A stretch of DNA of 64,000 nucleotides, from NCBI RefSeq assembly GCF_000373105.1, contig NZ_KB890426.1:62001-126000 (forward strand). Reading direction: 5' to 3'. Each line of letters begins with the position of its first letter. The stretch's first letter is position 1. Shown here one piece after another: positions 1 through 64,000 of the stretch. The notes under the pieces are model-generated. The model did no database searches, was not told where the DNA came from, and was given only the letters and a program-made list of their open reading frames with translations. Both the position numbers and the translations under genes were made by a program. The DNA is from Neolewinella persica DSM 23188. Lineage in GTDB: Bacteria; Bacteroidota; Bacteroidia; Chitinophagales; Saprospiraceae.

Positions 1-33
1 AATTGGGCTGACGGGACAGGATGACTATTTTCA

Positions 34-489
34 TTATTTTTTATTTGAATCTGATGATTTCAATTTATGCGAGAGATCTGTTTTGGCGGGGTCTACGATG
101 AATCGCTTCATCAGGAACTTGCGTCCGATCAGAATAGGAAACTTCATCTCTCCCCGCTCACTGAGTGAAAGATCAATGGGGTACTCTACCCCGAAAAGCA
201 CAATGTTAGTTTTGATCACAAAACGCTTCTCCGAACCGCCAAAAGAATTTTTCACGGACTTTTGCCTGAAATTCTCTGTTGATAATTCCCTGCTTTCGTA
301 TTGCTTATACGAAGGATCGAGGAGGGTGAAGAATAAGACCTCTTTGCCATCTACCTCTTTTGTTCCTATCTCGTGACAGTGAATCGCTGAAGTGTAGGCA
401 CCAGTGTCCATTTTTATATCGACGCTGTTTAATTCTAAGCCAGGAAAATCAGCTTTATCCTTCCTGCCTATCGTTTGTTTTTTGGTCAA
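34..489 (-). CDS. RimK-type ATP-dependent zinc protease-like protein (PF05618)
   Basis: This 151-residue protein matches the small Zn_protease/retropepsin-like family often found beside RimK ligases. Visible signatures are the IGRKDKADFP start, KMDTGAYTSAIH around residues 27-38 (the DTGA triad resembles an aspartyl-protease active site) and FPILIGRKFL near residue 120. The best start is a TTG at 489, because the family normally begins three to six residues before IGRK. No rimK gene is adjacent. The C-terminal tail is Lys/Ser-rich and unremarkable. The family is known by fold; a proteolytic role here is inferred. The gene is last in the minus-strand direction within the window, so any partner further left is unseen. 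Confidence 0.8.
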   Translation of the reverse strand: MTKKQTIGRKDKADFPGLELNSVDIKMDTGAYTSAIHCHEIGTKEVDGKEVLFFTLLDPSYKQYESRELSTENFRQKSVKNSFGGSEKRFVIKTNIVLFGVEYPIDLSLSERGEMKFPILIGRKFLMKRFIVDPAKTDLSHKLKSSDSNKK

Positions 490-674
490 TTGGTTTTTGT
501 TATTTGGCTTGCATGAACTAATCGCTTGACTGCTAGATGTTTGAACGGTCGGTTAGTTCTTGATCTGAAAAGACTGGCTGCAAGCCGCCGAAGGTAGGTA
601 TAAAGGCTGGAAAACCGTGCATTCATCGGGTATTCTCAGGGCTGCTGAAATTGTAAGCGTAAGGGATACCGCAG

Positions 675-702
675 GACCAGTGAAAGCGGGCTTTCACTGG
701 TC
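675..702. repeat. Perfect 13-bp inverted repeat (hairpin)
   Basis: GACCAGTGAAAGC at 675-687 and its exact reverse complement at 690-702 are separated by only two bases. The hairpin lies just past the truB stop in the minus direction. No T-run follows it, so it is not a classic intrinsic terminator, although it may protect a 3' end. Confidence 0.6.
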
Positions 703-747
703 TGAACCAGAGGTAGTGGGAGACAGACTACTCATTGACTGATAAAA

Positions 748-1482
748 CTATTCCTCCGGCGCCAGCGGCGGGATAACCTCCAGCAAAGTCTCCAAGTCCC
801 ACATATCCTTCTCCTCGAACGGCCCAACGGTCGTCCGTCGCAGCGCGGTGAGGTAGCCGCCCGAATCCAGCGCCTTGCCCATATCATAAGCCAGCGACCG
901 GATGTAGGTGCCTTTAGAACAGGTTATTTCAAAGTCCACTTCCGGCAGTTCAATACGGGTGATCCTGAATTCGTGTACTGTGACGGGGCGGGGTTTTACT
1001 TCCACCTGGATGCCTTTTCGGGCTTTTTTGTACAAAGGCTGGCCGTCGATTTTGATGGCAGAGTAGATGGGAGGGAGCTGCTGTAGATCACCAGTGAGAG
1101 AGCGGGCAGCGGCGCGGACCATCTCATCGGTAATGTGCTCCGTGGGGAAGGTGGCGTTGATCGGCTCTTCGGCGTCATAGCTGGCGGTGGTGGCACCTAG
1201 GGTGATGGTGCCGGTGTAGGTTTTGTCCATACCCTGCAGCTCCTGCAGGCGTTTGGTCCACTTGCCGGTGCAGATGTTGAGCATGCCGGTGGCCATGGGG
1301 TCCAGTGTGCCAGCGTGGCCTACCTTGATTTTCTTTACCCCCAGGTGCTTGCGAATGGCCCAGCGGACCTTATTAACGACGTCGAAACTGGTCCAGCCCT
1401 TCGGTTTATCGACGAGTAGCAGGCAGCCTTCCTGGAAGGTAAAGGGTGGGGTAGTGGTAGGGGGAAGCGTTTTGATAAGCAA
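748..1482 (-). CDS. truB: tRNA pseudouridine(55) synthase TruB
   Basis: TruB converts U55 in the T-loop of tRNAs to pseudouridine. The protein shows LLVDKPKGWTSFDVV at the N-terminus, GHAGTLDPMATGML with the catalytic Asp, the YxAxK-like YSAIKIDGQPLYKKAR segment and SKGTYIRSLAYDMG. About 244 residues follow a TTG start at 1482, normal for a compact TruB. The frame stays open up to an ATG at 1623, but that extension runs through the dispersed GC-rich repeat at 1509-1525 and encodes an LHLRPRP stretch with no family resemblance, so the downstream TTG is preferred. In Bacteroidota truB usually follows uppP; here a plus-strand gene pair separates them. Confidence 0.93.
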   Translation of the reverse strand: MLIKTLPPTTTPPFTFQEGCLLLVDKPKGWTSFDVVNKVRWAIRKHLGVKKIKVGHAGTLDPMATGMLNICTGKWTKRLQELQGMDKTYTGTITLGATTASYDAEEPINATFPTEHITDEMVRAAARSLTGDLQQLPPIYSAIKIDGQPLYKKARKGIQVEVKPRPVTVHEFRITRIELPEVDFEITCSKGTYIRSLAYDMGKALDSGGYLTALRRTTVGPFEEKDMWDLETLLEVIPPLAPEE

Positions 1483-1508
1483 TAAGGGATTTGTGATTAG
1501 CGATTTTG

Positions 1509-1525
1509 GGCGCGGCCGCAGGTGC
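1509..1525 (-). repeat. Dispersed TTTGCACCTGCG-type element, copy 1
   Basis: On the minus strand this reads CTTTGCACCTGCGGCCGCGC and sits 27 bases upstream of the proposed truB start, in the same orientation. The flanking 22 bp (1508-1529) are identical to those of the copies at 11114-11135 and 24311-24332. Confidence 0.8.
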
Positions 1526-1835
1526 AAAGAACGGCAATTGGGCAAGGAAGGACCAAAGGTTTGGAATAACTTATTCATTTGGCACCAGCTACAGAGAACT
1601 GGTATGCCTTCTGATTGCGTCATCCTCTAAAAGCATACCTGCCAATATTCAGCATTAACGGTTGGGTAATGTTTGTACTTTGCTTTTTATGAAACCTTCC
1701 CCTGCATCCTGCGCGCCGCCGCCCAAATTATTAGTAGCTCCCATATAACTTGATCGTTGACAAATATCAGCTTTACAGCAAACCTTGATCACTAATGATT
1801 TCTCCGGACGGGACTATTTTTCGTGAAAAGCGACG

Positions 1836-2702
1836 ATGGAAACCAGCAAAAAATCAAGGAAACTACTGGATAAGGTGGTCTGGATAACCGGAGCTTCTTC
1901 AGGTATCGGCGAACAGCTCTGCTACCAATTTGCGAAACAAGGGGCTTCTTTAATTATTTCTGCACCCGGTGCGCCCAGGCTGGAGCGGGTAAAAGCCAAC
2001 CTGGCCGCTGATCAGGTAGCCGTCCATATTTTACCTTTTGATCTGGAACAATTGGAACTGCTCCCCGACAAAGTCGCGAAGGCCCTGAGCTACTTCGGCA
2101 AGGTTGATATTTTGGTGAATAATGCAGGCATCGCACTGAAAGATTGGGCCCTGTCTACTAAGTTGGAAGTTGACCAAAAAGTGATGAACATCAATTATTT
2201 CGGTCCAATTGTCCTGACGAAGCACCTTCTTCCTCACATGTTGGAGCGAGATGCCGGGCAAATCGTTGTTATGAGCAGCCTTTCCGGCAAGTATGGCGTC
2301 CCCAAAATTTCCGCCTACGCTGCTTCTAAACACGCCCTGCATGGCTTTTTTGAGACACTACGAAGTGAGATCGCGGATACGGGAGTGGACATTTCCATTA
2401 TTATACCAGGCATCATTCAGACCGAGATTACCGCTCATGCGCTAAAGGGTGATGGTAGCTTATTTGGCAAGGTGGATAAGACTTTTCAGAAGGCGTATCC
2501 GGCGGAAAAAGCCGCTGAGAAAATCGTCCAGGCGGTACTGAAACGAAAGGAAGAAACCTTCGTGGGAGGAACGGAAGGAATCACCCTTGTATTAAACCGT
2601 CTTTCTCCGTGGCTTCTGCGCCGGTTCATTCGCAACCATCCGATAAAGAAAATGAGGAAGCTGAAAGGGCTTTTGTCCTTCAACAAAACCACGGTATCAT
2701 GA
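1836..2702 (+). CDS. SDR family NAD(P)-dependent oxidoreductase
   Basis: A classical short-chain dehydrogenase of 288 residues. It has the TGASSGIG nucleotide-binding loop near residue 18, the NNAG structural motif, a catalytic Ser in MSSLSGKYG and the YAASK Tyr-Lys pair. Its overall pattern resembles the DHRS7-like group, with a basic/hydrophobic tail (NRLSPWLLRRFIRNHP) that could associate with the membrane. The stop codon overlaps the ATG of the next gene (ATGA), so the two are probably translationally coupled, suggesting that the oxidoreductase acts on a ketone or alcohol linked to CoA-ester metabolism. The substrate cannot be told from sequence. Confidence 0.88.
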   Translation: METSKKSRKLLDKVVWITGASSGIGEQLCYQFAKQGASLIISAPGAPRLERVKANLAADQVAVHILPFDLEQLELLPDKVAKALSYFGKVDILVNNAGIALKDWALSTKLEVDQKVMNINYFGPIVLTKHLLPHMLERDAGQIVVMSSLSGKYGVPKISAYAASKHALHGFFETLRSEIADTGVDISIIIPGIIQTEITAHALKGDGSLFGKVDKTFQKAYPAEKAAEKIVQAVLKRKEETFVGGTEGITLVLNRLSPWLLRRFIRNHPIKKMRKLKGLLSFNKTTVS

Positions 2703-4411
2703 ATTTTTTCGACAAACTACGGCTGGTCCTCCACGTCATTCGCTGGCGTTTGACGTGGCGCCGGCATTCGCTGGATTACCTTCCGGCAAAGACCAGTTCC
2801 GACAAATTCATCTCGGCCAGAAACGCTGCTAAATTAATCGAGGATAATTCCTGTGTCTTTTCAAGTGGCATTGCGGGTAACGCACGCTGTTCAGTTTTCT
2901 TCTATGCTATTCGCGAACGATTCAAACGTTCGGGCCACCCTAAATCGCTGACCTGGATAAACGGAGGCGCGCAGGGGGGGCGGGGAAGAGTTCCGGGCAC
3001 GATCGAAGAGTTGGGGCTCCCGGGCTTGATGAAAAGCTACCTGGCCGCCCACATCGAAACGGCCAAGGCACAATTACAACTGGCACAAAAAGGTGACCTG
3101 GAACTATACACCTTGCCACAAGGCGTCATCTCTTTACTGTTGGAAGAACAGGGTAAAGGGAAAACTTCAATGACCTCAGAAGTAGGACTGGGTACATTTC
3201 TCGACCCGGCAGTTGGGGGGCGTGCGGCGATCAATGCAACAGCCGGGGCGAAATACATCTCCCGGGAGGGAGATACGCTGAAGTACACCATGCCGCAGCC
3301 TGAAGTAGCACTGTTCAGTGCATCGTACGCCGACGAAGAAGGGAACATCTATTTTAAGCATGCAGCCACGATCACCGAAAGTGTCCAGTCCATTAGTTCC
3401 GTACGAAAGAACAAAGGCATTGTAATGGCAGCAGTGGCTAAAATCATCCCGAAGAACAAAAAGGAGATAAGCATTCCTGCAGAGCAGGTAGATTACATTG
3501 TAGTTAATCCCTATAACGAACAAACTGCCAGCATTCTTCAGAACCGATACTGGCCCATGTTCACGCCACACGAGCAGGTGGATCGGAAAAAGGCGGTGAA
3601 GCAATTGAAATTTATTAATAATCTACTGAAGATTACGCCGGTTCGGAACACGGTCGACAGCGATATGGCCCGATTGGCAGCCAGCCTTTTTCTAAAAATT
3701 GTTCCCAGGGATGGCTTGGTCAATATTGGCGTTGGATTCCCGGAGGAAGTCGGCCGGGTGCTAGTAGAAAACGACCTGGAAGACGAATTTATCTTTACGA
3801 CCGAAGCAGGCGCTTTTGGGGGGCTGCCCGCTCCTGGTATCTTTTTTGGTGCGACTGTCGGGCCCGATCATCTGGAGCCCTCTTCTAAAATGTTTGCACG
3901 CTATCACGACCATTTAGACATGGCGGTACTTGGCTTTCTGGAAGTGGATACGAAAGGTAATGTCAACGTATCTAAAAAAGGGCCGGAGGTTACCGATTAC
4001 GTTGGTCCTGGCGGTTTTCCAGACATCGTTTATGGCGCTAAAAATATCATTTTCATCGGCCATTGGATGCATAAGGCTGAATTTGGGCACGAAGAAGGAA
4101 AGGTTAAATTGCTGCGGAAGGGAATTCCCAAATTCGTGGAGCAAGTCAGTGAAATTTCTTTCAATGGCCAGGAAGCACTCCGGCAAGGAAAGACCGTATT
4201 GTACGTGACCAATGTAGGGTACTTCAAATTAACCAAACACGGGCTTCAGCTAATAGCCCGCTTCCCGGGCATTGACATTGAAAAGGACATTCTTGCAAAT
4301 TGCGAAGCCTGTATCTATATTCCACAAGATGAAAGTGTTCCAATAATTGACTCGGCACTGGAATTTAGCTTCAATCGTTCTAAAAACACCACAGGTATCC
4401 ACTCTGGGTGA
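2699..4411 (+). CDS. Acyl-CoA:acetate/3-ketoacid CoA transferase (family I)
   Basis: A fused alpha-beta CoA transferase of 570 residues, similar in layout to YdiF/Pct-type enzymes that move CoA between short acyl-CoAs and free acids. The N-terminal half carries GGAQGGRGRVPGTIEELGLPG-like loops; the C-terminal half has NIGVGFPEEVG and TTEAGAFGGLPAPG, where the Glu is the expected CoA-ester-forming residue. The start is the ATG at 2699 (MNFFDKLRL), which overlaps the stop of the SDR gene by four bases; an earlier in-frame start would only read through the SDR gene. Together the pair looks like a small fatty-acid or ketone-body style module. Exact substrates are unknown. Confidence 0.87.
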   Translation: MNFFDKLRLVLHVIRWRLTWRRHSLDYLPAKTSSDKFISARNAAKLIEDNSCVFSSGIAGNARCSVFFYAIRERFKRSGHPKSLTWINGGAQGGRGRVPGTIEELGLPGLMKSYLAAHIETAKAQLQLAQKGDLELYTLPQGVISLLLEEQGKGKTSMTSEVGLGTFLDPAVGGRAAINATAGAKYISREGDTLKYTMPQPEVALFSASYADEEGNIYFKHAATITESVQSISSVRKNKGIVMAAVAKIIPKNKKEISIPAEQVDYIVVNPYNEQTASILQNRYWPMFTPHEQVDRKKAVKQLKFINNLLKITPVRNTVDSDMARLAASLFLKIVPRDGLVNIGVGFPEEVGRVLVENDLEDEFIFTTEAGAFGGLPAPGIFFGATVGPDHLEPSSKMFARYHDHLDMAVLGFLEVDTKGNVNVSKKGPEVTDYVGPGGFPDIVYGAKNIIFIGHWMHKAEFGHEEGKVKLLRKGIPKFVEQVSEISFNGQEALRQGKTVLYVTNVGYFKLTKHGLQLIARFPGIDIEKDILANCEACIYIPQDESVPIIDSALEFSFNRSKNTTGIHSG

Positions 4412-4542
4412 CCCCGGAGGCAAGCTAGCGCAGCGGCCATAGTCCGGAGTAGCCTGCCATAAATTTTCTCCTGCACCTGTAGTGCGCTTCGCAGATGAAT
4501 TAGCCGGTCGGAACGTTTAGCAGATGTTGGTTGCGCTAAACA

Positions 4543-5343
4543 TTAACTCATGACTCCCTTCCAGACCAACACCACCGCCGCCACCGCAAAGCAGTAGTAA
4601 GCAAACCACTTCAGCTCCGCCTTTTTTACCAACTTAATCATCCAGACGCAAGCCAGAATACCGGTTAAAAATGCGGCCAGGAAGCCTACGCCTAGTTCGG
4701 GGAGAGAGACGGAGCTGGCAGTGAAATCGCCATCCATCATGTCCTTAGCCATCTTGCCAAGGATGAGCGGCACCACCATCAGGAAACTAAAACGCGCTGA
4801 TTTCTCCCGGTCAATTCCCAGCATTACGCTGGTCGAGATCGTTGCCCCCGACCGACTGATGCCGGGCAGAATGGCCACCGCTTGCGCCAGACCGATGATG
4901 ATCGCGTCTTTCCAGTCCACGGCTTTTTCAGTGTTCTTCGCCCGATCTGCCAGAAAAAGCAACAGGCCGGTAATGATTAGCATAATGGCAACAAGTATGA
5001 TCTGGCGATCAAAAAGGGCTTCGAGCATATCATCAAAGAGCACCCCGACAATTGCCGCGGGGATCATACTGACCACGATAAGTGCAGCAAATTTAGTGCC
5101 GTCGTTCCATTGAAACTTAACCAGGTCTCCAAGAATTTCAATAATGTCTTTGCGGAAAACCACGATGGTCGCCAGCGCCGTGGCGGCGTGCAGCGTCACG
5201 GTCATCAGCATACTTTCAGCGGCAAGGCTGTCGTCCTGCATCACCCATTTGGCAAGCTCAAGATGACCGCTGCTGGATACGGGCAAAAATTCGGTCAGCC
5301 CCTGGATAATGCCAAGGACTAGCGCTTTTAGAAGTTCTAGCAT
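4543..5343 (-). CDS. uppP: Undecaprenyl-diphosphatase UppP (BacA)
   Basis: This integral membrane phosphatase recycles undecaprenyl pyrophosphate, the lipid carrier for peptidoglycan and surface glycans. The 266-residue length is typical. The diagnostic GLTEFLPVSSSGH segment is at residues 15-27 and LPGISRSGATIS lies mid-protein; several hydrophobic helices cover most of the rest. The gene is downstream of DUF3098 and ftsX on the same strand, the usual Bacteroidota order, although a 200-bp repeat island separates it from DUF3098. Confidence 0.96.
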   Translation of the reverse strand: MLELLKALVLGIIQGLTEFLPVSSSGHLELAKWVMQDDSLAAESMLMTVTLHAATALATIVVFRKDIIEILGDLVKFQWNDGTKFAALIVVSMIPAAIVGVLFDDMLEALFDRQIILVAIMLIITGLLLFLADRAKNTEKAVDWKDAIIIGLAQAVAILPGISRSGATISTSVMLGIDREKSARFSFLMVVPLILGKMAKDMMDGDFTASSVSLPELGVGFLAAFLTGILACVWMIKLVKKAELKWFAYYCFAVAAVVLVWKGVMS

Positions 5344-5350
5344 TTAGGGG

Positions 5351-5543
5351 ACTGTATTCAGTGTTCAGTATTCAGGGGGCAGGGAGCAGTATTCAGTGTT
5401 CAGAGAGGAGTAATCACCGCTCAGTATTCAGGAGTTAGTGGGCAGTATTTAGTTGGCCATTATTAAGGACGAAATCTGAACCCTGAGCCCTGACCCCTAA
5501 ATCCTGAACCCTGAGCCTTGAATCCTGAGCCCTGAATCCTGAA
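5351..5543. repeat. Word/inverted-word island: TTCAGTATTCAG array and CCTGAATCCTGAA array
   Basis: The left half repeats TTCAGTnTTCAG-like words and the right half repeats CCTGAACCCTGAG-like words, which are their reverse complement. The island can therefore fold into a long imperfect hairpin. It fills the whole gap between uppP and the DUF3098 gene. Confidence 0.75.
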
Positions 5544-5545
5544 AA

Positions 5546-5908
5546 CTATTTCTTAAGGATAGCATAAATCACCGTACCCAAACCACCCAGAATAACGATT
5601 GGGGCGAGGGTAATGCGACGGAAAGAGTAGATCACGCTTTCATCAAAAACGGCTGGGTCGTCGCCACGTCCTCCGCTCATCAGGAGCATGCCGAGGATAA
5701 CCAGGGCAAAGCCGATGCCCATCCACAGGTAGGTGTCTTTACCGAAAGTAAGGGCACGTTTAGCGGAGTTGCTGTTCTCTGAAGCGAAGGTCCTGGTGCT
5801 GCGGGTGGTTACCGGCGTAGCTGGCGCCACGCGGGTATTGTCCTGGTTGGAAGCTGCGGCGCGCTGCGCTGCCTTACGATCTTCCTTTTTCTTTCTTTGC
5901 TTACTCAT
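5546..5908 (-). CDS. DUF3098 family membrane protein
   Basis: A small protein (120 residues) with a charged, low-complexity N-terminus rich in Lys, Arg, Ala and Thr, followed by two predicted membrane segments (about residues 62-82 and 100-117) separated by an FDESVIYSFRRITLAP loop typical of DUF3098. In Bacteroidota this gene lies between ftsX and uppP, as here, which suggests a role in envelope biogenesis or division. No biochemical function is established. Confidence 0.88.
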   Translation of the reverse strand: MSKQRKKKEDRKAAQRAAASNQDNTRVAPATPVTTRSTRTFASENSNSAKRALTFGKDTYLWMGIGFALVILGMLLMSGGRGDDPAVFDESVIYSFRRITLAPIVILGGLGTVIYAILKK

Positions 5909-6024
5909 GTTTTCAAGTTGCAGGTTGCAGGTTGCAGATTTCAGATTGCAAGTTGCAGGTTATCAGGTTGCAAGTTCCAGGTTTCAACGGCTGCATCTTG
6001 CAACTTGAAACCTGCAACTTGTAC
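5909..6024. repeat. Word/inverted-word island: GTTGCAGGTT array and AACCTGCAAC array
   Basis: Short words of the type CAAGTTGCAGGTTGCAGG are followed about 80 bp later by CTTGCAACTTGAAACCTGC, their reverse complement. The island fills the gap between DUF3098 and ftsX. The same word family recurs at 22333-22380 and 22827-22925. Confidence 0.75.
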
Positions 6025-6936
6025 TTAGTATAAATCATCTAAGCGGAGGCGAAGGTAGCGACGAACGACGACATAGTGGCTGACGAAGTTGATCAGTAAA
6101 CCAAGCAGCAGGATGCCGCCATAAAGGAAGCCCAGCCGAACCGGCTCCGCAAATAAATCAAGTTCAGGTAAAACGGATTGTAGCCAGACCTGCAGGCCCA
6201 GTACGCCGGTTAGTGCAATTAGCCCGGCCAGCAAGCCCTGGCCAACGGCCCGCCATAGATACGGACGGCTGATGAATCCCCAACTGGCACCCACCAGTTC
6301 CTGGGTTTTAATGGTGAAGCGATTGGCGTACAACGATAACCGGACAGTATTATGGATCAGCAGACCGGCAACGAGGGCAAACAACGCTGCAAGGCCAAGC
6401 AGTACCCAGCCTAGTCTCCGCGCATTCGCCGCAATCCGGTCAACAAAATTATCCTGGTAAAACACGCCCGCAACACCCGGTTTCACTTGCAGCTCACTTG
6501 CAATTGCAGCCAGACTATCGGATTGCAAATAAACGATCGGAACATTGAAGGTGATCACGTCAAGTAATGGATTGTTCAGCCCCAGGTCGTCAAGATCTCG
6601 CTCCAGGTCTTCTCCCATTTCCTGCAATGCCTGCTCCTTAGGCAAGTATTCGGGAGTACTTCCAGGCTGATGGTAATCCGCCGCCAGCAGCTCTAGCAGC
6701 AGCAACTCCCGTTGCTCCTTAGTATGATCAACCTCTAACTCAACAATGATGTCGAGGTTCTCCTGCAACTGCCGGGTGAGGTAGCTCGCCTGAAACGTCC
6801 ACAAGCCCACCAGCCCAAGCAGGAAAAGCACCAGCGACAGACTGAAGATGACGTAGAGTTGATTAGGACGGGGGGAGGGCAAAGTTGGTAGTTTGGTGTA
6901 TTGGTCTGTTAGTCTGTTGGGTGGTTGGCGAGCCAC
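6025..6936 (-). CDS. ftsX: Cell division permease-like protein FtsX
   Basis: FtsX partners the ATPase FtsE and couples divisome state to septal peptidoglycan hydrolysis. This 303-residue protein has a short cytoplasmic N-terminus, a first membrane helix near residues 25-47, a periplasmic domain of about 130 residues containing the LEVDHTKEQRE and YLPKEQALQEMGEDLE segments, and three C-terminal helices. The NRFTIKTQELVGAS motif between the last helices is characteristic of the family. The frame starts at an ATG (MARQPP) with a Pro-rich N-terminus that may be partly non-native. ftsE lies 246 bp upstream on the same strand rather than directly coupled. Confidence 0.92.
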   Translation of the reverse strand: MARQPPNRLTDQYTKLPTLPSPRPNQLYVIFSLSLVLFLLGLVGLWTFQASYLTRQLQENLDIIVELEVDHTKEQRELLLLELLAADYHQPGSTPEYLPKEQALQEMGEDLERDLDDLGLNNPLLDVITFNVPIVYLQSDSLAAIASELQVKPGVAGVFYQDNFVDRIAANARRLGWVLLGLAALFALVAGLLIHNTVRLSLYANRFTIKTQELVGASWGFISRPYLWRAVGQGLLAGLIALTGVLGLQVWLQSVLPELDLFAEPVRLGFLYGGILLLGLLINFVSHYVVVRRYLRLRLDDLY

Positions 6937-7182
6937 GGAACTTCATTGCCGGTTTTGTCGACCACTTGTTCCGCGTTCCAGTTTGTTGAACAAAAGTAGG
7001 GAGATTTTTGCAAGGGACTGGGTTAAAGAAGCTTAATTAAGGTTGGTTAGCCCGGCTGTAGCTAAATCCCTGATCAAATATCGCTAATCAACTATGGATA
7101 TCCTACGAACGAAGTGCGCATCTCCCTGCGGCAGCCTACCTGCTATCCACCACCAAGCGAAGCGTCTATTGAGTGCAGCGAG

Positions 7183-7860
7183 TCACCCTTCAGCATTAAA
7201 CACCCGCCCCCCTTCACACCGAACGACTCGCGCCTGAAACGTATCCAATAGTCGGTAATCATGCGTTGCAAACAGCACTGCCGTTCCGTGTTCTTTGCCC
7301 AGTTTACGCATCAGTTCCAAAATGTTTTTGCTGGTGTCGGGGTCAAGATTGCCGGTCACTTCGTCAGCAATAAACAGAGTAGGGGAGTTAAGCAGGGCCC
7401 GGGCGAAGGCAATGCGTTGGCGTTCCCCTCCGCTGAGGGTGTGGGGCATTGATCGCCGCCGGTCGGCCAGGCCAACGGCCATTAGTACTTCATCGATGCG
7501 TTGCTCGGCGAGGGTTCCTTTTTTCCAGCCGGTAGCGCGTAGGGCAAAGCGCAGGTTCTCTTCGACCGACCGGTCCATCAGCAAGTTAAAGTCCTGAAAG
7601 ACGATGCCAAGTTTGCGACGTAGTTGAGGGATTTTCTTTCTGCCCGTCTTAGCCAGGTTGAAGCCAGCTACGGTGGCCGAGCCACCGCCAAGCGGCAATG
7701 CAGCATAAAGTGTTTTGAGCAAGCTGGATTTGCCCGCACCGGTTTTGCCTACCAGGTAGACGAATTCACCCGGTGCGATCCGAAGATCAACATTTTCCAG
7801 AATGTTCCGGCCTCCTTGTTGGATATTTGCCCCACGAAGTTCTACTATTGCTTCGGCCAT
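7183..7860 (-). CDS. ftsE: Cell division ATP-binding protein FtsE
   Basis: An ABC ATPase of 225 residues expected to bind FtsX. Walker A is GKTGAGKSSL, the Q-loop lies in GIVFQDFNLL, the signature is LSGGERQR and Walker B is LFIADEV, followed by GTAVLFATHDYRLL with the H-loop. The start is ATG at 7860 (MAEAIVELRG). A longer in-frame reading up to 8007 runs through intergenic repeat sequence and has no resemblance to FtsE. The order ftsE - ftsX - DUF3098 - uppP on one strand points to an envelope and division cluster. Confidence 0.94.
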   Translation of the reverse strand: MAEAIVELRGANIQQGGRNILENVDLRIAPGEFVYLVGKTGAGKSSLLKTLYAALPLGGGSATVAGFNLAKTGRKKIPQLRRKLGIVFQDFNLLMDRSVEENLRFALRATGWKKGTLAEQRIDEVLMAVGLADRRRSMPHTLSGGERQRIAFARALLNSPTLFIADEVTGNLDPDTSKNILELMRKLGKEHGTAVLFATHDYRLLDTFQARVVRCEGGRVFNAEG

Positions 7861-8191
7861 TGGGTGTTTTTTGTGTCCGTTGATAACGTTTTGCGGCTTC
7901 AAGGTATCACTTTCGTAACTGAGTCGATGAGTTATTGAGTCACCTAGTTGCTGCCGCAAGTACCACTCACGGCGCTTCGCTTGTTCGCCCGGGCAAGTAC
8001 ACGACAATTAATGACTCAATAACTTGACGGCTTATTCAGTTACTGATTGGTGCAGTCTTTACTTTTGCGGGTGCGTTCCTTCAAGGTGAGCAAGCGAAGC
8101 TTGGCGAACGGTGCCGGCGGCAGCGATTCAATCATTCTCTTATTCAATTACTCCCATATTCACTCATTGTACCCCTCCAAACATAAAAGTC
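7861..8191. other. Intergenic repeat region between divergent ftsE and the PorV-like gene
   Basis: No convincing gene. It contains an inverted pair GAGTTATTGAGTCA (7929-7942) and TGACTCAATAACTT (about 8012-8025). Inside is a GC-rich core CTGCCGCAAGTACCACTCAC that matches the REP-like core seen at 10.3, 46.4 and 50.7 kb. A second partial copy of the core with an ATTCAATCATTCTC arm occupies about 8070-8165. Confidence 0.65.
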
Positions 8192-9286
8192 TTGAAAAAA
8201 CTATTAACCCTTCTTCTTGTAATCGTATTCTGGGCGGGAACGCAGGATGCAATGAATGCTCAAAAGTACAGCAATGAATTCCTGACCATCGGTGTCGGTG
8301 CCAGAGCGCATGCTATGGGTACTGCAGTGGTCGCTGGCCAAAAGGATGTTTATGCTACGGCCTGGAACCCGGCCGGCCTGGCGGGCTTAGCACCGGAGGA
8401 AGGTTTGGAGATTGGTGCCATGCACGCCGAATGGTTCGGCGGTGTGGGCAACTATGATTACCTGGGCTTCACCCTGCCGTTGTCTGGCAAAAATCAGCGC
8501 CTTGGCTTCAGCATCATCCGCTTCGGCATCGATAATATTCCCAATACGCTGACGCTTTACGAGGCTGACGGCACCATCAATTTCGAAAATATCTCCGAGT
8601 TCTCGGCTGCCGACTATGCCTTTCTTGGAACTTATGCCCGCGCCTTTCCCAAGCCTAAGGGAGAGCTTCGTTTGGGTGGTAACGTAAAAATCGTCCGCCG
8701 TACCATCGGCCAGTTTGCCAACAGCTGGGGCTTCGGCATTGACCTCGGTGCCCAGATGGATCGGGGTGATTGGACCTTTGCGCTCCTGGCCAGAGACATC
8801 ACCACCACTTTCAATGCCTGGTCTTTCAGTTTCAACGACAGCGAAAGGGAAACGCTCAGCCTCACCGGCAACGAAATTCCGATCAACAGCGTAGAAACTA
8901 CCAACCCGACGCTCATCCTGGCCGTCAACCGGAAGTTCAACATCACCAAAGACATCGGTCTTACCGCCGAACTGGACCTCATCGCCACTACCGACGGTAA
9001 GCGAAATACCCTGATTTCTGCCGACCCCGTCAGCATCGACCCCGCTTTCGGCCTGGAAGCTGGCTATTCAGATTTCATCTTTCTGCGCGCCGGAGTTTCC
9101 CAGTTGCAGCGTATCCAGGACTTCGATCAGGTGGAGCGGCTGAACTCCCGCCCGAGCCTGGGGCTCGGCCTAAAAGTCGGCAAACTCAATGTCGACTATG
9201 CTTACACGGACCTTGGCGAGGATGATGGCCGGAGTACGTACAGCCACATTGTTTCTGTGCGGTTGGGGCTGAAGCCTAAGCAATAG
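8192..9286 (+). CDS. PorV/PorQ family outer-membrane protein
   Basis: The mature part opens with KYSNEFLTIGVGARAHAMG, a typical PorV/PorQ-family start, followed by DVYATAWNPAGLAGL and a beta-rich body ending in a strand with a terminal aromatic-poor KPKQ. The family forms FadL-like barrels; PorV shuttles cargo of the type IX secretion system. A TTG at 8192 gives KKLLTLLLVIVFWAG, a good signal peptide, whereas an upstream GTG at 8111 would put repeat-derived residues in front of it. About 364 residues. Whether it is PorV itself or a paralogue cannot be decided without comparison; no other secretion gene is nearby. Confidence 0.82.
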   Translation: MKKLLTLLLVIVFWAGTQDAMNAQKYSNEFLTIGVGARAHAMGTAVVAGQKDVYATAWNPAGLAGLAPEEGLEIGAMHAEWFGGVGNYDYLGFTLPLSGKNQRLGFSIIRFGIDNIPNTLTLYEADGTINFENISEFSAADYAFLGTYARAFPKPKGELRLGGNVKIVRRTIGQFANSWGFGIDLGAQMDRGDWTFALLARDITTTFNAWSFSFNDSERETLSLTGNEIPINSVETTNPTLILAVNRKFNITKDIGLTAELDLIATTDGKRNTLISADPVSIDPAFGLEAGYSDFIFLRAGVSQLQRIQDFDQVERLNSRPSLGLGLKVGKLNVDYAYTDLGEDDGRSTYSHIVSVRLGLKPKQ

Positions 9287-9554
9287 TTCAGTAGCGTAGT
9301 GACCACGAAGTAGTCGAATTTAATTTGCCTCGGGTGTAAGGCCGTAAAACGGACTTTTCCCGGGGACCAATAGATGAGGCATCCATTGCGGCGCTCCGAG
9401 CCGCAAAATGCACCCGCCAACCTACCGCCCCGAGTTTGGCCGAACCGTTGCACTCGGAGTAAAACAAGTTCGATCCCTTCGGGATATTGTAGAAGAAGCT
9501 CTTTCCCAACAACTCAATTGGAAATATCACGTTCTACCTTTAATCCAATCCCGA

Positions 9555-10301
9555 ATGCAGATGCGTGTCATTTCTCCTCCTTTCCGTACTGTTCTCTTTT
9601 TTACCCTCCTCCTTTTAGCTCTTCCTCCCTTCCTCTCCGCCCAAAGCAGCGTAGAAGAGTTCAAACTAGGCGGCACCGCCCGCGTCCTGAACGACGAATG
9701 TATTCGGTTGACCCCCGACGTACAGTTCGCCAGCGGCTCGGCCTGGTACGAAAAGGCGATTGACCTCAGCCGTCCTTTCGAGATAACGGTCTGCCTGGTC
9801 TTTGGTAAAAACGATGAGCTGGGAGCCGACGGTATCGGCTTCATTTTTCACCCAACCATGCGGACGGGCTACCGGGGAGAGGGGATGGGCTTCGCCGGCC
9901 TTTATCCTTCTTTGGGGATCGAATTTGATACCTACCAGAATTATCACCTGGCGGATCCTGCATCCGATCATGTTGCCATCAACATCAACGGTCAGCCACA
10001 TCATTTCGCCAGTGTCGTTGGCCCGGAAGCTGTTCCCAACCTGGAGGACGGAAAGAAGCACCTGCTTTGGATCAACTGGGACCCGTTAGAGAAAAGGCTC
10101 ACCGTTCAACTCGATGGCGAAAACCGAGCCGTCCTCGAGGAGGACATTGTAAAGCAGGTCTTTAACGGAAATCCAACAGTTTTTTGGGGGGTGACCGCCG
10201 CGACCGGACGGAAGACGAACTTCCACGACATCTGCATCAAGAAACTGACCTTCGCAGAGGCGGTGGTGCAGCCTAAGGTGGATTTTGGCGGAAAGAAGTG
10301 A
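9555..10301 (+). CDS. Secreted L-type (legume-like) lectin-domain protein
   Basis: About 248 residues with a signal peptide (FRTVLFFTLLLLALPPFLSAQ) and one concanavalin-like fold. Diagnostic segments are GADGIGFIFHP, GIEFDTYQN with the metal-binding Asp/Asn pattern, HVAININGQ and HLLWINWDPLEKRLTVQLDG. ATG codons at 9555 and 9561 are both plausible starts; sequence upstream is repeat-like and lacks family resemblance. It lies 268 bp behind the PorV-like gene. Such proteins bind glycans, often as the recognition part of gliding or adhesion proteins; here the domain stands alone without an obvious C-terminal sorting signal. Confidence 0.82.
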   Translation: MQMRVISPPFRTVLFFTLLLLALPPFLSAQSSVEEFKLGGTARVLNDECIRLTPDVQFASGSAWYEKAIDLSRPFEITVCLVFGKNDELGADGIGFIFHPTMRTGYRGEGMGFAGLYPSLGIEFDTYQNYHLADPASDHVAININGQPHHFASVVGPEAVPNLEDGKKHLLWINWDPLEKRLTVQLDGENRAVLEEDIVKQVFNGNPTVFWGVTAATGRKTNFHDICIKKLTFAEAVVQPKVDFGGKK

Positions 10302-10441
10302 ATAATTGAATGAGTGAATAACTGCCGCAAGCACCGTTCGCTACCCTGCGGGAGCTCACCCGAGCGAGCAAGCGCAGCGCAGGGAGTGGAAACAGCGGCA
10401 GCCATTCAATTATCCCCCCATTCAATTATTCTCCCATTCCC
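10302..10441. repeat. REP-like palindromic island (ATTGAATGA type)
   Basis: The outer arms are GAATAATTGAATGAGTGAAT on the left and CATTCAATTATCCCCCCATT on the right. The inner core reads CTGCCGCAAGCACC, then GAGCAAGCGCAGCGCAGG, then CAGCGGCAGCC, itself imperfectly palindromic. It fills the gap between two convergent genes, where it could serve both as a terminator. Confidence 0.75.
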
Positions 10442-11041
10442 TCACACCTTAGTCCTGGAGACAATACTCCGCCCCAAAGTAACCTCGTCAGCATACTCGA
10501 GTTCTCCGCCAAAGGATACCCCGCGGGCAATGTTGCTGACCGTTACGTCAATTCCTTCTAGCTGACGATTGATGAAATATATGGTCGTGTCGCCCTCAAT
10601 GGTTGGGCTGATGGCCATGATGATCTCCTGGGTATCCCCATGTTTTGCCCGTTCCACCAGGGTGTCGATGTTGAGGTCTGCCGGGCCTACACCTTCGATT
10701 GGCGCAATGACGCCACCAAGAACGTGGTAAAGCCCACGGTACTGCTGGGTATCTTCGATGGCCATGACGTCTCGGATGGATTCAACGACACAAATCAGGG
10801 ATTGGTCTCGCCGGGCATCTCGGCAAATGGAGCAAATGTGCTGATCAGACAGGTTCCCACACTGCGTACAGTGCTGAATGTTCTCCCGCATCGAGGAAAT
10901 GGCCCGGGCAAAATGTACACTGTCTTCCGTCGGGCGCTGCACCAGGTGCAAGACCAGACGCAGAGCTGTTTTCTTTCCAATTCCAGGTAGGGAGGCGAAA
11001 GCGTTAACGGCTTCTTCGATTAGTTTGGAGGAGAATTGCAT
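10442..11041 (-). CDS. recR: Recombination mediator RecR
   Basis: RecR acts with RecO (and RecF) to load RecA on gapped DNA. The 199-residue protein has the helix-hairpin-helix LPGIGKKTALRL near residue 18, a zinc finger formed by CTQC and CSIC near residues 58-72, and a Toprim domain starting at CVVESIRDVMAIE and ending near GGELEYADEVTLG. Length and motif spacing match the family. Start ATG at 11041. A copy of the dispersed TTTGCACC element lies 73 bp upstream in the same orientation and could supply its promoter. Confidence 0.97.
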   Translation of the reverse strand: MQFSSKLIEEAVNAFASLPGIGKKTALRLVLHLVQRPTEDSVHFARAISSMRENIQHCTQCGNLSDQHICSICRDARRDQSLICVVESIRDVMAIEDTQQYRGLYHVLGGVIAPIEGVGPADLNIDTLVERAKHGDTQEIIMAISPTIEGDTTIYFINRQLEGIDVTVSNIARGVSFGGELEYADEVTLGRSIVSRTKV

Positions 11042-11114
11042 GGAGAGTCTCGTTATCGAGGTTTCGGGTTGTCTGGTTGCCCGGTAGGATTAAGAACGAT
11101 TGAACTTAGAAAAG

Positions 11115-11131
11115 GGCGCGGCCGCAGGTGC
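11115..11131 (-). repeat. Dispersed TTTGCACCTGCG-type element, copy 2
   Basis: On the minus strand CTTTGCACCTGCGGCCGCGC faces recR. It is identical over 22 bp to the copies near truB and at 24.3 kb. Confidence 0.8.
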
Positions 11132-11223
11132 AAAGAAAGGTAAAAGAGCAGTGTCCGTAGGGACAGACAAAGCGTAATTTTCAACCAAACCTCAAAATAA
11201 GCAACAATCCACCCCCCTTTCTG

Positions 11224-11255
11224 TTTGTTATACCCACATAAAAGTGGCAAATTTG
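11224..11255 (+). promoter_or_regulatory. Bacteroidota-type promoter of the E2 gene
   Basis: TTTG at 11224-11227 and CAAATTTG at 11248-11255 are separated by 20 bp, close to the TTTG-N19/20-TAnnTTTG consensus (first T replaced by C). The E2 start codon is 58 bp downstream. Confidence 0.55.
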
Positions 11256-11313
11256 CCCCTTCAATACAAACTAAGGATACTGCGGTAAACGCCGCCCACC
11301 CAAAAGATATATC

Positions 11314-12636
11314 ATGGCCGAGATTATTCGCATGCCGCGCATGAGCGACACAATGGAAGAAGGAAACATTGTTGACTGGTTGGTCGCCGAAGGCGACGAA
11401 GTAGAAGCCGGCCAAACCCTGGCCGAAGTGGAAACTGATAAAGCCACGATGGAACTCGATTCTTACTTCGATGGTGTCCTGCTGCACATTGCCGTGAAAA
11501 ACGGTGCAGTACCGATCGACGGGATCATCGCCGTAATCGGTGAGGAAGGCGAAGACTGGAAGGCCGCCATCGCCGCGGCCGGAGACGGTGCCAGTGCTCC
11601 GGCACCTGAAAAAGAAGAAGAAACTGCCGCTCCCGAAAAAGAAGAAACTGCTGCCCCGGCCGCTGCAGCTGCACCCGCGCCTGCCGCAACAGCTCCTGCT
11701 TCTACGGATTCCGATGAACGCGTAAAGGCAAGCCCCCTAGCCAAAGCGATGGCCAAAGAGGCCGGCATCGATGTTTCCACCCTTACCGGTACCGGCGAAG
11801 GCGGACGTATCGTCAAGGCCGACATTGAAAAAGCGAAGTCTGCCCCTGCTCCTGCTCCGGCAGCTGCCCCTGCACCTGCGTCCGCGCCTGCTGCTGCTCC
11901 CGCTGCCGCGCCTGCTCCACCTAATGTACCCGCTTTTGCTTTCGGAGCAAGCGGAGAGAATTATGTCGATACTCCCGTCAGCCAAATGCGTAAGGCGGTT
12001 TCTCGTCTGGTATCCAACTCTAAATTCACGGCCCCTCATTTCTACGTTACGGTCGAGATTGCAATGGATAAAATCTGGGAATTCCGTAAGCGGATCAATG
12101 AAGTAGCTCCGGTGAAGATCAGTTTCAACGACCTGGTCGTTAAAGCCTGCGCTGTGAACCTGCTGAAGCACCCGGTAATGAATTCCAGCTGGCAAGGTGA
12201 TTTCATCCGGGAGAACGGCGAAGTTCATATCTCCTGCGCTGTGGCCATTCCCGACGGATTGATGATGCCGGTGGTGCGTCACGCCAATATGAAATCGCTC
12301 AGTCAGATCAACCTCGACGTGAAAGATTTGGTCGGTAAGGCAATGGCCCGCAAACTTGGTAATGAGGAGATGACGGGAAGTACTTTCTCCATCTCTAACC
12401 TGGGAATGTTTGGCATTGAAGAATTTACCGCTATTCTCAACCCACCAAACGCTGCCATTCTGGCCGTTGGCGGTATCCAGGATAAAGCCGTTGTCCGCGA
12501 CGGACAAGTAGTCCCCGGAAAAGTGATGAAGGTTACCGTTAGCTGCGACCACCGCGTGGTCGATGGCGCTTCCGCCGCTGCCTTCCTCAACGACGTAAAG
12601 GCCTGCCTCGAAGATCCGATTCGTCTGATGGTCTGA
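11314..12636 (+). CDS. pdhC: Dihydrolipoamide acetyltransferase, E2 of pyruvate dehydrogenase complex
   Basis: This E2 subunit transfers acetyl groups from lipoate to CoA. Domain order: one lipoyl domain (residues 1-80, lipoylated Lys in VETDKATMEL), an Ala/Pro/Glu-rich linker, a peripheral subunit-binding domain (KASPLAKAMAKEAGID to GRIVKADIEKA, about 137-172), a second Ala/Pro linker, and the catalytic domain (about 215-440) with VSCDHRVVDGASAAAF carrying the His-Asp pair. Bacteroidota pyruvate E2s share this layout. E1 and E3 genes are not in the window. The second linker contains an exact in-frame copy of the dispersed element found between genes. A clean terminator follows the stop. Confidence 0.92.
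   Translation: MAEIIRMPRMSDTMEEGNIVDWLVAEGDEVEAGQTLAEVETDKATMELDSYFDGVLLHIAVKNGAVPIDGIIAVIGEEGEDWKAAIAAAGDGASAPAPEKEEETAAPEKEETAAPAAAAAPAPAATAPASTDSDERVKASPLAKAMAKEAGIDVSTLTGTGEGGRIVKADIEKAKSAPAPAPAAAPAPASAPAAAPAAAPAPPNVPAFAFGASGENYVDTPVSQMRKAVSRLVSNSKFTAPHFYVTVEIAMDKIWEFRKRINEVAPVKISFNDLVVKACAVNLLKHPVMNSSWQGDFIRENGEVHISCAVAIPDGLMMPVVRHANMKSLSQINLDVKDLVGKAMARKLGNEEMTGSTFSISNLGMFGIEEFTAILNPPNAAILAVGGIQDKAVVRDGQVVPGKVMKVTVSCDHRVVDGASAAAFLNDVKACLEDPIRLMV
11872..11888 (+). repeat. Dispersed element copy inside the E2 linker
   Basis: GCACCTGCGTCCGCGCC lies in frame, encoding A-P-A-S-A-P. Nineteen bases match the intergenic copy at 20830. Because Ala/Pro codons naturally resemble the motif, chance convergence cannot be excluded for this copy alone. 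Confidence 0.55.
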
Positions 12637-12661
12637 CCCATTTGAACGCTTGGATAAAGAA

Positions 12662-12697
12662 AAGCCGCGTTACTGCTCTATTGCAGTGACGCGGCTT
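12662..12697 (+). terminator. Intrinsic terminator after the E2 gene
   Basis: AAGCCGCGTTACTGC and GCAGTGACGCGGCTT form a 15-bp stem with a single T-G pairing and a six-base loop, followed by CTATTTTA. It lies 25 bp after the stop codon. Confidence 0.85.
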
Positions 12698-12833
12698 CTA
12701 TTTTACGGCGCTTTATCGCGCAGCGATTACACAATAGTTGCCCGGTACGTAGCGCCGGGCAAGGGAACGGGGGTGTTTGCGTTGATTGCCACGGGCAATC
12801 AGCGGCAGGATGAGCTCGTGATTCAGCTAAAGC

Positions 12834-14624
12834 CTATTCCCTTTCTACCAACACCACCCAATCCATCTCTACTTCCGACGGCGGGTTACTCAAATCAACC
12901 ATACCAGATTTAGACTTCCCGGCTTTTCCGGCAAACTGTCCGGTCCGTGGGTTGAACCAGCGAACGGAGTAGTCTCCTGTACCCACTTTAAGTTGGTTAG
13001 CAGTTTTTTCCCCCAGTTTCAGTAGTACCAGGTAGGTATCATTTTCCCTGGCCAGCACCCAATCCTGGTCTCCAGAGGTGAGTTCATTCGCTGGCTTCAT
13101 GCCAGGGAGGGGAACGTTCTCTGTAGCGACAAATTCCAGGAGGTAGCGGCACTGGTCCCAAAAGAGGTCCCGGCTCCGCCAGTCTTCACAGGTCAGGTCG
13201 GAGTGCGCGTGCTTGTAGCCGAAGTACCATTCGGTGCCCCAGGCACCGGCCATGAGACTGCCCCACAGCGCATTTTGACGAGCCATGTCATGTTTGGCAT
13301 CGTCCTCGTCGGGTAAAAGGCTGTGTTGTGCGTCTCCTGGTTCGTCTACTGCTACCGCCCACTGGTTGAACTGGTTTCCTGAGAGGTCCACCCAACGCCG
13401 GGTCGCGGGGTACACTTCCCGGAAATCCGGCTTACTGGTCTGCAGGGAGATGCCGGTGTATTTGCTGTCGGGGCCTAGTAAGTCGTAGTACTGCTGTCCG
13501 TTATGGATCACTACATGATGGCGGTAAGGATCGTTTTCGAAGAAATAACGAGCCATGTCGAGTCGCTGCTTTGTCGTTTGGTAGGGCTTCTTCCAGTTTT
13601 TACCCCATTTACCGTTCTCTTCTCCCATATTCCAGTTCAGGGCAAGGTGATGGCCGAAGCGGGCGATCAGTTCCCGATAATAGAGCTTACGCTGTATGCC
13701 CAGATCTCCGCCGTCCAGCAGCACCTGATTCTCTACCTCACCGGTCTTGAAGTGCAGAAACATGCCCATGTGGTCACCGTGTTCAAAGACAACTTCCCAT
13801 TGGTCCATTTTTGAAACGTCGATGCGTTCAAAGTTGTCGTAGATTACGTAAGGGAATACGTTTTGGTCGTCGCCGATGATGTTTAGGGTAAGGAAGCTGA
13901 AAGCATTGAGTCCCTCGCTGGCCAGATAGTTGATGGCACCAATCAGGGCTTTGCCTTTGCCATCTTTCCAGGTTGGGTCCCCGGCTTTCCAGTCTTTTAG
14001 GTGGGGCTCCCAGGTTTTAACCATGTTGTCTTTGTGGCCGTCCTGGTGGAACGTGCCATCGAAGTCGGCGTAGGAAAGTAGGTTTTCTGGTGCGTCGGTA
14101 CCGTTTTTGTAGAAGAATTCTCCGGTTTCGGCCCAGACCGGGTACTGCCGGTTGTGAAACAATAGCCGGCCTTTGCTTCTGAGGTCCCGGCCGGTTTTGT
14201 TACTGGCAGAAACCTGGAATTTGCCAGAAAGCCCATCCACCTTCGAAACAGCTTCTCCTTCCCGGGGGTTGTCGGCCAGCGCGACGTTAGCTCCCTCGCG
14301 AAAACTGATGCTGTAAGACCATTCGCCAGTGAAATCAGGAGAAAGGTGGGCCTTCCATTTGTTACCGCCAGTCGCACTGGTATTCCCTGCGTTTCCATCC
14401 GCAGCGTAGTATCCGGGGACTAAGTAGGAGACGGAGTCGTGACGGAAGGTTACGTCCATACGGTAATGAAGGAACGGATTGTGGTCGTGTTGTTCGTCCG
14501 TTTCAGGGCCATCGACGGTCACGGTGATTTTGTGCCATTTCTTTTGTTCTCCGCTAACGGCCACTTGAGCCGAAACAGAAAAAGAAATAAACAGAACCAA
14601 TAATATGGAGAGAATATGGTGCAT
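12834..14624 (-). CDS. Secreted DUF5060-containing glycoside-hydrolase-like protein
   Basis: 596 residues with a signal peptide (LSILLVLFISFSVSAQ). An N-terminal DUF5060 beta-sandwich covers roughly residues 28-130 (KWHKITVTVDGPE, FTGEWSYSISF). A TIM-barrel-like middle includes VWAETGEFFYKNGTDAPEN, FSFLTLNIIGDDQN, LNWNMGEENG (a plausible catalytic Glu) and WAVAVDEPGDA. A small C-terminal putative collagen-binding-type sandwich has YSVRWFNPRTGQF. The architecture is known from many Bacteroidota secreted glycosidases with poorly defined substrates. The gene converges on the E2 gene and is divergent from the DUF1080 gene, another sugar-active protein. The specific substrate is unknown. Confidence 0.82.
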   Translation of the reverse strand: MHHILSILLVLFISFSVSAQVAVSGEQKKWHKITVTVDGPETDEQHDHNPFLHYRMDVTFRHDSVSYLVPGYYAADGNAGNTSATGGNKWKAHLSPDFTGEWSYSISFREGANVALADNPREGEAVSKVDGLSGKFQVSASNKTGRDLRSKGRLLFHNRQYPVWAETGEFFYKNGTDAPENLLSYADFDGTFHQDGHKDNMVKTWEPHLKDWKAGDPTWKDGKGKALIGAINYLASEGLNAFSFLTLNIIGDDQNVFPYVIYDNFERIDVSKMDQWEVVFEHGDHMGMFLHFKTGEVENQVLLDGGDLGIQRKLYYRELIARFGHHLALNWNMGEENGKWGKNWKKPYQTTKQRLDMARYFFENDPYRHHVVIHNGQQYYDLLGPDSKYTGISLQTSKPDFREVYPATRRWVDLSGNQFNQWAVAVDEPGDAQHSLLPDEDDAKHDMARQNALWGSLMAGAWGTEWYFGYKHAHSDLTCEDWRSRDLFWDQCRYLLEFVATENVPLPGMKPANELTSGDQDWVLARENDTYLVLLKLGEKTANQLKVGTGDYSVRWFNPRTGQFAGKAGKSKSGMVDLSNPPSEVEMDWVVLVERE

Positions 14625-14769
14625 AATAACGGTTTGTAGAATGGGTGATTTTCAAAAAGCAAGATAAATGCTTCCGCTTGGTTAACCGTCGGGTACTGTC
14701 GGTTATAACCATAAGGGGTATTGTTTGGGAGAATAAGCTGCTTATATTTAGCCCCAAACCAATCACATC

Positions 14770-15507
14770 ATGCTAAAGCAAATCTTTACCGCCCTGTTGT
14801 TACTGTGCACAGTGGTCGTTTCTGCCCAAATCACCGATCCTAAAGCCACCGAATTTTACGAACCGGTACCACCTAAGGTCAAAGCGGATCCGGTTGCCGT
14901 ACCACCTCCTTCCGATGCGATTGTCCTGCTGGGCAAAGGCGCAGATACCAAAGAGTGGGTCAGCGTAAATGGGGGCGGTGCAGTTACCTGGACTAAGGAA
15001 GGCGACGCTCTGGTCGTAAATCCCGGATCTGGAGGAATCCAGACCCGCCGTAACTTCGGGGACGTTCAGCTGCACGTAGAATGGCGCAGCCCCAATGAGC
15101 CCGACAAGGAAGGGCAGGGGCGTGGCAACAGTGGCGTGTTTTTCTCCGGCCGCTACGAAGTCCAGGTGCTGGAAAGTAACGGCAGCGATACTTACACGAA
15201 CGGTCAGGCTGCTTCCATCTACAAGGAGTCTCCACCGCTGGTCAACGCTACTTCCGTGATGGGAGACTGGAACAGCTACGACATCATTTTCTCCGCCCCG
15301 GTCTTTGATAAGAACGGCATGGTCGTTCGCCCAGCCTACGTGACGGTACTTCATAACGGCGTACTGGTGCAAAACCACTGGGAAATCAAAGGCACGACCG
15401 CCTACATCGGTCTGCATAAGTACACCGCCCACGAGAATGGCAGCATCATGTTGCAGGACCACTCTAATAAGGTAGCTTACCGGAATATTTGGGTGCGGGA
15501 ATTGTAG
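14770..15507 (+). CDS. DUF1080 (3-keto-disaccharide hydrolase-like) secreted protein
   Basis: 245 residues with a signal peptide ending in VVVSAQ. The single concanavalin-like domain shows the DUF1080 hallmarks: VLLGKGADTKEWVSVNGG, GGIQTRRNFGDVQLHVEWRSP, GRGNSGVFFSGRYEVQVLES and MGDWNSYDIIFSAPVF. DUF1080 proteins include enzymes that cleave 3-keto-glucosides and many unproven members. A TATATTTA box about 20 bp before the ATG may be its promoter. It is followed directly by a minisatellite. Confidence 0.85.
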   Translation: MLKQIFTALLLLCTVVVSAQITDPKATEFYEPVPPKVKADPVAVPPPSDAIVLLGKGADTKEWVSVNGGGAVTWTKEGDALVVNPGSGGIQTRRNFGDVQLHVEWRSPNEPDKEGQGRGNSGVFFSGRYEVQVLESNGSDTYTNGQAASIYKESPPLVNATSVMGDWNSYDIIFSAPVFDKNGMVVRPAYVTVLHNGVLVQNHWEIKGTTAYIGLHKYTAHENGSIMLQDHSNKVAYRNIWVREL

Positions 15508-15785
15508 GGTCGCTACGCTCTGGTTGCAGGAGCGCTACGCTCTGGTTGCAGGGGTTGCAAGGTCGCTACGCTCTGGTTGCAGGGGTTGCAAGGTCGCTAC
15601 GCTCTGGTTGCAGGGGTTGCAGGGTCGCTACGCTCTGGTTGCAGGGGTTGCAGGGTCGCTACGCTCTGGTTGCAGGGGTTGCAGGGGCGCTACGCTCTGG
15701 TTGCAGGGGTTGCAGGGTCGCTTCGCTCTGGTTGCAGGGGTTGCAGGGTCGCTACGCTCACGTTGCAGGAGTTGCAGGGGTGCTC
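15508..15785 (+). repeat. 31-bp minisatellite, about nine units
   Basis: The unit begins GGTCGCTACGCTCTGG and ends TTGCAGGGGTTGCA. Repeat registers at 15564, 15595, 15626, 15657, 15688, 15719 and 15750 are exactly 31 bp apart; the first unit is shorter (22 bp). Since 31 is not a multiple of three and the unit has no stop in any of these frames, long spurious reading frames run through it; none is believed to be a gene. Variation between units is only one or two bases. Confidence 0.95.
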
Positions 15786-15832
15786 CGGAGGAGGGGACTT
15801 GCAACCTGCAACTCCTGCAACGTGAGCGAAGC
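15757..15832. repeat. Inverted repeat closing the minisatellite
   Basis: The last unit (CTCACGTTGCAGGAGTTGCA) is matched about 25 bp later by its reverse complement TGCAACTCCTGCAACGTGAG, giving a long hairpin at the array end, just before the stop of the convergent lipoprotein gene. Confidence 0.85.
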
Positions 15833-15854
15833 GCCCCCCTGCAACCTCTTCTCG

Positions 15855-16295
15855 CTACCGCCGCTCCCGCCAATCCGTGAGTTCAACCGTAGCATAAACC
15901 TTGCCACCAGCCAGGTCCCGCTCTACCGAAACAAAGCGACCGGTAGCATAGCCGTACATGCCCGTTTCCAGCTGGTTCATGAGCTTGGGAGAAGTGGACT
16001 CAGAGCTGACGGTATATTTGATCCCCGAAAGGTCCCCAAAGGTGTATTCTACCGTGGGTTCTCCACCCAGGTAGGCCATTTTACTGTAGGCACCAATGTG
16101 AAATTGCCAGTCTTTTATCTCTTGTCCGATTTCAATAACGGGCTCAATACCGCCATGGTCAGCCATTCGCTTAAATGCCATCTCAGCAGCTACTTGTTCC
16201 GGTGGAATGGTGGCTTCATCAAAGTTATTTCCGGCGCAGGCTGATAAAAGGAAAAAAATAAGAAGGGGGAAAAGGAGTTTAGGAAGGCGTGGCAT
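15855..16295 (-). CDS. Uncharacterised lipoprotein
   Basis: 146 residues starting with a lipoprotein signal (LLFPLLIFFLLSAC, lipobox LSAC). The mature protein is acidic to neutral with beta-strand-like segments (WQFHIGAYSKMAYLGGEP, KVYATVELTDWRERR). I recognise no family. It stands alone between a minisatellite and a divergent methyltransferase gene. The lipoprotein assignment is well supported; function is unknown. Confidence 0.75.
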   Translation of the reverse strand: MPRLPKLLFPLLIFFLLSACAGNNFDEATIPPEQVAAEMAFKRMADHGGIEPVIEIGQEIKDWQFHIGAYSKMAYLGGEPTVEYTFGDLSGIKYTVSSESTSPKLMNQLETGMYGYATGRFVSVERDLAGGKVYATVELTDWRERR

Positions 16296-16410
16296 CTGCG
16301 TTGATTTTATCTCAAGGTAAGGTGTTTACCAATCAGCCTTCCCCTTTTTAGCCTCCCTTTTTCCCTACTTCGTTGCACCCCCTCCTTTCCTCCCTTTATT
16401 CTTTCCGCCT

Positions 16411-16418
16411 TACTTTCG
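16411..16418 (+). promoter_or_regulatory. -7 box immediately before the methyltransferase start
   Basis: TACTTTCG differs from TAnnTTTG at one key base and ends five bases before the ATG at 16424, implying an almost leaderless mRNA. Confidence 0.5.
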
Positions 16419-16423
16419 CGCTT

Positions 16424-17080
16424 ATGGCCAAATACACGATTCGTTGGCGGGTTGCTCAGTACCTGGAACGCCGTTGGTGGCGCCGCTACCTGAAGGGTAA
16501 GTCGCCGGAAGACTACCTGGCCGATAAGCGATCCTATTGGGCTAAAACCCTTGATCAACTCGACTGGGAACCAGTCGCTGGTCGCCGGGTGCTCGATGCC
16601 GGATGTGGCCCTGCGGGCGTATTTATTTTGGTGCATGAACTTGAAAAGGTGACCGCGCTCGACCCTCTGCTCCATAGTTACGAAAAGGACCTGAGCGTTT
16701 TCAAACAGGTCGATTATCCGGGCGTACAATTTTGGCAGCAACCACTAGAAAGGGGTTTGCCAGAAGAAGAAACTTTTGATGCCATCTACTGCTTCAATGC
16801 GATCAATCATGTCGATGATTGGGGCAAAGCGTTGGATGCCCTCACCGCCCATGCCCATCCGGGAACCCGGATGGTGCTCACCAGTGATGTCCATCGCCAC
16901 CAGTTTTTATTGCCCATTTTTCGGGCATTGCCAGGGGATGCCCTGCATCCTCAGCAGCACGGGCCGGAGGCTTATCGTGCCGCACTCAAGGCCCGGGGGT
17001 GGCGGGTCGAGTGGGAAGAAGTATTGCGGCGGGAGGCCATTTTTGATTACACTGCCTGGGTGGCGGTACTGGAAGACTAG
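16424..17080 (+). CDS. Class I SAM-dependent methyltransferase
   Basis: About 218 residues. Motif I is RRVLDAGCGPAGVF around residues 52-65, the acidic motif II end is EKVTALDPLL, and motif IV is FDAIYCFNAINHVDDW. The basic N-terminus (WRVAQYLERRWWRRYLKGK) could contact a membrane or nucleic acid. The start chosen is the ATG at 16424, just behind a promoter-like TACTTTCG; an earlier in-frame codon at 16373 would precede that box. Substrate unknown; neighbours give no clue. Confidence 0.82.
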   Translation: MAKYTIRWRVAQYLERRWWRRYLKGKSPEDYLADKRSYWAKTLDQLDWEPVAGRRVLDAGCGPAGVFILVHELEKVTALDPLLHSYEKDLSVFKQVDYPGVQFWQQPLERGLPEEETFDAIYCFNAINHVDDWGKALDALTAHAHPGTRMVLTSDVHRHQFLLPIFRALPGDALHPQQHGPEAYRAALKARGWRVEWEEVLRREAIFDYTAWVAVLED

Positions 17081-17151
17081 GTAGCGTGAGCTAAAACGGG
17101 GAAGGGCTTCTGAACGCTGATATGAGTTTCCTGCTTCTTGTTCCTAATAAG

Positions 17152-17170
17152 ACGGGGCCGCAGGAGCAAG
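17152..17170 (-). repeat. Dispersed element, degenerate copy
   Basis: ACGGGGCCGCAGGAGCAAG matches the minus-strand consensus GGCGCGGCCGCAGGTGCAAA at about 15 of 19 positions. No gene starts immediately downstream on the minus strand. Confidence 0.5.
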
Positions 17171-17317
17171 GTGTTGGGATATGAAAGCAGGGGAGGGGCG
17201 TCCGTCGACTCCAAAGTGTTTGTGGTGACTAAGCTGGGTACACGTCAGCTGCTGCGCGAAATCCTCTCCGACGATGAAAGACGGTTGGTCCGGTTTTTTT
17301 TGCAAAATAGAATAATT

Positions 17318-17341
17318 AAAAGTTAGACTAGTCTAACTTTT
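17318..17341. promoter_or_regulatory. Perfect 24-bp palindrome, probable operator of the TonB receptor
   Basis: The centre reads GTTAGACTAGTCTAAC and pairing extends through flanking A4 and T4, so the whole 24 bp is self-complementary. It lies 14 bp upstream of a TATATTTG box, where a bound repressor would block RNA polymerase. The TTAG/CTAA spacing resembles operators of the DtxR/IdeR/MntR metalloregulators (inference). Confidence 0.75.
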
Positions 17342-17355
17342 GTTGTCGAGTGTGC

Positions 17356-17363
17356 TATATTTG
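17356..17363 (+). promoter_or_regulatory. -7 promoter box of the TonB receptor gene
   Basis: TATATTTG is an exact TAnnTTTG match, 83 bp before the preferred start. A convincing -33 TTTG at consensus spacing is not seen; the palindrome occupies that place. Confidence 0.6.
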
Positions 17364-17382
17364 CTCCTCCAGACAAGTCACT

Positions 17383-17399
17383 GCTCCTGCGTCCGCGCC
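17383..17399 (+). repeat. Dispersed element copy in the TonB receptor leader
   Basis: GCTCCTGCGTCCGCGCC differs from the plus-strand consensus by one base and lies between the TATATTTG box and the start codon, thus in the 5' leader. Confidence 0.7.
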
Positions 17400-17446
17400 A
17401 GAAAATGGTGATGAGATATGGAGTCTACCACGGATCAAAGCACCGC

Positions 17447-19726
17447 ATGCGCTACACCATATTACTCCTTCAGCTTTTTCTCTTCAATATAGTTTTAGCC
17501 CAGCAGGCTACTATTACCGGGTTCATACAAGGTGAGTCTGGTCTCCCGGTCCCTTATGCGACTGTCGGCTTGCGGGGAAATGAAAAGGGGACGATGGCTG
17601 AGGGCGACGGCCGTTTTCTGTTGGAGGACCTGCCCACCGGGAGTTGTCAACTATTGATCTCCGCCCTGGGGTTTAAGCCCCAAACGCTGTCAGTTACGCT
17701 GAAAGAAGGGATAACCAATGAACTGACGATCACGCTGGAAAGCGCCAGTTCTACCCTCGATGAAGTGGTCGTTACCGGTACCATGAAGGCCGTCAGCCGG
17801 GCCAATAGCCCGGTCCCCGTGGAGGTCTACACCGCTGAGTACTTCAAGGCCAACCCTACGCCAAGCGTATTTGAGAGTCTGCAGACCGTAAACGGCGTGC
17901 GACCACAACTGAACTGCTCGGTTTGTAACACTGGCGATATTCACATCAACGGCCTTGAGGGGCCGTACACGATGGTGTTGATCGACGGAATGCCGATCGT
18001 TAGTGGCCTCTCAACGGTTTATGGCCTGACGGGAATTCCACAAAGCCTGATCGCACGAACGGAAATCGTCAAAGGACCGGCTTCCACGCTGTACGGCTCC
18101 GAAGCCGTAGGCGGACTAATCAACGTGATCACCCGGAGCCCGGAAGATGCTCCGCTGTTTTCCGCCGACGTTTTTGCTTCGGGCTGGGGAGAAGTCAACA
18201 CGGACCTTGGCTTCAAAGCAAGGGTAGGGAAGAAGGCCCATGCCCTGGTCGGGGTCAACTACTTTAACTACCAGCAACCAAAAGATAAAAACGGCGACGG
18301 GTTTACCGATCTGACGCTGCAGGATCGGATCTCCATCTTCAATAAATGGTCTTTTGATCGGGATGAAGGCCGGACGTTTACTCTGGCCGGTCGGTACGTT
18401 TACGAAGACCGTTTTGGTGGAGAACTGGGTTGGGATAAGGGAGACCGGGGTGGAAATGACGTGTACGGGGAGAGTATCTATACCAATCGATGGGAAACTT
18501 TCGGTACCTATCAATTACCAGTGCAGGAACTGGTAACCTTTCAGTTCAGCGCCAACGGGCATGATCAGAATTCTGTTTACGGGGAGACGGTGTATCAGGC
18601 ACAACAGTACGTTGGCTTCGGCCAGCTGACCTGGAATAAAACGCTCGGTGAACACGACCTCCTTTTCGGCACTTCGTACCGCTACACCTGGTATGATGAC
18701 AATACGCCGGTTACGGCCGGTTTTGGAGACGATGCCAGCGTTAATCAACCTTCTAAAATCCACCTGCCGGGGGCTTTCGTACAGGATGAGATTCGCCTGA
18801 GCCCTCAGAATGTATTACTGTTGGGCCTTCGCTACGATTACAACAGCCTGCACGGCGGCATCGTAACGCCGCGCCTGAATTACAAATGGAACTCCCGTAA
18901 TAACCTGAATGTGGTCCGCGTAAGTGTGGGCAACGGCTACCGCGTTGCTAATGTGTTCACTGAAGACCACGCCGCCCTTTCCGGTGCCCGGGAAGTCATT
19001 TTCGAAGACGAGTTGCTGCCAGAGACCAGCTGGAACGGTAACCTGAATTATGTGCGGAAAATATTCCTGGGGAATACCGTAGTCGGCCTGGATGCCGCTA
19101 CCTGGTACACTTATTTCAGTAACCGTATCCTTCCGGATTACGAGACGAATCCTAACGCCATCATCTACGCTAACCTGGAGGGAGCTGCCGTCTCCCAGGG
19201 AATTAGCCTGAGTACTGACCTCAGTTTTGCCAACGGAACTTCTTTCAACGCCGGCCTTACGCTACAGGATGTTTTTACCCGGGAGAATGACGTGAAGGAG
19301 CGGCAATTACTCACGGAAACCTTTTCCGGCGTCTGGCAACTAGGCATCCCGGTGCTGAAGTACCAACTTCGCTTTGATTACACCGGAAATGTGTACGGAC
19401 CGATGGACCTGCCATTGCTCGGTCCGCTTGATGATCGTCCGCGCCAGTCCCCTTGGTTTTCCACTCAGAACATTCAGTTGACCAAGACTTTAAGCAACGG
19501 TATGGAGTTGTACGGCGGGGTCAAAAATATGTTGAATTATACCCCACCCGCCAACAGCATCGCCCGGTCTTTCGATCCGTTTGACGAAGGGGTGGAGTTC
19601 AGCCAGGATGGGAGCGTCCTGGCTACGGAGAATAATCCGCGAGCGTTAACCTTCGATCCAACCTACGTATATGCGTCCAATCAGGGGCGGAGATGGTTCC
19701 TGGGGTGGCGATGGAGTTTGAAGTGA
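17447..19726 (+). CDS. TonB-dependent outer-membrane receptor with carboxypeptidase-like N-terminal domain
   Basis: About 759 residues. A signal peptide (LLLQLFLFNIVLAQ) is followed by a CarboxypepD_reg-like domain (ATITGFIQGESGLPVPYATV, to about residue 105), a plug domain (LDEVVVTGTMKAVSRANSPV to VGGLINVITRSP) and a 22-strand barrel ending in RRWFLGWRWSLK. The plug contains an unusual CSVCNTGDIHINGLEG segment, where a Cys-x-x-Cys pair precedes the conserved INGLEG loop. A perfect palindrome and a TATATTTG box lie upstream, suggesting metal-responsive control. The ATG at 17447 gives the cleanest signal peptide; 17405 and 17411 are alternatives. The substrate is probably a metal or metal chelate (inference from Cys pair and operator). 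Confidence 0.9.
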   Translation: MRYTILLLQLFLFNIVLAQQATITGFIQGESGLPVPYATVGLRGNEKGTMAEGDGRFLLEDLPTGSCQLLISALGFKPQTLSVTLKEGITNELTITLESASSTLDEVVVTGTMKAVSRANSPVPVEVYTAEYFKANPTPSVFESLQTVNGVRPQLNCSVCNTGDIHINGLEGPYTMVLIDGMPIVSGLSTVYGLTGIPQSLIARTEIVKGPASTLYGSEAVGGLINVITRSPEDAPLFSADVFASGWGEVNTDLGFKARVGKKAHALVGVNYFNYQQPKDKNGDGFTDLTLQDRISIFNKWSFDRDEGRTFTLAGRYVYEDRFGGELGWDKGDRGGNDVYGESIYTNRWETFGTYQLPVQELVTFQFSANGHDQNSVYGETVYQAQQYVGFGQLTWNKTLGEHDLLFGTSYRYTWYDDNTPVTAGFGDDASVNQPSKIHLPGAFVQDEIRLSPQNVLLLGLRYDYNSLHGGIVTPRLNYKWNSRNNLNVVRVSVGNGYRVANVFTEDHAALSGAREVIFEDELLPETSWNGNLNYVRKIFLGNTVVGLDAATWYTYFSNRILPDYETNPNAIIYANLEGAAVSQGISLSTDLSFANGTSFNAGLTLQDVFTRENDVKERQLLTETFSGVWQLGIPVLKYQLRFDYTGNVYGPMDLPLLGPLDDRPRQSPWFSTQNIQLTKTLSNGMELYGGVKNMLNYTPPANSIARSFDPFDEGVEFSQDGSVLATENNPRALTFDPTYVYASNQGRRWFLGWRWSLK

Positions 19727-19850
19727 GGTTGTCTGAACCCCACGCTACCTGGCTTTTAATCCAATTGGCCGGTGCCCGACCGTAGTCGAGGGCATAATTT
19801 GTACTGGTGAGTGCTTTCTGCGCTTATTTTGCATGTATTACCTTCCCCGT

Positions 19851-20216
19851 ATGAAAGTCAACATAGAAGAAAAATTCAGCCTGTTTACCGACCAGTGGTC
19901 ACCAAAGATCATCGCTGAACTTAACGGCCAGCAACTGAAGCTGGCCAAAATACAGGGGGATTTCGTCTGGCACGACCACGCCAACGAAGATGAGTTGTTC
20001 CTTGTCTACCGCGGAACCCTTTTCCTGGATTTTCGGGACGGAAGTACCGTAAGCTTGGAGCCTGGAGAATGCTACGTGGTGCCAAAAGGCGTGGAGCACC
20101 GCCCGCGGACCAAAGACGGGGAAGAAGTGTGGCTGATGCTTATGGAGCCAGCCGAAACGAAACATACCGGCGACGTGAAATCTGAGCTGACGGTGGAGGT
20201 TTGTGAGCGGATATGA
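19851..20216 (+). CDS. Cupin-domain protein
   Basis: 121 residues forming a single small beta-barrel. The two cupin motifs are visible: WHDHANEDELFLVYRG (His-x-His and Glu ligands) and PGECYVVPKGVEHRPR (terminal His). All expected metal ligands are present. It follows the TonB receptor by 125 bp with the same orientation, so metal-related co-regulation is possible but unproved. Start ATG at 19851 (MKVNIEEKF). Confidence 0.88.
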   Translation: MKVNIEEKFSLFTDQWSPKIIAELNGQQLKLAKIQGDFVWHDHANEDELFLVYRGTLFLDFRDGSTVSLEPGECYVVPKGVEHRPRTKDGEEVWLMLMEPAETKHTGDVKSELTVEVCERI

Positions 20217-20296
20217 TGGCTACTCTGTGCGCCCTCTGTGCCTCCCTTCGTGAGAACAATTGGCTGCGCAGCAGCATCTTCCTCTCCTGTTTTTTA

Positions 20297-20668
20297 TCAA
20301 ATAGTACAAGCCACCGCCTCCAACTCCACCAAACATCCATAGTGCAACTCCCGGCTAGGTACAACACAACGTGCCGGCCGGTGTGGACCAAAGAAATCGG
20401 AATAAATGGCGTTGACGGCTTCCCAGTAGACTACGTCCGGGATGTAAATCCGCACCTGAAGTACATGGTTGCGATCACTTCCAGCGTGCGTTAGTAAGTG
20501 GTCAAGCTTTACCAGCACCAGCTTCATCTGGTCCTCAATACCCTCTGGCATGGAACCGTCTGAATTCTTTGGTAACTGCCCGGAAATATATAGTGTACCC
20601 TGGTGTTCCATTACCGGACTGTAGTGGCCTAAAGGCCGGGGGATGTGCTCGTTTTCGATGATTTTCAT
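20297..20668 (-). CDS. RidA/YjgF family protein
   Basis: 123 residues with the RidA core: HYSPVMEHQGTLYISGQLP, DQMKLVLVKLDHLL and RPARCVVPSRELHYGCLVELEAVA, including the Arg that binds the carboxylate of enamine/imine substrates and the Glu near the end. RidA proteins deaminate reactive 2-aminoacrylate-type intermediates made by PLP enzymes. Start ATG at 20668. It converges on the cupin gene with an 80-bp gap holding a CTCTGTGCGCCCTCTGTGCC repeat word. Confidence 0.9.
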   Translation of the reverse strand: MKIIENEHIPRPLGHYSPVMEHQGTLYISGQLPKNSDGSMPEGIEDQMKLVLVKLDHLLTHAGSDRNHVLQVRIYIPDVVYWEAVNAIYSDFFGPHRPARCVVPSRELHYGCLVELEAVACTI

Positions 20669-21013
20669 GGGGCCTAAGATAGGGTTAACCACTAAGACAC
20701 TAAGGAAGTAAGATGTACACTAAGGTAATGCTTAGTGAGAATCCATTCACGGCATTCAGTCATTCAGGAGGAAACTAAAATCAGGTACAATGCTGCGGGC
20801 TATTTGCCGGCTTTTTTAAACTTGCTTTTGCACCTGCGTCCGCGCCTGATCTCTTTCATTAATTCAGTAGTTGGTAACCTGTAGTTACGGCACTTTTACA
20901 AAGCTTTCTTAGTGTAGTACTTAATGCGTTACATGCCTTAATGGTTGCCTCTTCCAAACTTCGCCACCAGTTAGGCGTTTTATCCCGAACGCTGCCCGAA
21001 AAATCAGCCCCAA
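20669..21013. other. Intergenic region with CACTAAG inverted words and a dispersed element
   Basis: No gene seen. Left arm ACCACTAAGACACTAAGGAAG (about 20690-20709) and right arm CTTTCTTAGTGTAGTACTTA (about 20904-20923) are reverse complements in part. The same word family recurs at 24212-24245. Between the arms lies the copy of the TTTGCACC element at 20827-20846. Confidence 0.65.
20827..20846 (+). repeat. Dispersed TTTGCACCTGCG-type element, plus-strand reference copy
   Basis: TTTGCACCTGCGTCCGCGCC in full, 168 bp upstream of the AAA+ gene and in the same orientation. It is followed by TGATCTCTTTCATTAATTC. Confidence 0.85.
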
Positions 21014-22333
21014 ATGCCAGAAGACAAAGAAATAAGAGACTTGCGCGAAGCCCTGGCCGCTTCGCCGGAAAACGCTTTTATCCGCCGCCTGCTGATCAAC
21101 AAACTACGTGGTGTGCCCGGTCACGAAACAGAGTTGGAGCGCGAGCTGAACCTCCTGATCAGGAAGGAACCCCGGGACCTCGACCTTAAGGAGGCGCTCA
21201 TTGAGGTCTATTTCACGCAGGGTAAAAACTCTGCCTGCCTGATCATCTTTGAGGAGCTGGGACATCCTGAACTGATCAGCCCGGAGACGAGAATCCTGAT
21301 TGCCAAATGCTACCTTAAAGACGGAGATCATCAACAGGCGGGAGAACTTTACCGCTCCGCCATCAACGCTAATCCGGAAGTGGCAGACGATGAACTGGAC
21401 AAGGCGTTTCGGCAAACCTCCGATTTTGATTTAGACGACATGGACTTCGATGACCTGGATGAGGACGATCTGCGGATCATGTCAAAGCCTGACACGTCTT
21501 TCGCTGATGTTGGGGGTATGGACGGTGTCAAACGAGAAATCGACCTGAAGATCATCCAGCCGCTAAAGCATGCTGATCTGTATAAGAGCTATGGCAAAAA
21601 AGTTGGTGGTGGCATCCTGCTGTATGGCCCTCCGGGTTGCGGCAAAACGTTCATCGCCCGGGCTACCGCCGGGCAGATCGACGCTAACTTCATCAATGTT
21701 GGCCTTAGTGACATCCTCGACATGTGGGTCGGTAACAGCGAAAAACAGCTGGCGTCTTACTTCGACCTGGCCCGGGAAAAGAAGCCCTGCGTCCTGTTCT
21801 TCGATGAAGTAGACGCACTTGGGGCAAAGCGCTCCGATATGCGACAAAGCGCCGGCCGTAACGTCATCAACCAATTTCTGGCGGAGCTGGACGGTATTAA
21901 TGACAATAACGACGGGCTGCTGATCATCGGCGCCACCAACGTCCCCTGGCACCTGGATACGGCCTTCCGCCGGCCCGGTCGATTCGACCGCATCATCTTC
22001 GTACCACCGCCCGATGCAGATGGCCGGGAGGCCATCCTGAAGCTGAAACTGGAAGGCAAACCCCAGGAGAAGGTCGACTTCGCCAAGGTGGCCAAAAAGA
22101 CGAAAGACTTCTCCGGTGCTGACCTCAACGCCGTCATCGACATCGCCATCGAAGGCATCCTCGAAGAGGCGATCAGAACCGGTACGCCGCGCCCCGTCTC
22201 CACCAAAGACCTGCTGGCTGCCGTTGATCGACACCGGCCTTCTACCACCGAATGGTTTACCACGGCAAAGAACTACGCCATGTTCGCTAATAAGAGCGGA
22301 TTGTATGATGATATCCTAAAGTACTTGAAATAA
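21014..22333 (+). CDS. AAA+ ATPase with N-terminal TPR-like region
   Basis: 439 residues. The first 150 form helical repeats resembling TPRs (NAFIRRLLINKLRG, LISPETRILIAKCYLKDGDH) and end in a very acidic DFDLDDMDFDDLDEDD hinge. The AAA+ module of the FtsH/Vps4/spastin class follows: Walker A LYGPPGCGKT, Walker B CVLFFDEVDAL, second region of homology ATNVPWHLDTAFRRPGRFDR with two Arg fingers, and a lid helix around FSGADLNAVID. The C-terminal EWFTTAKNYAMFANKSGLYDDI tail recalls Vps4-like enzymes. There is no protease domain or membrane anchor. It probably remodels or unfolds a partner, perhaps the TPR membrane protein two genes downstream. Confidence 0.85.
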   Translation: MPEDKEIRDLREALAASPENAFIRRLLINKLRGVPGHETELERELNLLIRKEPRDLDLKEALIEVYFTQGKNSACLIIFEELGHPELISPETRILIAKCYLKDGDHQQAGELYRSAINANPEVADDELDKAFRQTSDFDLDDMDFDDLDEDDLRIMSKPDTSFADVGGMDGVKREIDLKIIQPLKHADLYKSYGKKVGGGILLYGPPGCGKTFIARATAGQIDANFINVGLSDILDMWVGNSEKQLASYFDLAREKKPCVLFFDEVDALGAKRSDMRQSAGRNVINQFLAELDGINDNNDGLLIIGATNVPWHLDTAFRRPGRFDRIIFVPPPDADGREAILKLKLEGKPQEKVDFAKVAKKTKDFSGADLNAVIDIAIEGILEEAIRTGTPRPVSTKDLLAAVDRHRPSTTEWFTTAKNYAMFANKSGLYDDILKYLK

Positions 22334-22380
22334 GTTGCAGGTTGCAAATTCCAAGTTACAGAGTTGCAGAGTTGCAGGAT
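22333..22380 (+). repeat. GTTGCAGGTTGCA array, left flank of small gene
   Basis: Words of the type GTTGCAGGTTGCAAATTCC begin right at the stop of the AAA+ gene. The reverse-complement array lies on the other side of the following small gene. Confidence 0.75.
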
Positions 22381-22402
22381 GGCCTTGAATAAAAGATAAG
22401 AA

Positions 22403-22828
22403 ATGACTTTTCCAGAAGTGATGGATCCGGATTTAATAGGTACTTATCCTGCGTTGGTTAAAGCAGGAGGAGGCTTCGTATGGGACGAAGTCCTGGAATA
22501 TCGTGTTTGGTGCCACCCGGAGAACGGTGCGGAGGATATGGAGGATGGAGATGATTATTACTATGTATTCGATGATTATCAGGAAGCAATGACTTTTTAC
22601 CAAGGTTGCCTGGGCTCGGAAGAACCGTTAGCCTTAGTTTTGCAGGAAGAGCATATCAACGAGCCTGAACCAGGTACCTACCAGCACATTAAGGTGAATC
22701 GATTGACCGAATGGCCCGTTGAGTTTTTGAAAGGGCCTAGGCGAAACGATACTACAATACCTGATTTTCTGTCTCCTGATGCTCCCACAAACAAACTTGA
22801 CATATTAAGAGGGGTTTCGACCTCCTAA
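22403..22828 (+). CDS. Conserved-looking hypothetical protein
   Basis: 141 residues, acidic, starting MTFPEVMDPDLIGTYPALVK, with aromatic-rich DDYYYVFDDYQEAMTFYQG and a central EEPLALVLQEEHINEPEPG. I recognise no named family with confidence, though the sequence reads like a real soluble protein. It is visibly richer in A and T than the genes on either side and is bracketed by inverted GTTGCAG/CTGCAAC arrays, so it may be a later insertion into the AAA+/TPR gene pair. Confidence 0.7.
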   Translation: MTFPEVMDPDLIGTYPALVKAGGGFVWDEVLEYRVWCHPENGAEDMEDGDDYYYVFDDYQEAMTFYQGCLGSEEPLALVLQEEHINEPEPGTYQHIKVNRLTEWPVEFLKGPRRNDTTIPDFLSPDAPTNKLDILRGVSTS

Positions 22829-22925
22829 CCTGCAACCTACAACCTACAACCTGCATCCTGCAACCTGCATCCTGCAACCTGTAACCTGCAACCTACAACC
22901 TGCAACCTACAACCTGTAACTTCCC
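22827..22925 (-). repeat. CCTGCAACCTACAACCTG array, right flank of small gene
   Basis: About twelve degenerate repeats of ACCTGCAACCT-like words, the reverse complement of the array at 22333-22380. The array ends eight bases before the next ATG. Confidence 0.8.
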
Positions 22926-22928
22926 CAA

Positions 22929-24185
22929 ATGCAACTCAACGCCCTACTAGAACGCCTAAACCAACTCCAGTCGCAAGCCCGCTGGCCGGAGAGTCGTGAG
23001 CTGCTGGAAAGCTACCTTGCGGATCATCCCGATGATCCGGTAGCTCAACTGTATTACATCAATACGGTGTTGAATATGGGAGAAAAGAAGCTGGCTCGTG
23101 ACCTGGTCGGGCCAATGCTGGCTGAGCACCCCGACAACCCGTCGGTGCTGCGCCTGGCGGCGGTGATTGAGTTGAGCGACAATAAACCTAAGATCGCGGA
23201 ACGCTTTGGTCGGCAGCTATTGGAGATGAACGCCGAAGACGACGACGCCCTGGTGCTGATGGCAAAGATCAAACTGGACCAGCGCAATTACGATGCGGCG
23301 ATCAACTACGCAGATCAGGCGCTGGAGATTGACGCTCAGAATACCGAAGCGTTGAATCTGAAGATCTATGTCGGTGGCTTTTTAGGTCGCACCGACACGG
23401 AGGAGACGATCAATGAGGCACTGAACGTCAACCCGGAAGATAGTTCCACCATCGCTAATCACGGCTACCAACTGTTGCGGCAGGGTAAGGTGGAGGAAGC
23501 ATTGGAGCGGTTGAAGTACGCCCTTTCGATAAATCCCAACGACCAACTCGGTCGCTTTGCCATGTTGGAAGCGCTGAAGGCACGCTTCTGGCCCTACCGC
23601 ATGTACTTCAAGTATAAGGAGGCGATGGGCAAGTTGTCGGGCGGCGCCAGCTTCGGCATCATGATCGGTTTATGGTTTGGGGTCAATTTCCTCAACCGGA
23701 TGGCTAATCAGCAACCCGAATTAGCCTGGTTTCTACTACCAGTTGTTTACCTGATGGTGGCCCTGTTCCTGCTTACCTGGATCATCGACCCAATCATGAA
23801 CTTTTACCTGCTCACCAACCAATATGGTCGGCTGTTGCTCGATAAGGAAGACAAGTTGATGGCTTCCCTGGTGGGAGGATCTCTCGGTATGGCCATCCTG
23901 TGCCTTCTCGGTTACCTGCTGTCGGGCGGTACCTTACTGCAAGGTTTAGCCTTTGCTTTCTTGCTGCTCACCATCCCATTGGGTAGCTTCCTGCGCCCCG
24001 TCCGGCAGCAGCAAAAGACCATTCTGACGGTCTATACCGTCGGACTTGCAGTGGCCGCCATCGGTGGCTTGCTGCTTGATAACGGATGGCTGGTCAATGT
24101 CTCCTTGTTTGCCCTGCTGGCCTACCAGTTCATCATCAATGGTATGATGGTGCGGGAGAGTGGGCGGACGTTTGGGGAGGAGTGA
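22929..24185 (+). CDS. TPR protein with C-terminal membrane domain
   Basis: 418 residues. Tetratricopeptide-type helices span about residues 1-215 (WPESRELLESYLADHPDD, DALVLMAKIKLDQRNYDAAI, YQLLRQGKVEEALERLKYAL). After a short basic linker come five or six hydrophobic helices (from FGIMIGLWFGVNFL to SLFALLAYQFIINGMMV). The layout resembles a membrane-anchored scaffold with cytoplasmic TPRs. It shares strand and vicinity with the TPR-AAA+ gene, which suggests that they act together; the function is unknown. Confidence 0.8.
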   Translation: MQLNALLERLNQLQSQARWPESRELLESYLADHPDDPVAQLYYINTVLNMGEKKLARDLVGPMLAEHPDNPSVLRLAAVIELSDNKPKIAERFGRQLLEMNAEDDDALVLMAKIKLDQRNYDAAINYADQALEIDAQNTEALNLKIYVGGFLGRTDTEETINEALNVNPEDSSTIANHGYQLLRQGKVEEALERLKYALSINPNDQLGRFAMLEALKARFWPYRMYFKYKEAMGKLSGGASFGIMIGLWFGVNFLNRMANQQPELAWFLLPVVYLMVALFLLTWIIDPIMNFYLLTNQYGRLLLDKEDKLMASLVGGSLGMAILCLLGYLLSGGTLLQGLAFAFLLLTIPLGSFLRPVRQQQKTILTVYTVGLAVAAIGGLLLDNGWLVNVSLFALLAYQFIINGMMVRESGRTFGEE

Positions 24186-24530
24186 TTGGACTATTGGTCT
24201 GTTGGGGAGAATAACCACTAAGGCATTAAGACAGTAGGGGCTACACTAAGCAGATTTCGCAATAGCGCCGCTACTATTTGACTACCGACTATCTGACTAT
24301 TGACTAATTAGGGCGCGGCCGCAGGTGCAAAGGAAGGTTAAAGGAGCCTCGGTTAAGGACTTTCAGTCCGACCTGGGCCAAGGGAGCGCAGCGACTTTGC
24401 CGCGAGCTACGTTTTACAGCTACCGCCGTTGCCCGCTCCGGGAGCCTTCGGCCCCGTTCGTACTCGGACTGAAAGTCCTCGACCGGAACAAACGAGCGAA
24501 GCGAGCATCCCCCTGCGGCAGCAATACCCA
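24186..24530. other. Intergenic region with a 16-bp perfect inverted repeat and a dispersed element
   Basis: No gene seen. It holds a CCACTAAGGCATTAAGACAG word, a TAGTC/GACTA array (about 24270-24310), the dispersed element at 24312, and a perfect pair AGGACTTTCAGTCCGA (24356-24371) and TCGGACTGAAAGTCCT (24464-24479) that encloses 92 bp of GC-rich, further self-complementary sequence. Confidence 0.7.
24312..24328 (-). repeat. Dispersed TTTGCACCTGCG-type element, copy 3
   Basis: Minus-strand CTTTGCACCTGCGGCCGCGC, 22-bp identity with the copies at 1508 and 11114. On the minus strand it is followed by CCTAATTAGTCAATAGTCAG, similar to what follows the plus-strand copy at 27148. No gene starts downstream of it. 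Confidence 0.8.
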
Positions 24531-25682
24531 CTATCTACTAGCCGCCACCGCCATAGCCATCCGCATCATTTCCTCCTCCGTATTATAAACGTTAGGCGAA
24601 ACGCGCACGGCGTCTCCCCGGTAGCTGACCATTAGTTTTCGCTTGCTGAATTCAGCGGCTAACTTTTCCCCATCAATACTGGCGGGCAGTCGCAAGCCAA
24701 CGAGGTGATGGGCTCTTTCGGTTGGAATGCGCACACCTAGTTCCTGCAACATTGGCTCCACGCCTTTCCACAGCCCCGCACAGTAGGTTTGGATACGTTC
24801 TGGCTCCCAGGCATTGACTTGCTGCAGGGCGGTTAACTGCATCGGTGCCATGAAAAAGTTGGAGTGTTCGCCTACGGCGTACCTGCTGGCGAGCGGCCGG
24901 TAGGCATCGGTATAATTAACCAGGTTGCGGAAGTCTTCGCTCCCGGCCCGGTTCACCCAGTTCTCCTCCAGCGGGCTGCCGTGGTCCATCCGCTCGCCGA
25001 AGTAGGCGTATCCGTGACCGTAGGGCCCCATCAGCCATTTGTAGCCGCCGCAGGAAAGCACGTCGGGTCGGATTTCCTGGACGTCGAATGGGTAGGCTCC
25101 TAAAGACTGTGTACCGTCAATGACCAACCAGGCAGCCACATCATCCGTTCGTTCGCGGATGGCTTTGAGGTCAAACAGGGTGCCATCGGCCCAGTGGAGT
25201 TGGGCGATGGCGACTGCGGCGGTGTTGCGATCAATGGCTTCCAGAACGTGGTCAGACCAACTGCCTGCAGCCCCGGCCTCCGGCCGGGCCACCACCCGAA
25301 GCTCCGCGCCAGCAGCTTTACACTTTTCCGCCCAGGCATAGTAATTACTTGGGAATTGGTCTTCAACTACGATGATGTTCTGGTCCGCCCGCAAAGGGAG
25401 GTTCTTTGCCGCCGTAGCAATGCCGTAACTCGCTGCCGGAATCATGGCTACCCGGTCTTTCTCCGGGCAGTTGATCAATTTGGCGAATGCCTGTTTAATT
25501 TGTTCAACCGGCCCAAAAAATTCCGGAATGGGCATGGCTGCACTTTCTTCCCGAAACCAGATGGCATTTCGGCCCGCTGCCGCAACGGCTTTCAATTGTG
25601 GAGCCCTGCTGGCACCATTGAGGTAGCCGGCTACGGCTTTTTCGGGGAAAAGGTCGCGTTGGCATTTCAGGGGTGTGGTCAT
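24531..25682 (-). CDS. Class V aminotransferase-fold PLP enzyme
   Basis: 383 residues in the selenocysteine lyase/cysteine desulfurase-like fold. PLP signatures are IPAASYGIATAAKN (phosphate loop), AWLVIDGTQSLGAYPFDV (Asp and Gln contacts) and SCGGYKWLMGPYG with the Schiff-base Lys. No conserved Cys loop typical of desulfurases is visible, so a lyase or aminotransferase role on a small amino acid is more likely. It stands alone, divergent from the Na+/H+ antiporter. Confidence 0.85.
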   Translation of the reverse strand: MTTPLKCQRDLFPEKAVAGYLNGASRAPQLKAVAAAGRNAIWFREESAAMPIPEFFGPVEQIKQAFAKLINCPEKDRVAMIPAASYGIATAAKNLPLRADQNIIVVEDQFPSNYYAWAEKCKAAGAELRVVARPEAGAAGSWSDHVLEAIDRNTAAVAIAQLHWADGTLFDLKAIRERTDDVAAWLVIDGTQSLGAYPFDVQEIRPDVLSCGGYKWLMGPYGHGYAYFGERMDHGSPLEENWVNRAGSEDFRNLVNYTDAYRPLASRYAVGEHSNFFMAPMQLTALQQVNAWEPERIQTYCAGLWKGVEPMLQELGVRIPTERAHHLVGLRLPASIDGEKLAAEFSKRKLMVSYRGDAVRVSPNVYNTEEEMMRMAMAVAASR

Positions 25683-25843
25683 GAAGTCGTTGGCTTTTGG
25701 ATAGTAACGAAGGTAGGATTTTCAATGAACTAAAAGGGAGCAGCTAATCTTTAAAAAAAGTAGCTCCATTGTCTGAACGCTGGTCCCTGAATACCGAACC
25801 CTTAACCCTTAATCCTGTTAACAGAACACTGAACCATTGCCCA

Positions 25844-27100
25844 TTGTCCACCCACATCCTTCTCCTCCTACTTGCCGGCCTGGCCCTTTTGGGTTCCTTC
25901 CTCCTTCCAGGTTTATTGCGCAACCGGTTATTAAGTCTTCCAATCATCTACGTGTCTTTTGGCTTCCTGGTGTTCAGCCTCCCGTTGGATTTGCCCCTGA
26001 TAGACCCCGAAGACCGAATCTTCGACCGTCAGTTGATGGAATACATCACCGAATTCATCGTGATCATCTCCCTGGCTGGTACCGGCCTTAAGATGAAGCG
26101 TGCACCAGGGTGGAAAACATGGTCGACCGGTTGGTACCTATTGGCAATTGCTATGCCTCTGACGATTGCGGCAGTCGCGCTCTTCGGCTGGACCTTGCTG
26201 GGCCTGGCCCCAGCCTCCGCAATTTTGCTCGGGGCCGTACTGGCACCGACTGACCCTGTACTTGCCTCCAATGTACAGGTCGGGCCGCCAAAAGATGATA
26301 GTGCCGAAGACGAAGTACGCTTTGGCCTTACCCTTGAAGCTGGCCTGAACGATGGCCTGGCTTTTCCCTTCGTGTACCTGGCTCTTGCCCTTGTCGCTTC
26401 TACCAACCTGACCGATACACTTGTTACCTGGGCGTGGTGGGATTTTGGCTACCGGATAGCTGTTGGCACGCTCTGCGGGTACCTGCTGGGGAAAGGAATG
26501 GTGTACGTTTTTAACGGGTTTCAAAAACGTGTGGCGGAGCGTTACGATACAGAAATTGAAGAAGGCTTCTTTGTGCTCGCGGCCACGCTACTGACGTATT
26601 CTCTGACAGAAATTGTAGAAGGCTACGGTTTCCTGGCAGTGTTCGTGGCGGCGGTTGTTAGTGGCAGGCAGAACGGATCTGATACTGAATCCAGACAACA
26701 AAGCTATGAGGCCATCGATCAGGTCGAGCAAGCTGTTCTCAGTGTTTTCCTCATCGCCTTTGGTGGGATAACGGCCACCGGAGGTCTGGCAGACCTGACG
26801 TGGCAAGGAGCGCTGATTGGCGTCATGGTATTGCTGGTCATCCGACCGCTTTCCGGGTTGCTCGCCTTCCTGCCCTCCAAGCTGCCGTTTGTGGAGAAAA
26901 TGGCCATCAGTTACTTTGGCATACGCGGCGTAGGGTCATTGTATTACCTCGCCTACGCCCACAACTCCGAGCAATTTCCTGAGATAGATACCATCTGGAG
27001 CATTGTCAACTTTACGATGCTGGTCTCTATTTTCCTGCACGGCCTGAGCGTGAAACCCGTCCTTTCATGGGTAGATAAACGGATGGGGAGAAAGGCCTGA
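25844..27100 (+). CDS. Cation:proton antiporter (CPA1/NhaP-like)
   Basis: About 418 residues with 11-13 hydrophobic helices. Characteristic loops are GAVLAPTDPVLASNVQVG and LEAGLNDGLAFPFVYLAL, the latter carrying the Asn-Asp pair of CPA1 Na+/H+ exchangers; SYFGIRGVGSLYYLAYA near the C-terminus is also typical. A TTG at 25844 is preferred: the frame is open from 25769, but that part is CCCTTAACCCTTAATCCTG-type repeat sequence. The likely role is sodium or pH homeostasis, consistent with a marine lifestyle. Confidence 0.88.
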   Translation: MSTHILLLLLAGLALLGSFLLPGLLRNRLLSLPIIYVSFGFLVFSLPLDLPLIDPEDRIFDRQLMEYITEFIVIISLAGTGLKMKRAPGWKTWSTGWYLLAIAMPLTIAAVALFGWTLLGLAPASAILLGAVLAPTDPVLASNVQVGPPKDDSAEDEVRFGLTLEAGLNDGLAFPFVYLALALVASTNLTDTLVTWAWWDFGYRIAVGTLCGYLLGKGMVYVFNGFQKRVAERYDTEIEEGFFVLAATLLTYSLTEIVEGYGFLAVFVAAVVSGRQNGSDTESRQQSYEAIDQVEQAVLSVFLIAFGGITATGGLADLTWQGALIGVMVLLVIRPLSGLLAFLPSKLPFVEKMAISYFGIRGVGSLYYLAYAHNSEQFPEIDTIWSIVNFTMLVSIFLHGLSVKPVLSWVDKRMGRKA

Positions 27101-27140
27101 AGCTAAAAATGAAGTCTTCTTCCCTTGCTCTTTTATCCCC

Positions 27141-27164
27141 TTACTTTGTACCTGCGGCCCCGCC
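27141..27164 (+). repeat. Dispersed element copy with TTACTTTG box
   Basis: TTACTTTGTACCTGCGGCCC then CGCC, 40 bp after the antiporter stop, plus orientation, followed by CTAATTAATTAGTAGTC. No plus-strand gene lies downstream, so this copy is an orphan. Confidence 0.75.
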
Positions 27165-27262
27165 CTAATTAATTAGTAGTCAGGTAGTCGGTAGTCCACA
27201 CCACCAGATTCTTTCTGAAACCTGCAAAGTGTAGCCCTGAATACCTGAATGGTTCTTTCCTC

Positions 27263-29254
27263 CTAATCCAACAGCCGCCAGCTAACCCCAAATCGTAACG
27301 CTTCATCCGGGTAAGGATGCTCCGCAGCGAGGTACAGCAACTTCTCTGGCTGGATAAGATTATTGGCCTGAACGTACTTGAGGAAGAAGCGGAAACGGGT
27401 CACCCGCATGCTGAAAAAAGGATCGACCTGGTACTGGAACCCCCTGCTTTCAAAGTCCTGGAGCTGAAACTGCTGTACCACCGGGTTGAAATAGTAGGGC
27501 CGGAAAGAGGACGCATAGCGAACGTCGAAACCAAGGTTGACATTCAGCACTTTGAACCATTTGCCCGAGTAGTAAAAACTATGCTCGCCGTACAGGCGGG
27601 GGAGGCGGAAAACGTCCTGATCGGCCTCCTGCAAAAGTATCCGGTTGGTCAGGTTCCATCGGCCAAACCTGAAATCACGCTCCAGCGTGAGTTGCAATAA
27701 ACTGTTGACGTCATCGGCCTGTTCCGGCTGGCCTGATTCGTTGAAGAAAACGTAATTGGTGAGCAGAGAATACGCCAAACCTGCCCGAATTTTTACGAGG
27801 GGCAGGGTATAAGCACCCTCCAGTCTTAACTCCAGGGTTTTCCCAAAACGGTTGTTCCAGATTGTTTCGCCGTTGATGCGATATACTTGTTGTACGAGGT
27901 CCGGAGCATACAACTGATTCAGTGCCTTAAGTTCCAGTTTTCCACCCACCCCAAGGTCAAGGGTTCCTTCTCCCTCGATGCGGTAATCACCCGTTTGCCC
28001 CACCAGGTTAAGTTGCCCGGAAATCAGCAGATTGAGGTTATCATTGGGCCTGAGGCCCACCCGTGCGTGAGCAAGCAGGTTATTTATGGTCGAATCCCCG
28101 TCCTGCTGAATACGGTGTAGAATGTGGGTGAGGCCAGCCTCGAGTACATCTTTTTGAACAGTCGCCTTATCCGCCGAGGTTCCCCGCCGGAAGGTGGACA
28201 GGGTGAAATCATTCTCGATAATACGATGTTCGATCTGGTTCCTTCCCCCGCGTTCATCGATCAGAAGAGAAGGAAATCGCCGGTAAAATTCCAGGGTATC
28301 TCCATTAAGTGGACTGATTACCTCGGAGGATACCCGGTACCGGCGTTGATCATACCGCAATCGGTGCCGGAGGGTAAAAGCCCGTTTTTCGTTGCCGGAA
28401 AGGCTGTCTCGCTTACCGCCGAACTTAAGGTATTGGGTGGCCATCAGTTCCCGGTAGCTGTACCGAAGCCGCGTCTCGTCCAGGTTGGCCTCCAGGTTGG
28501 CGAGGTTGTTTACCTCGTTATTGCCCTCATTATTCAGGAAGGAGGCCGGTACAATACCACCATTCTGCAACTGCTCGTAAGTATTGGCGGCGTAACTGAA
28601 GAAACCACTGTACCTACTGCCCGGTGGCCGAATACTCAGGCCCGTAGCGACGTGCGTATTTCGTAACGCCTGGCTGGGGTATTGATCTTGCTCCCCTTGC
28701 TGATTAATGCGGCTGTAGTCCAGGACCAGGTTCACTCCATCGGCAAAGTTTCTGCTGAATTTAGCAATGGTCCAGCTGTCTTCCTGCTCGCTCTCCCGCA
28801 CATGAGAGAGGTAGGTAAATGGATGTTCCAGTCGGTAATAACTAAGGTCTTCACCGTCTAGCTGATAGAGATCGAATTGGCGTAGACCGACGGCGGTGCC
28901 CCGTCTCTTTATTGGCTGGTACCGGAGTGGATAGGCTGCACTGCCTCGCTGGCCAAGGGTGGCGTAATCGAAATCAACCTTTCGGTCAAGTTCATATCGC
29001 TGAAACCCGTCAAGCAGGGAATCTCTCCAATTCGATTCTGAGTCCGGATTGTCAACGGTATACTGAAAAATACCAAAGGTGTCCAGAATCGTCTCTCGCT
29101 GTTCCTGCGGACCAGCCCGGCGATCGGTTGATGCATCAAAATCAGGATCTCCCTGCTGTGGGCGGGAGGAGGCAGAGGGATCGATGATTTGGCCATTAAC
29201 CGTAGCTGCGAACAAGACCGACAGGCAAACGATCAACAGGCTGGGCCACCTCAA
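27263..29254 (-). CDS. Porin_10 family putative outer-membrane porin
   Basis: About 663 residues from a TTG at 29254, giving RWPSLLIVCLSVLFAATVNGQ as signal peptide; an ATG at 29332 is an alternative that adds 26 residues. After an Asp/Gln-rich segment come many amphipathic strands, with LGQRGSAAYPLRYQP and LEHPFTYLSHVRESEQ typical of the Bacteroidota Porin_10 (PF14121) group. The last strand ends AEHPYPDEALRFGVSWRLLD. Substrate unknown. It precedes the DUF4290 gene's 3' end by about 80 bp on the same strand. Confidence 0.82.
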   Translation of the reverse strand: MRWPSLLIVCLSVLFAATVNGQIIDPSASSRPQQGDPDFDASTDRRAGPQEQRETILDTFGIFQYTVDNPDSESNWRDSLLDGFQRYELDRKVDFDYATLGQRGSAAYPLRYQPIKRRGTAVGLRQFDLYQLDGEDLSYYRLEHPFTYLSHVRESEQEDSWTIAKFSRNFADGVNLVLDYSRINQQGEQDQYPSQALRNTHVATGLSIRPPGSRYSGFFSYAANTYEQLQNGGIVPASFLNNEGNNEVNNLANLEANLDETRLRYSYRELMATQYLKFGGKRDSLSGNEKRAFTLRHRLRYDQRRYRVSSEVISPLNGDTLEFYRRFPSLLIDERGGRNQIEHRIIENDFTLSTFRRGTSADKATVQKDVLEAGLTHILHRIQQDGDSTINNLLAHARVGLRPNDNLNLLISGQLNLVGQTGDYRIEGEGTLDLGVGGKLELKALNQLYAPDLVQQVYRINGETIWNNRFGKTLELRLEGAYTLPLVKIRAGLAYSLLTNYVFFNESGQPEQADDVNSLLQLTLERDFRFGRWNLTNRILLQEADQDVFRLPRLYGEHSFYYSGKWFKVLNVNLGFDVRYASSFRPYYFNPVVQQFQLQDFESRGFQYQVDPFFSMRVTRFRFFLKYVQANNLIQPEKLLYLAAEHPYPDEALRFGVSWRLLD

Positions 29255-29415
29255 GGCTGATGCTTCCGGGGAAAACTTGGCCGGGCATAGATTGCCGGCT
29301 TCGACGGTCAGGAAATAATTGTTTACTGGCATTAGCGGAAAGAGACATTGTTTGGTCGGAACGTTGCCGGGTTCCCCCGGCCTTAAGGGAACTTTAAGTA
29401 TATCGTTCCCTCAAA

Positions 29416-30117
29416 CTACCGCCGCCGCTTGTTGCGGTTGTTTCTGCTCTTATTCCTATTCCCTCCCTGCGGATTGCCGCTCTGTGAGTTGTGGTTTGAC
29501 CGGCCTTTCTTCTTTTTATGCTTCTTTCTGCGGCCAGTTGGGTGCTGCTCAGGTTGTTTGGCATCAGGTACCCCGATTTTCACTTCCGGACCGAGCATCA
29601 ATTTCTTTTCACTCAGTTCGTACAGGTCCTTACGGATCATTTCTTCATTAACAAACTGGCCGGAGGCCCAGCTGGTCAGGGCAATTTTCATGTAGTAAGC
29701 GGCAGCGTAAGTCGCCTGGTCTTTTTCCGGACCATCTTCTAATGCGGAAGCCGATTTTATCAGCAGTTGCACGTTCTGACCGTAGTGCTTCATCCGGCTG
29801 TTGAGGTCAGGGTAGGGTAGGCGGTGAGCCTCTTCAAGGGCCTCCTCTTCTATCGTTATGCCTTCTGGTATCGTCACATTGAGGGGCTCACCGGCAATTA
29901 GAAACGCGTGGCGCCAGAGCCTTTCCTGGTAATTATCCTGCGTCTTGATGCCCGGCTGCATCTGTAGCATAAGTTTGATCACGCGGTCTACGTAGGCCTG
30001 GCGGTCTTCCGCCCCTTCTACAGCATTGGCTTTACGCAGCAGGTCCTGTACCGTTCTTCCGTACTCGGGAATCAGCAAATCGTCTTGGGTGGTGTTATAG
30101 GCAATGTCCCATTCCAT
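29416..30117 (-). CDS. DUF4290 domain-containing protein
   Basis: 233 residues. The first 175 match DUF4290: MEWDIAYNTTQDDLLIPEYG, VIKLMLQMQPGIKTQDNYQE and RLWRHAFLIAGEPLNV. The tail (from about 190) is a low-complexity basic stretch of Lys, Arg, Asn and Gly, suggestive of nucleic-acid or ribosome contact. The family is common in Bacteroidota and lies near glmS here as elsewhere, but its function is not established. A TATCTTCG box with a dispersed-element copy lies about 125 bp upstream. Confidence 0.87.
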   Translation of the reverse strand: MEWDIAYNTTQDDLLIPEYGRTVQDLLRKANAVEGAEDRQAYVDRVIKLMLQMQPGIKTQDNYQERLWRHAFLIAGEPLNVTIPEGITIEEEALEEAHRLPYPDLNSRMKHYGQNVQLLIKSASALEDGPEKDQATYAAAYYMKIALTSWASGQFVNEEMIRKDLYELSEKKLMLGPEVKIGVPDAKQPEQHPTGRRKKHKKKKGRSNHNSQSGNPQGGNRNKSRNNRNKRRR

Positions 30118-30503
30118 ATTTTTAGTCTTGTAGTTTGGTAGTCTTGTAGTAAGGTCGTCTTATGATGTCCGATGTCTTGTTATCCTACTAGACTACCGGT
30201 CTACTGGACTACAAGATTATTTTTTCGGCGCTGACGCGGGTGCGAAGATAGTTAGTTAATAAGCAATGTGCGTTAACCAGGGGTGCCCGAAGGAAAATTG
30301 GTGCCTCTTTGGAGCAGAAGCTCCTCGCCCAACAGCCAAGGAACCCGAATCAAGCGCTAAAATGAGCACTTATCCGTTGAAACAATCGGGATGGTCATCA
30401 AATGATGAATAATCGACCGCCGCAGGTAGCCACAAAGTGCACCGTAGCGAAGTTAGTGGTAAGTGCGGCAGTATTCTCTCTCATTCTCTCATCCAATTAT
30501 TCA
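30118..30503. other. Intergenic region with TAGTCTTGTAG hairpin island and REP-like core
   Basis: No gene seen. 30121-30216 is a word/inverted-word island (AGTCTTGTAGTTTGGTAGTC, then GACTACCGGTCTACTGGACT). A promoter-like TATCTTCG (minus, 30243-30250) and a dispersed element follow. 30405-30503 carries a partial REP-like core (CCGCCGCAGG, GTAGCGAAGTTAGTGG, GTGCGGCAG) flanked by CAAATGATGAATAAT and CATTCTCTCATCCAATTATT. Confidence 0.65.
30227..30250 (-). promoter_or_regulatory. Promoter-like TATCTTCG with dispersed element, facing DUF4290
   Basis: On the minus strand TATCTTCGCACCCGCGTCAG then CGCC. The first eight bases approximate TAnnTTTG and the rest is a variant of the dispersed element. 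The DUF4290 start is 109 bp downstream. Confidence 0.55.
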
Positions 30504-32342
30504 CTACTCCACCGTAACCGACTTAGCCAGGTTCCGTGGCTGGTCCACGTTTCGACCTAGTTCAACGGCAATGTGGTAACTGAGCAGCTGTAACGGGATC
30601 ACAGAAAGCAGTGGAGTCAGGGGCTCCTCAGTAGAGGGGATTTCGATTACATGGTCGGCAATCTTAGCGATCAATTTCTCCCCTTTGTTTACAATGGCGA
30701 TCACCCGGCCTTTACGGGCAACAACTTCCTGTACGTTACTTACGATTTTATCGTAGGCAGACTTATTGGTAGCAGTAACGTAAACGGGCATGTTTTCGTC
30801 GATCAATGCAATAGGACCATGCTTCATTTCAGCAGCTGGGTAACCTTCGGCGTGAACGTAACTGATCTCCTTTAGCTTCAATGCGCCCTCCAGGGCAACG
30901 GGGAAGTTATAGCCCCGGCCCAGGTACAGGGCATTGTGGTGATCTTTGACCTCCTTGGCGATGTACTTGATGTGGTCATTCTCTTTCAGGATCTCCTCTA
31001 CCTTACTGGGGATAAGCTCCAGCTCACGGACCAGGGTTTGGAAATAGGTGTTACTGATGGTGCTGAGCTTGCGGGCCAGGCTGAGAGCAAGTAAAGTGAG
31101 CACCGTTACCTGGCCGGTGAAGGCCTTAGTGCTGGCAACACCGATTTCCGGACCAGCGTGAATGTAACTGCCAGCATCCGTTAGCCGGGCAATACTGGAG
31201 CCTACGCTATTGACAATACCATAAATCATGGCACCTTTCTGCTTCGCAAGTTCCAGGGCAGCCATGGTGTCGGCAGTTTCTCCACTCTGGCTAATGGCGA
31301 TCACGATGTCGCGCTCGCTAAGGATGGGGTTGCGGTACCTGAATTCGCTGGCGTACTCCACCTCTACCGGAATCCGGGCAAGGTCTTCGATCAGGTATTC
31401 TCCGATCAGGCCGGAGTGGTAGCTGGTCCCACAGGCCACGATGATGATCCGGTTAGCACGGACAAAACGATTGGCATACTCTTCCAAACCGCGCAGGGTC
31501 ACCCGGCTTTCTTTGCTGCTGATCCTGCCACGCATCGCATCCAGGATGGTCTTTGGTTGTTCGTAGATTTCCTTGAGCATAAAGTGCTCATAACCTTCCT
31601 TCTCCAGGGCCTCTATCTGTAGATCGAGTGTCTGGATAAAGGGGGGCTGTTCTTCGTTGGCAGTATTCCTTAATTGCAGGCCCTTCTCCAGAGAAATACA
31701 GGCAACCTGCCCATCCTCGAGGTAAACCACCCGTTTGGTGGAGTCAAGAAACGGAGAGGCATCAGACCCGATGAAAAATTCGTTGTCGCCTATACCTACT
31801 AGCAGGGGGCTTTGCTTTCGCGCGCCAACCAGTATACCAGGGTTATTTCGATCGACCACGGCAATGGCATAAGCACCTTCTACCCGATTGAGGGCCAGGC
31901 GAACCGCTTCTTCCAGCGCCAGGTTTCCTTCTTTTTGGATTTCCTCGATCAAATGAACAAGCACTTCCGTATCCGTATCACTGGAGAACGTATGCCCTTC
32001 GGCCATCAGCGCACTTTTCAACACGGCGTAATTTTCGATGATACCATTGTGTACCAAAGCCAAACGACCGTTGTTTCCCATGTGAGGGTGAGCGTTTTTA
32101 TCGTTTGGCTCGCCGTGTGTTGCCCAGCGGGTATGCCCAATGCCCAGGGTACCACTGGTATCTGAAGTCTTGATCATTTTGCGAAGTGCCTTCACCTTTC
32201 CAGCCTTCTTGAAAATGGCTAAACCATTATTAATAATGGCAATTCCAGCACTGTCGTAACCACGGTACTCAAGCCTTTCTAGACCTTTAATAATGAGTTC
32301 ATCCGCCTGTCTATGACCGATGTAACCTACAATTCCACACAT
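30504..32342 (-). CDS. glmS: Glutamine--fructose-6-phosphate aminotransferase (isomerizing)
   Basis: GlmS makes glucosamine-6-phosphate, the first step towards UDP-GlcNAc for peptidoglycan and LPS. The 612-residue protein begins MCGIVGYIG, so Cys2 becomes the N-terminal nucleophile. The glutaminase domain shows GIGHTRWATHGEPND, and the two SIS domains contain CGTSYHSGLIG and AISQSGETADTMAAL. It ends in NLAKSVTVE, the classic terminus. It heads towards DUF4290 on the same strand and follows DUF4270 and the starch-synthase-like gene, a known Bacteroidota neighbourhood. No glmS ribozyme is expected or seen. Confidence 0.98.
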   Translation of the reverse strand: MCGIVGYIGHRQADELIIKGLERLEYRGYDSAGIAIINNGLAIFKKAGKVKALRKMIKTSDTSGTLGIGHTRWATHGEPNDKNAHPHMGNNGRLALVHNGIIENYAVLKSALMAEGHTFSSDTDTEVLVHLIEEIQKEGNLALEEAVRLALNRVEGAYAIAVVDRNNPGILVGARKQSPLLVGIGDNEFFIGSDASPFLDSTKRVVYLEDGQVACISLEKGLQLRNTANEEQPPFIQTLDLQIEALEKEGYEHFMLKEIYEQPKTILDAMRGRISSKESRVTLRGLEEYANRFVRANRIIIVACGTSYHSGLIGEYLIEDLARIPVEVEYASEFRYRNPILSERDIVIAISQSGETADTMAALELAKQKGAMIYGIVNSVGSSIARLTDAGSYIHAGPEIGVASTKAFTGQVTVLTLLALSLARKLSTISNTYFQTLVRELELIPSKVEEILKENDHIKYIAKEVKDHHNALYLGRGYNFPVALEGALKLKEISYVHAEGYPAAEMKHGPIALIDENMPVYVTATNKSAYDKIVSNVQEVVARKGRVIAIVNKGEKLIAKIADHVIEIPSTEEPLTPLLSVIPLQLLSYHIAVELGRNVDQPRNLAKSVTVE

Positions 32343-32517
32343 AATTTAGTCTTAATGAGCGCCACCGACTAGAGGGGCGATGTTCGGGATTCAGGAAAAT
32401 GCCCCTGGAGCAATTTATGCGATAGTAACGTAATACAGACGGCCTTAGTTTGTCTTAGTCACGGAGAGCCGTCTCCAACCAGACAAAATAAGGTTCGAAC
32501 GCTAAGTACTAAACCCC

Positions 32518-32555
32518 AAAAAACAGGTTACAGTGATGACCTGTAACCTGCTTTT
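32518..32555 (-). terminator. Intrinsic terminator after DUF4270 gene
   Basis: CAGGTTACAG (32524-32533) pairs with CTGTAACCTG (32541-32550) with a seven-base loop. A-run at 32518-32523 gives U6 on the minus transcript; T5 on the other side could make it bidirectional. Confidence 0.8.
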
Positions 32556-32637
32556 TAGAAACTAATTCTTCGTTTCCTACTAAGATTATCGAAAAAATAC
32601 TTCTGGTTACCCCGGAAAAAATCTCTTTGACCGGTTC

Positions 32638-34014
32638 CTAGTTGCCAATTTCGGTAAACGTGACTTTTATCGACGCTGGTAGTTCCGTTGCTCCCGGTCC
32701 ACGGAGAATGACCCTGCTAGGATCACGATCAGTAGGTACCACCCGTAGATAGATTTTGTTAGGAACGATTCCTTCGATCATCTCCTGCAGGTGTACAGAG
32801 AAACGGTTTCGAAAGAATAAGTTGTCATTTTCATCCCGCTGTGCATCTCCTCCCAGGAAGTCCAGGACACCAGCGGATTGGCTTAGGAGTTGACGGTCAC
32901 GGATCGAAATAAGGTTACCTTCATCGTCATTATAATACAGCGAAAGAAACTCCGGCTCTGTGTACAAATCTCCCGCATATCCCTCGATAATTTCCTGGAA
33001 GAATTTTATTTCAGCCTGGTTAATAACCTTATTGTCCAAGGCAGCCAGGTCAGTAAGGGTGATTTCAATCATCACGCTTTCCTGACCACCGATGGCGAGT
33101 TGTGTTGAGGTACTGCCATTTGCCAACAGGTCTCCGGTAAGTGAACCAGTAAAGGATTTCCTGTACTGGGGCAACCAAAGGGAAAGTGGCATACGGTATA
33201 TCCGTGGAGTCATTTCAGCTGAAGTGTCCCGGTAAAAAAAGTGAAAGCCGGTAAATGGCGTAGATCCCGCAGTAAGCAGAGGTCGAATACCCACTAAGCC
33301 ATCCACATCGTCCGTAGGCTCAATGAACACACCGGCCAGTAACGTAGCCAGCATTGTATCGTTTTGGAACGTTGTTTCGTCCCTGGAATTCACCATAGCC
33401 AGGAAGTCGTCGTCAAAGCGAATCCTTATGTGTGCGGCCGTGGCAGTGTCTCCATTGGTGTAAATGGTATCATACAGAATGGCGGGCGTCCTAGTGGCGG
33501 AGAATTGACCTTCTGCGTTGATTTCATCGGGGCTGTTAGGCAGCGATACGTCCGCGTAATAGTCTGAGGTGAGATCAACAATGGAGGAAACAGTGGTGGC
33601 TTTAAAACCAAAGGTCCGATCTGGCCCGTAAAAAGCATAGGAGGTATCGATGGGGAGAATCAACACAACCGAGTCAACCATCCGTTCAGTAAAGGCGAAA
33701 GGAGGAGCAATTCGTAATCCGGTTGTGGTACTTCTAGGGATGGAAGGAACCAGGTAGGCACTATGTGTCCAGGTGCCGAAGACGTCATCCTGTAACCGGC
33801 CAAAGGTGAATCCGGACAGCGCTACATTACTGGCAGCATCAAAAGTCAGCAGGCTGTCGTCTCGCACAACCCGGGTGGTGAAGGGTACATCAGTTGTTTG
33901 ACCAACGTTGGCGCGGTCACCGTCCAGCAAGTCATTACCAACGGTAATCGGCTCGGTACAAGAGGTAAGCACGATAAAAACCAGTGCACTCAGGTAGAAT
34001 AACGTTTGTTTCAT
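32638..34014 (-). CDS. DUF4270 family lipoprotein
   Basis: 458 residues with a lipoprotein signal (LSALVFIVLTSC, lipobox LTSC). Typical DUF4270 features are TEPITVGNDLLDGD right after the Cys, MVDSVVLILPIDTSYAFYGP, and TFTEIGN at the end. It is beta-rich and presumably sits in the outer membrane or on the surface. The family is restricted to Bacteroidota and is regularly found between glmS and the glycogen-synthase-like gene, as here; no function is established. Confidence 0.88.
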   Translation of the reverse strand: MKQTLFYLSALVFIVLTSCTEPITVGNDLLDGDRANVGQTTDVPFTTRVVRDDSLLTFDAASNVALSGFTFGRLQDDVFGTWTHSAYLVPSIPRSTTTGLRIAPPFAFTERMVDSVVLILPIDTSYAFYGPDRTFGFKATTVSSIVDLTSDYYADVSLPNSPDEINAEGQFSATRTPAILYDTIYTNGDTATAAHIRIRFDDDFLAMVNSRDETTFQNDTMLATLLAGVFIEPTDDVDGLVGIRPLLTAGSTPFTGFHFFYRDTSAEMTPRIYRMPLSLWLPQYRKSFTGSLTGDLLANGSTSTQLAIGGQESVMIEITLTDLAALDNKVINQAEIKFFQEIIEGYAGDLYTEPEFLSLYYNDDEGNLISIRDRQLLSQSAGVLDFLGGDAQRDENDNLFFRNRFSVHLQEMIEGIVPNKIYLRVVPTDRDPSRVILRGPGATELPASIKVTFTEIGN

Positions 34015-34145
34015 TCGGGAGGGGGGAATAAGAGTCAGATAGTCAGAAAGTCAAACAGGCAGATCATTAGTGAAGACATCAATCTAACCTTTCCAGGAAG
34101 CTAGTGTATAACGCTGTACTGCCCGGAAGAATGGGGTATTGAACA

Positions 34146-34184
34146 AAAGCAAGTCCTCCCCAGGGAACGGAAAGGACTTGCTTT
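34146..34184 (-). terminator. Intrinsic terminator after the starch-synthase-like gene
   Basis: AAAGCAAGTCCT (34146-34157) and AGGACTTGCTTT (34173-34184) form a 12-bp perfect stem. On the minus strand the 3' side reads GGACTTGCTTTTGTTC. Confidence 0.75.
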
Positions 34185-34228
34185 GTAACTAAAGACGGTA
34201 TTGATTTAAGAAAGGTTGGTCACCAAAT

Positions 34229-35053
34229 TTACTTTGCGACTTCCTCTTCCAGTAAGCTGTGGTAAAACTCTAGGGAAGCAGCTGGTGCTTCCTCACCCTG
34301 GACGTCGAGGACGGGCTTACCGCAGTTGGCCAGCAGGGCCTCGTTATGAGCATTGAGCTCAGGAGAACCTTTGATTATCGCGTCAGCATACTTCACGGCA
34401 CCAGCGTGGAGGTCTGGTTTGCCGTCATTCATGAATTCCTTCAGATCATCTTCCGACAATGCGTTGATGCTTGCCTTAAGCGAAAAGTCGGGATCGATGT
34501 GGTCTTCAGCACCTTGCTGGTAAAGGCTGTAAACGATCTTACTGTCCTCAAACAGTGGCTCGGTCTGGTAAGCAGTACGGAGGTAGAACGGAATCAGGCT
34601 TGTCATCCAACCGTGGCAGGCGATGATGTCTGGCGGCCAACCGAATTTCTTTACGGTTTCAATCACGCCTTTACAGAAGAACGCCGTACGGTCTGCGTTG
34701 TCTTCGAAGGGTTTACCTTCTTTGTCGTGATGAACAAACTTACGCTTGAAAAAATCCTCGTTATCGAGGAAATAAACCTGCATCCGAACGCTTTTTTCAG
34801 CAAGAGATGCGACCTTGATGATCAGCGGATAGTCATTATCATCGACAATGATGTTCATCCCGGAAAGGCGAACAACTTCGTGGAGGCGATGGCGACGTTC
34901 GTTAATGGTTCCGTACCGTGGCATGAGCACGCGGATTTCCATTTTGTTTTTCTGTAGGTGGGGGGCCAGGGCCCGTACGGTAGTAGATATATCGTTCAAT
35001 GCGGTGTACGGATCCATCTCTTGGGTGACAATAAGCACCTTTTGTTTACTCAT
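34229..35053 (-). CDS. Glycogen/starch synthase N-terminal-domain protein
   Basis: 274 residues resembling only the N-terminal (GT5) half of glycogen synthase: KVLIVTQEMDPYTALNDIST, RVLMPRYGTINERRHRLHEV, and PPDIIACHGWMTSLIPFYLR. The C-terminal GT-B half that carries most ADP-glucose-binding residues is absent, and the usual KTGGL loop is replaced by ALNDIST, so catalysis as a normal GlgA is doubtful. Bacteroidota regularly carry such a short gene divergent from panC-panD. Its role is unknown; a glycan-sensing or regulatory role is speculation. Confidence 0.8.
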   Translation of the reverse strand: MSKQKVLIVTQEMDPYTALNDISTTVRALAPHLQKNKMEIRVLMPRYGTINERRHRLHEVVRLSGMNIIVDDNDYPLIIKVASLAEKSVRMQVYFLDNEDFFKRKFVHHDKEGKPFEDNADRTAFFCKGVIETVKKFGWPPDIIACHGWMTSLIPFYLRTAYQTEPLFEDSKIVYSLYQQGAEDHIDPDFSLKASINALSEDDLKEFMNDGKPDLHAGAVKYADAIIKGSPELNAHNEALLANCGKPVLDVQGEEAPAASLEFYHSLLEEEVAK

Positions 35054-35143
35054 ATCGCTATCGGTATCAATTCAGGTTTTCTAAGACTCGGCGGACCACC
35101 ATTATGATTCGCTGTAATACCCGGCTAATCGCCAGATCGGGGG

Positions 35144-35151
35144 CAAATTTA
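35144..35151 (-). promoter_or_regulatory. -7 promoter box of the starch-synthase-like gene
   Basis: On the minus strand TAAATTTG, then CCCCC, fits TAnnTTTG exactly. No clear -33 TTTG is seen. Confidence 0.55.
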
Positions 35152-35237
35152 CGAAATATTATGGACACAGACTATCTTCGCCGCCGTTTTGGGAAGCTGG
35201 TAATGTTTTCCAGCGCAATTTTTAAGCACGTTTTATA

Positions 35238-35257
35238 GGCGGGGCCGCAGGTACAGT
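35238..35257 (-). repeat. Dispersed element copy facing the synthase-like gene
   Basis: GGCGGGGCCGCAGGTACAGT differs from the minus-strand consensus at four of twenty bases. Confidence 0.65.
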
Positions 35258-35379
35258 GTTAGGGTTTGAGAAGCCAAATTCTCTTCTAAGCATTAGGTGT
35301 TCCACCGAACATTCATACGCTTTGCTCCTAATCCTGCTCCTTTATCCCCCTTTCTTTTGCTCTTTTACCCCCTTCCCCT

Positions 35380-35396
35380 GCACCCGCGTCCGCGCC
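35380..35396 (+). repeat. Dispersed element copy facing panC
   Basis: GCACCCGCGTCCGCGCC, one base different from the plus-strand reference at 20830, ending 18 bp before the panC start codon. Confidence 0.75.
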
Positions 35397-35414
35397 TGAG
35401 AAACAGAAAAATTA

Positions 35415-36272
35415 ATGCGAATACTAAAAAAAGCCACCGACCTCCGGAAGGCGCTTCCCCGGAAGAAAAGCATTGCCTTTGTCCCGACTATGGGAGCTTT
35501 GCACGCCGGGCATATGGCCTTGATCAAAGCCGCAGCGGACAGCCATGACCTGGTAGTCGCAAGTATTTTCGTGAACCCAACCCAGTTCAATGAAAGATCA
35601 GATCTACAGAAATACCCCCGGACGCCCAAGGAGGATGCTGCCCTGCTGAAAGCCCATGGCTGTGATTTTCTTTATTTGCCTGATGTTGCCGACGTTTACC
35701 CGGACGGGATGAAGAAAAATGCCGCTAAGAATATCGATTTCGGGCCTCTAACCGCAACGATGGAAGGCGCCAACCGCCCGGGGCATTTTGATGGAGTCGC
35801 CCAGGTCGTGAGTCGCTTGCTTGAGATCGTTGAACCAGACACTTTGGTGCTGGGACAAAAAGATTATCAGCAAGTGGCGGTCATTAGGGCAATGATTCAG
35901 CGCCTTGACCTGCTGGTAAGGGTGTTGGTAGTGCCTACTGTCCGGGAATTCGACGGATTGGCCATGAGCAGCCGAAATAAGTTGTTAAATACCGATGAGC
36001 GGGCCGCTGCGGCAATGATTAACCGACAACTCGCGGCAGTAGTCGCCGGTCTTGCCGCCGGTTGGCCGACCCAGCCCCTAGAACAGATGGCCCTCTCCGC
36101 CCTCGGCGAACACGATTTGCTGGACCCTGAATACGTCCAGATTTTTGATGGAGATACGCTCTTGCCCTATTTGGACGGAGACAATGTCCGTGAACTCGTA
36201 GTTGCAACAGCCGTTCGATGCGGCGACGTCCGACTAATTGACAATCGAATTGTCGATTTGCCAAACCCTTAA
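35415..36272 (+). CDS. panC: Pantothenate synthetase
   Basis: PanC joins pantoate and beta-alanine with ATP. In 285 residues it shows FVPTMGALHAGHMALIKAA (HxGH motif), ASIFVNPTQFNERSDLQKYPRT-type pantoate contacts, VLGQKDYQQVAVI and the KMSKS-like MSSRNKLL. Start ATG at 35415 (MRILKKATDL). panD follows after 73 bp on the same strand, making the two last steps to pantothenate a unit. Confidence 0.97.
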   Translation: MRILKKATDLRKALPRKKSIAFVPTMGALHAGHMALIKAAADSHDLVVASIFVNPTQFNERSDLQKYPRTPKEDAALLKAHGCDFLYLPDVADVYPDGMKKNAAKNIDFGPLTATMEGANRPGHFDGVAQVVSRLLEIVEPDTLVLGQKDYQQVAVIRAMIQRLDLLVRVLVVPTVREFDGLAMSSRNKLLNTDERAAAAMINRQLAAVVAGLAAGWPTQPLEQMALSALGEHDLLDPEYVQIFDGDTLLPYLDGDNVRELVVATAVRCGDVRLIDNRIVDLPNP

Positions 36273-36345
36273 CCTTTCTTTATTGTTCCTTTCGGGTCAA
36301 CCCTTCGTCTAAAGGTTGTCACGCCAACTATTTACCCCTCCGATT

Positions 36346-36690
36346 ATGCTTATTCAACGTTTTAAAGGTAAAATTCACCGCGCCACCGTCACTGAGGCCA
36401 ACCTCAATTACGTAGGCTCCATTACCATCGATGGGCTATTGCTCGATGCCTCAGGCATTATTGAGGGCGAGAAGGTCCAGATCGTAAACAACAACAATGG
36501 TGAACGTATTGAGACCTACACGATTCGTGGAGAAGAAGGCTCTGGGATCATTTGTCTCAACGGTGCCGCTGCCCGTCGTTGCCAACCCGGTGACCTGGTC
36601 ATCATTATTGCCTACGGCTATATGACGGAGGAGGAAGCACTAAAATTTGAGCCTAAACTGGCGTTCCCCGATTCGGAAAATCGTATTTAG
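36346..36690 (+). CDS. panD: Aspartate 1-decarboxylase (pyruvoyl)
   Basis: PanD makes beta-alanine for PanC. The 114-residue proenzyme has the self-cleavage site Gly-Ser in NYVGSITID near residue 24; Ser25 becomes the pyruvoyl group. The [20 protein letters not shown] and [17 protein letters not shown] segments are typical. The ATG at 36346 is preferred, since the family starts MLIQ(R/M)FKGKIHRA. It probably shares a transcript with panC. Confidence 0.97.
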
Positions 36691-36802
36691 ACGCAAGGCC
36701 GTCTGCAAGAAATGAACGAAGCGAATTTCGTTTACAGGCGCGAAGCACGTCTACGAGCAAGGCGCAAAGCGTCCTTACGTCTAGAATAAAAACCAGAGGC
36801 TT

Positions 36803-38035
36803 TTATTCGTAGCGTAGTGACTCGATCGGATCAAGCGCTGCTGCCCGCATAGCCGGGTAGAGTCCACTCAGCAATCCGACAACGGTACAAACCACCAGGG
36901 CCAGCATGATCCATAGCCAGGGAATGATAAAGCCCCCGCCGGTCGCCCAGGCAACCAGGTTGCCAAGGCCTACACCTCCGATGATGCCAAGAATACCGCC
37001 GATCTGGCAGATTACGATGGCTTCTACGAGAAACTGAAGCAACACGTTTCGCCGGGTGGCTCCGAGTGCTTTCCGAACGCCAATTTCCTTGGTCCGCTCC
37101 GTAACGGAAACAAGCATGATGTTCATCAACCCGATGGCCGCGCCCAGCAGCGTCATTAGTCCGATGGAAACTGCGGCCAGCCGTAGCGTTACGGTGTTCT
37201 CTTTGATGATACTGACGAGATCGGAGGAGTTGGTGACCTCGAAATCGTTTTCCTCGCCGGCACGAAGGCGGCGTACTTTGCGCATGGTGACGGTTGCTTC
37301 GGAAATGGCTGCTTGTACTGCAGTAGGATCTTTGAGCGCAATGAGGATGTCATAGCTGGTTTGGTTACTGCCGTAATAGCGCTTGGCGGATTGGAGCGGG
37401 ATAAGTACCCGACTATCCTGATTGCCATTCATGGCACTGCCACGGCTTTTAAGGACCCCGATTACCCGCAGGCGCAAGGGGCCTGCGGAAATTTCCTTAC
37501 CCATGGCATTGCTGGCATTGCCGTTAAAAAGATCATCAACTACGGCCGAGCCGATAACGGCAATATTTCCGCCTTCAGCCGTTTCTCTGGCGGTGAAGTT
37601 ACGTCCCTGGTCAATTTCATATCCCTTGCTGTTCAGGTAATTAACGCTGGAACCCCAGACGGAAAAATTGGGGTTAGTCTCCTTATCGTTATACTTTACC
37701 ACCGTAGTTCCTGTCGCAAAGAAGCTAACGCTGACATCGGAAGGGTAATCGTATTGTTCCACAAATTCCATCGCCTGGTCATAGGTGAATGGGGCGGACC
37801 GTTTTCGCGGACCGCGGTTGCCCCGCAGGTTGGTGCTCACCCGTTCAATCTCAATGGTGTTGGCGCCGAGACTGGAGATACTGGAGGAAAGGGAATAGAT
37901 CGCCGCATCGATTGCGGTAAGAATCCCAACCAGTGCCATGATGCCCACAGCAATGATCATGGTTGTTAGCAAAGCGCGTAACAAATTAGCCATAACACTG
38001 CGCCAGGCTACCCGAAAATTTTCCATTAAATCCAT
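36803..38035 (-). CDS. ABC transporter permease (MacB/FtsX type)
   Basis: About 410 residues. First membrane helix near residues 20-45 ([20 protein letters not shown]), a periplasmic MacB_PCD domain (about 60-265), then three helices in an FtsX domain with [21 protein letters not shown], the hallmark cytoplasmic loop, ending [10 protein letters not shown]. Such permeases export peptides, lipoproteins or antimicrobials with a MacB-like ATPase; neither ATPase nor fusion protein is adjacent. ATG at 38035 is preferred over 38044. Confidence 0.9.
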
Positions 38036-38284
38036 AGTGCCCAAAAGTAGTTTTTTTGTTTTAGTAGAGGCTTGCTTTTCGACGAACGATAGCTTGTGCT
38101 AGACGGCCGTTTCGTGGCTTATGCAGAGGTGCTGCTTTTAGTTTGCCATGGTCTGAGCAAGCTTAAGGGGTATTTATCTCCCTTGGTTGCAACGTTTTTA
38201 ATGCACACAAACAGTACGCAGGTGAATTGTTCCTGTGAGGATTGACAACCCTTAGGCCTTGTTGTGGGACCGATGACCTTTAGT

Positions 38285-38291
38285 TACCTTG
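38285..38291 (+). promoter_or_regulatory. -7-like box right before the glycosidase-like gene
   Basis: TACCTTG (one T short of TAnnTTTG) ends four bases before the ATG at 38296, implying a leaderless or nearly leaderless mRNA. Confidence 0.4.
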
Positions 38292-38295
38292 TGAA

Positions 38296-40455
38296 ATGCG
38301 TCATAACTACACACTTCTGCTTCTGGCCCTGACAATGTCAATTTTTACTGCTTGCGACGACCCAATCGTATCGGTTACCGACAAGGTGCTGGATCCGATG
38401 ACGCAGTTTGCGCTATTTGAGATCCAATCCGCACTGGATACGATGGGGGAAGAAGGCTTTACCAGGAGTTTTCAGTTGGAGTTGCGCTTGGCGGATGAAG
38501 AAAAGGAACTGGGAGAAGAAGGCTTTCGGTTAACCAAAGACGGGCCATCGATCCAGGTAGTAGGGCATACGGCCGCAGGCGTAATGTATGGTGGGCTGGA
38601 GCTGGCCGAGCAGATTCGCCTCTACGGGCCCGACGGTCTAAGGCCCATTACCCGTAATCCTTACTTGAAGCGCAGAGGCACTAAGTTTAATATTCCGCTT
38701 GATGCCCGCACGCCCAGTTATACCGATGCCAGCGACGCTGGCCAGAAAAACATTCCGGTTATGTGGGACATGGGTTTCTGGACAGAATACCTGGATAACC
38801 TGGCCCGCCACCGCTACAACTACGTTTCATTGTGGAACCTGCATCCTTTTCCCTCTTTGGTGAAAGTGCCGGGCTATGAAGACGTGGCCCTGGATGATGT
38901 ACACCGCTCGACGGTCAAATGGCAGGAAAATTATCACCTCCACGGGACGGGGTTATCTGCACCGGAAATTTTGGCCAATCCGGAGATCGTGAAGCGAATG
39001 ACCATAGACGAAAAGATTGAGTTCTGGCGGAGGGTTATGCGCTACGCCAAGGAAAGAAATATAGATTTCCACCTCATCACCTGGAACATTTTCACCAACG
39101 GAACGGCAGGCAAATACGGTATTTCAGACGCCATTGACAACGAGATCACCAAGGATTATTTCCGCAAGAGTATCACGGAATGTTTCCGAACTTATCCGGA
39201 CCTGGCGGGCATCGGTCTGACGGCGGGAGAAAACATGCACGGACAAACGTTTGAAGCTAAAGAGAATTGGGCCTACGACACCTACGCAGAAGGCATTTTG
39301 GAGGCCGCCAGCTTATTTCCCGACCGGAACTTTACCTTTATCCACCGCCAACACCAGACGGGTGCGAAAGACATTGCCGAGAAGTTTAAAGCGGTCATTG
39401 ATCAACCCAATATTGATTTTCTATTCAGCTTTAAGTATGCTAAGGCTCACGTCTTCAGCACAACAGAGCAGCACTACCATCAAGGCTTTGTAAAAGACAT
39501 CAAAGGGATGAAAACCATTTGGGGACTGCGCAACGACTCCAATTATCATTTCCGTTGGGGTTCCCCCGGTTTTGTGCGGGAATTCATCAGAAAGCTTCCT
39601 CACGATGTTGCGGAGGGCATCTACTACGGCTCTGACCAGTGGGTGTGGGGGAGAGACTTTTTGAGTAAAGAACATCCTGGCAAACTGGAAATTGAAAAGC
39701 ATTGGTACCACTGGATGCTTTGGGGGCGGATGGCCTATGACCCCGAGCTGCCCGATGAAAGACTGGTGGCACTAATTGGTCACCGTTTCCCGGAAGCAGA
39801 CGCTGAAAAACTCTTCGCAGCCTGGGAGGCTGCCTCAATGATCTATCCAACAGTAACTGGTTTTCATTGGGGACCCGTAGATTTTAAATGGTATCCCGAA
39901 GCTTGTAAGAGCCGGCCCGGACCGGCCAGGAACGAAACGGGGTTTCACGATGTGAACCGTTTCATCAGCTTACCGCCCCACCCGAAGGCAGGTTTTCAAT
40001 CGATCAGGAGTTTTGTCGCGAATAGTAAACAAGATGCACTACTTCATCCTGGTGGGGTAGTGGAGCGGCTCCACGCGTACGCCCGATCTGCTGAGGGGCT
40101 TATTAGTGAGATTGGTCCGGTAACCAACCCGGAATTAACAGCCACCTTGTCTGATATCCGCACGATTTCTTTTTTGGGCCACTACTATGCGGCAAAAATT
40201 AGTGGGGCTACGTCACTGGCACTGTTCCGGGCCAGTGGAGATGAGCAAATGCGCGAAGAAGCAATTAGTAGTTTGAGCCTTGCCGAAAATTATTGGAGAC
40301 AGTACGTGGAGGCCGCAGAGAAACAGTACCATAACCCGCTTTGGACCAACCGCGTCGGCTACGTCGACTGGGAACAGATTACTAATTGGGTGGCGGAAGA
40401 CGTAGAAATCGCCCGCGATGCCAAATTTGGCGTTGATCCCACGCTGGCTCATTAA
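38296..40455 (+). CDS. Glycoside-hydrolase-like lipoprotein (alpha-glucuronidase-like)
   Basis: 719 residues. A lipoprotein signal (LTMSIFTAC) is followed by an alpha/beta N-terminal domain like those preceding GH20/GH67-type barrels (IQVVGHTAAGVMYGGLELAEQ). A (beta/alpha)8-like barrel then runs from about residue 125 to 480, with RGTKFNIPLDARTP, YNYVSLWNLHPFP, FHLITWNIFTNGT, IGLTAGENMHG and FHWGPVDFKWYPE. The Glu in AGENMHG is a plausible catalytic acid. A helical C-terminal part ends the protein. The closest resemblance I can name is to alpha-glucuronidase-like hydrolases of Bacteroidota; activity and substrate are unproven. Confidence 0.72.
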   Translation: MRHNYTLLLLALTMSIFTACDDPIVSVTDKVLDPMTQFALFEIQSALDTMGEEGFTRSFQLELRLADEEKELGEEGFRLTKDGPSIQVVGHTAAGVMYGGLELAEQIRLYGPDGLRPITRNPYLKRRGTKFNIPLDARTPSYTDASDAGQKNIPVMWDMGFWTEYLDNLARHRYNYVSLWNLHPFPSLVKVPGYEDVALDDVHRSTVKWQENYHLHGTGLSAPEILANPEIVKRMTIDEKIEFWRRVMRYAKERNIDFHLITWNIFTNGTAGKYGISDAIDNEITKDYFRKSITECFRTYPDLAGIGLTAGENMHGQTFEAKENWAYDTYAEGILEAASLFPDRNFTFIHRQHQTGAKDIAEKFKAVIDQPNIDFLFSFKYAKAHVFSTTEQHYHQGFVKDIKGMKTIWGLRNDSNYHFRWGSPGFVREFIRKLPHDVAEGIYYGSDQWVWGRDFLSKEHPGKLEIEKHWYHWMLWGRMAYDPELPDERLVALIGHRFPEADAEKLFAAWEAASMIYPTVTGFHWGPVDFKWYPEACKSRPGPARNETGFHDVNRFISLPPHPKAGFQSIRSFVANSKQDALLHPGGVVERLHAYARSAEGLISEIGPVTNPELTATLSDIRTISFLGHYYAAKISGATSLALFRASGDEQMREEAISSLSLAENYWRQYVEAAEKQYHNPLWTNRVGYVDWEQITNWVAEDVEIARDAKFGVDPTLAH

Positions 40456-40579
40456 GCGCCCGTTAAGAAAGAAGCGTTGAGTTAAATGCTGTTAGTCGCG
40501 ATTAGTCGGTAATCGCCTACAGCTGCTCGGGTTTCCCCTGCTCATGATATTTGCAGAACACAATGCCCGGCATCTGTTC

Positions 40580-40587
40580 TACCTTTG
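40580..40587 (+). promoter_or_regulatory. Exact -7 box five bases before the flippase start
   Basis: TACCTTTG is an exact TAnnTTTG; only GCCGCC... spacing of five bases remains before the ATG at 40593, so transcription should begin at or next to the start codon. Confidence 0.6.
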
Positions 40588-40592
40588 CCGCC

Positions 40593-42101
40593 ATGTCGTT
40601 AAAAAAGTTAGGCGGAGAAACCATCATATACGGACTGAGCAGCGTGCTGGGCCGGCTGTTGAGCTTTGTCATTGCAACCTATTGGGTCCTTAAGGTAATG
40701 GATCGCGCCCAATTCGGGGTGGTAAGCGATCTGATGTTTTACACGGCTTTATTGATCTCTGTGCTGGTTTTCAGGATGGATACCGTAGTCTTTCGCTTTG
40801 CCAGTCGGGACGAATACGACGCGAATGCCGTTTTCAGGAAGGCGCAACGCTGGGTGGTCATTTCAGTAGTAGTGGTTACGGGGATCCTGTTATTGTTTTC
40901 TACCCCGCTGGCAGATGCGCTGCAGTATCCAGATCGGGTAATTTACGTTCAGCTCGTGCTGGCTACCGTCGCACTTGATGCCCTGTCGATGGTACCACTG
41001 GCCAGGTTACGGCTGGAGCAAAGACCCTGGTTTTTTGTGCTGGTGAATCTTGGCAACGTAGTCTTCAATATTCTGATGATCTTCCTCCTGCTTTTCTTTT
41101 GGCGGTGGAATTCAGACTGGTTCGCGGAGCGATTTGGCTGGCCCTACCTGAAAAACTATCAAGTTGGTTATTACCTCTTTGGGATTGCGCTGGCCTCGGC
41201 TTTTCGGTATGGCTTGCTGTTGCTGGATGGCGCGGTTAAATCTGGAAAGAAACTCTTTGGACCCAAGGTTATTGACGGGCCTGAAGTGAGTAACCTGGCG
41301 CCCTCTCTTCGTACTATGCTGATTTACGCCCTTCCGCTGACGGTAGTAGGCATTGCCGGAATCACTAATTTCCTGGTAGCACCCGCCATCATCAAATTTT
41401 ATCACGGAGGTACGGTGACGGAGAACCTCGCCTTTGCGGGGGATTTTGGCGCGGCGATGAAGCTGGCGGTATTCCTCAATCTCTTCATAACGGCTTACAA
41501 CTACGCTGCGGAGCCGTTCTTTTTCAGGCAGGCAGGAAAGAATGTGGCTACAGCCGATAAAACCATCTACGCTGATGCCATGCGGGCTTATGCCATCGTG
41601 GCGACATTGGCTTCCGCCGGCATCCTTTTGTTTTTACCGTGGTTACAATACTTCCTTGATGCAGAAAACCGGGGGGGGCTTTACGTACTGCCCTTATTAC
41701 TGGCGGCTAACTTTTGTTTCGGCCTGTTTTCTAACCTGAGTGTAGCCTACAAATTGACGGATGAGACCATTTATGGTGGGGCAATAGCCCTGATCGGGAG
41801 TGGCATCGTTATTGGTGGGAGCATGGCTTTTACACCCGTTTATGGCCTTTGGGCACCGGCATGGGCCATGCTTTGTTGCTTTATGGTTATGTCTTTTTTG
41901 GCTTGGTTGGTCTCACGTCGGTTCTTTCCGGTCAATTATCCTTGGGGAAGGGTACTCAGCTACGGTTTGTTAACCGTGGGGGCAGTGTATTTGGGCGAGG
42001 TCGCAGGTACAGCATGGTGGATAAGAGGAGCAATTTTCGTCAGCCTGCTGGCGGCTATCGCCGCCATAGAATGGAAGTGGCTCCGGAAAACTTTTGGTTG
42101 A
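40593..42101 (+). CDS. Polysaccharide flippase (Wzx/MATE-like)
   Basis: About 502 residues with 12-14 membrane helices, starting SLKKLGGETIIYGLSSVLGR, a signature of polysaccharide-biosynthesis/O-antigen flippases. RMDTVVFRFA and AEPFFFRQAGK segments match the family. It would move lipid-linked glycan units across the inner membrane. ATG at 40593 follows a TACCTTTG box by five bases, so the upstream ATGs at 40551 and 40563 are unlikely. No glycosyltransferase cluster surrounds it. Its 3' part includes an in-frame copy of the dispersed element on the opposite strand (41994-42013). Confidence 0.87.
   Translation: MSLKKLGGETIIYGLSSVLGRLLSFVIATYWVLKVMDRAQFGVVSDLMFYTALLISVLVFRMDTVVFRFASRDEYDANAVFRKAQRWVVISVVVVTGILLLFSTPLADALQYPDRVIYVQLVLATVALDALSMVPLARLRLEQRPWFFVLVNLGNVVFNILMIFLLLFFWRWNSDWFAERFGWPYLKNYQVGYYLFGIALASAFRYGLLLLDGAVKSGKKLFGPKVIDGPEVSNLAPSLRTMLIYALPLTVVGIAGITNFLVAPAIIKFYHGGTVTENLAFAGDFGAAMKLAVFLNLFITAYNYAAEPFFFRQAGKNVATADKTIYADAMRAYAIVATLASAGILLFLPWLQYFLDAENRGGLYVLPLLLAANFCFGLFSNLSVAYKLTDETIYGGAIALIGSGIVIGGSMAFTPVYGLWAPAWAMLCCFMVMSFLAWLVSRRFFPVNYPWGRVLSYGLLTVGAVYLGEVAGTAWWIRGAIFVSLLAAIAAIEWKWLRKTFG
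41994..42013 (-). repeat. Dispersed element copy inside the flippase coding region
   Basis: GGCGAGGTCGCAGGTACAGC encodes GEVAGTA on the plus strand. It is nearly identical to the intergenic copy at 50823 (one difference in the first 18 bases). Confidence 0.6.
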
Positions 42102-42262
42102 TGCTGAGCGTCTGGTGGTCCAGGTTTCAGGTTTTCTGGTTGTCAAGGCCTCAGGTTTTCTGGTTGTCCAGTTTTCAGGCTGTCCTGGTTTCCAGTTATC
42201 ATCGCTATTCCCTAACTTCCGACAACTTGAAAATACCCCAAAGAAAACTCCGTTATCAAACT
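42102..42262 (+). repeat. Direct repeats of CAGGTTTTCTGGTTGTC words
   Basis: Three or four degenerate copies of TCAGGTTTTCTGGTTGTCCA occupy about 42118-42200 between the flippase and the SGNH hydrolase gene. No inverted arm or promoter recognised. Confidence 0.65.
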
Positions 42263-42922
42263 ATGCGCTACTTTTTATACCTCCTGCTAATGACCCTGTT
42301 TGCTTGCAGTACCCCATTGAGTAAACGCCACTTGTTGGTGATTGGAGACAGCAACGGAGCCAACAAAGGCTGGGTGTACCACTTGCAAGAGCTAAGAGGT
42401 GGTGGGCCCCTGGTGAATACTTCAATTGGCGGAAACACCTTTGGCTTTGACGGTATGGGAGAACTCCGCCGCAACTCTCTGGAGAACCTAACGGCTTATC
42501 TCCGTAAAGGGTACGCTGAGATGGGACAGATCGACGAAATACTGATCAGCCTCGGTACGAACGATTGTAAGGCAGAATACAGTGACCGGCGGGAAGAAGT
42601 GTACGAACACCTGGCCACTATACTGACGCGGACCAAAGCCTTTTTTGACGAGCGCGGCCAGGATGTCCCTCGTATCATTCTGGTTACTCCACCTGCTGCC
42701 GGATCGGACGATGTGGTCAGCGATGAATTTCAGGGTGTTGCGGCATGTCTCAAGGACCTTTCTGTAAAAATCAGGGCTGCCGCTGCTGCCGAAGGCTTAT
42801 GCCTGGTTGATTTTCAGGCGAAGCCAGGAAAGGGTCTGCTTAAGTACAGTTCCGACGGTATCCACTTCAATGCAGAGGGGTACAAACTGTTGGCTGAAGC
42901 GGTGGTTAGGGAGTGTTATTAG
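42263..42922 (+). CDS. SGNH/GDSL-family lipoprotein hydrolase
   Basis: 219 residues with a lipoprotein signal (FLYLLLMTLFAC). SGNH blocks: LVIGDSNGANKGW (block I Ser), NTSIGGNTFG (block II Gly), ISLGTNDCK (block III Asn) and SDGIHFNAEGYKLLAE (block V Asp-x-x-His). All four catalytic residues are present. The ATG at 42263 is preferred; the frame is open further up but reads through repeats. Such enzymes de-acetylate or esterify surface glycans, consistent with the preceding flippase. Confidence 0.88.
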   Translation: MRYFLYLLLMTLFACSTPLSKRHLLVIGDSNGANKGWVYHLQELRGGGPLVNTSIGGNTFGFDGMGELRRNSLENLTAYLRKGYAEMGQIDEILISLGTNDCKAEYSDRREEVYEHLATILTRTKAFFDERGQDVPRIILVTPPAAGSDDVVSDEFQGVAACLKDLSVKIRAAAAAEGLCLVDFQAKPGKGLLKYSSDGIHFNAEGYKLLAEAVVRECY

Positions 42923-42980
42923 TCAATAGTCGGTAATTCAATAGTCAGCCAACTATGAACTACCGACTACTTACTATTGA
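42923..42980. repeat. TAGTC/GACTA word hairpin
   Basis: TTAGTCAATAGTCGGTAATT is followed by TACCGACTACTTACTATTGACTAA-like sequence, its reverse complement. It separates two convergent genes and could terminate both. Confidence 0.8.
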
Positions 42981-43517
42981 CTAATTAATTGCCAACCCGT
43001 CCACATTACTGGGCTCTGCCTCAGAAATGATCATCGGAATTTCCTCCTTAATGGAGCGCTGCTGCGCAGCGTCCAGCATATCGAAGCGGGTGCCGAACCG
43101 GCGGTTCGCAAGGTCGTCCCACATCAGGAGGTAACCGGTTTTCAGGGCATCGTAGATGTCGAGGTAACGGGCGTAGCTGGTACCACGATCGTGGGTGAGG
43201 GAAACAACGGCTTGCTTCGGAGTACGCTTGGGAGAAATGACGTGGTCACGTACAAGACCGGGGATGTCGGCAACGCGAACTTCCTGGTCCTCGACCAGAA
43301 GAAAATCGTTTTTATTGATCAATACGGTAAGGACATTATTGTCGGGTACTTCCAGGATGATTTCGTCATCGTTCCATTGGGGGAGCTTTACGAGAATTCC
43401 CTGATCTTCCTGAATGGTGGTGGTGACGAGGAAGAAAATGAGGAGCAGAAAGGCGATGTCGGCCATAGAGCCAGCGTTCACGGCGGGGGATTCCCGACGC
43501 GTCTTTTTATCAGACAT
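42981..43517 (-). CDS. ExbD/TolR family biopolymer transport protein
   Basis: 178 residues with one N-terminal helix containing the essential Asp (AGSMADIAFLLLIFFLVTT, about residues 16-34) that carries protons in ExbB-ExbD-TonB. The periplasmic part is longer than typical ExbD and ends EAEPSNVDGLAIN. No exbB or tonB lies in the next genes within the window on that strand, although upstream order is interrupted by the divergent DUF21 gene. Likely role: energising a TonB-type outer-membrane process. Confidence 0.87.
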   Translation of the reverse strand: MSDKKTRRESPAVNAGSMADIAFLLLIFFLVTTTIQEDQGILVKLPQWNDDEIILEVPDNNVLTVLINKNDFLLVEDQEVRVADIPGLVRDHVISPKRTPKQAVVSLTHDRGTSYARYLDIYDALKTGYLLMWDDLANRRFGTRFDMLDAAQQRSIKEEIPMIISEAEPSNVDGLAIN

Positions 43518-43633
43518 AATAAGGTAGATTTGTTTGTAGGGTAGATGTGTTTATGACCAAATTTGGCGGGTAGGGGAAAGGAGGTTTGGAAATACTGAGC
43601 GTCCGTCCGCCCCTGCTTCCTCAACCTTTGCCT

Positions 43634-43650
43634 GCACCTGCGACCGCGCC
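43634..43650 (+). repeat. Dispersed element copy upstream of the DUF21/CBS gene
   Basis: GCACCTGCGACCGCGCC, in the orientation of the following gene, 50 bp before its TACCTTTG box. Confidence 0.75.
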
Positions 43651-43699
43651 TCCGAAAACCTTTCCTCGCTCACCAAACAAATCATATCCCATCATCCGT

Positions 43700-43707
43700 T
43701 ACCTTTG
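43700..43707 (+). promoter_or_regulatory. -7 promoter box of the DUF21/CBS gene
   Basis: TACCTTTG is an exact TAnnTTTG match 36 bp before the preferred ATG at 43744. Confidence 0.6.
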
Positions 43708-43743
43708 TGTTTCCTAAAATGGCCGGCCACGGCAACCACCAAT

Positions 43744-44928
43744 ATGACGAGTCTACTCCTTTTTGCATTTATCTCCATCGCCTTTTCCTTTTTATGTTCC
43801 ATCTGGGAGGCGGTCCTGCTTTCCATTTCTCCTTCCTACGTGCAATTGAAAATGCAGGAAGGCGGGAAGACCGGAGAACTGCTGGACAAGTTTAAAAAGA
43901 ATGTCAACGCCCCCCTAACGGCGATTCTTTCGCTGAATACCGTAGCGCATACGGTGGGAGCTATCCTCGTCGGTGCCAGTACCGGGGCTGCCTTTGGCCC
44001 GGGAGGGTTTACCTTGCCTGTTGTCGAGTGGGTGGTAAGCTATGAGGTCCTTGTCAGCGTGGTAATGACCTTGGCTATTCTAATTCTTTCTGAGATCATC
44101 CCGAAGAACCTGGGCGCCACCTATTGGAAGCAATTGGCTCCGTTCACCGTGAAGTCTCTCAATATACTGGTGAAAATATTTACCTGGACGGGCTTCATCT
44201 GGGTCTCCGATCAAATAAAAAAATTACTGCTTCGCGGCGATGATCCACACGGTACCGCCCTTAACCGCACTGAGTTTCTGGCCATGGCCGAGGCACAGAC
44301 GGAGGCCGGAGAACTGAAGGCCGAAGAAGGCCGGATACTACGCAACCTGCTGAATTTTGAGTCTCTAAGCGTCCATGACGTCATGACCCCACGAACAGTT
44401 GTCGTCGGTGCCAAAGGGGAGCTGACCATTCAGCAGTTCTACGAAAAATTTGACAACAGCCCCTTCAGCCGGTACCCGGTATTCGGAGAAACCCGGGATC
44501 AGGTAGAAGGCTACGTGCTCAAAGACATGGTATATAAATCCATCATCGAGAAGTGTGAGAAGGACTCTATCCGGACCTTACTGCGGGAACTACTGGTGGT
44601 GCCGCAAGACACGACACTGCACAAACTGATTGATATGATGCTGGCGCGTCGGGAGCCGATCGCCATGGTTGTCGATGAATTTGGTGGCATGGAAGGCTTG
44701 GTAACTATGGAAGATGCCATGGAAACCCTTCTTGGCCTGGAGATTATGGATGAAATGGACACCAGCCAGGACATGCAGGACCTCGCCCGTAACCGCTGGC
44801 GCAAGCGCGCCGAAGCCATGGGCCTTGACCTCAGTCAAATGGAAGGGGATAAAATAGAAGATGCGGTAACTACCGCAGTAGAGGAAAGAATTATTGAAGC
44901 AGCGAAAAAAGATGGTTCCGGATCGTAA
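43744..44928 (+). CDS. CNNM/CorC-type DUF21 and CBS-domain membrane protein
   Basis: About 394 residues. A DUF21 membrane domain spans residues 1-165 (SLLLFAFISIAFSFLCSIWE, AILILSEIIPKNLGATYW), followed by two CBS domains from MTPRTVVVGAKGELTIQQF to VVDEFGGMEGLVTMEDAMET. The C-terminal CorC_HlyC domain found in many homologues is missing and replaced by a short charged tail. Family members export Mg2+ or modulate divalent-cation fluxes. The start is the ATG at 43744; a TTG at 43705 lies within the promoter box and is rejected. Confidence 0.88.
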   Translation: MTSLLLFAFISIAFSFLCSIWEAVLLSISPSYVQLKMQEGGKTGELLDKFKKNVNAPLTAILSLNTVAHTVGAILVGASTGAAFGPGGFTLPVVEWVVSYEVLVSVVMTLAILILSEIIPKNLGATYWKQLAPFTVKSLNILVKIFTWTGFIWVSDQIKKLLLRGDDPHGTALNRTEFLAMAEAQTEAGELKAEEGRILRNLLNFESLSVHDVMTPRTVVVGAKGELTIQQFYEKFDNSPFSRYPVFGETRDQVEGYVLKDMVYKSIIEKCEKDSIRTLLRELLVVPQDTTLHKLIDMMLARREPIAMVVDEFGGMEGLVTMEDAMETLLGLEIMDEMDTSQDMQDLARNRWRKRAEAMGLDLSQMEGDKIEDAVTTAVEERIIEAAKKDGSGS

Positions 44929-44970
44929 CTTAATGATTACTAAGACCAGGCATTGAATTGATAGTATTGG

Positions 44971-44990
44971 TACCTTTGTGGCCGCAGGTA
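44971..44990 (+). promoter_or_regulatory. Exact -7 box of the aminotransferase gene, overlapping an element fragment
   Basis: TACCTTTG (44971-44978) is an exact TAnnTTTG. It is followed directly by TGGCCGCAGGTA, which looks like part of the dispersed element in reverse. The start codon is 77 bp downstream. Confidence 0.5.
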
Positions 44991-45055
44991 TTTCAGTGCT
45001 CTGGCCCTGCAACGTTTGCAACCATTGCAAGTGTCCTAATCTTATTTAAGGCCCC

Positions 45056-46288
45056 ATGCCAAAAGTATCTCACCGCTCCGAAACGGTACCATTATCGCCC
45101 TTTCGCAAACTGATTCCCCTCGCTGATAAGGCAAAGGCAGCCGGTCGGCACGTCTACCACCTCAATATCGGCCAACCCGATATCAAGACCCACCCCAGTG
45201 CGGTAGAGCGGTTCCGGAAAATTAAATGGGATGTGCTCGAGTACAGTCCCAGTAACGGTATTGCCAGCTACCGGGAAGCGCTTACTGATTATTACGCCCG
45301 ATTCGACGTATCTCTGGAGGCGGACAACATCATGGTTACAACCGGCGGATCAGAGGCCATCCTGTTTTTTATGCTTTCCTGCCTCGATCCGGGAGATGAG
45401 ATTATTGTTCCAGAACCTTTCTACGCCAATTACAACGGCTATGCGCACATTGCCGACGTTCGGGTAGTAGCCATCACCAGTTACATCGAAGACGGGTTCA
45501 GCCTTCCGTCTCCGGAGGCTTTTGCCAACAAGATTACCAACCGCACCAGGGCCATCATCATCACCAGCCCCAATAATCCGACCGGTGCCTGCTACTCTGA
45601 TGAGGAAATGGCCAGCCTGGCAGCGATAGTGAAAAAGCACGACCTTTTCCTTTGCGCCGATGAGGTGTACCGGGAGTTTGCTTACGAGCAACCACTGCGT
45701 TCCGTACTGCAAATCCCCGGCCTGGAGCAACACGCTATCGTAATTGATTCGGTTTCTAAGCGGTACAGTGCCACGGGGGCCAGGGTCGGGGCGCTGGTTT
45801 GCCGGAATCCCGAAATATTGGCTGGTGTTGACCGTTTTGCAAAGTTAAGGCTCAGCCCTCCGGGCCTTGGACAAATGCTTTCCGAGTGTATGCTGCAAGA
45901 CGATGACGCCTACCTTGAGGGTGTTAAAGAAGATTACCGCAATCGGAGAGATACCGTATATCGCCGCCTGCAGGCCATGCCCGGGGTGTTCAGCTACTCA
46001 CCTGGTGGGGCCTTTTACTGTTTTGCCCGCTTTCCGATCACCGACAGTGAAGACTTCTGCCGCTGGTTACTGGAGGATTTCGAATACGAAGGAGCTACGG
46101 TGATGCTTTCACCCGGTCCCGGATTTTACGCTACCCCAGGCCTGGGAAAACAGGAATGCCGGATCGCTTATGTGCTCAACGTTGACGACCTGGAAAAGGC
46201 GATGAATTGCCTGGAGCGGGCATTAGAAGTCTACCCCGGGCGTTCGGATGATGTTGCTGCTTACCGGAATCATAAGACGCTTGCCTGA
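45056..46288 (+). CDS. Class I/II PLP-dependent aminotransferase
   Basis: 410 residues in the aspartate-aminotransferase (AspC-like) fold. Signatures: HLNIGQPDIKTHP at the N-terminus, TTGGSEAILFFMLSCLDPGD, TSPNNPTGACYSDEEM, LCADEVYREFAY with the Asp that holds PLP N1, and DSVSKRYSATGARVG with the Schiff-base Lys. The substrate-binding Arg is in QECRIAYVLN. The precise amino acid specificity cannot be fixed. Confidence 0.93.
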   Translation: MPKVSHRSETVPLSPFRKLIPLADKAKAAGRHVYHLNIGQPDIKTHPSAVERFRKIKWDVLEYSPSNGIASYREALTDYYARFDVSLEADNIMVTTGGSEAILFFMLSCLDPGDEIIVPEPFYANYNGYAHIADVRVVAITSYIEDGFSLPSPEAFANKITNRTRAIIITSPNNPTGACYSDEEMASLAAIVKKHDLFLCADEVYREFAYEQPLRSVLQIPGLEQHAIVIDSVSKRYSATGARVGALVCRNPEILAGVDRFAKLRLSPPGLGQMLSECMLQDDDAYLEGVKEDYRNRRDTVYRRLQAMPGVFSYSPGGAFYCFARFPITDSEDFCRWLLEDFEYEGATVMLSPGPGFYATPGLGKQECRIAYVLNVDDLEKAMNCLERALEVYPGRSDDVAAYRNHKTLA

Positions 46289-46617
46289 GCAGGAAGCGTG
46301 CACTATTAACGTGAATCAAGCGCTAAAGTGAGTCTTTTTACTTTACAACTAGCTTTGGATTCAGCTAATAATTGAGGGAGAGAATAATTGAAGGAGAGAA
46401 TACGCTACCGCACTAACCACTCACTTCGCTACGCTTTGTTCGCCATGGTGAGCAAGCGTAGCGCAGTGAACGGTACTTGCAGTAGCCATTAACTTCGCTG
46501 CTGCCTGCGGCGGTCATTTATTCTCCCCTTCAATTATTCATCAACTATTGAGGGGGTGCTACGCAGCTTATTCTTATCACAGAAAGAGGCACGGAGGGAG
46601 CACAGAGCTGTCAAGTT
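46289..46617. other. Intergenic region with REP-like hairpin island (best example)
   Basis: No gene seen. Outer arms GAGAATAATTGAAGGAGAGA (about 46381) and TATTCTCCCCTTCAATTATT (about 46519) are near-perfect reverse complements. Inner arms ACTCACTTCGCTACGCTTTG and GTGAGCAAGCGTAGCGCAGT pair around ATGG. A CACAGAAAGAGGCACGGAGG word follows before the next gene's stop. Confidence 0.75.
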
Positions 46618-47361
46618 CTACCGATCTTTTACTAGTTCCCAAACTGGTTCCTCCAGCACTTCTTCCACCCATCGACGGTATTGTTTCCCACTTGGGTGCA
46701 GGTCGTCCGTGGTCACCAGCGACGGATCTTCAAGACCCTGCTGAGAGATCGGCGTTATGTTGTAGAAGGGGACTTCATATCGGTCAGCAATTCTTTTACA
46801 GATGCCGTTGAACCGGACCAATGCGGTGGAGATCGCCTCCTGGCCACCGCCAGAGGGGGTGTAGGCGTAATCGGGGATGGAAACAACAAAGACTTTGTTT
46901 GTCCGGCCACCGGCATAGTCAATGGCTGTTTTAAGCAGCTCCTCGAACTCGGGTTCGAACTCGTCGATAGACAGCCCATCATATTGGTTATTGACACCGA
47001 TAAGAAGGGAAACAAGGTCGTATTCCGGCAGCAGTTCATCGCGTCCGGCTTCAATGCCGTTGATTAGATTCTGGGTTGTCCAGCCTTTGACGGCTACGAT
47101 GTCGACATCTACCTCCGGGGCGCTGGGCACGGTGCCGTTCCTGGCTTCGAGCGCCGCAGCAAGCAGGACGGGCCAACGCTCTTCATCGGCAACTTCGGTG
47201 CCGATGGTGTAGCTGTCGCCAAGGGCAAGATAGCGCAGGCTGTCGAAGGTGTTTTCTATCTGTTCTTCGGGCATATTCTGGTTTGTATCGTCATCATTCT
47301 GGCAAGCGAAGGTACACAGTAGGACCATAAAAGCGGTGAGGAGGTAGAGGAGTATTCTCAT
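46618..47361 (-). CDS. SGNH/GDSL-family lipoprotein hydrolase
   Basis: About 247 residues. Lipoprotein signal (YLLTAFMVLLCTFAC), then an Asp/Gln-rich linker and SGNH blocks: LALGDSYTIG (Ser), VKGWTTQNL (Gly), LLIGVNNQYDG (Asn) and TTDDLHPSGKQY (Asp-x-x-His). The Asn is embedded in IGVNN rather than GTND, common in one branch of the family. The ATG at 47361 is preferred over 47418. It is divergent from a nucleoside deoxyribosyltransferase-like gene. Confidence 0.87.
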   Translation of the reverse strand: MRILLYLLTAFMVLLCTFACQNDDDTNQNMPEEQIENTFDSLRYLALGDSYTIGTEVADEERWPVLLAAALEARNGTVPSAPEVDVDIVAVKGWTTQNLINGIEAGRDELLPEYDLVSLLIGVNNQYDGLSIDEFEPEFEELLKTAIDYAGGRTNKVFVVSIPDYAYTPSGGGQEAISTALVRFNGICKRIADRYEVPFYNITPISQQGLEDPSLVTTDDLHPSGKQYRRWVEEVLEEPVWELVKDR

Positions 47362-47428
47362 TGTATGTTGCGCTTGAATAAGTGCTTGTACGGGTAGCTT
47401 TGGAAAGGAACGTTTCACCAGAAATGCT

Positions 47429-47436
47429 TAGCTTTG
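47429..47436 (+). promoter_or_regulatory. -7 promoter box of the deoxyribosyltransferase-like gene
   Basis: TAGCTTTG is an exact TAnnTTTG match 15 bp before the ATG at 47452, implying a short leader. Confidence 0.6.
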
Positions 47437-47451
47437 TTTTAAAGCTATCTA

Positions 47452-47916
47452 ATGAAAGAAATTACCCCACCACATTCCCTATCTGCTCACCACCGCCGCC
47501 CTTACGCCGTATTCCTCGCAGGTTCCATTGAAATGGGCGTGGCTGAAGACTGGCAAGCGAAGGTCACGGACTACTTTGTGGCGTTAGCTGACTTTACTGT
47601 CCTAAACCCCAGGCGGGCCGATTGGGACAGCAACTGGGAACAGACCTTCACGAGCCCTAACTTCTACCAACAGGTAAACTGGGAGTTGAATGGGTTAGAT
47701 CGTGCCACACACATTATTCTGAACTTACTCCCCGGCACTAAGTCACCGATTTCCCTGCTGGAGTTGGGCCTTTATGCTGCCAGTGGTAAACTGATTATTT
47801 GCTGTCCAACCGGATTTTGGCGAAAAGGCAACGTTGATATCGTAGCCGAACGCTACGGTATTCCAGTTTATGAGAAGATGGAGGAATTGTTGGCGGACAA
47901 CTTCGGAAAGGCATAA
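47452..47916 (+). CDS. Nucleoside 2-deoxyribosyltransferase-like protein
   Basis: 154 residues with the Nuc_deoxyrib_tr fold: YAVFLAGSIEMGVAEDWQ (substrate loop), FTVLNPRRADWDSNW and LLELGLYAASGKLIICCP with the catalytic Glu. Enzymes of this type exchange or hydrolyse the base of 2'-deoxynucleosides in salvage. The Gly-Ser and Glu residues are conserved here. The stop codon merges with the A-run of a strong hairpin terminator belonging to the opposite strand. Confidence 0.83.
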   Translation: MKEITPPHSLSAHHRRPYAVFLAGSIEMGVAEDWQAKVTDYFVALADFTVLNPRRADWDSNWEQTFTSPNFYQQVNWELNGLDRATHIILNLLPGTKSPISLLELGLYAASGKLIICCPTGFWRKGNVDIVAERYGIPVYEKMEELLADNFGKA

Positions 47917-48025
47917 AAAAGCCCGCACTGCACGGCCCGAATTCAACTTGCCAATAAGTTTGGCGGAACGAGGAAGCAAATCGGCTTCCCCCAAAGATTG
48001 TTGATCAAGGGCCCGCAAGGCGGGC
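47915..48025 (-). ncRNA. Candidate structured RNA or complex terminator with five nested helices
   Basis: Five helices nest perfectly in order: GCCCGC (47921) with GCGGGC (48020); GGCCC (47934) with GGGCC (48009); CAAC (47944) with GTTG (48000); TTTGG (47959) with CCAAA (47991); and GGAAGC (47972) with GCTTCC (47984). On the minus strand the rod ends in U6. It does not match SRP RNA (no GGAA/GNRA apex), tmRNA or RNase P signatures. Confidence 0.5.
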
Positions 48026-48313
48026 GCGAATAGGGTAGGTGACTATTTCCGGACCATGGTGCCGATGTTTAATAGTCTCATGCCTCAATAATATTCTCTT
48101 CCCGGTCCCTTTACCACTTTCGTCGATGAATCGGGATGAAATTACGACAAACGTAATTCCTTTGCTTGCTGAGTAAGAAAAGTCCGTCCTGTCGGGGAAT
48201 GAGCCGGTTTGTGGTGATCTGGTTACCTTGGCTTTTCCCCGTAGTGCTACCAATGAAATAAATCATTCGTCGATTCCGGTTAACCGGATTGCTGCGGCAG
48301 CGTTTTTACCAAT
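48026..48313. other. Intergenic stretch with an 82-codon minus-strand reading frame
   Basis: A minus-strand frame (48253-48005, GTG start) could encode 82 residues rich in Arg, Lys and Ser (VALRGKAKVTRSPQTGSFPD). It resembles no family I know and may be chance. It ends inside the structured RNA candidate. No promoter recognised. Confidence 0.3.
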
Positions 48314-48733
48314 ATGCAGCAAAGAGACATCATTAAGGACGAAATTGAACGCCTCGGCCGGGTATTAGGAAAGCTGATCACACTGGTCACCGGCTCCCCA
48401 GGGGGCGATATGAACTTGGAGGCCCGCCTGAAAGAAGTACAAGACCGACTACGAAACGACTTAGGGCTGGAGCCTGATGATTTGCTGCAGCTCAGTCGGG
48501 AAGACCTCATAAGTAAGCTGGATGACCTGCAACTTCAACCTAACCACCTCTATCAACTCGGAGACTTTCTTGTTACCTGGGCTTATGAAGAAAAACGTGT
48601 TGCAACGAAAATAGTATTGTATCAACGGGCACTGCTCTTGTATGACCTCGCAGGTGAACGTTCAGGCGTTTATTCGATGCAGCGGGCAGAACACGAGCAA
48701 CTAATTAAAAAAGAATTGGCAAGAATATCTTAG
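48314..48733 (+). CDS. Small hypothetical helical protein
   Basis: 139 residues, starting MQQRDIIKDEIERLGRVLGK. Mostly amphipathic helices with many Leu, Glu and Arg (LQLSREDLISKLDDLQLQPN, YQRALLLYDLAGERSG). The N-terminus slightly recalls DUF6483-like proteins, but not firmly. Soluble, no signal or membrane segment. It precedes an O-methyltransferase on the same strand. Confidence 0.65.
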   Translation: MQQRDIIKDEIERLGRVLGKLITLVTGSPGGDMNLEARLKEVQDRLRNDLGLEPDDLLQLSREDLISKLDDLQLQPNHLYQLGDFLVTWAYEEKRVATKIVLYQRALLLYDLAGERSGVYSMQRAEHEQLIKKELARIS

Positions 48734-48789
48734 CTCCACAAGTCGTAAATCCCCAAACCAACGGCTTGCGGGCTTAGGTTGCCAGCCCC

Positions 48790-49395
48790 ATGTTTATGCC
48801 TCAACCACAAGGCATGAACGACGCCACCCTCCACGACATCCCGAGTATCCTGCCCGGCATTCAGGCTAAATCCGCAGAGATTGGCTTCACCATGCCCTCT
48901 GACCTTTACATCGGCACGATGCTGAAAACGCTAATGAGCAGTAAGCCTGGCGGTCGGTTTCTGGAATCGGGGACGGGCATCGGCTTGTCGCTGGCCTGGA
49001 TGGTTGAAGGACTAGTCGGTGAGGCAAGCCTAGTTACCATCGATAACGATCCGGTATTGACCGGTATCGCAAACGAGTTCTTCAGCCATGACAATCGCCT
49101 GAGCATCCTCTGCGCGGATGGTGCTGACTGGATTACCTCCTACGTTGGCCCTTCTTTCGACTTAGTTTTCGCCGATGCCTGGCCCGGTAAATACAGCCAA
49201 ACCAAGGAGATTCTCGCGCTGATCAAGCCCGGTGGCTTCTACGTAATTGATGATATGACTACGCAGCCCAACTGGCCCGACGGTCACGAAGACAACGTCA
49301 CCTGGCTGGTCGATTATCTCGAAGCCCGCGAAGACTTCGTACTAACTAAAATGGGGTGGGGGACTGGCGTGATTGTGGCAGTACGTGTCTGCTAA
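48790..49395 (+). CDS. O-methyltransferase-like SAM-dependent methyltransferase
   Basis: 201 residues. The Rossmann motif I is RFLESGTGIGLSLAWM, followed by VTIDNDP (acidic SAM ligand) and FDLVFADAWPGKY; GGFYVIDDMTTQPNW near the end contains metal-ligand-like Asp residues as in caffeoyl-CoA-type O-methyltransferases. ATG codons at 48790, 48796 and 48814 are all possible starts. Substrate unknown. Confidence 0.82.
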   Translation: MFMPQPQGMNDATLHDIPSILPGIQAKSAEIGFTMPSDLYIGTMLKTLMSSKPGGRFLESGTGIGLSLAWMVEGLVGEASLVTIDNDPVLTGIANEFFSHDNRLSILCADGADWITSYVGPSFDLVFADAWPGKYSQTKEILALIKPGGFYVIDDMTTQPNWPDGHEDNVTWLVDYLEAREDFVLTKMGWGTGVIVAVRVC

Positions 49396-49404
49396 AAACT
49401 TGTT

Positions 49405-49463
49405 CCCCCGGCACTTGTGCCGGTTGCAAATAGGAGACCGGCACAAATGACGGAGGAACAAAG
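49405..49463. repeat. CCGGCAC hairpin cluster
   Basis: CCGGCACTTGTGCCGG forms a compact hairpin and CCGGCACAAATG follows 17 bp later, all framed by GTTCC and GGAAC. It separates two convergent genes and may terminate transcription, although no long T-run is present. Confidence 0.6.
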
Positions 49464-49483
49464 AAAGCCTGCCAGAGCTAATG

Positions 49484-50581
49484 TTACACGTTAAACCGGA
49501 AATGCATGACGTCGCCGTCCTGCACTACGTACTCCTTTCCTTCCACACCGAGTTTACCTGCATCGCGTGCACCGGCTTCAGAGCCGTACTCCACGTAATC
49601 GGGGTAATGGATAACTTCTGCCCGAATGAAGCCTTTTTCAAAGTCGGTGTGGATCACGCCGGCAGCGCCGGGGGCTTTGGTGCCTTCGGTAATCGTCCAG
49701 GCGCGAACTTCCTTAACACCGGCAGTGAAGTAGGTCAGTAGTTTTAGCAGCTTGTAGCTAGCCTGGATGACGCGGTTGACGCCTGGTTCATCAAGGCCCA
49801 TGGCTTCGAGGTACTCAAGGCGTTCTTCCTTGGTGTCCAGTTCGGCAATTTCGGCTTCGATCTGAGCAGAAACCAGGATTACTTCAGCACCTTCATCAGC
49901 AACTGCGGCTCTGAATGCTTCGGTGTGCTTGTTACCGTCGGGAAAGCTGTCTTCGTCGATGTTACAGACGTACAGAATTGGCTTGGCGGTAAGCAGGTAC
50001 AGGTCTTTGACGATGGCTTCTCCTTCCTCCGTAGTTTCGAAACTACGAGCGGGTTTCTCGCTTTCCAGGTGGGCCAGCAGTGCATCGCCGACTTCCACCA
50101 TAATCTTGCTTTCCTTGTCGCCGGACTTAGCCGTGCGGCGGAATTTTTCCACCTTTTTTTCCACCGTCTCAATGTCTTTGAGAATAAGCTCAGTATCGAT
50201 GATCATCTTATCGCGGGCAGGGTCAACGGAACCGTCTACGTGGACGACGTTGTCGTCGTCGAAGCAACGAACTACGTGGATGATGGCGTCGGTTTCCCGG
50301 ATGTTGCCAAGGAACTGGTTGCCCAGTCCTTCTCCTTTGCTGGCGCCTTTGATGAGGCCGGCAATGTCGACGATGTCGACGGTAGTTGGCTGTACCTTCT
50401 GAGGATCAACCAGTTCGGCGAGTTTGTCGAGCCGGGCATCGGGAACGGTGATGACTCCGATGTTTGGTTCTTTAGTGGCAAAAGGGTAGTTAGCCGCCAG
50501 TGCCTTGGCCGAAGTCAGGGCGTTGAACAGGGTGGATTTTCCTACGTTGGGGAGGCCTACGATGCCGCACTTAAGAGCCAT
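49484..50581 (-). CDS. ychF: Redox-regulated ribosome-binding ATPase YchF
   Basis: A universally conserved Obg-related P-loop protein that hydrolyses ATP. The 365-residue sequence shows G1 GIVGLPNVGKSTLFNAL, G3 VDIVDIAGLIKGASKGEG, the modified G4 YVCNID and a C-terminal TGS domain ending VQDGDVMHFRFNV. A coiled-coil insert (KMIIDTELILKDIETVEKKV) is as expected. The start is ATG at 50581 (MALKCGIVG); the frame is open upstream but through a repeat island. A minus-strand TACTTTTG box lies at 50648-50655. Confidence 0.97.
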   Translation of the reverse strand: MALKCGIVGLPNVGKSTLFNALTSAKALAANYPFATKEPNIGVITVPDARLDKLAELVDPQKVQPTTVDIVDIAGLIKGASKGEGLGNQFLGNIRETDAIIHVVRCFDDDNVVHVDGSVDPARDKMIIDTELILKDIETVEKKVEKFRRTAKSGDKESKIMVEVGDALLAHLESEKPARSFETTEEGEAIVKDLYLLTAKPILYVCNIDEDSFPDGNKHTEAFRAAVADEGAEVILVSAQIEAEIAELDTKEERLEYLEAMGLDEPGVNRVIQASYKLLKLLTYFTAGVKEVRAWTITEGTKAPGAAGVIHTDFEKGFIRAEVIHYPDYVEYGSEAGARDAGKLGVEGKEYVVQDGDVMHFRFNV

Positions 50582-50647
50582 AGTGATTGATTGATGGAAT
50601 AATAGAATGATTGAATAATGGACCGCCATCATTCATCAAATCGGGCG

Positions 50648-50655
50648 CAAAAGTA
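50648..50655 (-). promoter_or_regulatory. -7 promoter box of ychF
   Basis: TACTTTTG on the minus strand matches TAnnTTTG exactly, 66 bp before the start codon, followed by CGCCCG. Confidence 0.6.
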
Positions 50656-50822
50656 CGCTTTATTATTGAATAAGAGAATGATGAAATGCTTGAATAGCTA
50701 CCGCAAGCACCCTTCGCAAAGCTGCGCTTGCTCACCTTAGCGAACAAGCGCAGCGCATGGAGTGGCAACGTGGGCAGCCATTCTCTCCTTCATTTATTCT
50801 CTCATTCTCTAACTCACTTTTA

Positions 50823-50846
50823 GGCGAGGTCGCGGGTACAAAGTAA
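50823..50846 (-). repeat. Dispersed element copy with TTACTTTG box
   Basis: On the minus strand TTACTTTGTACCCGCGACCT then CGCC, the same layout as the plus-strand copy at 27141. Confidence 0.75.
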
Positions 50847-50992
50847 GGGGGACAAAGGAGCGATGATTGAACAGTTGCCGAAAGCAACGTTAACAGCGCT
50901 GCGCTCACTCCCCTTGGCGAACAAGCATAGCGCAGTGAGTGGTACCAGCGGCAGCCATTCAATCATTCACTTATTCTCTCATTCACTTATTA

Positions 50993-51619
50993 CTAAAACC
51001 CAGGTCCCTTAGGGCTCATCAATTCTGTCCAGAAGAGGTTAAGCAGTTCTGGCTCGAGGAAAAAACAAAGTACCGAATAGGCCACGAGGCCAAAAATGGC
51101 GCCCCATAAGTGAGCGTTATGGCCAATGTTTGTTCCCCCTTTTTTGTCTGCATAGTGGCTGTAAGCGATGTAACCAAAACCAAGTAAAATGGCAGGAAGT
51201 GGTGGGAAGATGAACCAATTCCAGGGTGCGAACATGATGTAGGGCCACATCACTGCCGCTACTGCACCCGATGCGCCGAGTGCTGAATAGGCGTAATTAC
51301 CCTGGTGTCGCATGTAAACCACGTAGCTCGAAGCGGCAATAGCAGCCAGGTAAAATAGCAGGTACGCCAGTTTGCCGAATGTTTGTCCGAAAAGAATGCC
51401 AAAGGCATACTCTGCCGCACCTCCAAATATGTACAGGGCATACATATTGAAGAGCAGGTGCATGAAATCACCATGAATAAACCCGTGTGTAATGAACCGG
51501 TACATTTCTCCCCGTTCTTTTACCGCTGCCGGCACAAACAACATATTGGCCCGCAATTGCGGATTGTTGAAAGCCATGTAGGAGATGATGCAAGTGATGG
51601 CAATGATGATAAAGGTCAT
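50993..51619 (-). CDS. Rhomboid family intramembrane serine protease
   Basis: 208 residues, six membrane helices. Rhomboid signatures: HGDFMHLLFNMYALYIFG (His and Asn of the oxyanion region), SALGASGAVAAVM with the catalytic Ser, and HNAHLWGAIFGL with the catalytic His. The core is complete and has no extra cytoplasmic domain. It would cleave membrane-anchored substrates within the bilayer; no substrate is obvious nearby. Confidence 0.92.
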   Translation of the reverse strand: MTFIIIAITCIISYMAFNNPQLRANMLFVPAAVKERGEMYRFITHGFIHGDFMHLLFNMYALYIFGGAAEYAFGILFGQTFGKLAYLLFYLAAIAASSYVVYMRHQGNYAYSALGASGAVAAVMWPYIMFAPWNWFIFPPLPAILLGFGYIAYSHYADKKGGTNIGHNAHLWGAIFGLVAYSVLCFFLEPELLNLFWTELMSPKGPGF

Positions 51620-51730
51620 GTTCGGTTGGTCTATTAGTCTGTTAGCCTATTGGTCTGTTGGCCGGATGATGGTTCTAATACGATTAGCAGTTGCTAAAGG
51701 TTGGCACCGGATGAATTCCAGCGCATGAAT

Positions 51731-51737
51731 TACCTTG
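51731..51737 (+). promoter_or_regulatory. -7-like box upstream of Dabb gene
   Basis: TACCTTG, one T short of TAnnTTTG, 38 bp before the preferred ATG at 51776. Confidence 0.35.
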
Positions 51738-51775
51738 CGTCGCATCGGCTCAGCGCCAAGTTAAAACAAACTCCC

Positions 51776-52093
51776 ATGACCACTACTCCCGGAATGATCC
51801 ACACCGTTTATTTTTGGCTGCAACCCGATCTTGGTGACTCGGGCCGTGCGGACTTTGTCCGCGGGGCCAGGCAGTTGGCGGAAGCGCCCACTGTGTTGCA
51901 ATGCTTCGTTGGCACGCCGGCAGACACGCCTGAACGTGAAGTCACGGACCACTCTTTCGACTATTCTCTGCACTTGCTATTTACGGACGTGGAGACGCAC
52001 AATGCTTATCAGATTGACCCCGTGCACCTGAAATTTGTGGAGGAACAGGCGCATAAGTTTGCTGCGGTTAAAGTGTTGGATACTTTGTTGTAG
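51776..52093 (+). CDS. Dabb (stress-responsive alpha/beta barrel) family protein
   Basis: 105 residues starting with MIHTVYFWLQPDLGDSGRAD after a short Thr-rich tip, then FVGTPADTPEREV and FDYSLHLLFTDVETHNAYQ, ending in PVHLKFVEEQAHKFAAVKVLD: the dimeric ferredoxin-like Dabb pattern. Family members are mostly of unknown role. ATG at 51776 is preferred over an upstream alternative. Confidence 0.86.
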   Translation: MTTTPGMIHTVYFWLQPDLGDSGRADFVRGARQLAEAPTVLQCFVGTPADTPEREVTDHSFDYSLHLLFTDVETHNAYQIDPVHLKFVEEQAHKFAAVKVLDTLL

Positions 52094-52117
52094 GGTTTTG
52101 GGTTATTTCGCCTTTCG

Positions 52118-52276
52118 ACACATCGGATGAACTTTTTTGAGGGTTTCGGCTTCGCCTCCGCCCTCAAAAAAAAGGCATCCGATGAGCGAAAGACTAACGT
52201 AACTTCAGTGAAAGAGTAATCTTCTCATCGGATGTATCTTTTGGCCTTACGAAGTCGGACAAATGTTCATCCGATG
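52118..52276. repeat. Four alternating CATCGGATG / CATCCGATG sites with an intrinsic-terminator-like hairpin
   Basis: CATCGGATG at 52121 and 52226 and its reverse complement at 52176 and 52268 alternate in orientation. The first pair encloses TTTTTTGAGGG and CCCTCAAAAAA, a strong stem with A/T tracts on both sides (a bidirectional terminator after the Dabb gene). The fourth site ends 56 bp before the TATTTTCG box of ftsK. Confidence 0.8.
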
Positions 52277-52331
52277 TGTAAAATTGCTGAACATAATCCC
52301 CCGAAATCCCCCCACAACCCCAATTCTTGCG

Positions 52332-52339
52332 TATTTTCG
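52332..52339 (+). promoter_or_regulatory. -7-like box upstream of ftsK
   Basis: TATTTTCG, one base from TAnnTTTG, 26 bp before the preferred start. Confidence 0.45.
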
Positions 52340-52365
52340 CCCCAAGCGAATTCCTGACTTACTGT

Positions 52366-54858
52366 ATGGCCAAAAGAAAATTAAAAAACCCGAACCAGCT
52401 CGGTCTCAAATTGGGACTGAACGACGAGCGCATTCCGAAACTCTTCGGCTTGCTCCTTCTTTTTGTGGCCGTATACCTCTTCATCGCTTTTACTTCCCAC
52501 CTTTTCGCCTGGAAGATTGACCAGGACCGGGTCTTGCACTTTAAATGGAAGCTGTTGAGTAATCAGGGGCCCTCCGTTGATAACTGGCTGGGCCGTTTGG
52601 GAGCTTTCCTCTCTAACTTTTATTTCTACTATCTTTTTGGACTGTCGAGTTTCGGCGTGGTCTATTTCCTTTGGAAGCTGGGCATGAACCGGCTGCGCCG
52701 GCAGTCGATCAAGCCGATGGGTAACCTGTTTGTTAAGGTGATGCTGGCGGTGATCGGATCATCTGTCTTGCTGGACTTTGTATTTGGCGGCTTTACCGAA
52801 TTCCCGATTGGGGGTGGGGTAGGCAAGTACCTGGTCAGTCACCTATCCGGCGTGTTGGGGGGCTTTGGCGTACTCATGTTACTGGTGGCTTTGTTTGGCT
52901 TGTACCTGATCTTCGAAGCACGCATTGACTTCAACGGTACGCCGCGTCAAATTGGTAACGACATTGTGGATCACTTCTCGGAGCGGGTCCGCTTCCGTGG
53001 TAAGCCAAAGCCGCCGCGCTTTGAGGCGAAGACCGCCACTACGGACACTGCTTCTGACGATCAACCTCTTGCACCTGCGTCCGCGGCCAGGAAATCTCCG
53101 CTGTCATTGGCTCCGGGAGATGGTTCTGATTTTGAAGTAGATGGCCCGCGTACGTTGTCTGAGAAGGGAATCGAGCAAGTACCTGGAGAACAAACCCAAT
53201 TACCGCTTGAGTCTGTTGGTGACCTGACGCTGATCAGTCAGGATCCCCTCGCCGTTGGCAAGGATAACCTGACCATTGTGGATGGGGATACGGGTATCGA
53301 TACCAGCCTGGCGGTAACGGAAGAAAACAAAAACCATACGGAGCCTTACGATCCAACGTTGGACTTGCCCAACTATGCGCCGCCACACGTCGGGTTGCTG
53401 CTTGACCGCGAAAGTGGGAAAGCGGAGGTAGACCGTTCGGAACTGGAAGCCAATAAGGACCAGATCATCGAGACTTTACTAAACTATAAGATCGAGATCA
53501 CCAAGATCCGGGCCACGATCGGGCCCACGGTAACACTCTACGAAATAGTGCCGGCACCGGGTGTGCGTATTTCCAAGATCAAGAACCTGGAAGACGACAT
53601 TGCCCTTTCTCTTGCGGCCCTCGGTATTCGTATTATCGCGCCGATTCCCGGCCGGGGAACCATTGGTATTGAGGTGCCAAACAAGAATCCTCAGATGGTG
53701 TCCATGCGGGAAACCATTGAGAGTGACAAGTTCCGTAACGCTAAAATGGACCTTCCACTTGCGCTCGGTAAGACGATTAAAAACGAAGTACTGGTAGCCG
53801 ACCTGGCCAAGATGCCTCACCTTCTGGTGGCGGGGGCTACCGGCCAGGGTAAATCGGTTGGTATCAACTCTATCATCATGTCGCTTCTGTACAAGAAGCA
53901 CCCTTCGCAGGTGAAGCTGGTGATGATCGACCCGAAAAAGGTAGAACTCTTCCCCTACGCTAAGCTGGAAAGTCACTTCCTGGCCTTCCTGCCCGGGCAG
54001 ACGGAGCCGATTACGACCGAGACAACCAAAGTGATCCATATCCTCAACAGCCTTTGTATTGAGATGGACCAGCGGTATGACCTGCTGAAGAAAGCTTCTG
54101 CGCGAAACATCAAAGAGTACAACGAGAAGTTTGTTGCCCGCCGGCTGAACCCGGAGAAAGGCCACAAATTCCTTCCGTTCATCGTTCTGATCATTGACGA
54201 ATTTGCTGACCTGATCATGACGGCCGGCAAGGAGGTCGAAATGCCGATTGCCCGGCTGGCACAGCTGTCGCGTGCCGTAGGTATTCACCTCGTGATTGCT
54301 ACCCAGCGACCATCGGTCAACATCATCACCGGTGTGATCAAGGCCAACTTCCCGGCACGTATTGCTTATAAGGTCACGGCCAAGGTGGATTCCCGTACGA
54401 TCCTCGATTCCGGCGGCGCCGATCAGCTGATTGGTCGGGGCGACATGCTCCTGAGCAATGGCGGCGACGTAGTGCGCCTGCAGGGTGCTTTTGTGGACAC
54501 CCCGGAAGTAGAGGAAGTCATCAACTTTATTGGCAACCAGCGTGGGTACGTCGAACCCTATCTGCTGCCCGAATACAATACTGACGAAGAGATGGCCGGT
54601 TCTGGTTCGCTCTCCTATGCCGACCTCGATGATATGTTTGAGGATGCTGCCCGTCTGATCATTAGTCAGCAGCATGGGTCTACCTCGATGATCCAACGCC
54701 GCCTGAAGCTCGGTTATAACCGCGCAGGCCGCATTGTGGACCAGATGGAACAGTTGGGCCTTGTTGGCCCGGCCCAGGGGTCTAAGCCACGGGAGGTACT
54801 CGTTTACGACGAGCAGGAACTGACGCGGTTTATTGATGATTTACGGAACAAGGGCTAA
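52366..54858 (+). CDS. ftsK: DNA translocase FtsK/SpoIIIE
   Basis: A septal DNA pump that clears chromosome ends and activates dimer resolution. About 830 residues: a basic N-terminus (AKRKLKNPNQLGLKLGL), four membrane helices (residues 20-190), a short Pro/Ala/Glu-rich linker (about 200-345), an alpha domain (LLNYKIEITKIRATIGPTVT), the RecA-like motor with Walker A GATGQGKS and Walker B FIVLIIDEFADLI, and a C-terminal gamma winged helix (SMIQRRLKLGYNRAGRIVDQ). The start is ATG at 52366; an earlier frame overlaps the promoter. The linker holds an in-frame copy of the dispersed element. Confidence 0.96.
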   Translation: MAKRKLKNPNQLGLKLGLNDERIPKLFGLLLLFVAVYLFIAFTSHLFAWKIDQDRVLHFKWKLLSNQGPSVDNWLGRLGAFLSNFYFYYLFGLSSFGVVYFLWKLGMNRLRRQSIKPMGNLFVKVMLAVIGSSVLLDFVFGGFTEFPIGGGVGKYLVSHLSGVLGGFGVLMLLVALFGLYLIFEARIDFNGTPRQIGNDIVDHFSERVRFRGKPKPPRFEAKTATTDTASDDQPLAPASAARKSPLSLAPGDGSDFEVDGPRTLSEKGIEQVPGEQTQLPLESVGDLTLISQDPLAVGKDNLTIVDGDTGIDTSLAVTEENKNHTEPYDPTLDLPNYAPPHVGLLLDRESGKAEVDRSELEANKDQIIETLLNYKIEITKIRATIGPTVTLYEIVPAPGVRISKIKNLEDDIALSLAALGIRIIAPIPGRGTIGIEVPNKNPQMVSMRETIESDKFRNAKMDLPLALGKTIKNEVLVADLAKMPHLLVAGATGQGKSVGINSIIMSLLYKKHPSQVKLVMIDPKKVELFPYAKLESHFLAFLPGQTEPITTETTKVIHILNSLCIEMDQRYDLLKKASARNIKEYNEKFVARRLNPEKGHKFLPFIVLIIDEFADLIMTAGKEVEMPIARLAQLSRAVGIHLVIATQRPSVNIITGVIKANFPARIAYKVTAKVDSRTILDSGGADQLIGRGDMLLSNGGDVVRLQGAFVDTPEVEEVINFIGNQRGYVEPYLLPEYNTDEEMAGSGSLSYADLDDMFEDAARLIISQQHGSTSMIQRRLKLGYNRAGRIVDQMEQLGLVGPAQGSKPREVLVYDEQELTRFIDDLRNKG
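53071..53088 (+). repeat. Dispersed element copy inside the FtsK linker
   Basis: GCACCTGCGTCCGCGGCC encodes A-P-A-S-A-A. The first 15 bases equal the intergenic copy at 20830 and the E2 copy at 11872. Confidence 0.6.
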
Positions 54859-55783
54859 TGCAACAGTGCATAAGGCTGGTATGGGGTCAACGTGGCATTT
54901 TCAGCTCCTTTTTCAAGGCTTTTTTCTACGTTTACGGCTAATAATTTACTTTAGCGTACTACCTTATTCAGACTTTATTAGTGTTTGGACTTCTAGTGAT
55001 ATTTACGGTATAAAAGGCAATAAATCTGATTTTTTTTTAAAAAAAATGTTTTATTGCCCGTTTTAAAAAATACGCAAAGTATATTTACTTAGATTTTCGA
55101 GGTTCCCTGCCTCTAGTTAGATAGTGAACAACCTAAACGCAAACAGTTATGAACACACTTTACTTATTCACACAGTCAGGCTTTTTTCGAGCTCCAACTT
55201 GGCCTCATTCCTAGGTGCATTCCTAGGGTGCCTCCTATTTGTTGCCCTTAGCTTATAAGGGTAAATGTTTGGATGAAGTATTCTTAAATCCAGTGGTATG
55301 GATTGCTTTTCAATTTTACATCCCTAATATTCAGTCCTGTAGACTGAATTTCTGTTCTGAGCTTTTAATGGTACTATCGATATTACTTCCATTCATTAGA
55401 ATGGATGGAATGATCGTGTAGTTGTCAGCTCTGAAGAACATATTGAATGTAATAGAAACATTCCTAATCATTACGACGACGAGGGTAATTCCACCAGCGG
55501 CTTCAACCCTTAGGTTACCGGATCAGCAGTAGCTTTTTCAGCTGCAACCTGGTGACCTGTATCCCTTCGGAGATGGTTGTGCCAAGTGGTAACCAGCAGT
55601 TAGACATTAATTCCGGAGGCGTCGCCCGTCTGCCCAATAGCAAGAATTCTTTTCATTTTCTACCTGTTTTTCATTCGGGTAAAATGGAAGGTTGCTTAAT
55701 AATTGGTTTTCAGCGCTCGTAGTTAGTGCTGGAGATTAGCCTCCTATTCGTTTTTTTTTAGACTTTGAACAACACAATAATAA
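54859..55783. other. AT-rich gap between ftsK and the giant gene
   Basis: Apart from the pseudogene this 925-bp gap contains no intact gene. It is visibly richer in A and T than the rest of the window (A/T tracts at 55028-55075). No clear terminator directly follows ftsK. Confidence 0.6.
55149..55650 (+). pseudogene. Decayed duplicate of the N-terminus of the following giant gene
   Basis: Starting at an ATG (55149), several stretches translate to sequence like the next gene but are broken by stops and frameshifts. About 55380-55520 reads IDITSIH-stop-NGWNDRVVV and NIPNHYDDEGNSTSGFNP-stop-VTG, matching VDIYTIQRNGVDDYVVI and TIPNHNDDGSAAGASRQATG of the giant protein (residues 91-140). In-frame stops are TAG at 55397 and 55511. 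Further on DINSGGVARL matches DTNSGMITRL. Its upstream AT-rich leader (54940-55145) resembles a functional 5' region. Confidence 0.8.
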
Positions 55784-58700
55784 TGAACTCATTTTTGCCC
55801 TGGAACCAGGCCGCTCGCACGGTCCTGTTGTCCCGTAATATTTCCCGGTTAATAACCCTGGTACTTTTTTGCCTGTCCTTATGTTTCGGGCTTAATGACT
55901 TGCACGGGCAGGTTTTCAGTACCAGTGACCTCGACTTCAACGGTAACAACGGAGTGAGCAGTGCTACTTCGCTGATGTTCGGCCCGGACGATCGCCTGTA
56001 CGTATTGAGCCGCCTTGGTGAGGTAGACATCTACACAATCCAGCGAAATGGGGTGGACGATTACGTAGTGATCGGGTCTGAAAACATCTCCTCGGTCAGT
56101 ACCATTCCCAATCACAATGACGATGGTAGTGCGGCAGGTGCCAGCCGTCAGGCTACTGGTCTGACCGTAGCCGGTACTGACACCAATCCGGTGATTTACG
56201 TAACCTCCAGTGATTCGCGGATCGGGGGTCCCAGCGGAGATCAGGGCCTGGACACTAATTCCGGGATGATCACCCGCCTGAGTTGGAACGGTAGTTCCTG
56301 GGATGCGGTGGATATCGTACGGGGATTGTCACGCTCGGAAGAGAACCACGCTACTAACGGCCTGGAGTTTGCCACCGTGAATGGGGAAGACTACCTTATT
56401 GTTTGTTCTGGTGGGCACGCTAATTCCGGTGGCCCTTCCGATAACTTTGCCTGGACGACGGAATACGCCCTCTCTGCGGCCGTGCTTTCTATCAACCTCA
56501 CACAAATAGAGGCTTTGCCGATCCTGACTGACAATTCCTCCGGCCGGAAATATATCTATGATATTCCAACTTTAGATGATCCCACCAGAGCCAACGTCAA
56601 TGGTATTATTGATCCGGACGTTGCTGGCTATGATGGCATTGACCTTAACGATCCCTTTGGTGGCAACGACGGCCTCAACCAGGCCATGATCGTCCCGGGC
56701 GGACCGGTGCAGATCTTTTCTTCGGGCTACCGGAATACCTATGACCTGGTACTGACCCAAAATGGTCGGGTATACGTCACCGATAACGGTGCCAACGGCG
56801 GCTGGGGCGGTTTGCCGGAAAATGAAGGGACCGATGGTACCGTCACTAACAACTACAACATTGATGGCAATGGGAATGAGATCGGTAGTACCGGTCAGCA
56901 TCCGACCGCTGACGGCGAATCGGTTAATAATGCCGACCATCTGCACCTCGCCACGATTAACCGGGTTAACAGCACGACCAACGGTGGTTTTGGCAATGCG
57001 GTATCTATCGATAACTATAATTTTGGAGACTTTTACGGTGGTCACCCTACTCCGATTCGGGCCAACCCGGCGGGAGCGGGTTTATTTACCAATCCCGAAG
57101 TCAACAATTATAATCCGGCTACTGCCGTATTCCGGACACTGATTTACGACCCCAGTAATCCTGGTCCAGGCTTTACGGATGACCCGAATATTGCTTTACC
57201 TGCCAACTGGCCGCCGGTGCCGGTAAGTATGGCCAACCCGATCGAGGGAGACTGGCGAGGCCCCGGCATCAACAATCCGGACGGGCAAAACGATTTGCTC
57301 GTCACTACCTGGGGTACCAACACCAACGGTATCGACGAATACACTGCCTCTAACTTCGGCGGTGCCATGCAGGGTGACCTCATCGCGGGAAAGAACGGCG
57401 GTGTCTTACGTCGCGTACAATTAAACGCCGACGGCAGCCTGGATCAGCTGACCAGTACCTGGCAGTCCAACCTGGGGGGTAATTGCCTTGGCATTACCTG
57501 TAATGGTGATTCGGACCCCTTCCCGGGAACGATCTGGGTGGCTCCGTTCAACAGCTCAATTAAAGTGTTGGAGCCAAATGACCTGGTCATTATTGATTGC
57601 ATCCTTCCCGGTGATGTCGGCTATTCGGACACTGCAGATAATGATTCCGACGGCTATACCAACGAAGACGAAATCCAAAGTAAACAACTAACCGAGTCAG
57701 GATTACCCGAGACCGACGAAGAGGTGATTTGTAATCCGGGTAACCAACCCAACGATTTTGACAAGGCGCTAGGAGGAACACTAGTTTCTGACCTCAATGA
57801 TCCGGACGATGACGGAGACGGTATCCCGGATACCAATGATCCCTTTCAATTCGGGGTCCTCGGCAGCAGCGATGATGCGTTTGACCTGCCTGTCTTCAAT
57901 GAACTATTCTCTGATAATCCGGAGCTTCTTGGCTATTTGGGACTGGGCTTCACGGGGATGATGAATAACGGTGACGCAGGGCCGAACTGGACCAACTGGC
58001 TGGACCGTCGCTTCGACCCCACCGACGCCAATACCAACGATATTCTTGGCGGTGCCGTTGGTGCCATGACCATGCAGATGACGTCTGGCACGGCGTTAGG
58101 CACGGCCAATAACCAGGATAAAGCTTTTCAGTATGGCGTCAAGGTAGACCAGAGTATTGGCTCCTTTACCGTATCCGGTCGGATGCTGAATTTTACATCA
58201 GACTTACAACTGTACGATAGTCAGTCCCCAACCGGCGGAGAAATAGGCTTTTTCATTGGCGACGGCACACAAAGTAACTACCTCAAATTCGTGCTTACGC
58301 AAAACGGGCTTGTAGCCCGACAGGAGATCAATGACGTTCCCCAGGTACCGGTAACGCTCAACCTGGCCGCCGGCGCTCGCCCTAACAGCAACATCGAACT
58401 TCTCTTTAGCGTGAATGCCGTCACGGGAGTTGTTACCCTACAGTACAGAAAAGATGGTGGTATTCTGGAGACCCTGGGCACCATTGCCGCTCAGGGCGCC
58501 GTATTAACGGCCATTCAGACGAGTGCGCCATTGGCGGTAGGTCTGATTGGTTCCTCTAACACCTCTGGCGATGAAATAGAGGGTACCTGGGACTACCTGA
58601 ATGTGGAAAGTACCCTGCCTTTCGTAGAAGCACAGCTTCCGGATGTGGAAGCGCTGATTAATGATCCGGATCAAGACATCAACCTGGATGATTACTTTGG

Positions 58701-61700
58701 TGATGACGCAGGTGACGGAAACCTGACTTACACCGTCGAAAGTAACACCAACGGCGCTATCGGTGCAGTCATCAGCGGCAATACCCTGACCCTGTCCTTC
58801 CCCGCAACGGAAGAAACGGGCACTATCGCCGTACGAGCTACTGACAACAGCAGCCAGTTTGTTGAGCAGACCTTTACCGTCAACGTGAATGATGAACCGG
58901 TGCCCGTCCTACGCATCAGGGCCAACGGAGCTACTATTGCTGCAACCGATGCGCCAAATCCCGATTGGATTGGACTGACCGGCGCCGGTGCTAAATCCGG
59001 TTCTTTTAATGGCCTCACTTATAATCTGAATGTCAGCTCGGTTTCCGCGCAGAGTTCCACGGGGCGGGATGCTTCCTTGCCCGCTTACGTGCCGCAAGAT
59101 ATTTTCGTGGGTGAACGATACGATATAGATGAGGCCCCCGAAATGGAATGGACCTTTGGGCTGCCTAACGGTAATTATCTGGTTCGGGTATACATGGCTA
59201 ACGGCTTTAACGGTACCAACCAAGTCGGGGACCGAGTATTTGACATTTTCCTTGAAGGGCAACTGGTGGAAGACAACCTGGATTTGGTGGATACTTACGG
59301 TCACAAGACCGGAGGTATGAAAGAATATGCGGTAACCCTTGTTGATGGAACCCTCAATCTCTCGTTTGGACACGTTGTTGAAAATCCAGTGTTTAACGGT
59401 ATTGAAATTCTGGCCGCTGGCGGGCAGGTCATACCACCGATTGTCGTGTCTATTCCTGATCAAACCAACGTGGCAGGAGACCAGGCTATTACTCTGGCTG
59501 TGATACCTTCTGGTGGAGATCCTAATGCAAACTTTGGGTTTACTGCTCAGAACCTGCCTCCGGGTTTACAAATCGAGCCAACGACGGGACTGATCTTTGG
59601 GGATATTACTGCTGGTGCTGCTGTTGGTAGTCCGTACAGCTCTGTCGTTACGGTTTCTAAAACAGGAAGTACCGATGCCGTCGCCAACTTCACCTGGACG
59701 GTCACTGCACCGGTTGGTAATGTCACGTGGAACGACCAGACCGATGTTGAAAATTACACTGCCCGTCACGAATGTTCGTTCGTGCAGGCTGGCGATAATT
59801 TCTACTTGTTTGGCGGTCGGGAAAACCCGACTACGCTGGATGTTTACGATTATCAAAATAAAGCCTGGAGTCAAATATCCAACTCTGCTCCTGCGTCATT
59901 TAATCATTTCCAGGCCGTCGAGTACCAGGGATTGATCTGGGTCATTGGTGCTTTCAAAGATAATGGGTTCCCAAATGAAACTCCAGCCGATTTCATTTGG
60001 TCCTATAATCCAGCCACCGATGAATGGGTACAGGGACCGGAGATTCCGGCTTCCCGTAAACGAGGATCAGCTGGCCTGGTAGTTTACAATGATAAATTTT
60101 ACGTCATCGCTGGTAATACCATTGGACATAACGGTGGTTATATTCCCTGGTTCGATGAGTTCGATCCTGCCACTGGCATTTGGACGCCATTGGCAGATGC
60201 ACCACGCGCCCGTGATCATTTTCACGCCGCGGTGGTTGGAGATAAATTATACGTTGCCGGTGGCCGGGAGTCTGGCCCTGTTAACGGAGGCAGTGTATTT
60301 GAGCCCTTGATTCCAGAGGTAGATGTGTTCGATTTTAATACTGGTAGCTGGTTGTCGCCAAGCTCGGCAGCTGATTTACCAACACCACGCGCCGCCGCCT
60401 CGGTAGCGGTATTTCAGGATGAATTATACGTGATCGGAGGTGAGATTGGAATGGATCTGCAGGGTAACATCATCGATGATGCCGTTACCGCTACCGAATC
60501 CTACAACCCCAATACTGATACCTGGACGACTCAAGCGCCTTTACTTACCGAACGCCACGGCACGCAGGCCATTGTTTCTGGTAACGGTATTCACGTAGCA
60601 GCGGGCTCCAACACCAAAGGTGGTGGTGGGAAGATGAAAAATATGGAGTTTTATGGTACGGATAACCCCTCCGGTACGCCGCTGACGGCAAGCCAACTCC
60701 AGACACCTGCCAGCGTAGAGATCAACGCGAACAGTACTTCCATTATTACAGCAGCCTCTGCAGGAGGCAATACCGGAATTATCATTACTAACGCAGTGAT
60801 TACCGGCCAGGATGCAGCCATGTTCTCCCTGGATACGCCCATTGATTTTGCTTTGGTCTCCCCAGGTGCCAGTTTGGACCTCACGGTAGGATTTAATGGT
60901 ACTGAAGGCGGTAAAACAGCTACTTTGGTAATAGACTATGGCGAGGCCAGTACTGCGAGTATTACCTTGAACAGTGCTGTTCTAGTTCCCGGGACTGTCC
61001 TGTATCGGGTAAATGCAGGTGGACCACTTACTGCCACCAATGACGTCGATCCCACGGACTGGTCAGTAGATCAGGCTACCACCGGTAGCGGGACTGCTAA
61101 TGGAACGGCTGCTAACGGTACGCCTTCTCAGTACATTGATTTGACCGCTCCGGCGGCAGATCTCACCTACGGCCCGCCCGCTAATACCACGCTGACCAAT
61201 ACCACCGGCTACCCGGATGCCTTGTTCCTGACGGAGCGTTACAGCACCGTAGCTAACCCAAACAATATGAACTGGGCCTTCCCGGTGGACAATGGTGATT
61301 ATACTGTCAACCTCCTACTGGCTGAATCCTTCTTCACGGCCAATGATGCACGGATCTTTGACGTAGAAATTGAAGGTGCGTTGGTACTGGATGATCTGGA
61401 TCTTTTCGCCTCCTACGGTAACAACGTAGCCGCTGTAGAAACTTTCTCGGTCACGGTAACTGATGGCGTGTTAGACATTAATTTCCTCAAAGGAAGCGTC
61501 AACAACCCAGCCATTAAAGGGATCGAGATCCTGGGTGGTGGCAGCCCACCGGTTAACACCGCTCCGGTTGTCGACGTAGTCCCGAATCAATTTAACTTCG
61601 AAGAGGATAATATCTCACTTCAGGTTACGGCCAGCGATATCGATCCCTGTACGGGACTGACTTATACCGCTACCGGCCTGCCGCCTAGCTTGACTATCGA

Positions 61701-64000
61701 TACGAATACCGGATTGATTTCGGGAACCCTTGATGCCGGCTCGGGTAGCGGTACTGCTGGTGCATTTATTGAAAGTGGTGGGATTGTTGTGATTGAAATG
61801 GAGTCAGTTGAGACCCTACCTGGTTCCTGGGAGGATGCGTCCACTTACAGTACGACCTTCTCTCCGAACGTCAATAATCCGGCCGGGGCTACCGGCGGCG
61901 ATTTCCTCATCTGGCAGGGGGGGCAATCTCTCGGAAACCCAGGTAATGGCTTGTTGACTTATCCGGTAGAAATTACGACACCAGGAGTATATAAATTCCA
62001 GTGGCGAAATCAAGTGGGTAACGGAACGAATACTACCGAACACAATGACACCTGGCTAAAAATTGAAGCAGATGCTTTTTACGGACAGCAAGGCGGCGGT
62101 AGTATTGTTTGTCCCAAGGGCTTGAATGCAGCCGAAAATGATTGTTCCGGAGGTGCGCCCGAAGGCGCCGGAGCGGCAGGTTGGTTCAAGGTATACTCCA
62201 GTGGAGCTAACAACTGGAGTTGGGTTTCGAATACGAGCGATAATGACGCTCATCAGATCTATGCCAGATTTGATGCACCCGGTGTCTATAACATCTTGGT
62301 ATCGGCGCGGTCTTCCTCCCATGCCATTGACCGGATGGTCTTGGCGAAGACTGATTACAGCGGCAATCCGCAAAGCCTTTCCTTGCCAGAATCGGCACGC
62401 AGCACAGGAGGCGTTGCTGGCGCTGCAGACGGCAGCCCTTACAACGTAACCGTAAGTGTTAGTGACGGCTGTGTACCTCCACTGAGCACGGACGTGAATT
62501 TCGTCTGGACGGTCTCAGAAAATCTGGGTAGTAATCCGGAGGCGACCGTAAAGGTGAATTCGGGAGGAGGACTAGGTTCCTCCACCTTTGGTAATAATTC
62601 TTTCCAGATCGAGAATACCGGTGACGTTGATATCGTCAACGTGACCATCAATACGGCTACTGGCTTTATGATGGACGTAGTCTTCGATCCGGTCGGCACC
62701 GCAGGTGATAATGCGGCCAAATGTTTGACCGAAGGCACTGCTTCCGTGGGTGACGTGGGTATCACTGTACCAGCCGACGGCGGCCCGGATGCTGCTGATT
62801 GTGAAAGCGTATTCGCTCAACCGCATAACGGTGTGGATAACGACGAAGGTTACGACGAACTCACCCTTGATTTTACTGATTTCAATCCGGGCGAACTCTT
62901 CGCCTTTGGAGTTGATATGGATCCTACCACCATCAAGGGAGATCTAACCGCCGGTAACGCAGGTTCCATTTCCGGTTTTGAAATGATCGGGTCTACCGTT
63001 ACGATTCAATTTGCCAACGGCGCCGTGCTGACTACCAGCTTGTTCGACGAAGGCAGTGCCGGTGGATCTGATGCTGTTGTCAATCAAACGGCTAACGATC
63101 TCAATCCGCCAGGTATCAATGTTGGCGGTTCGATTGTCAACCAGTTGGTCAGCGATGCCAGTCAAACCATCAATATTGTTGGTGGCCCCTCAAACGGTAC
63201 CGTGACTTTATTGCAGGTAGATGGCCGGCTATACATAGATCCGGGTAATCCGACTATCGGCTACGATATTGATCCTTTCGAGGCCAATGAAGCCATGACT
63301 AAAGTTTTATACTCGGATGTATTGAATGCTTCCGGTGACGTAAGCATACCGGTAACCCTGCTGCAAACTGCGGGTGGTAACAATACTCCGGATGGTGGGT
63401 TGAATCACTTCATCGCGGTAGTTACCAGCCCGGGGGGAGAGAACAGTGTGGCTTCTAATGTGATCGTGCTGGAATATGACCCGAATGCCACGGTAGATGC
63501 TTCTTTGGATATTTCTTATACTCTACAAGGGCGTAATAATAACCCGGGCATCGATCTCACCGTAGAATTTTGGGAAGCGGGAGAACTGAATCCTACGTAT
63601 ACTTTTACGCCAACTGGAACGGGTACTTCGACTGGTTTAGCTACGGTGACGGGAATGGTGCCGGGCGATTACGAAGTGGCGGTGAGAGCCCCCACATACT
63701 TACAGGCCGTAGAATCTGTCACTTTGCTCGAAGGGAATAACACCTTGGATGTTGGTCAATTAAGAGGGGGAGATGCAAATGGCAATAATGCAGTATCAGC
63801 ACTTGACTTTTCAATACTGGCTGGCACCTTCAATCTTGCGGAAGGGAGTCCAGGATATAACGGTCTGGCCGATTTCAACGGCGACGGTCAGGTAACTGCA
63901 TTAGACTTTTCTATCCTGGCTTCTAACTTTAATGTCGCTGGGGAGCAGGTTTCCAATTTAGCGAACAAAGGCGAGGTAGAGACGCGTGATCGTAAAGCTC
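55784..64000 (+). CDS. Giant secreted multidomain protein, malectin/Kelch/dockerin-like (partial, open at window edge)
   Basis: A single frame of 2,739 codons without a stop from ATG 55784 to the window end. Signal peptide ends near residue 43 (LHGQ). Then: a beta-propeller-like region (about 50-600); Asp-rich calcium-type repeats (610-690; DNDSDGYTNED, DPDDDGDGIPD); a concanavalin-like sandwich (690-945); malectin 1 (about 1040-1216); putative Ig (He_PIG, 1220-1310; GLIFGDITAG); Kelch repeats (1313-1626; YLFGGRENPTT, DKFYVIAGN, LYVIGGE); an ASPM-like sandwich; malectin 2 (1740-1919); a second He_PIG interrupted by a carbohydrate-binding-like insert (1990-2206); further sandwiches; and two dockerin-like calcium loops at 2661-2710 (DANGNNAVSALD, DFNGDGQVTALD). 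Probably exported to the surface by the type IX system; the C-terminal signal is outside the window. Confidence 0.85.

Follow-up and report, generated by a model that had tools for sequence, protein, structure and literature searches.

The window, as we call the whole 64,000-nucleotide stretch of DNA that was analysed, ends inside the gene of a giant secreted protein, protein A, in which a dockerin is followed, beyond the window end, by a cohesin and a T9SS sorting domain (CTD) in the same chain. In the typical relative the chain stops at the dockerin, and the adjoining gene encodes a cohesin protein. Based on these sequences we propose that dockerin-cohesin pairing probably fastens proteins of the A type to carriers anchored by the T9SS, usually in trans and, in the protein described here, in cis.

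A giant protein with a nested module

The open reading frame of the preliminary description was confirmed. It begins on the plus strand, as do all features given below, with a TTG at window position 55765 and runs past 64000; its end in the assembly lies at L009:10693, equivalent to window position 64692, giving 2975 amino acids counted from the TTG. Translation more likely starts at the ATG at 55783, so that protein A occupies 55783..64000, is cut by the window end and continues to 64692. Identity is 67% to the homologue of Neolewinella aquimaris (2241 columns) and 64% to that of Robiginitalea (1320 columns). The host of protein A is a marine-type Bacteroidota bacterium.

Pfam recognises a first malectin-type domain (59086..59412, a Malectin_like stretch at residues 1108-1216), an uninterrupted first He_PIG domain (59443..59706, its ends set by motif), for which the N. 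aquimaris homologue gives a full-length profile match, a Kelch beta-propeller (59761..60603) and a second malectin domain (60997..61524, residues 1745-1920). The score of the Kelch part against the cyclically permuted mutarotase model of NCBIfam lies far under the cut-off of that collection. The combination of malectin, Kelch and dockerin in one chain, noted previously, stood up, all three scoring above their Pfam cut-offs. Pfam assigns nothing to the N-terminal ~1000 residues, and with this part unmatched it finds no glycoside hydrolase in protein A. Protein A is most likely a member of a conserved family of very large secreted proteins with malectin, Kelch and cadherin-like domains. It is plausible that these proteins form a surface assembly whose carbohydrate-binding-type modules would bind glycans.

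The second of the two He_PIG stretches seen by Pfam (61564..61752, residues 1934-1996) matches profile positions 2-71 of 96 and breaks off there. It is followed by an insert of ~215 residues (2001-2214; 61765..62406), a beta-sandwich module resembling the C-terminal domain of GH115, after which the He_PIG domain is completed by GVAGAADGSPYNVTVSVSDG...FVWTV (residues 2216-2250; 62410..62514), as judged from motif, homologues and structure alignment. The nested order was found in every one of the 12 named-locus chains that bear the insert and also in Muriicola, and altogether 15 genomes conserve it; among the 30 insert loci of the family search it was found in four, the insert elsewhere standing alone, in other contexts or as a fragment. 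A3, a structure model of He_PIG plus insert, reaches only modest quality (mean pLDDT 59.9, pTM 0.49). Its alignments to cadherin domains (best Z 8.9) span positions ~4-329 of the model with only ~90-100 residues aligned, and therefore take in both He_PIG halves together. GH115 C-terminal domains align to ~70-290 (VIA Z 10.2); VIA matches with Z below 8 were not taken as evidence of kinship. Although the insert shares the fold of the GH115 alpha-glucuronidase C-terminal domain, it differs from it in having no Pfam match and no hit in a PDB sequence search, and in sitting inside a cadherin-like domain. The nested insertion suggested earlier is thus borne out by the profile break, the homologues and, with modest confidence, the model: the two halves make up one domain and the insert is an independent unit. 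A tandem arrangement is ruled out by the family search, the 12 named-locus chains and the structure alignment.

Dockerin, cohesin and sorting domain in one chain

Dockerins and cohesins are the plug and the socket of the plug-and-socket pair of the cellulosome. The dockerin of protein A (63763..63948) has two putative calcium loops, DANGNNAVSALD and DFNGDGQVTALD, each followed by a helix-like stretch, as is expected of PF00404 (Dockerin type I), against which it scores 43.7 bits (cut-off 22.9). It aligns over 55 residues with the solved dockerin 2y3n_B (E 4e-7), and a model of the Portibacter homologue places dockerin helices at 19-28 and 52-60. The two halves are alike at loop positions 9-11: in a set of 36 non-redundant dockerins, left after near-copies had been taken out of the 61 that could be parsed from 64, likeness was 0.546 within a protein as compared to 0.195 between proteins, a value reached in none of 20000 permutations. 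Both loops, the internal symmetry, the loop-helix pattern and the match to 2y3n_B identify the domain, previously called dockerin-like, as a genuine dockerin. It is most likely the coupling module of protein A, and would bind a cohesin in a calcium-dependent manner.

A linker of ~26 residues begins at 63949..64000 and leads to a cohesin (L009:10025-10417, equivalent to 64024-64416), behind which lies a T9SS type A CTD (L009:10460-10687, equivalent to 64459-64686). The type IX sorting signal that had been thought worth looking for past 64000 is thus present, as PF18962 at residues 2899-2974 (40.1 bits, cut-off 27) and as TIGR04183 (41.1 bits, cut-off 23), and since the genome also encodes SprA (SprA_N, E 7.5e-137), protein A has both the sorting domain and the T9SS expected of a type A substrate. 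The cohesin was detected by a clade HMM. Against PF00963 it reaches 22.2 bits (E 6e-4), below the cut-off of 24.1, and it is absent when the complete chain is run through hmmscan at E 0.1, which speaks against pairing. Neither of the clade HMMs, coh and doc, derives from the seeds of cfam and dfam, two models slightly weakened by one cohesin seed in the wrong frame (L035) and four empty dockerin seeds.

In Portibacter a cohesin and a CTD likewise follow the dockerin in one chain. The predicted model of its cis cohesin has a full cohesin fold (Z 15.1, rmsd 2.2 and 130 aligned residues against the solved cohesin 6kgf_C); the lower Foldseek matches, to other beta-sandwiches, were not counted as kin. 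AlphaFold gave its dockerin-cohesin tandem a pTM of 0.76, where by a simple calculation 0.72-0.81 corresponds to firm placement of the two domains and 0.48-0.56 to free ones; this placement is read from pTM rather than PAE, and AlphaFold may recall known complexes. As cohesin and CTD stand behind the dockerin in both genomes, the joint could be made in cis, with the protein carrying its own signal for export and anchoring. Cis cohesins cluster apart from the cohesins of neighbouring genes, in a tree with many unresolved forks and several long branches. Because they fall in separate groups, the cis form is not simply a recent fusion of A with its cohesin-CTD partner, and may do something else.

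Chain-ending dockerins and their neighbours

We counted the distinct dockerins passing E 1e-9 with an HMM of the window type (n=64; the weaker types L162-L180 lie outside this census). The dockerin ends the chain, with at most 17 residues after it, in 42; a cohesin follows directly in 19 and three continue otherwise. Among Bacteroidota a cohesin gene adjoins 24 of 25 chain-ending dockerins, L123 being the sole miss; the 24 comprise 15 from the census, six more, the A protein of Muriicola and L158 and L160, whose neighbours carry their cohesins further inside the chain. Outside Bacteroidota a cohesin neighbour was in view for 6 of 18, several Chloroflexota loci being cut by contig ends, and one of these cohesins is not N-terminal, which counts against pairing. 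The nested module is present in 15 A proteins; 13 of them stop at the dockerin, lack a sorting domain and, without exception, adjoin a cohesin gene. G300, lacking a PF00404 match at E 0.01, nevertheless had its dockerin located by the A1 search (L110).

The pairing is simplest in Flavobacteriaceae. The A2 profile picks out a single cohesin in each of the eight genomes, near the N-terminus of a protein with a type A CTD whose gene lies directly upstream of the A gene. Against this reading, the Pfam cohesin model detects the partner cohesin in only two of the six Flavobacteriaceae genomes tried, and that of the Robiginitalea partner is missing from an hmmscan run over the complete protein. Partners with a T9SS CTD of their own were found in Flavobacteriaceae and in G014, whereas trios of genes occur in N. 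aquimaris, N. xylanilytica, Lewinella IMCC34191 and Lewinella JB7, the last with its CTD in a separate frame. The same logic recurs on contig C52 of the window genome, with an ORF ending in a dockerin, a dockerin-ending ORF with four cohesins and a CTD-bearing ORF with two; there is a 41-nt overlap between ORF2 and ORF3, and ORF3 has its own start and a hydrophobic N-terminus. An assembly frameshift between dockerin and cohesin is ruled out, since a stop directly behind the dockerin is seen again in many genomes and the gene that follows has, by eye, its own signal-like N-terminus. The gene downstream of protein A is B-like and no cohesin was seen in it, an observation against pairing; the contig ends within this gene.

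Proposed anchoring through a non-covalent joint

According to the mechanism that we propose, a typical A protein, its chain stopping at the dockerin without a sorting domain, would be received by the N-terminal cohesin of the secreted protein encoded next door. The partner would be anchored by its own CTD in Flavobacteriaceae and G014; in the four Neolewinella and Lewinella genomes it ends in a dockerin that would in turn engage a third protein with one or more cohesins and a CTD, so that A:Doc-Coh:B:Doc-Coh:C-CTD would make up an arm that is held together non-covalently and attached to the surface. Tentatively, for we consider it rather less than an even chance, sorting may also occur in trans: dockerin-ended A proteins, which have a signal peptide-like N-terminus and no T9SS sorting domain, would leave through the T9SS translocon bound to the cohesin-CTD carrier from next door, the pairing serving as a transferable export signal and the window gene being a form in which the carrier modules are part of the chain. 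Among the literature matches listed, nothing on point was found for such piggyback T9SS export.

Cohesins had been described as rare in this phylum, a claim not supported by the one in the chain itself or by a search of the genome, which yielded 18 cohesin matches, 14 of them above cut-off; matches were also found in 93 of 100 genomes of the family and in 69 of 198 genomes of a phylum draw. As its own genome carries many cohesins, the window dockerin could have any of several partners. It is conceivable, but in our view unlikely, that this dockerin binds other cohesins of the genome (e.g., those of C52 ORF3/ORF4) while the cis cohesin takes dockerins from other proteins, building a branched or daisy-chain surface assembly like a cellulosome. 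The 18 cohesin matches, the nine dockerins (E 0.001), the multi-cohesin ORFs on C52 (four) and C2 (ten) and the full fold of the Portibacter cis cohesin would suit such a network, whereas the firm placement predicted for the Portibacter tandem, the lack of a Pfam-recognised glycoside hydrolase in A (its N-terminal ~1000 residues being unmatched) and the neighbour-gene pairing in genomes with a single cohesin argue against it. That the tandem is a calcium-stabilised stalk before the sorting domain, coupling nothing, is quite improbable, for although the HMM ends lie only 31-50 residues apart in 17 of 17 measured tandems, the cis cohesins are divergent and long-branched, and a cohesin follows in 14 of 29 family dockerin loci, 13 of them continuing to a CTD, a stalk leaves the chain-ending dockerins beside cohesin genes unexplained and the dockerin symmetry is kept.

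The cellulosomes of clostridial and ruminococcal scaffoldins share with the anchoring system proposed here the dockerin and cohesin modules, the symmetric dockerin and the multi-cohesin and anchoring proteins. Here, in contrast, the anchor is a T9SS sorting domain, genes pair one dockerin with one cohesin, and the cargo is a giant binding-type protein with no recognised glycoside hydrolase. The non-cellulosomal cohesins of Clostridium perfringens (PDB 2vo8, 2jh2, 2w1n) also occur in large secreted glycan-active proteins, but with a different architecture and no T9SS. Candidatus Stygibacter (Cloacimonadota) has, besides dockerin proteins, a scaffoldin-like protein that combines tandem cohesins with a CTD; the enzymes there are inferred to dock on one scaffoldin, whereas we find dockerin, cohesin and CTD in a single chain and adjacent pairs or trios (PMC8542988). 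Cohesin- and dockerin-related proteins are likewise reported from Bacteroidetes MAGs of Posidonia metagenomes, one near Maribacter, where the excerpted text counts them with CAZymes and SLH domains as cellulosome parts and mentions no T9SS, gene pairing or dockerin-cohesin tandem (PMC8547425). In the open-access literature searched, neither a chain nor a gene pair of Bacteroidota that joins dockerin, cohesin and T9SS turned up among the papers listed or in the passages of PMC8542988, PMC5831590, PMC10994853, PMC6247017 and PMC8547425.

One Bacteroidetes genome paper, in the part consulted, found no cohesins or dockerins and described that as in line with the rest of the phylum's genomes (PMC5831590). 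Here, both are common across a whole family. The eight Flavobacteriaceae genomes hold a minimal adjacent pair of dockerin and cohesin, with the T9SS signal on the cohesin side only, and as several genomes of this type come from named strains, simple two-gene systems are at hand. They allow one to ask whether such pairing can function outside a cellulosome, and they bear on how a protein lacking a CTD leaves a T9SS bacterium.

The window protein and its nested domain

The reading frame of the giant secreted protein starts at TTG 55765 or, likelier, at ATG 55783, runs beyond the window end and stops at window-equivalent 64692 in the assembly (contig C14, of which the window is 62001-126000), giving 2975 residues. 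Pfam recovered in this one chain malectin (two stretches), Kelch and two He_PIG domains, together with a dockerin at residues 2669-2722, and had no match over the N-terminal ~1000 residues. The type IX sorting signal sought past 64000 is present as a T9SS type A sorting domain (CTD) at residues 2899-2974 (Pfam and NCBIfam), and the genome encodes the T9SS core protein SprA. Between dockerin and CTD lies a cohesin, the C-terminal order being dockerin, ~26-residue linker, cohesin and CTD. A clade HMM detects this cohesin clearly; it is missing from the whole-chain hmmscan at E 0.1 and reaches 22.2 bits in the genome search, slightly below the 24.1 cut-off.

The supposed dockerin-like pair of calcium loops holds up: FSILA..FN stands after both loops, DANGNNAVSALD as well as DFNGDGQVTALD, the match (43.7 bits) is the top of 27 PF00404 matches in the genome (E up to 10), and it aligns with dockerin 2y3n_B across 55 residues (E 4e-7). 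In 36 non-redundant homologues, loop positions 9-11 agree at 54.6% within the two segments of one dockerin versus 19.5% between proteins, and 0 of 20000 permutations were as high; gene conversion could be another source of this likeness. This dockerin type is uncommon: at E 0.001 it turns up in 29 of 298 genomes of the family, and at 1e-9 in 5 of 395 from the phylum.

One domain had been proposed to sit inside another, and the data, in part modelled, support that arrangement. The He_PIG match at 1934-1996 breaks off at profile position 71 of 96 and the remaining end resumes ~215 residues later, after a GH115 C-terminal-like insert (61765-62406). The insert domain was matched in 25 of 199 family genomes; it separates two He_PIG halves in 4 of the 30 loci of the family search (two coinciding with Neolewinella aquimaris, G006, and Portibacter lacus, G170), whereas in most of the rest it follows an N-terminus resembling a signal peptide or has a different context, and some are fragments. 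Among loci from the dockerin query the nested order was found in 12/12 insert-bearing chains and likewise in Muriicola, making 15 genomes with the window genome and G014. AlphaFold on a 13-row alignment gave a modest model (mean pLDDT 59.9, pTM 0.49). On it VIA-align placed cadherin domains over residues ~4-329 (~90-100 aligned, best Z 8.9), and residues ~70-290 were matched by GH115 C-terminal domains, with Z 10.2 and rmsd 3.1 for 138 residues aligned to 7pxq. The CBM6 rows have Z ~7.5, a level that the tool flags as prone to common arrangements. As the cadherin alignment reaches across both ends of the model, the two He_PIG halves would complete one fold. In the same alignment two insert subfamilies occupy one insertion site in different homologues (A proteins), a pattern that an exchange of the nested module would give.

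Dockerins and cohesins in one chain and in adjacent genes

Cohesins had been thought rare in the phylum, a view that the counts do not support: the window genome has 18 matches at E 0.001, 14 above cut-off (16 in larger searches), 93 of 100 family genomes have a cohesin match (94 of 100 a dockerin match), and so do 69 of 198 genomes in a phylum draw. The multi-cohesin frames of the window genome include one of 2757 aa with four cohesins on contig C52 and one of 2811 aa with ten on C2 (G000:C2:235000-254500, ORF 8964-17396, minus strand), which ends in a type B-like CTD by an HMM built from own-genome tails. A 281-aa cohesin-CTD protein adjoins the latter, and L029 and L031 likewise show a small cohesin-CTD gene neighboring a multi-cohesin ORF. 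At L013 (9423-17693) X residues lie inside near-identical repeats of the four-cohesin ORF, where the assembly is uncertain or masked.

A search with ten window-type dockerins returned 45 loci. Across all loci of the analysis 64 distinct dockerins passed E 1e-9: in 42 the chain stops there, in 19 a cohesin comes next (with a CTD behind it in 5), in one a CTD alone follows, and 2 are other. Bacteroidota contribute 24 of the chain-ending dockerins, 25 with the Muriicola A protein, and 24 of these 25 adjoin a cohesin gene (called from HMM hits on the strand of the dockerin gene, at most 600 nt away or with a slight overlap), the cohesin lying near the partner's N-terminus in 22. The 24 comprise 15 from the 64-dockerin survey, six Flavobacteriaceae, Muriicola A, and L158 and L160, where the adjoining gene encodes 2244 aa with a CTD and with cohesins beginning at residue ~1030; the sole miss is L123, a second Muriicola dockerin. 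Outside Bacteroidota a cohesin neighbor accompanies 6 of 18 chain-ending dockerins (not N-terminal at L126); six cohesin-gene products scanned from there gave Pfam cohesin matches in four and LysM in two (L121, L129), which may represent the gene-pair scheme with another anchor. Anaerolineaceae MAGs and Pleurocapsa (L121, L129, L131, L108) have dockerin-ending genes beside cohesin genes. At L162, L163, L169, L173, L174 and L180 a weaker dockerin-like type terminates the ORF, and the next gene encodes ~350-450 aa with a T9SS CTD and possibly, by eye, a cohesin-like N-terminal domain (GSSNL.F.F motif); these are perhaps the two-gene scheme with other modules.

Thirteen of the 15 nested A proteins end at the dockerin, every one beside a cohesin gene, and two, those of the window and of Portibacter, continue into cohesin and CTD. 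The window genome's kin are N. aquimaris (same genus; family Lewinellaceae), whose A protein is 67% identical to the window protein over 2241, and Portibacter lacus. N. aquimaris, N. xylanilytica and Lewinella IMCC34191 share a trio: A with the nested module and a dockerin end, B with an N-terminal cohesin and a dockerin end, and C with one or two N-terminal cohesins and a CTD; Lewinella JB7 has the same trio with C divided over two frames. On C52 of the window genome a dockerin-cohesin-CTD ORF precedes ORF2 (dockerin end), ORF3 (four cohesins, dockerin end) and ORF4 (two cohesins, CTD). Portibacter has dockerin-cohesin-CTD in both A and B, and in G014 A ends in a dockerin and is followed by a 3842-aa cohesin...CTD protein. 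The G014 A gene lies in two open frames (L098 3136-4698 and 4702-10029) with a stop between, reflecting a frameshift, an assembly error or a pseudogene. The gene behind window A is related to N. aquimaris B and to the third Portibacter gene; the contig end cuts it, and it showed no cohesin.

The pairing is simplest in eight genomes (Robiginitalea SC105, five Arenibacter and Muriicola Z0-33, all Flavobacteriaceae, and one uncultured Flavobacteriaceae), each with exactly one cohesin by our profile at E 0.001; the Pfam cohesin model, run on six, matched in two, one above cut-off. In all eight the cohesin begins 65-94 residues into a 1421-3209 aa frame with a terminal CTD, which shares the strand of the A gene and lies immediately upstream of it. 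PF00404 dockerins above cut-off number one in six genomes and two in Muriicola; G300 has none, although our dockerin profile had located its dockerin. These A proteins (2860-3203 aa) carry the nested module and terminate 3-5 residues past the dockerin. That of Robiginitalea (L182:10625-19273) and the window protein (55783-64000) agree at 64% of 1320 columns and, in another stretch, at 49% of 1457; because such identity links different classes in a giant secreted protein, it suggests horizontal transfer of the locus.

Predicted contact, export and the proposed joint

For the Portibacter A dockerin-cohesin tandem (221 residues, 17 natural tandems) AlphaFold gave pLDDT 79.8 and pTM 0.76, with linker 72-92 below pLDDT 50, and the cohesin part tops the VIA list with solved cohesins (Z 15.1). 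A simple calculation predicts pTM 0.72-0.81 for a dockerin-versus-cohesin placement error of 1.5-2.5 A and 0.48-0.56 at 15-25 A; as the observed value falls in the firm range, the model appears confident of the packing, which AlphaFold may recall from known complexes. Cohesins in the single chains group apart from N-terminal neighbor cohesins (9 label changes versus 14.7 shuffled, 0/500 as low; near-copies contribute), making a simple recent fusion a less likely origin of the one-chain form.

Cohesin-dockerin systems, including non-cellulosomal members, are already known. Candidatus Stygibacter (Cloacimonadota) is reported to have a scaffoldin-like protein combining tandem cohesins with a CTD (PMC8542988). 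One genome was reported to have no cohesins or dockerins, called consistent with other Bacteroidetes genomes (PMC5831590), while a seagrass metagenome study assigned the majority of cohesin/dockerin-related proteins to Bacteroidetes (PMC8547425). Among the literature listings searched we found no account of dockerin-cohesin-CTD chains or adjacent dockerin/cohesin-CTD pairs.

T9SS work uses a CTD-less fluorescent reporter as a control (PMC10994853), which sharpens the question of how A proteins lacking a CTD are exported. They may use other routes, of which vesicles are one, having been suggested in PMC6247017 for a CTD-less enzyme of another Bacteroidetes detected extracellularly, or they may dock after release; the bolder reading, export while bound to the carrier, strikes us as rather unlikely. 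The modules, their order and their recurrence are observed; from them we infer that dockerin and cohesin bind each other and that A proteins reside at the surface and bind glycans. On the reading we favor, the dockerin-cohesin pair would be a joint linking a giant binding-type protein to a T9SS-anchored carrier, made between the products of adjacent genes in most relatives and within one chain in the window protein.
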